From a virus: a DNA stretch of 25,336 nt. The notes below the pieces were generated by a model that saw only the letters and a program-made list of their open reading frames with translations, did no database searches and had not been told where the DNA came from. The stretch spans positions 1 to 25,336 of IMG/VR virus record IMGVR_UViG_3300010885_043499; one strand, written 5' to 3'. The position numbers and the translations under genes are program-made. Of this stretch, positions 1 through 25,336 are shown in pieces. Every line of letters begins with the position of its first letter. Within the stretch, counting starts at the first letter, position 1.

Positions 1-5
1 AAATT

Positions 6-596
6 TCATTTTGGTGCTTGCATTGGTTTTTGCATTCCCGCAGAAGCACGAAGTTGCCATTGTGTTTTTTGCAAACTATCAATGCGTTCTGCAACAAAGT
101 TTGCTACACCTTGTTCGTCAGCATCATCTGCGAGTGTGAAAAGTTCTTCTGCCTCTTCTTCCAAAGCAGAAATGCGCTTCAAAAGGGCAACGGTCATAGC
201 CTGTGGTGTGTCATCAAAACCAATTTTTGATTCAGGATTGTCTACCATTGCCATAAGTTCAGATTGACGGAAAGGTGAATCGTAGCCAAGACGAAGAATG
301 TTCTCCGCAATGTCATCAACCGATCCGCTTAGATCTTCATAAATACCGCTAAACAACGAATGATATTGGAAGAAATCTGGTCCCTTCACATTCCAATGAA
401 AACCATGCGCTTCGTGGTAAACCGAATAGGTGTTGGCGAGGAACTTACCTAATGCTCGTGCGAGTTCTACGGAGTTTCCTTCTGTGTCTTCTGCGTCAGC
501 GGAATCCTGTGTTGAAGATTCACTAGGAGTCTTCTCGGTAGTCATTCTTGCTTGGATATCCATCAACCTTTGAAGCATTCCGTTTGTGTCAGTCAT
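6..596 (-). CDS. Dps-like ferritin (DNA-protection / iron-storage family)
   Basis: This 196-aa protein matches the Dps family. Residues 43-190 form the ferritin-like helical core, with the diagnostic F-H-W-N-V-K-G-P-D-F-F segment at 66-76 and D-D-I-A-E at 94-98. Dps proteins form 12-mers that oxidise Fe(II) with peroxide and may bind DNA. The ferroxidase ligands of Listeria Dps (H31, H43, D47, D58, E62) map at a constant offset of 36 to H67, H79, S83, D94 and E98, so one carboxylate is replaced by Ser. Residues 1-42 are a Ser/Thr/Asp/Glu-rich extension. The start is backed by AAAGGA at 602-607, five bases upstream. The gene follows the capsid gene but lies beyond a strong terminator, so it probably has its own promoter or depends on read-through. 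Family assignment is firm; the role in the phage (virion ferritin or protection of host DNA) is inference. Confidence 0.9.
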   Translation of the reverse strand: MTDTNGMLQRLMDIQARMTTEKTPSESSTQDSADAEDTEGNSVELARALGKFLANTYSVYHEAHGFHWNVKGPDFFQYHSLFSGIYEDLSGSVDDIAENILRLGYDSPFRQSELMAMVDNPESKIGFDDTPQAMTVALLKRISALEEEAEELFTLADDADEQGVANFVAERIDSLQKTQWQLRASAGMQKPMQAPK

Positions 597-601
597 GTCG
601 T

Positions 602-607
602 TCCTTT
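602..607 (-). promoter_or_regulatory. Shine-Dalgarno of the Dps-like gene
   Basis: Minus-strand AAAGGA lies five bases before the ATG at 596. It supports that start over the later in-frame ATG codons (M7, M13). Confidence 0.7.
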
Positions 608-617
608 GTTAGTTATT

Positions 618-624
618 AAGTATG
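618..624 (-). promoter_or_regulatory. Possible -10-like element upstream of the Dps-like gene
   Basis: Minus-strand CATACTT followed by AATAAC resembles the TATACTT elements at 21681-21687 and 23918-23924. It lies between the terminator and the Dps start, where a separate promoter would be needed. No convincing -35 hexamer is seen, so a phage-specific or extended element is possible. Confidence 0.3.
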
Positions 625-628
625 GCAC

Positions 629-677
629 AAAAACAAAACCCCCCGCCCCACCCGTTATCTGGGCAGGAGCGGGGGGT
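629..677 (-). terminator. Intrinsic terminator after the major capsid gene
   Basis: A G/C-rich inverted repeat pairs 638-649 with 666-677: a run of six C with six G, one mismatch, then further pairs, with a possible inner CCC/GGG pairing at 651-653 and 661-663. On the minus strand the hairpin is followed by a T-rich run (TTTTGTTTTT, 629-638). It starts 20 bases beyond the capsid stop codon and would end the head operon, separating the Dps-like gene. Confidence 0.88.
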
Positions 678-697
678 ATGTTTACTGAGTATTACAA

Positions 698-2008
698 TTA
701 CGCTGCTGGAGCGTTATTGAAAGTCACCTTGACGAACGACTCTGGACGCTTAACTGCAAGAGCCAAACGCTGTTCAGCAAGGATCACAATTGCGTTACGC
801 ACGAAGAAGTCTGCATGCTGTTCGCTGATGCGAATGCTTGGCGACTCACGGTCGTAAATCTGTGCTCCCGTACCGAATGCTCCGATGAGTGCTGTGCCTT
901 CAGCGATTGCAGGGGTGTCCACAACAGGGATCCTCCACAACTTCTGCTCGCCACCCATTGCAACCGAGATTGCTACGACATAAGCGCCGGTGCCATCCTT
1001 GGACAATTCAATGTCTTCCCAATCGTTCGGGTGCAATACAACGCCCGATGGCTCGTAGTAAGCCAAGAATGAGAGGGTAGCGGCACGACGAATTGCGTCT
1101 GCCTTCGTATCGGTCATACCTGCGACTGCCGAGTAGTAACCCGACGACCAGTTGTAGGTCTGAATACCAGTGGTCTGAAGAATACCTGTGAGGTTTTCGC
1201 CAGTTCCAGAACCGTTAAGGATCTGTGCATCTTCCTGCAAGCGAAGACCGTACATCAACTCGTTGTCAATGATTGAGCGCAGTTGTGGCTCATCAGCAAG
1301 AACATTGCGGTGTGCGGCTTCCCAGTGAGCCAAAGTGCGAACAGGAGCCTGCTCACCAACGAAGGTGAAAGACGACTGTGGCTTGGCGCCAAATGCGGAA
1401 CCACTACGCTCGGCAACAGGTGCCGCGTTGTTGGTGAATCCCGTCATGCGGAAGTATTCAATGATTGCAGCAGTTGTGGTGCGACTTGGGAACAAGTCAC
1501 GAACACGCTTGGTGCGCATTGGTGGAACAACAAGGGCATCGCGTTGGATTGTTCCAAACGAGCCAGGTGTACCTGTTGGAAGTGCCGAGTACAGATCTTT
1601 AACGCTGTAATCGCCACCCGACTTGTACGGTGCTGGCATGTTTGCTGAACCACTCTGCAATAGGGACTTGAACTCTGCTGAAGCAAGGAATGCCTCACCA
1701 AGGCTCTTGCGACCCATTGACTGCGCTGCTTGTTGTAGTTCCTGCGAAGCGAAAGCCGAAGCCTGTGCTACTGAATCCTGTGGTTGTGAAGCCCATTGGT
1801 CGGCATCGCGCATTGCCTCAAGACCCTCAACGAGTCCCTTGATTTCGCGGATGTCTGACATGTTCTTGTCAAACGCGGACTTTTGTTCTGCGGATACGAC
1901 TACGGTGCCGTCTTCAATTTTGAAGTTGTCGGCGATTGTCTTGTTTTCTGCCATCTTGGTGCGCATTGCACTTTGAAGTTCAGTTAAACGGCTGTTGTCA
2001 AATGACAT
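698..2008 (-). CDS. HK97-family major capsid protein
   Basis: A 436-aa capsid subunit that builds the icosahedral shell. From residue ~145 on it aligns, from memory, with HK97 gp5: the R-V-R-D-L-F segment, E-Y at 184-185, T-N-N-A, the T-L-A-H-W motif, L-N-G-S-G-T-G-E-N-L, and the C-terminal F-V-R-N...A-E-Q-R-L-A-L-A. The first ~115 residues are helical and look like a delta domain used as internal scaffold and removed by the prohead protease. K209, N405 and E412 align with HK97 K169, N356 and E363, the residues that make the covalent crosslink. The frame opens at a GTG (2017), but AGGAG at 2017-2021 lies eight bases before the ATG at 2008, so that ATG is preferred. This is the last gene before the terminator. 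Confidence 0.95.
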   Translation of the reverse strand: MSFDNSRLTELQSAMRTKMAENKTIADNFKIEDGTVVVSAEQKSAFDKNMSDIREIKGLVEGLEAMRDADQWASQPQDSVAQASAFASQELQQAAQSMGRKSLGEAFLASAEFKSLLQSGSANMPAPYKSGGDYSVKDLYSALPTGTPGSFGTIQRDALVVPPMRTKRVRDLFPSRTTTAAIIEYFRMTGFTNNAAPVAERSGSAFGAKPQSSFTFVGEQAPVRTLAHWEAAHRNVLADEPQLRSIIDNELMYGLRLQEDAQILNGSGTGENLTGILQTTGIQTYNWSSGYYSAVAGMTDTKADAIRRAATLSFLAYYEPSGVVLHPNDWEDIELSKDGTGAYVVAISVAMGGEQKLWRIPVVDTPAIAEGTALIGAFGTGAQIYDRESPSIRISEQHADFFVRNAIVILAEQRLALAVKRPESFVKVTFNNAPAA

Positions 2009-2016
2009 GTTGTTCA

Positions 2017-2021
2017 CTCCT
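2017..2021 (-). promoter_or_regulatory. Shine-Dalgarno deciding the capsid start
   Basis: Minus-strand AGGAG is followed by eight bases and then ATG (2008). It overlaps the alternative GTG codon at 2017, which makes the GTG start unlikely. Confidence 0.75.
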
Positions 2022-2142
2022 AGTGAATTGGATTTGGTTGGTGATTACTTATGTTTTTATTGCAGACTTCGGTAAGCACCTAGTCCAGTTACTATTACTG
2101 TAATACGAGAATAACATCAAAGTAGTATTAAAAATGCAACCC
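2022..2142 (-). promoter_or_regulatory. Intergenic leader of the capsid gene, possible promoter
   Basis: This is one of the longer gaps in the window. A possible promoter on the minus strand is TTGCAT, 17 bases, then TGTTAT (4 of 6 to TATAAT), near 2112-2140; the -35 is poor. A 13-bp palindrome, TATTAC-T-GTAATA, lies at 2093-2105. A separate promoter would suit the high capsid demand, but no element here is strong. Confidence 0.3.
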
Positions 2143-4572
2143 CTAAAAAGTTAGGGAATTTGAGTAGTGTCGTTTCACTACTCGTGGGCAACAGCCTTTG
2201 GAATATTTGACTCCGTATTCGCCTTCTCGGAATCCAGCCCACTTTTTGTTTGTTTTACGGTTCCTCCATGGGTGATCCAATGGAAGCAGATCATTGTCAT
2301 CAAAGTATTTGACATCGGCAGGTTTGTCTGAGTTCAGCAACGCCAAAAATTTGTATACACGCTTCTTCGCTACTTCTTTTGAACCATCTTCTAAACCGCG
2401 TAAGAACACTATTTTCAGGTCACGAAGGTTGGTTTTCGCTGTGCTTTTCGCTTTAGCGTTGTTGTTCCGTACTCGTACAGCCAAATCGTTTATGTCACCG
2501 CTAGTCACGGTTGGTGGCTTCTTTTTAGGTTTTGGAACACCCTTAAAAGAAATCAGACCAGTCTGATCTATTGAACCCTGAGCATCCTTTTTGCCGAAAC
2601 CCGATCCCTGTCGGCGAGGATTATTCCTAGGGCTGTTATCCCCTCGGATACCTGTGACACGGTTGTAGTCAGAAACATTCGTGCATGGAAGCCAAACAAG
2701 TTTCCCATCCCGTGCCGTGTAACGACGAATACCTATACACCCAAGATTCCGTGCACGGATACGGGCAGACTCAGGATCACTAAAAGTATCAGGGTCTGTG
2801 GATCGGCTAACAAAGTTAACGAAACCCTTTTGTTCTAAAGACTTTTCGCTATTTTTTTCATAATGCGTAAAACCCTCACAAGAGTCAAGAATCGCAATAA
2901 AACCACCGTTTGAGACAATCGGATCCGTACCGTTCAAATCAAAATATGTGTCATCCGCATAACTTTTCTTTTTCTGTAAATTTCTTTCCGCTTGTCGCCG
3001 TTGCTGACGAGTCATACCACTTTGAGCATTTTGAGTATCTTGCCCACGGCTAAGCCATTCATGAAATTTTCTCCACGCAGGATTATTTGCAGTTCCAACT
3101 GGATGACCAAGTCTTGCTGCTGATGCTTTTTCTGCCACCAACTCAGCAAAACTTGCAGTTGCATAACGGCTAACTGTTAATGGATAATTACCTGAAAGAT
3201 CACGAATTTCCTTTTCGGTCAAATCATCCTGTGTTCCGTCTCTGAAAAAATTTTTCACTACCTGCCAATAAGATTCATATATTGCTCTGTTGACAGCATA
3301 TTCAAGTTCTTTTTCACCAATGTCGGGATTTAACTCTCTCAGAGATTTTTCTCTATCCGAAAATAGTCCTTCAATTGTTTTGGGATCCACTCCAGCGACA
3401 GTCAGAGCATGCTTCATTGTGTCGCGAGGTTTTGCGTTCATGTCACCTCCCACATGTTCCCATGTAGCAACATTGTGTTCGGCATGTGACCACTCATGAT
3501 GCATAATATACATTCCCCAAAATGTGTCAATGTCTTCTTCCGAAGCGCCCTCTTTGCGCATTTTCACTGCTATTTCGTCACCCCACCCAACATAATCTCC
3601 CTTCTTTGGAAAACCTTCAATCTCTTTTTTAATCATGATGGAATGTTCAAATATGACTTCTTTTTCTTTGTCACGCAAACCAAGCCATGTCATTGCTGTC
3701 GCAGCATTTGTCCCTTTGGGCATTTCATAATCTGGATACTCATCAAATCCAAGATCACCAATTCTGTGAATTGTTTTTGCAACCTTACCGTTTTTGCTAG
3801 AAAGATCCAAAAGTGCCACGGTGTGCGCCAACTGTAAAGGAGTCAAAGTTTTTTGATCAGCAGCAAAGATTCCAACACTGCGTATGTTGGGGAAGTTCTT
3901 CTTTAGGGCGCGGGTTGCGTTTTCAACTTTGCTTAGATCCCCGTGTATTTTTTCTTGTTCTTGCCTCTGTTTATTGAACACTTCAAGATATTTGGTACCA
4001 CTATGTTGTAGGACTCTTTTGATAATTTTCTTTGGTGGAGCAGGGATATTGTCATCCCCTCCCGGTCCGGTAAAGAATCCGTCGCCATCACCATCAAAAT
4101 CTGCTACACCGCCAATAGGACGACCCAACGACTTGCCCGAAAACGAGCCAGTTATAAGTCCGCCACCCGGCAAGGTAGCGATACCCGTAATAGGTTTCTC
4201 GTCAAGGTTCTCCCAACCCCTCTTCGGTGCTTTGTGGTCGCAAACCGCATAATACTTTTTACCTGCAAGCAGGATCGTTCGCACACCACCACAACCACGA
4301 GCCCTAGAAATAGCAACAGCATCAGCACGATTCTCGTAGTAGGCGTCAGATTTTGTTTCTAAACGCTTTGTTCGTTGAACCATTTTCGGCAACGGCTTCT
4401 TATTCTTGGAAGCACGAACTTTCAGATATTCTTCTGTACCTTTTTTGATTGCTTCGTATTCTTCACGGGAGGCGCACGGCATCCAGCCTTTGCCATCTTC
4501 GTACACGCCTTGACATCCGAGCATGCGTGCAACACGAAGAGCCTGATCTCGCGTAGTTTTAGAATCGGTCAT
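2143..4572 (-). CDS. Large head-region protein with HExxH zincin-like domain and Cys modules
   Basis: This 809-aa protein is modular. Three copies of an A-R-x-x-G-C-x-G-[VI] module that closes with a second Cys occur at about 14-33, 89-111 and 606-630. Residues 158-165 read D-x-D-x-D-x-D-G, like an EF-hand or other calcium loop, followed by a Gly-rich G-P-G-G-D-D-N-I-P. Residues 359-363 are H-E-W-S-H, the HExxH zinc metallopeptidase signature, in a helical setting; F-A-E-L-V-A-E (475-481) could give the third ligand. The C-terminus has a C-C pair at 794-795. It lacks the C-x17-C tag of its neighbours. It sits between a 77-aa ORF and the capsid gene. A metalloprotease delivered in, or acting on, the head is inference. 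The ribosome site is weak. Confidence 0.8.
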   Translation of the reverse strand: MTDSKTTRDQALRVARMLGCQGVYEDGKGWMPCASREEYEAIKKGTEEYLKVRASKNKKPLPKMVQRTKRLETKSDAYYENRADAVAISRARGCGGVRTILLAGKKYYAVCDHKAPKRGWENLDEKPITGIATLPGGGLITGSFSGKSLGRPIGGVADFDGDGDGFFTGPGGDDNIPAPPKKIIKRVLQHSGTKYLEVFNKQRQEQEKIHGDLSKVENATRALKKNFPNIRSVGIFAADQKTLTPLQLAHTVALLDLSSKNGKVAKTIHRIGDLGFDEYPDYEMPKGTNAATAMTWLGLRDKEKEVIFEHSIMIKKEIEGFPKKGDYVGWGDEIAVKMRKEGASEEDIDTFWGMYIMHHEWSHAEHNVATWEHVGGDMNAKPRDTMKHALTVAGVDPKTIEGLFSDREKSLRELNPDIGEKELEYAVNRAIYESYWQVVKNFFRDGTQDDLTEKEIRDLSGNYPLTVSRYATASFAELVAEKASAARLGHPVGTANNPAWRKFHEWLSRGQDTQNAQSGMTRQQRRQAERNLQKKKSYADDTYFDLNGTDPIVSNGGFIAILDSCEGFTHYEKNSEKSLEQKGFVNFVSRSTDPDTFSDPESARIRARNLGCIGIRRYTARDGKLVWLPCTNVSDYNRVTGIRGDNSPRNNPRRQGSGFGKKDAQGSIDQTGLISFKGVPKPKKKPPTVTSGDINDLAVRVRNNNAKAKSTAKTNLRDLKIVFLRGLEDGSKEVAKKRVYKFLALLNSDKPADVKYFDDNDLLPLDHPWRNRKTNKKWAGFREGEYGVKYSKGCCPRVVKRHYSNSLTF

Positions 4573-4579
4573 TTATTTT

Positions 4580-4813
4580 TTATTCCGCCGTGTAAGGCAT
4601 AGACATACCGTATTGTTCAAATAGTTCATCAATCTTGGATGAATTTTCCCCATCCATTAAAAACAATACCATTGATTCAAGATCTCCATCTTGACCAGTT
4701 TCGTCAGCGTAGCCAGTGGCGATTGAGATGATTTTTGAACGCGTCTCGGCATTTTTTATGGTTGCCATAAATGTTGTTTTTATTGAGTTTTTTTGTTCTT
4801 CTGAAAGTTTCAT
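4580..4813 (-). CDS. Small acidic helical protein (77 aa), unknown
   Basis: I recognise no family. The protein looks helical and acidic, opening M-K-L-S-E-E-Q-K and ending E-Q-Y-G-M-S-M-P-Y-T-A-E. Its ATG overlaps the stop of the 1483-aa gene (ATGA), implying translational coupling, and the 809-aa gene starts seven bases after its stop. Position and size match the other small ORFs that precede the large proteins here, but its sequence does not clearly resemble theirs. A partner or chaperone role is inference from position only. Confidence 0.75.
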   Translation of the reverse strand: MKLSEEQKNSIKTTFMATIKNAETRSKIISIATGYADETGQDGDLESMVLFLMDGENSSKIDELFEQYGMSMPYTAE

Positions 4814-7800
4814 GCATTACCCCTTGGTGCTGCTCGCGCCCTTCTTACCCTTGGGGCGGTTCCGCCAATCTTGTTTTTGGAAAAAGAAAAATCTCCCTTG
4901 GGTAATGGTGCGTTCGTTATGAACCAATGTTTTACAAACTCTCTTCTGATTTTATCGTTTGCTGGATCGTCAATAGCGAAAATCCATTCTTGGTGACTAA
5001 AACCTTTGCCAGCAATAGTTTGATCAACCATTGATTTGATTCTAAAGTATTCGGCACTTGAATTGATCAAACCACCAGCACCAAAGTTTTCGTAAAAATA
5101 AAGTGCTTTTTCAAATGATTGAAGTCTTGCACGAGGGAGATCGCCGTTTTTGAATCCAACTCTTGCCCAAACATACTGTCCATCCTGAACAGCAGGACTG
5201 ACCTTTGCTTTTGTTACACCAATTGATTTAAGGTAAAGAAAAGCATGCTGGTTGTAGATTGTTTGTATGTCGGCACCTCTATCTAATTTGCTTCTAATAA
5301 ACATTGTGTCGTTTTTGACATATCCGCTGCTCACATTGATTGTGCGTCCTGATTCCCCCACACTTCTAATGACTCTTCCGTTCGCATCAATTTCGTTGAA
5401 TTGAACACTCACATAAATGCTAGCCCCCACGCGCACTGTGGCAACCGCATTATAAAGTCTTCCGTTTGCTCCCTTAATCTTTGAATGACCGTATGCCTGC
5501 TCTAGATATCTTTTCTTGGCATCGGCTGGCATTGCACGCCATTTTTCGGGAGTCATATCTTCAAAAGGTTTCTTCGCAGAACCATATCGTTCTTTCATGT
5601 ACTCTGCATTTTTACTGCTGCGTCGTTTTATTGCAATATTGATTTGTGATTTAATTTTTTTTGCAACATCAGCATCAAGTGGCTTTACGACCCCAGGTGC
5701 ATCAGGGTTGAAATTTAATCCTTGCTCAACCCTCTTTACCGCTTTGTCAATCTCTCTATCAAAAAGATCATAATTTTGCAGGACTTGTTCTCTTCTGGCA
5801 ATTCTTTCCATGCGCTTTGCGATGGTTTGTGCGCGGGCAACCCGTTCGGATTCCCTATCCAGAGTTGCTGGATTTTTCAACAGCGCCCAAAGCCTTGCTA
5901 CTTCTAGCCTGTCGGCGGCTAAAGACTGTTCAAGTGTCCGCTTATCGGTATCACCGTTCTGTCTTATATACATTAATCTTGCAGCGCTAATTGCTTCTTG
6001 CAAATTAACTCGCGGATTATTTCTGTATTTTTCAATAATTCCTTGAAGGAGTTGATGGTATTCTCTTTCGGCAGCCATGCGACCCTGATTGTCGTTGAAT
6101 ATCATTTCATCAACATGGCGACCAAATTCCTGCAAATTTTTTGGTTCTCTGATTTCAAGCAAGAGATCTTCAACAATTTTTTCGTTTTCTGGTGAAAGTT
6201 TTGCTACTTTAATTTCTGCTGGTTTGAATACCAGTGCGGATGGTGTTTCGGTAGGTAGTGGTGTTCTTGTGACTACGTTGCCTTGTGCATCTCTTGGTCT
6301 GAGATCTTGAAGATTGCCAATACGATTGGCTACTTCGTCTATTCTTCTTTGCGCTGCTCGTACTTCTACGTCTCTTGCGCCACGACGCTCCAAATCATTC
6401 AAATCGCGTTCCGCTTGTGCTCGTTCAACGGTTAGTCTATCAATTTCGGCTTGATTTGGGTTTGGGACATTGAGTGGTGTAAGAAATGGCGCGTCTATAT
6501 CTTCTCTGTCGGGATCTAATATCAGTATCGCCGATTGCATCATTTCAACTCTTGCGCCTAGTGTCGCAATATTGCTAAACGCTTGTTTGCGAGCATCGGG
6601 ATCAACCAACCTGGTTCTATTCTGTAAATCAATTTCAAATTGTAAGCCTCTTTTGGCTCTTTCTAATTCCTCGCGCATTGCTTTGGTACGAAGACGACGA
6701 AACTCCTTGCTCTGTTTGTCAGCCCATTCTCTAAATTCTGGAAGGTTTTCTGCGCGACCGCCAAGTAACCGAAGTTCTACCTTTTTCTCTCTGTCAAATA
6801 CTTTTACCATACCTCTTTTGTCATCTTCGGAAAGATTAAAATACGGTGGCAACCTACCAAGAAATCTTTCAAATTCCGGTTGCTCTTTCGCTGACCTGTT
6901 GCCAGCCGCATTGAGAACATTTTCTTTGTGCCACGCTATTGCATCTTCACGGTTATCAAAACCAGTTTTTGTTTCACCATGTCGCCCATAGACGACAAAC
7001 CATTTACCACGAATAGCCTTATCAATTATGTCGCCATTTTCATGCGTCATAATGGTTCCAGGACCCCGTGTCCATCCGCCAGATTTTGATGTAGCAGCAT
7101 TGTTTGGATCTATTGATGAACGGCGTCCGACTTGGTCAAGAACTTCTTGCCATCCATCACGATGAGACGATATTAAAGCCTTCAACTCTGAAACTTTGAC
7201 TTTCCGTGATGCGTTGACACCTGTTTTTCTTAACTGAATGTAGTCATTTTCTTGAAGTAAACCACTATTGATTGCGCCTTGTATTCTCTCCAATCTTGCG
7301 TCTGAATCAATGATGCGGGCTTTTGCTTCTCTGGCTTTTATTTCAAGCCTTTTACGATCACTTGGATAATTGTCAGAGTCATTGATGATATCCAGACGCT
7401 GTTCGCGCAGGATGCGACTATGCATATATTGAACAAAACTCTGTCGTTCGTTCAATTCAAGTATTTTGTCTAGATCAACTTCTTTGCCTTTTTCCCTTGC
7501 ACGCCCCCTGTCGGCATCAGCCAAAATTGCGTCAGCATCTCCTCTTTGAAGTTCTGCATGAATTCGTTCAGCACGATTTATTTTTGCTACCAACTCATCC
7601 CAGTCTTTACCACTGACAACTTCGCGTGGGCGTAGTTGCGACTGTGCAGTCAGACCAACTGGATTGCCGTTACGATCTACGTCCTGTTGAACACGCCAAT
7701 CACGACTTTCCCATCGCCCCTCACCCACTTCTCTGAATCCCTGCGGTACCTTACCGACATCCACTCCCTTGCGAGGTGCTTCCCTGCGAAGGTTACGAGG

Positions 7801-9261
7801 TACTGATCTTGGACCCGTTTGCCGTTCTGGTTGCGCACGGCGACCTGCTTCAAGTTTGACAGCCATCCCGTAAAGTTGATTTGCGGCGTCATTTATCTCA
7901 TCATTTCTCTGACCGCCCCCATATAGCAATCGGTTCTGACCACCGTCCGGTGCTTCTATATCTAGTCGTTGCAGTTCCCCGTCAGCGTTAAAAAACGGTT
8001 TTACTTTGTAGCCGTCGCGCTCCCAAATACCATCTGAGTTTTTTGTCCAATTGTTATCAAGTACAATTTGTGGTTCACGAACCGCTTTGGGTTTTGCTGT
8101 AGGACGACGAGGTTTGACTACTTTTGGTTCAATCTGCGGTTTTGGTTTTGCTTCTTGTTGAGTTGGTGCTTTCGGTGTTTTGGATGTTTCAACAACTGCA
8201 CGACGGCGACGACGGGCTGGTGCTTCACCTGTTCGTGGCGCACCGGGTTGTTCAATCTCGCGATCCATACGTCGTTGTTCTGATTCTCGTAAGTTACCGT
8301 TACCCCTTGGTCGGTCTGCTTGCCTTCTTCGGGCAGGACGAGCAGGAGCGTTGCGCCGTTTCAATTCTGCCATTACACGCTTGTAATCATCGCTGTCACG
8401 ACCGTCTGTTGTATTCTCTAATTCATCGCGCATTTCTTCTAAAACATTTAGGGGTTCAGCAGCAAGAAGATTTCCTCTGTTGCGAGCCGGACGAGCAGGC
8501 GCTTCACCTGTTCTTGGTGCGCCCGGTTGATCAATTTCGCGATCCATTCTTCGTTGCTCTGATTCGCGTAAGTTTGGTGCACGCCTTCTGCGAGCAGGAC
8601 GAGCAGGACGAGCAACAGCATTGCGTCGTTTCAGTTCTGCCATTACTCGTTTGTAATCATCGCTGTCTCTTCCACCAGTAGCATTTTCTAGTTCGTCACG
8701 CATTTCTTCTAGAACATTTAGTGGTTCAGCCTCTAGAAGGTTCCTATCGTTACGAGCAGGACGAGCGGGAGTTAATTCTCTTGGAGTGTCAGGTGTGTCA
8801 ACCGATGGTGGTCGTGCGACAACAGTTCGCCTACGAGCACCACGAGGACTAGGAGCATCTCCGCCATCCAATCTTTCAGCAACACCACGCAAACCTTGCT
8901 CAAGACGACCAGCGCCACCGCCTTCGGGATTTAAGCGTTGCAGAATTCTTCGTTCACGACGAGCAATACGACGACCCCTACGAGCATCATCAATACTTTC
9001 TAGGCGTTGACCAATGTCGGATATTTGGTTTGCAATCCGACGGGCTACACCCCATCCACACGATCTGCCAAAACGGTCAGTTATTTGACCACCGTAACGA
9101 GTACCAACCGGGCATCGCCATCCACCGCGACGATTAGTCCCAGGAATGGAAAGACTTGGATCCCACAGGGCACGAACAGCCTTAACTTCGTAAGCCATAG
9201 TTGACGTGTTTCGTTCGGTGAGAAACGATTTTGCTTTAAAGTCAACGTTGTTCTGAAGCAT
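4810..9261 (-). CDS. Giant tagged head-region protein (1483 aa), repeats and coiled coils
   Basis: Residues 1-137 are the shared tag: F-K-A at 8-10, E-V-K-A at 25-28, W-D-P-S-L-S-I-P-G-T-N-R-R-G-G, then C50 and C68 in the C-P-x-G...T-D...C module, a helix (71-90), an Arg-rich stretch and G-L-R-G-V-A-E-R-L-D-G-G. Residues 166-350 hold two ~90-aa tandem repeats in a basic, Ala/Pro-rich linker. Around 405-465, 507-560 and 728-785 are three small W-rich segments that look related. Residues ~560-700 and 840-1190 are mainly helical and charged, probably coiled coil. The C-terminal ~250 residues form a globular, Tyr/Phe-rich domain (G-Q-Y-V-W-A-R-V-G-F at 1361-1370; S-H-Q-E-W-I at 1422-1427) that I cannot name. 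GAGGAAG at 9271-9277 supports the start. Function is unknown; an internal head or ejected protein is inference. Confidence 0.85.
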   Translation of the reverse strand: MLQNNVDFKAKSFLTERNTSTMAYEVKAVRALWDPSLSIPGTNRRGGWRCPVGTRYGGQITDRFGRSCGWGVARRIANQISDIGQRLESIDDARRGRRIARRERRILQRLNPEGGGAGRLEQGLRGVAERLDGGDAPSPRGARRRTVVARPPSVDTPDTPRELTPARPARNDRNLLEAEPLNVLEEMRDELENATGGRDSDDYKRVMAELKRRNAVARPARPARRRRAPNLRESEQRRMDREIDQPGAPRTGEAPARPARNRGNLLAAEPLNVLEEMRDELENTTDGRDSDDYKRVMAELKRRNAPARPARRRQADRPRGNGNLRESEQRRMDREIEQPGAPRTGEAPARRRRRAVVETSKTPKAPTQQEAKPKPQIEPKVVKPRRPTAKPKAVREPQIVLDNNWTKNSDGIWERDGYKVKPFFNADGELQRLDIEAPDGGQNRLLYGGGQRNDEINDAANQLYGMAVKLEAGRRAQPERQTGPRSVPRNLRREAPRKGVDVGKVPQGFREVGEGRWESRDWRVQQDVDRNGNPVGLTAQSQLRPREVVSGKDWDELVAKINRAERIHAELQRGDADAILADADRGRAREKGKEVDLDKILELNERQSFVQYMHSRILREQRLDIINDSDNYPSDRKRLEIKAREAKARIIDSDARLERIQGAINSGLLQENDYIQLRKTGVNASRKVKVSELKALISSHRDGWQEVLDQVGRRSSIDPNNAATSKSGGWTRGPGTIMTHENGDIIDKAIRGKWFVVYGRHGETKTGFDNREDAIAWHKENVLNAAGNRSAKEQPEFERFLGRLPPYFNLSEDDKRGMVKVFDREKKVELRLLGGRAENLPEFREWADKQSKEFRRLRTKAMREELERAKRGLQFEIDLQNRTRLVDPDARKQAFSNIATLGARVEMMQSAILILDPDREDIDAPFLTPLNVPNPNQAEIDRLTVERAQAERDLNDLERRGARDVEVRAAQRRIDEVANRIGNLQDLRPRDAQGNVVTRTPLPTETPSALVFKPAEIKVAKLSPENEKIVEDLLLEIREPKNLQEFGRHVDEMIFNDNQGRMAAEREYHQLLQGIIEKYRNNPRVNLQEAISAARLMYIRQNGDTDKRTLEQSLAADRLEVARLWALLKNPATLDRESERVARAQTIAKRMERIARREQVLQNYDLFDREIDKAVKRVEQGLNFNPDAPGVVKPLDADVAKKIKSQINIAIKRRSSKNAEYMKERYGSAKKPFEDMTPEKWRAMPADAKKRYLEQAYGHSKIKGANGRLYNAVATVRVGASIYVSVQFNEIDANGRVIRSVGESGRTINVSSGYVKNDTMFIRSKLDRGADIQTIYNQHAFLYLKSIGVTKAKVSPAVQDGQYVWARVGFKNGDLPRARLQSFEKALYFYENFGAGGLINSSAEYFRIKSMVDQTIAGKGFSHQEWIFAIDDPANDKIRREFVKHWFITNAPLPKGDFSFSKNKIGGTAPRVRRARAAPRGNA
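8212..8766 (-). repeat. Two tandem ~90-93-residue repeats inside the 1483-aa gene
   Basis: Protein residues 166-257 and 256-350 repeat each other: A-R-P-A-R-N, L-N-V-L-E-E-M-R-D-E-L-E-N, D-S-D-D-Y-K-R-V-M-A-E-L-K-R-R-N, then L-R-E-S-E-Q-R-R-M-D-R-E-I and Q-P-G-A-P-R-T-G-E-A-P-A-R. The unit is 90 codons, with three extra codons in the second copy. Codons have diverged more than the amino acids. A partial third copy (L-R-E-S-E to E-P-P-A-Q) lies in the 920-aa gene at 15410-15490. Confidence 0.9.
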
Positions 9262-9265
9262 TTAT

Positions 9266-9562
9266 TTAATCTTCCTCATTTTTGAGCATTGATAGTTCTT
9301 CTGTAAACAGTTCAAGAAGTTCTTTGCTGAAAGGTCTCGGTGGTGCTTCGTCGGCAAAATTCATGGATGATTCATACCAATAGTAAACTGGATCAAAGTC
9401 ACTTTTTGCTTCATTTAAAAGTTTTACAAATAGTGAATCTTTGTTTTTTAAAATGTTTCTTATTGATTCGGCGATTGGTGATTTTCCAGTTACCAAAAAT
9501 TTCTTTCCGTCATACGAAAGAATGAATCTGCTTCCTTTTGCGAACCAAATTGATTTGATCAT
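9266..9562 (-). CDS. Small protein (98 aa), member of a small-partner set
   Basis: No named family is recognised. It opens with a likely beta-hairpin (I-W-F-A-K-G-S-R-F-I-L-S-Y-D-G), then F-L-V-T-G-K-S-P-I-A-E-S-I-R-N-I-L-K, and ends in a helix S-K-E-L-L-E-L-F-T-E-E-L. The middle motif resembles F-L-V-I-K-K-G-S-P-D-R-A-N-L-E-G-I-L in the 98-aa protein at 13032-13328. The ATG overlaps the stop of the 1116-aa gene (ATGA). The stop lies just before the 1483-aa start, and the ribosome site for that gene falls inside this ORF. Tight coupling to two large tagged proteins suggests a dedicated partner (inference). Confidence 0.78.
   Translation of the reverse strand: MIKSIWFAKGSRFILSYDGKKFLVTGKSPIAESIRNILKNKDSLFVKLLNEAKSDFDPVYYWYESSMNFADEAPPRPFSKELLELFTEELSMLKNEED
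9271..9277 (-). promoter_or_regulatory. Shine-Dalgarno of the 1483-aa gene
   Basis: Minus-strand GAGGAAG lies nine bases before the ATG at 9261, inside the 3' end of the preceding small ORF. It is one of the best ribosome sites in the window. Confidence 0.7.
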
Positions 9563-12500
9563 CTGATTCCCTCCAACATTAGATTTATGAATGCGTCAGT
9601 TTTCATAATGTTAACCCTATTCTCCACAACCCTTTTCCTTTGAGCAATACTGACGCGAGCATTACCAATATCATCAGCATCCTCAAATCGCTGAGCGAGG
9701 TAATCAGCAGCGCCTAGGGGTTTAAGAACTGCCTGCATGTCATAATGCCATTGCTCAAGTGTTTTTTTAAGTTCTCTTGCAACTTGTGCTTTTGCGGTAG
9801 ACACGCTCATACCTCCGTCAACCAAGGATCTGAATTGATCCTTGTAACCACTCATGACATCGGAATCAAGACCTCGGTATTCTCCGTTTAGGAGATAATT
9901 TTTCATTTCCTCTGGTGTGTCTGGTTGTTGGTAAAACCCGCGACCAAAGTCAATCGGTAATGCTCCATTACCTCTAAAAACCATTCCGTTTCCAGGATGT
10001 CTATCGTGGGCACCCATTATGGCGTTAAGTAATCCCGCGGCGAGACGCGACTCCTTGTCTGTGATCGCTCTCGCTCCACCATTAAAGTCTCCTACGTCGG
10101 CTGCTACCCCATCAGCGAAGTTCGGACCTAATTCAAGGATGATTGCTATTGATACGCCACCTCCTCCGTCGTCTTCTTTCATAATTCTTCCATGACCGTG
10201 AGCGAACCCCATTTTTTCGGCAAGGGCTGCACCGAGCAATTCTGCATGGTTTGCCCCATTACCAAATTGTCGGTCTGCGGGTTTTCTCAGATAGCCGCGA
10301 CCATCTATTGACCCATCGTCTCCAATAAACAAATGGAAACTGGGATTTGCGCCACCAGTTCCAGCATAATAACTTATGTAATCAACACCTGAGTCTTTCA
10401 GTTTTTTGAGAACCTTTTTGTCGTCGTCTGTTAGTGGGCTTACTTTAGTACGAGACCTTTTGATTCTTCCCATGAGTGACTCTAACTTCGCGTAATCTGC
10501 GTCTGTTACAGGACCATTAGGGAACATGGCTTTCGCTAGGGCGCTTCTTCTTTCAATGTCGCCAAAAGGATCCAATATGAAATCTGATCGTTTACGCAGA
10601 ACAGCGTCAAGAAATCTGTCTGGAATATCATTCAGCGGTCCTTTGTATGCGAGGGCTTCTGCTTCTGTTTGTATTCCTTTATTTCCCACTTCAACTTCTT
10701 TGAAAAGTTCACCGTTTGCCATTTTGGGCAGTCGTTTTTCGTGACGATCTTTTGCTTTGTTGAGAGGTTTAACATTTTCCCCCCACATACCTCTAGGTGC
10801 GTTTCGTCCATCTGTCGGTGCCGGAGGTGTTGAAGGTGTTGGCGAACTTGGCGAACTTGGGGTTTCAGGATCTCCACCCATTTGATTTAAAATATTTTCA
10901 AAATCACCCAAGTAATCGTTTAACGCTCTTTGACCTTGCGGACCTTCGTACCGTTGTTCTACTATTTGACCAGTAGCGCTATTGCTGGCGTAGAAACCAC
11001 GGAATTTTCCGTTTTCTTTTGGAATTAGTGTAATTTCCCAGTTTCCTTTTTTCCATGATGTTGAACCGTTGCGTGCGTTTACGGCGTCCCAGCCTGCTCC
11101 ACCAAAATCTGGAATTTTTTCAATTGCCTGTCGTGCTGGTGCTTTTGGATTTGCTTCAGGGCGACGAGCGCGATTTGCGTTTGCCACTGCCACTTGTCGG
11201 AGTTTTCGTTGTTGTTCGCTAAGTTTTCTTAACTTAGCGAGGTCGCCAGCAGCAACACGCTGACCCAACCCTCTTATCATCCTGTGCTGTCCTCTTAATT
11301 CATCTTCAATGTTTTCCACACGAGCAATCAAATCGGCAATTCTGTCCGGGTCAACTGCTTTGGGTTCGCGCAAAATTGCTTTAACCTGTTTGTCAAATTT
11401 GTCACTAAAAACGTGGTTGGGGTCGCCATCTATCTCTCTGTTTGCGTTGACTACAGCCTCACGGGCTGCTTTTAATTTGGTTCGGTCAGCCAACACCCTT
11501 CTCGCTGCTGGCTTAACAGGTTTTGCTGGTGCTGGTTCTGGAACATCATCAGGTGTTGGTTTACGTGTTGCGCTACGAGCGGCACCTGCTGTTGTTGCCT
11601 TCTTACGACGACCACGGTTGTTTCTTGGGCGGCGAGCCTGTGGTGTTGGTGGTTCAAAGTCTTGCGGTGCGCTACGACCGTGTGCATCTTTCCAAGCGTC
11701 ACGAAGGTTTGGTTTGTTGATTGCATACCATTCGCGTCGTGTCAACATTCCTGCGTTTGCACCGCCAGCACGAAGTTCACGAACACGCTTAGCGTATTCA
11801 TCGTATTTTCGTAATACGTAAGGTTTAAAATCTTCTGACGCGTTTGCGTCTGAGGCTTCTCGTGCTGTGAGCACATCAACATCTTCTGTTTGTGGTACGA
11901 CTCGTGGTCGTGCCTGTGGGCGTCGTTGCCCTGCTGGTGCTGGTCGGCGTGCAGGGCGTGGTTTAGGCTTAGATGTTGGCGCTGTTTCGGGGATGACATC
12001 ACGACGACGATTTTGTGGTACTCGTGTTGAAGGTGCATCTACTTCTGTCTGTTCGTCACCTTCTCGCCTTCTGCCACCAAACTCAGCATTTATCACTCTT
12101 CCAATGTTGCTTGCATTCCAGACGTCAGCAGCGCGTGGTCTACCCCTACCGCGAACCCTTTGTGGTTGCGGTGCATCCCCACCATCAAGACGATCAGCAA
12201 TACCGCGTAAGCCACCCTCAACACGACCAGTCTCAGGAACCCCACCAAGCCTTCTCATCATTCGTGCATTACGACGATCAAGACGACGCTTTCGCTTGTC
12301 ATCGTCTCGTTGTTCTAAGCGTTCACCGATGTCGGCGATTTGGTTTGCGATACGGCGGGCAACACCCCAACCACAAGAACGACCGAACCTGTCGGTGATC
12401 TGTCCGCCATATCTTGTTCCCACAGGGCATCGGAAACCACCACGACGATTAGTGCCCGGAATAGAAAGACTTGGATCCCAAATTGCTCGTACACCTTTGA

Positions 12501-12909
12501 TTTCAAAGTTGAAAGATGATTGGGTTTGATCAGAAATAAATGACGACGCTTTAAAAGTCAGCACATTTCTGAACTCTGAGTTTGAAAACTCTGATAGCAA
12601 AACCTCTGATATAGACAGAACGGGAAGGTTTTTGGTTTCCACAATTTCCGTTTTCAGCGATGTGAGACTGGCAACTTTTTTCTCTATCCCTGATCCCGAC
12701 GGGCTTGGACCTTCAATAATTTTTGATGAGTCCATTGTCTGAATTAGTTCAGGTTTGGTTACTGGTGTTTTACCGTATTCTTGACGGAGCATCACAGCGA
12801 GTTCTTTGGCGTCTTCGGTCATCGGTTTGAAGGTGGATCCTTCGGGGGTCGTTGAAACAACCATAAATGGTGTGTTGTCACGATTTTTGATAATGAAAAC
12901 TAGGTTCAT
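9559..12909 (-). CDS. Tagged head-region protein with C-terminal kinase-like domain (1116 aa)
   Basis: Residues 1-~110 are an extra N-terminal part resembling the separate small ORFs (M-N-L-V-F-I-I-K...P-F-M-V-V, then A-K-E-L-A-V-M-L). The shared tag follows at 118-245: F-K-A at 119-121, E-I-K-G at 136-139, C161 and C179. Basic, Pro-rich linkers and a helical part (470-580) lead to a small W-rich domain (605-670) and a Pro/Ser linker (680-700). The C-terminal domain is kinase-like: pre-kinase motif L-N-D-I-P-D-R-F-L (759-767), candidate Lys876 (Y-L-R-K-P), Glu890, catalytic loop D-R-H-P-G-N (969-974) and metal-binding I-D-F-G (986-989). D-R-H-x-x-N with I-D-F-G is closest to PI3/4-kinase-like folds; the substrate (protein or lipid) cannot be told. 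GGAAAG sits upstream of the ATG, and its stop overlaps the 98-aa ORF. Confidence 0.87.
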   Translation of the reverse strand: MNLVFIIKNRDNTPFMVVSTTPEGSTFKPMTEDAKELAVMLRQEYGKTPVTKPELIQTMDSSKIIEGPSPSGSGIEKKVASLTSLKTEIVETKNLPVLSISEVLLSEFSNSEFRNVLTFKASSFISDQTQSSFNFEIKGVRAIWDPSLSIPGTNRRGGFRCPVGTRYGGQITDRFGRSCGWGVARRIANQIADIGERLEQRDDDKRKRRLDRRNARMMRRLGGVPETGRVEGGLRGIADRLDGGDAPQPQRVRGRGRPRAADVWNASNIGRVINAEFGGRRREGDEQTEVDAPSTRVPQNRRRDVIPETAPTSKPKPRPARRPAPAGQRRPQARPRVVPQTEDVDVLTAREASDANASEDFKPYVLRKYDEYAKRVRELRAGGANAGMLTRREWYAINKPNLRDAWKDAHGRSAPQDFEPPTPQARRPRNNRGRRKKATTAGAARSATRKPTPDDVPEPAPAKPVKPAARRVLADRTKLKAAREAVVNANREIDGDPNHVFSDKFDKQVKAILREPKAVDPDRIADLIARVENIEDELRGQHRMIRGLGQRVAAGDLAKLRKLSEQQRKLRQVAVANANRARRPEANPKAPARQAIEKIPDFGGAGWDAVNARNGSTSWKKGNWEITLIPKENGKFRGFYASNSATGQIVEQRYEGPQGQRALNDYLGDFENILNQMGGDPETPSSPSSPTPSTPPAPTDGRNAPRGMWGENVKPLNKAKDRHEKRLPKMANGELFKEVEVGNKGIQTEAEALAYKGPLNDIPDRFLDAVLRKRSDFILDPFGDIERRSALAKAMFPNGPVTDADYAKLESLMGRIKRSRTKVSPLTDDDKKVLKKLKDSGVDYISYYAGTGGANPSFHLFIGDDGSIDGRGYLRKPADRQFGNGANHAELLGAALAEKMGFAHGHGRIMKEDDGGGGVSIAIILELGPNFADGVAADVGDFNGGARAITDKESRLAAGLLNAIMGAHDRHPGNGMVFRGNGALPIDFGRGFYQQPDTPEEMKNYLLNGEYRGLDSDVMSGYKDQFRSLVDGGMSVSTAKAQVARELKKTLEQWHYDMQAVLKPLGAADYLAQRFEDADDIGNARVSIAQRKRVVENRVNIMKTDAFINLMLEGIR

Positions 12910-13031
12910 TGTTTACTTTCCACATTTGTGAAGATATTCAGCAAACCATGCAAATCTTGAGGTTGCAATATCGCTACTTTAAAATGGTATCACTAAGTGG
13001 GCGATATTAATTTTAGGTTGCTGTAAATGTA
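12910..13031. other. Intergenic segment with inverted and direct repeats
   Basis: AATATCGC (12967-12974) and GCGATATT (13001-13008) are perfect inverted repeats, flanked by direct copies of AGGTTGC (12960-12966 and 13015-13021). The palindrome CACTAAGTG (12991-12999) lies in between. No T-run follows, so it is unlikely to be a terminator; an operator or a processing structure is possible. Most other gene junctions in the cassette have no gap, which makes this one stand out. Confidence 0.4.
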
Positions 13032-13328
13032 TTATTTGTTATCTAGTTTTTTGTGCCCCAAGGCAACTAGAAAATTATCAATTTTATCCTTATTGGAACC
13101 CTTGTACTCAAGTATTTCGGCATTACGGTACGAGTACCCGTGCAATATGCCTTCAAGGTTCGCCCTATCTGGCGAGCCCTTTTTAATTACCAAAAATTGT
13201 TCATTATCCTTTTTATCTGAATCTTTATCCTTTGAGTAATACCGAATAATTCCTTTATCGTCCTCAACTATGACAAGTGGTTCTACCTGAACTAGTGGGT
13301 CTTTGGATGTGATGATCGCTGCTCTCAT
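13032..13328 (-). CDS. Small protein (98 aa), member of a small-partner set
   Basis: No named family is recognised. It opens M-R-A-A-I-I-T-S-K-D-P, has a likely beta strand P-L-V-I-V-E-D-D, a Lys/Asp-rich loop, then F-L-V-I-K-K-G-S-P-D-R-A-N-L-E-G-I-L, and ends D-K-I-D-N-F-L-V-A-L-G-H-K-K. The layout (N-terminal hairpin, F-V...S-P...L helix, C-terminal helix) is like the small proteins at 9266-9562 and 17808-18125. It starts five bases after the 920-aa stop, with AGGA a little upstream, and precedes the 1116-aa gene across a 122-base gap. Its role is unknown. Confidence 0.75.
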   Translation of the reverse strand: MRAAIITSKDPLVQVEPLVIVEDDKGIIRYYSKDKDSDKKDNEQFLVIKKGSPDRANLEGILHGYSYRNAEILEYKGSNKDKIDNFLVALGHKKLDNK

Positions 13329-13333
13329 GGTTC

Positions 13334-16096
13334 TTATGATCCTATAATCAAATCGGCAATTCTGCCCGGGTCAACATCTGTTATATATTTCATTTTCTTT
13401 TGAGGTCTTTCGCCGATCCTTATGGAAATCTGATCCCCATTTCTAGGAACGGCGGTTCCATCCCCACCGGATTTTAGTACACCGTCAACAACACCCATAT
13501 ACGGGTTCTTCCGTTCTGCTTCACGAATGGATTTTTGTACCTCTTCAACGGCTAAGAGTATTTCACGCCGACTTATGCCCCCATTTGCGACTTGTGCCTG
13601 AAGTGATGCGAGCATTTCATTTCTTCCACCACCCATGTCATTGCGTAGAAAGCCTCGGAGTCCAGCGTCATCACCATCATAATTTTCATGAACCCGTCCA
13701 CCCCACATTGCATCAAACCCGAGAGAGGGATCAATTGGAACAAACCTCTTTACACCATTGGAATCGGTTGCAATAAAGAAATTCCCCCCATGGCGATCCC
13801 TGTTCACCATAATATAATCTAAGAGTGTTGCTCTCACACGGTCGGCTGGTTTTATCTGCCCTACTTTTATCTGATTTCTTCCGTCTTGAAGCGCCCCATC
13901 AACATAGTTTCCTGCGTGTTCGTAAACAATAGCCCTACCAGAACTATTCGGAACCCCCGCACCACCTTTTTGTTTCCCGTCCATTCGCACACCGCCAACA
14001 GGCATACCAAGTCTTCCAGCAATATGATTACCAATTACCTCGTGAATGTCTTCGTTTTCAGCCATTGCACCAGTTTGATATTTCAAGAAATATTTCTTGC
14101 CAGTGATCTTGTCAGTGAACATGTGCATATTGTTAACGATGCCCCCGTTAACACCCCCACCAGCATCCTCCCTTGAGAATCTTGTTTTTGCACCGTGCAA
14201 CGCCTGACCCAATAACTCATCGGGGACATCAGCCAAATCCCCACCTTTTTCTAGGTGATCAATTGCTCCGCTGATCTCGTCTATACCTGCATTTCCTAAA
14301 GGAACGCTTTTCACATCGGGCAAACCATCTGAACCTAATTTGTTTAGTTTTTCTGGTGCATGACCATCTTTTGCTTTTGGTGGTGAGACATCCCATCCGC
14401 CTTCTGGTTCGGTTAGGTCTGGCGGACGCGCAGGTGGTTCCGTTGGTATATCTGGTGGACGCACAGGTGGCTGCGCTACAACAATGCCCGCACGATTTTG
14501 CGGTTTCGGACGGAACTCTATTCCCGCATCTACTTCAGTTATTCTCATTTTGACAGCGTCTAATTCGTCGTTATTCTTTTCTCTCCGCAAATGAACGTTC
14601 ATCAATGCATTTCTTGCTGCTTCTCGTTCGTCTTGCCCACCGCCTTTTTTCTTGTTCCATTCTGCAAAAGCCAGTTCAAACTCCTGATCAAGCACCAACT
14701 GTTCCCTTTTCGCATTCTCTTGCTTTGCTTTCAAACCATCTTTGTCAAGATTCCGAAGGTTGTTGTATGCGTTCGGTTTATAATTTGCTATATCGTCTTC
14801 AACAATCCGAACCAAGTTCGCGTCTTCTGGTCTGTCAAACTCAAACTCCGGTACGATTTGCTTGCGCATACCTGGCGGACCTGCTGGTCTCGCGGGCTGC
14901 ACAGGTGCAGGTGCTTTGGGAGTTGGAGGCATTGGTGGTGGTGATGGAATCGGAGATGAAGGTTCCGTAGGGCGTTTTGGTGGTTCTGGTGGCTTAACCC
15001 TTGCTGCGGGTTTAGGTTTTGCGGGAGTTTTTGGTTTAAGTTGTTCAATACGTCGCAAGATATCTTGCTCACCAGTGATGAACTCGTTATATGAAGGGAC
15101 ATATGCGATGTTGTCGTTTCCACCAAAGCCGAATTGGTTTTCTAAACCGTTCACATGGTCTCTGTATTTTTTCCAATCAGAGTTAGAAACACCATCTGGT
15201 CTGTTGGCTAGCGCTTCTCTTTTTTGTTTTTTGAGATCTTTGTCAAGTTTTGCAAGATACTCTTGCCTTTGTTGAACAACATCAACTCTTCGTGCTGGAA
15301 GAATTGGTTTCGGTGGAGGGCTGTCAACAAAATCTGCTTCAGGTTTTCTGCGTACTGTCCTTTTAGCGCCTTGTTGCGCAGCGTTTCGTCGGCGTCGTCG
15401 TGGAGCATTTTGTGCAGGTGGTTCACCTGTGCGTGGTGCGCCGGGTTGAACTATTTCTCTTTCCATTCTTCGTGCTTCTGATTCACGAAGATTTCCTCTT
15501 CTCCGACGAGCCAGTTCTCTTTCAAATTGTCTTACGTTTTCACTATCTTGTCGCGGATCATTTACCCGCATACCTTGATCATAAATTCTTGGTTTTCCAA
15601 AATCGGGTAGATTCAAATCTGGCTTTCTTTGACTTGTTGCGTTTAGGGCGCGTGGAGCGCGTGGAGCGCGTGGAGCATTTATCGGTTTCGCAACGCCGCC
15701 ACCGTCTAGCGCATCAGCAATACCGCGAGCACCTCTTTCTAGTAAACCGGGTTTATCTTGGCGTGCCAAAAATCGTTGCATACGGGCATTTCTTTTCCCA
15801 AGACGGTTATTACGTTTGCGATCATCAATACTTTCAAGCCGTGCGCCAATATCTGCTATCTGGTTAGCGATTCTTCTCGCAACACCCCACCCGCATGATC
15901 TGCCAAAACGATCGGTGATTTGACCGCCGTACCGTGTGCCAACAGGGCAACGCCAACCGCCTCTTCTGTTTGTTCCCGGAATGGACAAACTTGGATCCCA
16001 AAGCGCACGCACACCTTTAACTTCGTAGTTAAAAGTGCTTGCGGTCTGCTCGGCAATAAACGCTAGCGCTTTGTAGTTGACTTCATTCTTGAGCAT
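13334..16096 (-). CDS. Tagged head-region protein with C-terminal kinase-like domain (920 aa)
   Basis: The N-terminal ~137 residues are the shared tag and line up residue for residue with the 1483-aa protein: Y-K-A at 8-10, E-V-K-G at 25-28, W-D-P-S-L-S-I-P-G, C50 and C68. Residues 203-229 copy the 1483-aa linker repeat. Pro-rich linkers (355-405, 540-565) flank a charged helical part (420-525). The C-terminal domain is kinase-like: L-A-D-V-P-D-E-L-L pre-motif at 621-629, Gly-rich A-G-G-G-V-N-G-G at 645-652, Lys672 (Y-F-L-K-Y), Glu686, catalytic loop N-R-D-R-H-G-G-N (765-772) and V-P-I-D (786-789). D-R-H-x-x-N is intact; the DFG-like part is I-D-P-S. The C-terminus ends D-P-G-R-I-A-D-L-I. The start abuts the stop of the 572-aa gene; the ribosome site is weak, so coupling is likely. 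The substrate is unknown. Confidence 0.87.
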   Translation of the reverse strand: MLKNEVNYKALAFIAEQTASTFNYEVKGVRALWDPSLSIPGTNRRGGWRCPVGTRYGGQITDRFGRSCGWGVARRIANQIADIGARLESIDDRKRNNRLGKRNARMQRFLARQDKPGLLERGARGIADALDGGGVAKPINAPRAPRAPRALNATSQRKPDLNLPDFGKPRIYDQGMRVNDPRQDSENVRQFERELARRRRGNLRESEARRMEREIVQPGAPRTGEPPAQNAPRRRRRNAAQQGAKRTVRRKPEADFVDSPPPKPILPARRVDVVQQRQEYLAKLDKDLKKQKREALANRPDGVSNSDWKKYRDHVNGLENQFGFGGNDNIAYVPSYNEFITGEQDILRRIEQLKPKTPAKPKPAARVKPPEPPKRPTEPSSPIPSPPPMPPTPKAPAPVQPARPAGPPGMRKQIVPEFEFDRPEDANLVRIVEDDIANYKPNAYNNLRNLDKDGLKAKQENAKREQLVLDQEFELAFAEWNKKKGGGQDEREAARNALMNVHLRREKNNDELDAVKMRITEVDAGIEFRPKPQNRAGIVVAQPPVRPPDIPTEPPARPPDLTEPEGGWDVSPPKAKDGHAPEKLNKLGSDGLPDVKSVPLGNAGIDEISGAIDHLEKGGDLADVPDELLGQALHGAKTRFSREDAGGGVNGGIVNNMHMFTDKITGKKYFLKYQTGAMAENEDIHEVIGNHIAGRLGMPVGGVRMDGKQKGGAGVPNSSGRAIVYEHAGNYVDGALQDGRNQIKVGQIKPADRVRATLLDYIMVNRDRHGGNFFIATDSNGVKRFVPIDPSLGFDAMWGGRVHENYDGDDAGLRGFLRNDMGGGRNEMLASLQAQVANGGISRREILLAVEEVQKSIREAERKNPYMGVVDGVLKSGGDGTAVPRNGDQISIRIGERPQKKMKYITDVDPGRIADLIIGS

Positions 16097-17815
16097 TTAT
16101 TTTTTCTTCTTTGCGCTAACCAAGTCTGGTTTGATGAAGGTCTCGTACTCCCAACGAGGTGCTGTTCTCTCAATACCATCAAGACCTGTGTATGTAACAA
16201 TTTCAAACGGTTTTGGAATATTGCCTGTGTCTTCAATAAATCTGAATGCACCTTCTGAATCTGTGGCAAATTTCTTAATGTTGGAAATGATGTTGTCTTT
16301 GGTGCTTGATTCTGCGAGCGAGTTAATCATTCGTGGGAATTTGCGTTTTTCACCGATGGTAAATGGTCGTGAGCGTTCAATGCTTACCACAACTCCGTTG
16401 GGTGCAACGAACGAGATTTTGCTCATTGATGGTCCGCCAAGAAGAGCAAGGTCATCCGCACCAATATCTGAAGGTAGTTGAACTGCGCGAACCATTGCGC
16501 CATCAACCATGTCAGGGTTTTCTCCAAATGAACGGAGAACAGATGAAGGAACAACTGGTCGCAATACAACGCCATCTCGTCGGATCATTCGTCCTTCGCC
16601 CGCTGGCGCCCCTTTGAGCGTTGTTATTGACTGTTTTACAGAAGCGTTGAACTTATCTTTTTGGAAAGCACCCGTCCGTGGGATTTGTGCCATACGACTA
16701 ATTTGAATTGTTCGCGCATTACTTGGGTTTCCTTCTAAGACTTCTGAAAGATTTTCTGCTCGTGCTGTTGGCAGTTTTGGATTTACCAGTCTTCGTGCTG
16801 CCCGTGCAAGCAATGCGAGTGGTCCTGGTATTTCAAATAACTGTGCTCCACATGTTGAGAAACGGTTATCCGTGAAACGACCGCCGAATTCAAAACCGCT
16901 AGGGCATCGTGCTTGACGCCTCCGATCAGGCTTAAGTCTGCTGAGTGCGCCACCACCACCGCCGGGGATCAAAGCCCCATAAAGCCGTGAGCGAATAGGT
17001 GCACTGAAAGGCGATACGTTGCCCGGTGTTACAACCGAACCAACCGCTTGCGCTGCTCTGCCAATTCCACTTGATGAACCAATAAGACCTGCTTTGATTT
17101 CTATGTCTTCAGCGTCATCTTTTTCAACACGGTATCCACCGCCACGCTTCTTGTACTCACGAACGAGCCAAGCGTTTGCGTAAGCAGAAGGATAGACATT
17201 GAATTTCTTTTTGGCTTCCGCTTTCACCCTTGAATAAAGTTCTGTATCTGTTGGAATGTTCGCGCCTTTTGTTGCATCTACATCCGACTTGAATGTGGAC
17301 ACATTGATTGGCTTGTTGCCATCTCTACTTTCAGAGTTTTCTGCTCGGCGCTTCCTATTTACTGCGGATTGCCGTTCCGAATCAGACATTCTCATGGCTG
17401 TAGATTTTTTTACACACTTTGGATATTTCCCCGAATCAGCATCCCCACGACCACAGGACTCAAAACCGCCACCCTTTTTAGGGCGAGATATATCAACCCA
17501 TTCTTCTTCAAACCATTTACCCAAACCACCACGCTTAGTTTCATCACCAATAAAAGTTTCCGAGCCAAGACGAGAAGTACGCGACTTCAAATAAAGTTTT
17601 GCTTTGAAATTGATTAAATCCCTAGTCCCATCTAAAGGTGTTGTCCTAAGATCTGAACCTTTTGTGAACATAAACTTTCTGTCAATTTTCTCAGGGTTAA
17701 AATACATTTCAGAACCAGAAACAAGACTTGTTCGCTTCATCAAAGTTTTCTGTCGCATAGACATACGGAGTTTGCGCACAAAATATTCAAAATTAGGATT
17801 CAGGTAATTACTCAT
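16097..17815 (-). CDS. Multimodule phage structural protein with C-x17-C module (572 aa)
   Basis: Modules in order: F-K-A at 70-72; a K-W-F-E-E-E-W-V-D-I module with C-G-R (121-123) and Y-P-K-C (131-134), resembling a Cys module (DUF5872-like by memory) of aquatic phage proteins; V-Y-P-S-A-Y-A-N-A (207-215) with Y-K-K-R-G-G-G-Y, another module seen in phage structural proteins; E-I-K-A-G at 239-243; then the C-P-x-G...T-D...C module with C304 and C322, followed by a helix rich in Ala/Arg. The C-terminal 200 residues are unrecognised and end in a Lys tail. No catalytic motif is seen. It overlaps the 105-aa ORF by eight bases (ATGAGTAA) and abuts the 920-aa gene. It is probably a head-associated protein; the C-terminal domain may be the specific part (inference). 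Confidence 0.82.
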   Translation of the reverse strand: MSNYLNPNFEYFVRKLRMSMRQKTLMKRTSLVSGSEMYFNPEKIDRKFMFTKGSDLRTTPLDGTRDLINFKAKLYLKSRTSRLGSETFIGDETKRGGLGKWFEEEWVDISRPKKGGGFESCGRGDADSGKYPKCVKKSTAMRMSDSERQSAVNRKRRAENSESRDGNKPINVSTFKSDVDATKGANIPTDTELYSRVKAEAKKKFNVYPSAYANAWLVREYKKRGGGYRVEKDDAEDIEIKAGLIGSSSGIGRAAQAVGSVVTPGNVSPFSAPIRSRLYGALIPGGGGGALSRLKPDRRRQARCPSGFEFGGRFTDNRFSTCGAQLFEIPGPLALLARAARRLVNPKLPTARAENLSEVLEGNPSNARTIQISRMAQIPRTGAFQKDKFNASVKQSITTLKGAPAGEGRMIRRDGVVLRPVVPSSVLRSFGENPDMVDGAMVRAVQLPSDIGADDLALLGGPSMSKISFVAPNGVVVSIERSRPFTIGEKRKFPRMINSLAESSTKDNIISNIKKFATDSEGAFRFIEDTGNIPKPFEIVTYTGLDGIERTAPRWEYETFIKPDLVSAKKKK

Positions 17816-18125
17816 TTTTTACCGATTCTTTTGGTTGTTCAGGTTCCGCGATTTGAGCGGGTAGAGATATCTTCCATTTTTTGGCTAACTGTCTCAAAAG
17901 AGCAATATTGTTGTCATCCAAAACATTTGTGCTAACACTATGATACGACATTCCCGAGGTTGCTTTTTCAATGGTGTCTCTTTTGGACATCATCAATTCT
18001 TCTGTTAGTTTTGATGCGAACTTTTGGTCAGGAGATACCACCCCAAAAATGCCGTAATCACCTTCAAGAAGGACATATGGGACACCTGAAACATCGGTAC
18101 TTGGAGTTACAAGCGCGTATCTCAT
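17808..18125 (-). CDS. Small protein (105 aa), member of a small-partner set
   Basis: No named family is recognised. It opens M-R-Y-A-L-V-T-P-S, continues with P-Y-V-L-L-E-G-D-Y-G-I-F-G-V-V-S-P-D, then helix A-S-K-L-T-E-E-L-M, and later D-N-N-I-A-L-L-R-Q-L-A-K-K-W before a Pro/Glu-rich tail. The plan matches the 98-aa ORFs at 9266 and 13032 and the first ~60 residues of the 1116-aa protein. Its ATG overlaps the stop of the 614-aa gene (ATGA) and its end overlaps the 572-aa start (ATGAGTAA), so all three are coupled. Confidence 0.78.
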   Translation of the reverse strand: MRYALVTPSTDVSGVPYVLLEGDYGIFGVVSPDQKFASKLTEELMMSKRDTIEKATSGMSYHSVSTNVLDDNNIALLRQLAKKWKISLPAQIAEPEQPKESVKNE

Positions 18126-19966
18126 ACAGGGCTCTCATTCAAAAGATCCTCTAACGCCGAATCGGCTTTAGGCGCAGGCGGTACAACAATAATGTCTGCC
18201 AACTGTTTTGGGGTCATCCCCTGCATCTCCCTTAAGCGTGACGCCGACTGCCTGATATCCGCCTGCAACTTTTCCATTTCCATCAAGTTTTCTGGAGACA
18301 TTGCATATTCACCCATCAAATTGCGATCCTTAATCATCCCGTCAAGTTGGCTCAGAAGACGTGTTTCTAGTGCGTCAGCGTCAATTTTCTGTATATCCTG
18401 CAAAACCTTGCCTGCGTCTTCAACCAGTTTTGCATGGCTTTCAACTGTTCCGCCATGACGCGAAGCAAGTTCGCCACCAACAGGATGATTGCGAATACCA
18501 GCAGAAAATTTTTCCGCTGTATCACTATATCCGGAGACACTCATCACAAAACTGTGGTCAATAGGGATGGCATCAACACCATCAGCGTTTTCTGCAAACA
18601 GAATGTTCCCGCTGTGCCTATCCCCATTAGCCATAACAATATCCATTACATGCATATGCACCAATTTGCGGCTATCAACTTTTTTTATTGCTTGCGAATC
18701 AGAAGAAAGAATCTTTCCCTCGTATGAGTTATGAACTAGATCCGTAACAACACCCATAGCCGCCCTAGTGGGTGCTGCTTGAACCACGCGAAGCGAAGAC
18801 GATGGATAGCCAAACTCCTCAGTTATTGACACAGCAAGAACCTCATTTACGGGTTCATACCATCGGGATGCTCCACCCTTGGTCAGGGGTGCTTTGCTAT
18901 GCGGAACATTCTCATCCCACATGGACTGCCGTGAAGCGTATTTGACACCAAACATTTGACCCGTTGACCTATCCCGGAAGCGATTCATCCCTACGACACC
19001 GCCACCAGTTCCAAGTAACTCAAATCGCTTCAATTCCGAAACATTGCCTTCGGAGTCGTAAACATCAATATTTTCAAGAATTGCGTCAAGTACCAAAGCG
19101 TCACTTATTTCGTTTAGTTTTCCACCATTAGCAATATGCTGTGAAGCCTTCTCAACTGTGTCAATGTCTTTTTTGACAGTAGGAAGATCTCTTGAAATAT
19201 TTCTTCCGTTGGCATCGGCAACACCTATAACAGGATCAAAATCTTTTGCCTTCGCAAGAGCGCTATTACCTTTCTTGAACCCGCTAGGCGATTTAACCGA
19301 AGGTGGATCAGCCTTTGGATCTGTTTTCTTATCTTTTTTCCTCTTAAACATTGAAAGTAGGAATGCTTTCGCTGCGATGTCAGAACTCATTTTTATATTG
19401 TGGTTAATTTTGTCTAACTTTTGTTTTCTTTCGTCAGAGAGTTTTCCGCGCTTGTGAAGGGAATCAGAAGCAAAGTCAAGAGCATCTGCCCCCGCACTCT
19501 TGAAGATAGCAAGACTCATGAGTGTCGTATCAGTTAGGGAACCCATCCCGTCTGAATACTGCGCGTCATAGTACTGAAGGGCAATCATGGCTGTTGCCTT
19601 GGCTGCGTTTCTAACCTTTTCATTCTTGAGAACAGACCTTGCACCGTCAATCAACTTTGATGCAAGTTTTCCCGCATCTCGTGCCGCTGTTTCGGCAGAA
19701 GGAATAAGACAGTTGGACATTTGCATGTCTGTGAACTGGTTCGCGTTAGGGGTGCCGGGCGGACATCGCAACTTGCCCAAAGAGTCAACAATCACTCCTG
19801 CTGCGCGGGCGGCTCTTTGTCCAACAGAAGTTAACTCTGGTTTATCTTTTACCGTAGGTCCAAGAAAACCTTTGAACAGAAGCACATTCTCTTGAACGGC
19901 AGCAACAGACTTGCGATATTCCGCGACTCTCTCGTTTGCGTCAAAAGCGCGAGACGATTTGATCAT
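18122..19966 (-). CDS. Head-region protein with Cys module and kinase-like domain (614 aa)
   Basis: The N-terminus lacks the near-identical tag but has L-F-K-G (30-33) and the same Cys module: R67-C68-P-P-G-T...F-T-D...C86, followed by an Ala-rich helix. Residues 100-240 are helical with a Lys-rich linker. The C-terminal part is kinase-like: L-N-E-I-S-D-A-L-V pre-motif (284-292), Gly loop G-T-G-G-G-V-V-G (319-326), Lys342 in F-G-V-K-Y, Glu375 in N-E-V-L-A, catalytic loop N-G-D-R-H-S-G-N (447-454) and P-I-D-H-S-F (468-473). This is the most canonical of the three kinase-like domains in this window. The final ~130 residues are helical and Met/Leu-rich. Its stop overlaps the 105-aa start. Kinase fold is a good call; protein, lipid or other substrate is open. 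Confidence 0.87.
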   Translation of the reverse strand: MIKSSRAFDANERVAEYRKSVAAVQENVLLFKGFLGPTVKDKPELTSVGQRAARAAGVIVDSLGKLRCPPGTPNANQFTDMQMSNCLIPSAETAARDAGKLASKLIDGARSVLKNEKVRNAAKATAMIALQYYDAQYSDGMGSLTDTTLMSLAIFKSAGADALDFASDSLHKRGKLSDERKQKLDKINHNIKMSSDIAAKAFLLSMFKRKKDKKTDPKADPPSVKSPSGFKKGNSALAKAKDFDPVIGVADANGRNISRDLPTVKKDIDTVEKASQHIANGGKLNEISDALVLDAILENIDVYDSEGNVSELKRFELLGTGGGVVGMNRFRDRSTGQMFGVKYASRQSMWDENVPHSKAPLTKGGASRWYEPVNEVLAVSITEEFGYPSSSLRVVQAAPTRAAMGVVTDLVHNSYEGKILSSDSQAIKKVDSRKLVHMHVMDIVMANGDRHSGNILFAENADGVDAIPIDHSFVMSVSGYSDTAEKFSAGIRNHPVGGELASRHGGTVESHAKLVEDAGKVLQDIQKIDADALETRLLSQLDGMIKDRNLMGEYAMSPENLMEMEKLQADIRQSASRLREMQGMTPKQLADIIVVPPAPKADSALEDLLNESPV

Positions 19967-19978
19967 CGCCTCTCCTTA

Positions 19979-20242
19979 TCAGTCGCTTGGATCTGACGCT
20001 TTATTGATCGTTGACATTGGAACCACATCATCATCCTCTACTTCTTTTTTCTTAGAAGCCTTTTTAGGTTCCACTTTTTCTTCTACGACTTGTTCAACGA
20101 CTACTGGTTCTTCCTTGACTTCAACCTCAACAACAGCAATCTCTACTTCAGGCATCTCCACTACGGGAACTTGTTCTTGTTTTGTGTCAAAAACAAGACC
20201 AGAAGTATTCACTGAGTCAACAGGTTGTTTTTCTTTCTTCAT
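19979..20242 (-). CDS. Low-complexity Val/Glu-rich small protein (87 aa)
   Basis: This 87-aa protein is built of alternating Val, Glu and Pro (runs such as V-V-E-M-P-E-V-E-I) with a Lys-rich stretch P-K-K-A-S-K-K-K near the C-terminus and a D-D-D-V-V-P end. It is probably disordered. Its ATG overlaps the stop of the preceding gene (ATGA), and the 614-aa gene starts 12 bases after its stop. Its place between protease and capsid genes would allow a scaffold or assembly role, but composition alone cannot show this. It does not resemble the other small ORFs. Confidence 0.65.
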   Translation of the reverse strand: MKKEKQPVDSVNTSGLVFDTKQEQVPVVEMPEVEIAVVEVEVKEEPVVVEQVVEEKVEPKKASKKKEVEDDDVVPMSTINKASDPSD

Positions 20243-21543
20243 TGGATGTCGCCAAGACCTGTTTCAATTTCAAGCATTTCAAGTTCCATCAAACTGCTCA
20301 GGAACTCTTTTGCTTCATCATCAAGAAGGGTCTTTTCTTCCGACCATTCGGCGGGAATCATATCTTCTTTGTCAAGTTCCATTGCACGCTTCTTGATGTG
20401 TGCTTTCGCTTTTTCTTTATCTGCCGCGCGACCGTAGGACATGATTGCGTTCTTCAAGTCTTCTTCATCTTTGATTGGGTATGAGCCGTCTGGCAAAGCC
20501 ATTCCGCCCTTAGCCATTTCGTCTCGCTCATCGTCGCTGTACATTGACTTGAGGGCAACATCGGCTACTTCTGCGTCAATGTCTGCGGCTTCTTCAGGGT
20601 CGTACTCGTCAAATCCGAGGATTTCACCGTCAACACCGACATATACATCGTATGACTTTCCGTCTACGCCTTCAATTTCTACAGCGTAAGCGTCGTAACC
20701 GTCAAACATGTCTGCGTCTACAGAAACAACTTCGCCTTCAATTGACTTGGTCGCGATGTCGGAAGCCTCACTGAATGAGATAACTTTTTGTCCGGGGACA
20801 GTTGCTACTTCACCAATCAAATCTTCATTCAAAAGGTGCCAGCCCATGCACTCACCCGACGAGCCATCAAAGTAAGCCTCAACTGGCTTGCCATCTTTGC
20901 GTTGAACATCAACAACAAAAACATCAACTTCGTCTGCATAACCAGAGTCAAGTACTTTTCCTGCGAACATGCTCTCTGCCATTCCTTCAATTTCAAGAAG
21001 GCTTGGCATTGTGTCTTGTTGCTCACAGCCACCTGGGCATGATGCACAAATTTCCGAACCACCCGAATAGACGCGACGCTCAATGGCGCAAACAAAAGCA
21101 AGATCATCGTAATCAGCAGACTTGACACCCATTGTTTCCATGCGCTTGGCGCGAGCCTTCTTGCGTTGCTCCATCATTTTTTCAATCTCGCCGTACATCT
21201 TCTCTTCGTCTTCGTCAAGATCTTCTGGCATGTCTTCCTCGGCGACTACAGGCATTGCTGGTTTCTTTTTCTTGCTAGGAGCAGGAACTTCTGCATCCAT
21301 CATTGTTGCTTCTGCGGTCATTGCCTTTTCGTCCGTTGCAGTAACCCAATCAGATTTTTCGGTTGCCACTTCTGGCGCTGCGTCAGTAGGAATGGCTTCA
21401 TCCGTTTGCGTTACAGCCTTTGCTCCACACTTGCCACAAACTTTTGCTCCCGGCTTGTAGCCACATTCTGATAACTCCAAACCTTTGGCACATTCAATTC
21501 CGCCGTCTGCAAGAAGTTTTACTGTTGGTGTTTCGCTAGCCAT
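20239..21543 (-). CDS. Acidic Cys-rich head-associated protein with PepSY-like region (434 aa)
   Basis: From the ATG at 21543: a Cys cluster E-C...E-C...V-C-G-K-C (residues 18, 27, 36, 39) like a zinc ribbon; an acidic, Lys-rich middle (90-135); M-G-V-K-S-A (138-143); a second Cys cluster (152, 166, 169, 173). Residues ~230-320 hold repeated strands (V-S-V-D-A-D-M...Y-A-V-E-I-E-G-V-D-G-K-S-Y-D-V-Y-V) that look PepSY-like. Residues 348-400 (A-L-P-D-G-S-Y-P-I-K-D...A-I-x-x-Y-G-R-A...A-H-I-K-K-R-A) match a small domain common in phage head proteins. The start is chosen for AAGGAG at 21553-21558; the frame stays open to an ATG at 21693 that has no ribosome site. It follows the protease and is probably an accessory or scaffold-like head protein (inference). 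Confidence 0.78.
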   Translation of the reverse strand: MASETPTVKLLADGGIECAKGLELSECGYKPGAKVCGKCGAKAVTQTDEAIPTDAAPEVATEKSDWVTATDEKAMTAEATMMDAEVPAPSKKKKPAMPVVAEEDMPEDLDEDEEKMYGEIEKMMEQRKKARAKRMETMGVKSADYDDLAFVCAIERRVYSGGSEICASCPGGCEQQDTMPSLLEIEGMAESMFAGKVLDSGYADEVDVFVVDVQRKDGKPVEAYFDGSSGECMGWHLLNEDLIGEVATVPGQKVISFSEASDIATKSIEGEVVSVDADMFDGYDAYAVEIEGVDGKSYDVYVGVDGEILGFDEYDPEEAADIDAEVADVALKSMYSDDERDEMAKGGMALPDGSYPIKDEEDLKNAIMSYGRAADKEKAKAHIKKRAMELDKEDMIPAEWSEEKTLLDDEAKEFLSSLMELEMLEIETGLGDIQ

Positions 21544-21552
21544 GTTCGTGGA

Positions 21553-21558
21553 CTCCTT
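21553..21558 (-). promoter_or_regulatory. Shine-Dalgarno favouring the start at 21543
   Basis: Minus-strand AAGGAG lies nine bases before the ATG at 21543. It is the strongest ribosome site near this gene and argues for initiation at codon 51 of the longer frame. Confidence 0.7.
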
Positions 21559-21680
21559 GTAGTGCATTGTTTTTGCAATGCACTTTGTTGGATTAGAGCA
21601 AACAGAGCATGGCGTCAAGCGCTTATCGCCTGACATCAGACACTGATATTTTGCTGTTTTTTGTGGTAAACCTGTTATTG

Positions 21681-21691
21681 AAGTATAACCC
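21681..21691 (-). promoter_or_regulatory. Repeated GGGTTATACTT element, possible late promoter
   Basis: The 11-mer GGGTTATACTT (minus strand) also occurs at 23918-23928, upstream of the protease gene. TATACT fits a -10 box (5 of 6). No -35 box is evident at 16-18 bases. Confidence 0.4.
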
Positions 21692-21748
21692 ATATTAGTG
21701 TTTTGTTTTCGTTACAAATGGAACCGTTCTTAAAAGTCATTTTTTTAT

Positions 21749-23851
21749 TTACATTGAGTCCATGATGTTGAGCAACGCATCAAATGCCTCATCCTCAACT
21801 CCATCAATTTCAACTATCACACCGTCTTCCGTGACTTCTGATTTGATCTGATAATAATCCAGAATTGGATCTAGAAGTTCTTTGACTTCGTACAGTGATC
21901 GTTCGGCAGAAGAAACCATGAGAGTTTCTTTCTCATCCAACGACAATGACTTAGCCTCAATCTCCGAAGCCACACCACCTGAACTCAACACCTCTTTGAG
22001 AAGGTTGAAAGCGTTCTGTAGTTTTGTCATATTTCGCGAACTGATGACCCGTCCTGCTTTGACCTCAATGTCCTCATCGGCATCTTTGCCCATGAGTTCA
22101 GCAATAGCCGCCATCAGCATTCCCATCATTTGCTTTGGATCTTTGCCACCGCCACCACAACCACAGTCATCATCGTCACTGTCTGGGTATGGCATTTCCA
22201 TCATTTGACCATTGTCGTCTTCGCCTTCCATGACCCAGTTTTTCTTGTCAGCCATGTAGTTGATGAAGTCGGGCTCATCATTCATGAATTGCTTTAGGGC
22301 GTCGCCTGCTTTTTCGTTGGCTTCGTCCTCGTTTTCAAACTCCACGTCTGGAAGCACCATTCCTTCTTCTTCGGGATTTTGATCATCAGCGAGACGGGTG
22401 GCAAGTTGCTCCATCATCTCGTAACCCTTTTCTTCGCTATCCAAGAGATCAAATATTGATTTAACCTCTTCTTCGCTGAGGTTCTCTAAAGATTTGCCCG
22501 GCTTGATCAGGCTGGTGAGACGCTCGTTGAACTGTGAGTCATCCCAGTTGTTCTTCTTGAGTTTTCCACGACAGTTCTTCATCGTTGGGTGATGGCATCC
22601 TTCGTTCGGCCAGAGACCAGTTGTTTCATGGTGTAGCCAAGCGCAGATGTTGCTTAATGGGAAAAGTTCAGGGTGATTAGCAAGAATTACACGACAACGA
22701 CGGAATCCGCCCGGTTGCTTCATGATCGGGCGCCAGTAGCGGAGAAGTTTCTCTAGGTTTCCACGGCGAGGACCGCGTCCACGGAGGATGTCACCTGTTA
22801 CGAGTTCTTGCGGAATAATCCCACCAAGTGGGTCAGCCTTTTCGGGGGATTTAGGTTTTACGCCTGCTGGAACCTGTGGGTCGGCTTCAAGGTTGTATCG
22901 GTCTTCATACCTGCGCTCAGCATCTGAACCGCTTGGCTTATCCCCGTCAACATTGATATAGACGACCTGTGGCTTGACTCTTGTTGCTTCACCAATCATG
23001 AACTGCCCATTTTCGTAGTGGTACGAAACGCGCATCGTCATGATGCCTTCGCCTTCTACGCGGTGGTCAAATATTGCGCTATTTGCATCTGACTCACGAA
23101 CCCTTACTGCTCCACCAAACTTCTTGGCGAGTGCGTATGGGAGGTTAGCCTCACGGCTACGCGACGGCATTGGTGCATCTACGGCGTCGTCGTCGTACCC
23201 GTTCTCTTGTGATTCTTGTGGCTTGTTGCGTTGCATGTTGCTCGCCATAAAGCGTGCAAGGAGCGAACGACCTGCTTCGGTAATGTTGCCGTTTTCGTCT
23301 CGCATATGACCTTTGGAGTCATTACCTTCAAACGACTTGATTGAGATCGTTCCTGTGAGTTGGTTTGCGCCATGGAGTACAGGGCTTGCTTCGTATAGTT
23401 CAACTTTCTTCAATACGTTTGCTTGGCGCTGTGGGTCAAAATCTGCATCAAGAGTTTTGTAGCCAATTGACCACTCTTGCTCTTCGCCAAAGAAAGCAAC
23501 ATCAGCAAAAGCCTGACGACCGCGTTCTGATTTCAAATTGAATTGAACTTTTGCGTAAAGACCGCCGATATTAGCGGCACGCATCTTCATTGGGAGTCGT
23601 GGATCGGATGGTGGAACTTCATACATTTCAAGAACTTTGCCAATTGGCTCATTCCAGTTGTGACCCCAAACAACACGGGGTTTGCGCCTCTTAAGGCTGT
23701 CTGTGAAAGCGCCCGGAACAATAATGTCGCCAACACTGTCCTTGTTGCCGATTCCTGCAACGAAACATTCAACAATACCCTGTGCCTCGTCAATGTTGAA
23801 CTGACCTTGTAGCGCTTTATATTGCTGTGTTTCGGTCATAGTCGTAGACAT
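21749..23851 (-). CDS. Prohead (capsid maturation) protease, S78 family, with long C-terminal extension
   Basis: Residues ~15-175 are the S78 prohead protease: V-G-D-I-I-V-P-G-A-F (40-49), His64 in W-G-H-N-W-N-E-P-I-G, Ser128 in E-W-S-I-G-Y, and E-L-Y-E-A-S-P-V (151-158) holding the likely acidic residue. Such enzymes cut the capsid delta domain and other head proteins during maturation. At 700 aa it is about three times the usual length. Residues 360-430 form a domain with R-Y-W, P-G-G-F-R-R-C, W-L-H-H-E-T-T-G and several Cys/His, recalling a domain attached to head proteins of actinobacterial phages (memory, unverified). Residues 450-570 are acidic with C-G-C-G-G-G-G at 563-569; E-V-K-A-G-R-V (596-602) begins a helical tail. 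GGAG lies four bases before the ATG. Confidence 0.92.
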   Translation of the reverse strand: MSTTMTETQQYKALQGQFNIDEAQGIVECFVAGIGNKDSVGDIIVPGAFTDSLKRRKPRVVWGHNWNEPIGKVLEMYEVPPSDPRLPMKMRAANIGGLYAKVQFNLKSERGRQAFADVAFFGEEQEWSIGYKTLDADFDPQRQANVLKKVELYEASPVLHGANQLTGTISIKSFEGNDSKGHMRDENGNITEAGRSLLARFMASNMQRNKPQESQENGYDDDAVDAPMPSRSREANLPYALAKKFGGAVRVRESDANSAIFDHRVEGEGIMTMRVSYHYENGQFMIGEATRVKPQVVYINVDGDKPSGSDAERRYEDRYNLEADPQVPAGVKPKSPEKADPLGGIIPQELVTGDILRGRGPRRGNLEKLLRYWRPIMKQPGGFRRCRVILANHPELFPLSNICAWLHHETTGLWPNEGCHHPTMKNCRGKLKKNNWDDSQFNERLTSLIKPGKSLENLSEEEVKSIFDLLDSEEKGYEMMEQLATRLADDQNPEEEGMVLPDVEFENEDEANEKAGDALKQFMNDEPDFINYMADKKNWVMEGEDDNGQMMEMPYPDSDDDDCGCGGGGKDPKQMMGMLMAAIAELMGKDADEDIEVKAGRVISSRNMTKLQNAFNLLKEVLSSGGVASEIEAKSLSLDEKETLMVSSAERSLYEVKELLDPILDYYQIKSEVTEDGVIVEIDGVEDEAFDALLNIMDSM

Positions 23852-23947
23852 GGTGCTCCAATTAAAAGTTGTTTACTAAACAATAAACTATTTGGAGCCC
23901 CAAAACGGGAACACTTTAAGTATAACCCCCGTATTTTACTGAAAATA
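23852..23947 (-). promoter_or_regulatory. Protease leader: GGGTTATACTT element and small hairpin
   Basis: Minus-strand GGGTTATACTT at 23918-23928 repeats the element at 21681-21691. Just upstream, a perfect 7-bp hairpin (GTATTTT / AAAATAC, four-base loop, 23931-23948) overlaps the portal stop codon. The hairpin is A/T-rich with no T-run behind it, so it is a poor terminator; it may be regulatory. Confidence 0.4.
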
Positions 23948-25336
23948 CTATTCAGTGAAACCGAAACGTAGACGACAGCGACAGTTGAAAGTCAATCCGG
24001 GTGGAGCAACTGGGTCTCCCGGAAAGCGCAATACGAGACCGTCAACCACAAACCCATCACCGAACTTAACTGTTTTACCTTCAAGGAATTTGTGCGCATT
24101 TCGTACACGCGAATCCTTACGGGTGATCCAAGTTTTTGTCATACCAACATTATTTTCTTTTCCAGCCAAGTAAACACCGCCGTTGTAGGAAGCCTGTGCC
24201 TCATGCTCTGCGATGTCACGGCGACGTCGGGAAATAAGTTTTAGGAATATAGCGATAAGGGCAAGTCGCAGGAGAACGGATCGCTCTTCTTCGTCCTCTT
24301 CCATCATTGCAACCGCGATCGCGGCTGCGATTTCTTCTGCCGTTGTGGAGTTGGCTTGTTGCATTCGCTCTATTTGTTGTTGCACGAGTTTTTCAACTTC
24401 CTGTGGCTCCATTACAACATTGCTACTGGTACGGGAAGCCACATACTCTTTGGCATCAGTGTAGATAGCCAAGATGATTGGCTCTAAATCTTCTGCTAGT
24501 TGCTTGTCCCAAATCTCGCGATCAAAAATCATGTCAACTGTTAGTACACCACTAGATATTGACTTAACTCCGCGTTTGCCAAAAGCCTTTTCTAAAACAA
24601 CTCGTTGTTGTCTTTCAAAGATGCGCTCAAGAGCACGGTCAAGTATTTCTGTCCATCTGTCTGTGTCGGTGTCGGCTTTTGTTTCTAGTTCTTGCACGAA
24701 CTTCAGTTGCATTTCATGTTGAATCTTTTCAAATTCAGAAAGTTGTTGATCTGGCGTTAACGCCGCTGTTTCTGTAGGTTGGGCAGGCATGTCGGGTGCT
24801 GGAACTGGTGTCGGCGGTGCAGGAACGGGCATTTCCATTGCGCCTTCTTGTGGGGGCAAACCTTGAGGTGCGGCATTTGGATCAACACCTGCCATGTCAA
24901 CAGGTTGTTGTTCTTCAGGCTTAAACGGCTTCTCCGTGTTCGCAATCGGCGTAAGGTTCGGATTAGATAGGAGACTGTCGGCAAGTTCTGAATCAACCTT
25001 TTTGCGACCAGTAGCAGTACGGTATTCATTCAAACTAATCAAACCTTGTTGGAACTCGTCCATCACATATCGTTCGCGTTCTTGTTTTGCAAGAATAAGA
25101 ATTGGAATGTCTTCGGTATCAAAGTCAACATAGTATTTATCGTCAAGTTCATCAAATGCTCGCGCCAATGTGTGAAGGTGAGGAGCCATTGTTTCCATCC
25201 AAAAAACACGGATTTCTTCGGAAGCATTAGAGAAAGTTCTTCCCGCAGCGTTACCAATTACGGACTCAGGTACACCAAAGGCGGCAAAGATTTCATTCTT
25301 CTGAATTTCGCGCATCTGTGTGTAAGCCGCATCTCG
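23948..25336 (-). CDS. Portal protein with fused MuF-type minor head domain (partial)
   Basis: The frame runs off the right edge of the window (reading R-D-A-A-Y-T-Q before the Met at 25315), so the N-terminal part, probably most of the portal core, is missing. The visible start, E-I-F-A-A-F-G-V-P-E-S-V-I-G-N, is the portal segment that precedes the stem and wing; the portal is the dodecameric ring through which DNA enters the head. A Pro-rich linker (A-P-P-T-P-V-P-A-P) follows, then long charged helices. The last ~65 residues (about 23951-24150) read T-W-I-T-R-K-D-S-R-V-R-N-A-H...P-G-D-P...N-C-R-C-R-L, the Mu gpF / SPP1 gp7 C-terminal signature. These are usually separate genes, so this is a portal-MuF fusion. 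Confidence 0.92.
   Translation of the reverse strand, partial: RDAAYTQMREIQKNEIFAAFGVPESVIGNAAGRTFSNASEEIRVFWMETMAPHLHTLARAFDELDDKYYVDFDTEDIPILILAKQERERYVMDEFQQGLISLNEYRTATGRKKVDSELADSLLSNPNLTPIANTEKPFKPEEQQPVDMAGVDPNAAPQGLPPQEGAMEMPVPAPPTPVPAPDMPAQPTETAALTPDQQLSEFEKIQHEMQLKFVQELETKADTDTDRWTEILDRALERIFERQQRVVLEKAFGKRGVKSISSGVLTVDMIFDREIWDKQLAEDLEPIILAIYTDAKEYVASRTSSNVVMEPQEVEKLVQQQIERMQQANSTTAEEIAAAIAVAMMEEDEEERSVLLRLALIAIFLKLISRRRRDIAEHEAQASYNGGVYLAGKENNVGMTKTWITRKDSRVRNAHKFLEGKTVKFGDGFVVDGLVLRFPGDPVAPPGLTFNCRCRLRFGFTE

Follow-up and report, generated by a model that had tools for sequence, protein, structure and literature searches.

A conserved N-terminal tag on proteins with interchangeable bodies in the head gene cluster of actinophage-like viruses: a candidate capsid-targeting module

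Three consecutive genes in the window (the whole stretch of DNA analysed here, a 25,336-base IMG/VR virus record whose large genes all lie on the minus strand; Table 1) encode proteins of 920, 1116 and 1483 aa which have in common an N-terminal region of about 115 residues, hereafter the tag. In related viruses, this fixed tag carries interchangeable bodies which have been exchanged between phages. The tag is probably a capsid-targeting module, by which swappable host-modifying enzymes would be loaded into the head and ejected together with the DNA.

Gene content of the window

The window encodes a head gene cluster running from the portal protein to the major capsid protein, in which a gene for a 105-aa protein also lies between those of the 614-aa and 572-aa proteins. 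The first-pass annotation had delimited the tagged feature as 8992-16027, a range that spans the tags and omits the bodies, which extend down to 4810. The gene immediately following that of the capsid protein (6-596) encodes a product judged by eye to be Dps/ferritin-like, an odd neighbour for head genes.

Table 1. Position of the head-cluster genes and of the domains of the tagged proteins in the window
Feature	Position	Strand	Basis or remarks
Portal protein, cut at window end, MuF domain C-terminal	23948..25336	-	family match
Prohead serine protease (S78), 700 aa	21749..23851	-	family match
484-aa conserved head-cluster protein	20239..21693	-	PepSY match and order across loci
614-aa protein, short two-cysteine module near N-terminus (about 19697-19783) and kinase domain PF00454	18122..19966	-	
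572-aa protein, DUF5872 and internal two-cysteine module (about 16826-16924)	16097..17815	-	
920-aa tagged protein	13334..16096	-	
Tag of 920-aa protein	15641..16096	-	residues 1-152, conserved part about 1-135
Predicted kinase domain, PI3/4K/HipA-like, C-terminus of 920-aa protein	13337..14326	-	K82, E96, DRHGGN177-182, D199 (segment numbering)
1116-aa tagged protein	9559..12909	-	
N0, extra N-terminal domain ahead of the tag of 1116-aa protein, 112 aa	12574..12909	-	
Tag of 1116-aa protein	12124..12573	-	residues 113-262
Predicted kinase domain, C-terminus of 1116-aa protein	9562..10551	-	DRHPGN, PIDFG
1483-aa tagged protein	4810..9261	-	
Tag of 1483-aa protein	8806..9261	-	residues 1-152
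Predicted GNAT-fold domain, C-terminus of 1483-aa protein	4813..5697	-	conservation pattern, AlphaFold2, Foldseek/VIA-align
809-aa protein, DUF3721 N-terminal, 425-aa inserted cassette (about 2851-4125) with HEWSH zincin-like motif	2143..4572	-	
Major capsid protein, HK97 fold (PF05065)	698..2017	-	

Sequence conservation and predicted structure of the tag

All-against-all blastp comparison of the three N-terminal regions gave E-values of 5e-63, 2e-50 and 5e-56, so that their likeness is beyond chance, while the 62-residue core (WDPSLSIPG... to ...ESIDDRK) has 58, 57 and 55 identical residues in the three pairs, which bears out the near-identical tag of about 115 residues first noticed on these proteins. 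The accompanying claim that codons differ where residues agree, and that selection preserves the tag, also holds: the same codon is used at only 20-26 of the 62 core positions, and dN is 0.09-0.135, against a dS at saturation for two of the pairs and of 2.56 for the remaining one. As the residues are kept while synonymous sites are saturated or nearly so, the tag is under purifying selection and recent gene conversion is excluded as the source of its identity, in agreement with the clustering of tags by slot described below. Among orthologs (six pairs), the tag has a dN/dS of 0 to 0.08 and the C-terminal 300 residues one of 0.08-0.18, compared with 0.16-0.49 for the linker between them, so both ends of these proteins are constrained and the middle is loose. 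A linker repeat of 27 aa (GNLRESE.RRM.REI.QPGAPRTGE.PA; 85% identity) is found at residues 201-227 of the 920-aa protein and 322-348 of the 1483-aa protein, with a second copy within the latter.

An alignment of 58 tags contains 26 invariant columns, including C50 and C68 and many arginine and glycine residues, and the core conforms to the motif R-C-P-x-G-T-x-x-G-G-x-x-T-D-x-x-x-x-x-C (x represents any amino acid). None of the 58 members gave a Pfam match of note, MuF included, and the sole weak PDB match, to ribosomal protein eL37 (E = 0.057), was judged to be chance. The AlphaFold2 model of the tag (pLDDT 63, pTM 0.27) is too weak for a structure search and predicts no enzyme fold, only short strands by the cysteines followed by a long basic helix (residues 70-113, low confidence). 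Such a poorly modelled tag fits a docking segment that would become ordered only when bound, and not an enzyme. A protease cleavage motif common to the capsid N-terminus and the tagged proteins was sought by eye in a capsid alignment with nothing convincing found, and no prohead protease cleavage site was identified at the end of the tag.

The predicted basic helix, the two invariant cysteines and the many invariant arginines and glycines would also suit a nucleic-acid-binding or regulatory module, which would place the enzymes on phage DNA or RNA polymerase in the infected cell and would not be packaged into the virion. This role is very unlikely, as none of the contigs searched has the tag outside the head cluster and a related two-cysteine module occurs in neighbouring head-cluster proteins (see below), both of which are better explained by a partner in the head than by a DNA target.

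Kinase-fold bodies

The last 300 residues sort the complete distinct proteins into three groups of 46, 18 and 2, so that distinct C-terminal domains are indeed attached to the tag, albeit in unequal numbers. The first group comprises the kinase-fold bodies (46 of the 66 complete bodies). An alignment of 41 kinase sequences, 15-82% identical to the first, is invariant only at K82, E96, D177-R-H-x-x-N182 and D199, which correspond to the ATP-binding lysine, the helix-C glutamate, the catalytic loop and the metal-binding aspartate of PI3/4K- and HipA-like kinases. Since these columns make up the full catalytic set, selection on catalysis is indicated, and the bodies are predicted PI3/4K/HipA-like kinases with complete catalytic residues. 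Matches to Pfam were obtained for PF00454 (19 of the 41 sequences), HipA_2 (7) and Fam20C (2), and the best PDB profile matches of the kinase body, all weak, are a FAM20-type protein and PI3/PI4 kinases. A match of the 920-aa C-terminus to the hepatitis delta antigen family of Pfam was below the cut-off and was judged a charged-helix artefact.

Beyond the tag, the three proteins had been described as largely unrelated, which is correct for the body of the 1483-aa protein, with its different (predicted GNAT) fold, but has to be amended for the others: the 1116-aa and 920-aa proteins have in common a kinase domain of about 200 aa (27% identity, E about 1e-6 by blastp), and the 920-aa and 1483-aa proteins have the above linker repeat in common.

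GNAT-type and unassigned bodies

Bodies of the second group, typified by the 1483-aa protein, have no Pfam match. The C-terminal domain of this type is modelled confidently by AlphaFold2 (pLDDT 85.8), and GNAT acetyltransferases account for nearly all of the PDB structure matches listed (Foldseek E just above 1e-3; VIA-align Z up to 7.8). The support for the prediction that the 1483-aa protein ends in a GNAT fold is thus good but not overwhelming. The acetyl-CoA pyrophosphate loop R/Q-x-x-G-x-G/A may be represented by diverged versions, such as KNNGIQT and RGADIQT. The third group consists of L054 and L055, with no assigned family, and more distant tag proteins (L105, L109 and L237) end in stretches without any family. 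The tag, for which no enzyme fold is predicted, is therefore joined to kinase, GNAT and unassigned bodies, and not to one constant C-terminal domain.

Exchange of bodies between phages

The exchange of bodies is seen directly at the DNA level. The sequences of L012 and L011 match at 93.9% identity over bases 3 to 14404, a span that includes the slot-2 tag and linker. No DNA match exists for the kinase body that follows (up to about 15870), and the two align again from the slot-3 tag. The same break is found in this gene in L006 and L007. At the protein level, tag and body are 98% and 26% identical, respectively, in slot 2 of L010 and L011, 98% and 27% in slot 2 of the window and L010, and 100% (over about 130 residues) and 25% in slot 1 of L018 and L019. 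Conversely, the slot-2 bodies of L011 and L018 are 99% identical with a dS of 0.09, compared with a dS of 1.13 in the tag region, which requires a recent transfer of the body. In the tag tree, the sequences in the clade of the window fall into three slot-specific groups (14, 14 and 15 rows; supports 100/97, 99/98 and 100/99), while the slot-2 kinase bodies of the same genomes fall into at least four deep clades and the slot-1 bodies into at least two (some deep joins being on long branches). The first-pass annotation had taken the constant tag and variable body for the pattern of polymorphic effector delivery; the exchange implied by this pattern is real, but the variety of the bodies is narrow, most of them being kinase-fold.

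These data also bear on whether the tagged proteins are structural or scaffolding parts of the head, of which the tag would bind the capsid protein, the basic Arg/Pro-rich middle would condense DNA or shape the shell, and the enzyme-like C-termini would modify head proteins. Such a role would accord with the location of the genes between those of the protease and the capsid protein, with the basic nature of the tagged proteins (pI 9.7-10) and with the fact that no other scaffold is recognised in the window. A conserved head should, however, keep one modifying enzyme, yet the body is swapped while the neighbouring head genes stay >90% identical; moreover, the same tag fronts different folds, and kinase bodies that otherwise diverge all retain the complete catalytic set. 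A purely structural function is thus rather unlikely.

Distribution of the tag

A scan of 2.9 million viral contigs retrieved 52 loci, which together with the window encode 106 tagged proteins, 81 of them distinct (distinct sequences are quoted here, as near-identical contigs inflate the raw counts). Each locus encodes one to three tagged proteins, in which the tag is located at the N-terminus or directly behind N0, a domain which spans about 110 residues. N0 lies ahead of the tag in 46 tagged proteins and is also found in 3 homologs of the 809-aa protein and in 2 standalone copies; examples of N0 fused to the 809-aa homolog or alone are L026:18864-20270 and L041:14373-15749. As far as the contigs extend, the gene order is kept across loci: portal, S78 protease, 484, 614, (105), 572, tag1, tag2, (tag3), 809 and capsid (numbers give the length of the window protein in aa).

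When ten record contigs of 65-145 kb were searched by profile, no tag turned up outside the head cluster, the only extra matches being short ones in homologs of the 572-aa protein. Nine of these contigs also include the capsid gene, and in them all copies of the tag are at most about 16 kb away from it. No tag was found in 84,980 bacterial and archaeal genomes (one per species), so there is no prophage or host copy among them and no sign of temperate phages. The tag is likewise absent from 50,697 named phage records, so nothing can be transferred from a studied phage, and the 614-aa protein, the kinase segment and the GNAT domain have no relatives among named phages. Judged by the capsid protein, the closest cultured relatives are Brevibacterium phage Cantare (49% identity) and Gordonia phages (46-47%), so that these viruses are classed as actinophage-like.

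The combination of a constant N-terminus with an exchanged C-terminus is formally the layout of polymorphic toxins, and the portal itself bears a MuF domain; the tagged proteins might accordingly be true polymorphic toxins, as proposed for MuF toxins, which would act against competing bacteria or phages and be accompanied by cognate immunity genes. At every locus examined, however, the next large head gene follows closely and no small gene co-varies with the body in the gene maps, no toxin domain was found in the bodies of the window by Pfam or NCBIfam, and the bacterial and archaeal genomes gave no sign of temperate phages. With neither an immunity gene seen beside the bodies nor a typical toxin domain found, the reading as classical polymorphic toxins is not supported and is highly improbable, the least probable of those considered.

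Related two-cysteine modules in neighbouring proteins

Two neighbouring proteins contain a shortened tag core: the 572-aa protein, where 42 of 49 homologs have it, and the kinase-bearing 614-aa protein, where it lies near the N-terminus and occurs in 38 of 43 homologs. In profile-profile comparison, the tag core matches the 572-aa and 614-aa modules with E = 5e-8 and 2e-6, respectively, values that are optimistic because the segments were picked by motif. Unselected support comes from blastp (E = 0.004) and from whole-contig matches (E 7e-5 to 7e-4), and hmmsearch gave E about 1e-6 to 1e-4 on distant proteins, themselves picked by motif. Modules of the 572- and 614-type were also found in more distant phages by two further viral scans. 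The 614-type module R-C-P-P-G-T-P-N-A-N-Q-F-T-D heads distant proteins of up to 2289 aa, in which metallopeptidase-like HExxH motifs replace the kinase.

The 809-aa protein contains a 425-residue insert with the motif HEWSH. Its homolog in L030, a protein of 379 aa, has no such insert but matches the two flanks at 94.6% and 92.8% identity. This insert shows the same kind of cargo change as in the 614-type module proteins. In L039 and L028, the 809-aa homologs have extra sequence in the region of the HEWSH insert.

A protein of 1555 aa (L110:4506-9170) contains a 2H phosphoesterase domain (2_5_RNA_ligase2, E = 8.5e-10) with a weak match to anti-CBASS Acb1, and also joins a segment of the 700-aa protease protein, a diverged tag core and a kinase. 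The segment in question lies behind the protease domain of the S78 protein (RGPRRGNLEKLLRYWRP...CAWLHHETTGLWPNEG) and recurs in L110, while separate proteins of 215-263 aa in L105-L109 match the 700-aa protease protein.

It is quite possible, as a tentative extension, that the two-cysteine module R-C-P-x-G-x(6-8)-T-D-x(5-6)-C, present in five head-cluster proteins whose genes lie near one another and in wider phages, represents a previously undescribed, general head-address system of uncultivated actinophage-like viruses, which might route kinases, acetyltransferases and metalloproteases to the capsid, with the cargo swapped by recombination.

Proposed function of the tagged proteins

The capsid-targeting function considered probable here draws on the conservation of the tag, its confinement to the head cluster, the exchange of bodies, the intact kinase catalytic residues and the predicted GNAT-type fold. 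Under this proposal, the tag would bring the large proteins with their enzyme domains to the prohead during head assembly and dock them on or inside it, close to the portal, protease and capsid proteins encoded around it, and the S78 protease might trim them. The PI3/4K/HipA-like kinases, the GNAT acetyltransferase and the zincin-like protease of the 809-aa protein would be stored in the head, enter the host with the DNA early in infection, and modify host proteins, thereby taking over the cell or blunting its defences. The strong purifying selection on the tag would reflect a constant partner in the head, and the exchange of bodies between phages would reflect variation in the host targets. 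We infer delivery into the host from the location of the genes among those of the head. Several points speak against capsid targeting: no protease cleavage site was recognised where the tag ends, the tag is absent from the named phage records searched, proteins of 900-1500 aa would have to unfold to pass a tail, and the enzymes could in principle act in head assembly and not in the next host. The last is less likely, because the surrounding head genes are conserved while the enzyme is swapped.

Phage proteins that are injected into the host are hard to recognise from sequence, as they have no common signal. If the tag is a packaging address, it would provide a sequence handle for injected effectors in many uncultivated phages, draw attention to kinases and acetyltransferases that modify the host and vary more quickly than other parts of the head, and possibly serve to load chosen proteins into phage heads, a purpose for which the capsid-targeting sequence (CTS) of phage T4 has been used.

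Comparison with known systems

Cantare and the Gordonia phages resemble the window not only in the capsid protein but also in the protease and portal. The head region of Cantare, however, is without tag, kinase or GNAT domain, and its protease gene lies directly before that of the capsid protein. Cantare gp11 (L056:7662-10784), a protein of 1040 aa with a zincin-like HEIGH motif, is encoded in the same head region.

The MuF toxins of temperate phages (e.g. PMC12226406) also combine a constant N-terminal phage-structural domain with an exchangeable C-terminal enzyme, a likeness of layout only. MuF was found neither in the three proteins nor in the 58 tags, the MuF domain of the window being on the portal, and these viruses differ further in giving no sign of being temperate and in having no immunity gene in the gene maps.

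Polyvalent proteins, which are likely packaged in the capsid and carry kinases, RimI-like GNATs and peptidases, with recombinational variability suggested (Iyer et al. 2017; PMC5512222), are like the tagged proteins in being large, multidomain, encoded among structural genes and provided with kinase, GNAT or metallopeptidase catalytic domains. Their kinases form a distinct group which has lost the C-terminal subdomain, whereas those of the tagged proteins match PF00454 or HipA_2 and appear to be of another kind; the terms 'HipA' and 'phosphatidylinositol' are absent from the text of PMC5512222. The passages drawn on here describe no near-invariant tag on several paralogs per genome, and a search of one literature collection found no paper on virion-packaged phage kinases of the PI3/4K/HipA-like type. 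The tagged proteins fit the broad polyvalent class, but are distinguished by their PI3/4K/HipA-like kinases and by the tag common to the paralogs.

Phage T4 targets Alt and the internal proteins to its head by means of an N-terminal CTS of 10-20 residues, and the ejection proteins of the giant phage SPN3US have propeptides of 124-130 residues (PMC5694885), which are similar in length to the tag. Like the CTS of Alt and IPI-IPIII, the tag is an N-terminal stretch common to several head-cluster proteins of a phage that encodes a prohead protease. The CTS, however, is short and cleaved, while the tag has about 115 residues and two invariant cysteines; the cargo of T4, which is ejected into the host, consists of an ADP-ribosyltransferase or small inhibitors, and that of the tag of predicted kinases and GNAT domains. 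The tag shows no sequence kinship to the T4 CTS or to polyvalent proteins and is not filed as a CTS, but may work like one, the apparent likeness lying in the way of working.
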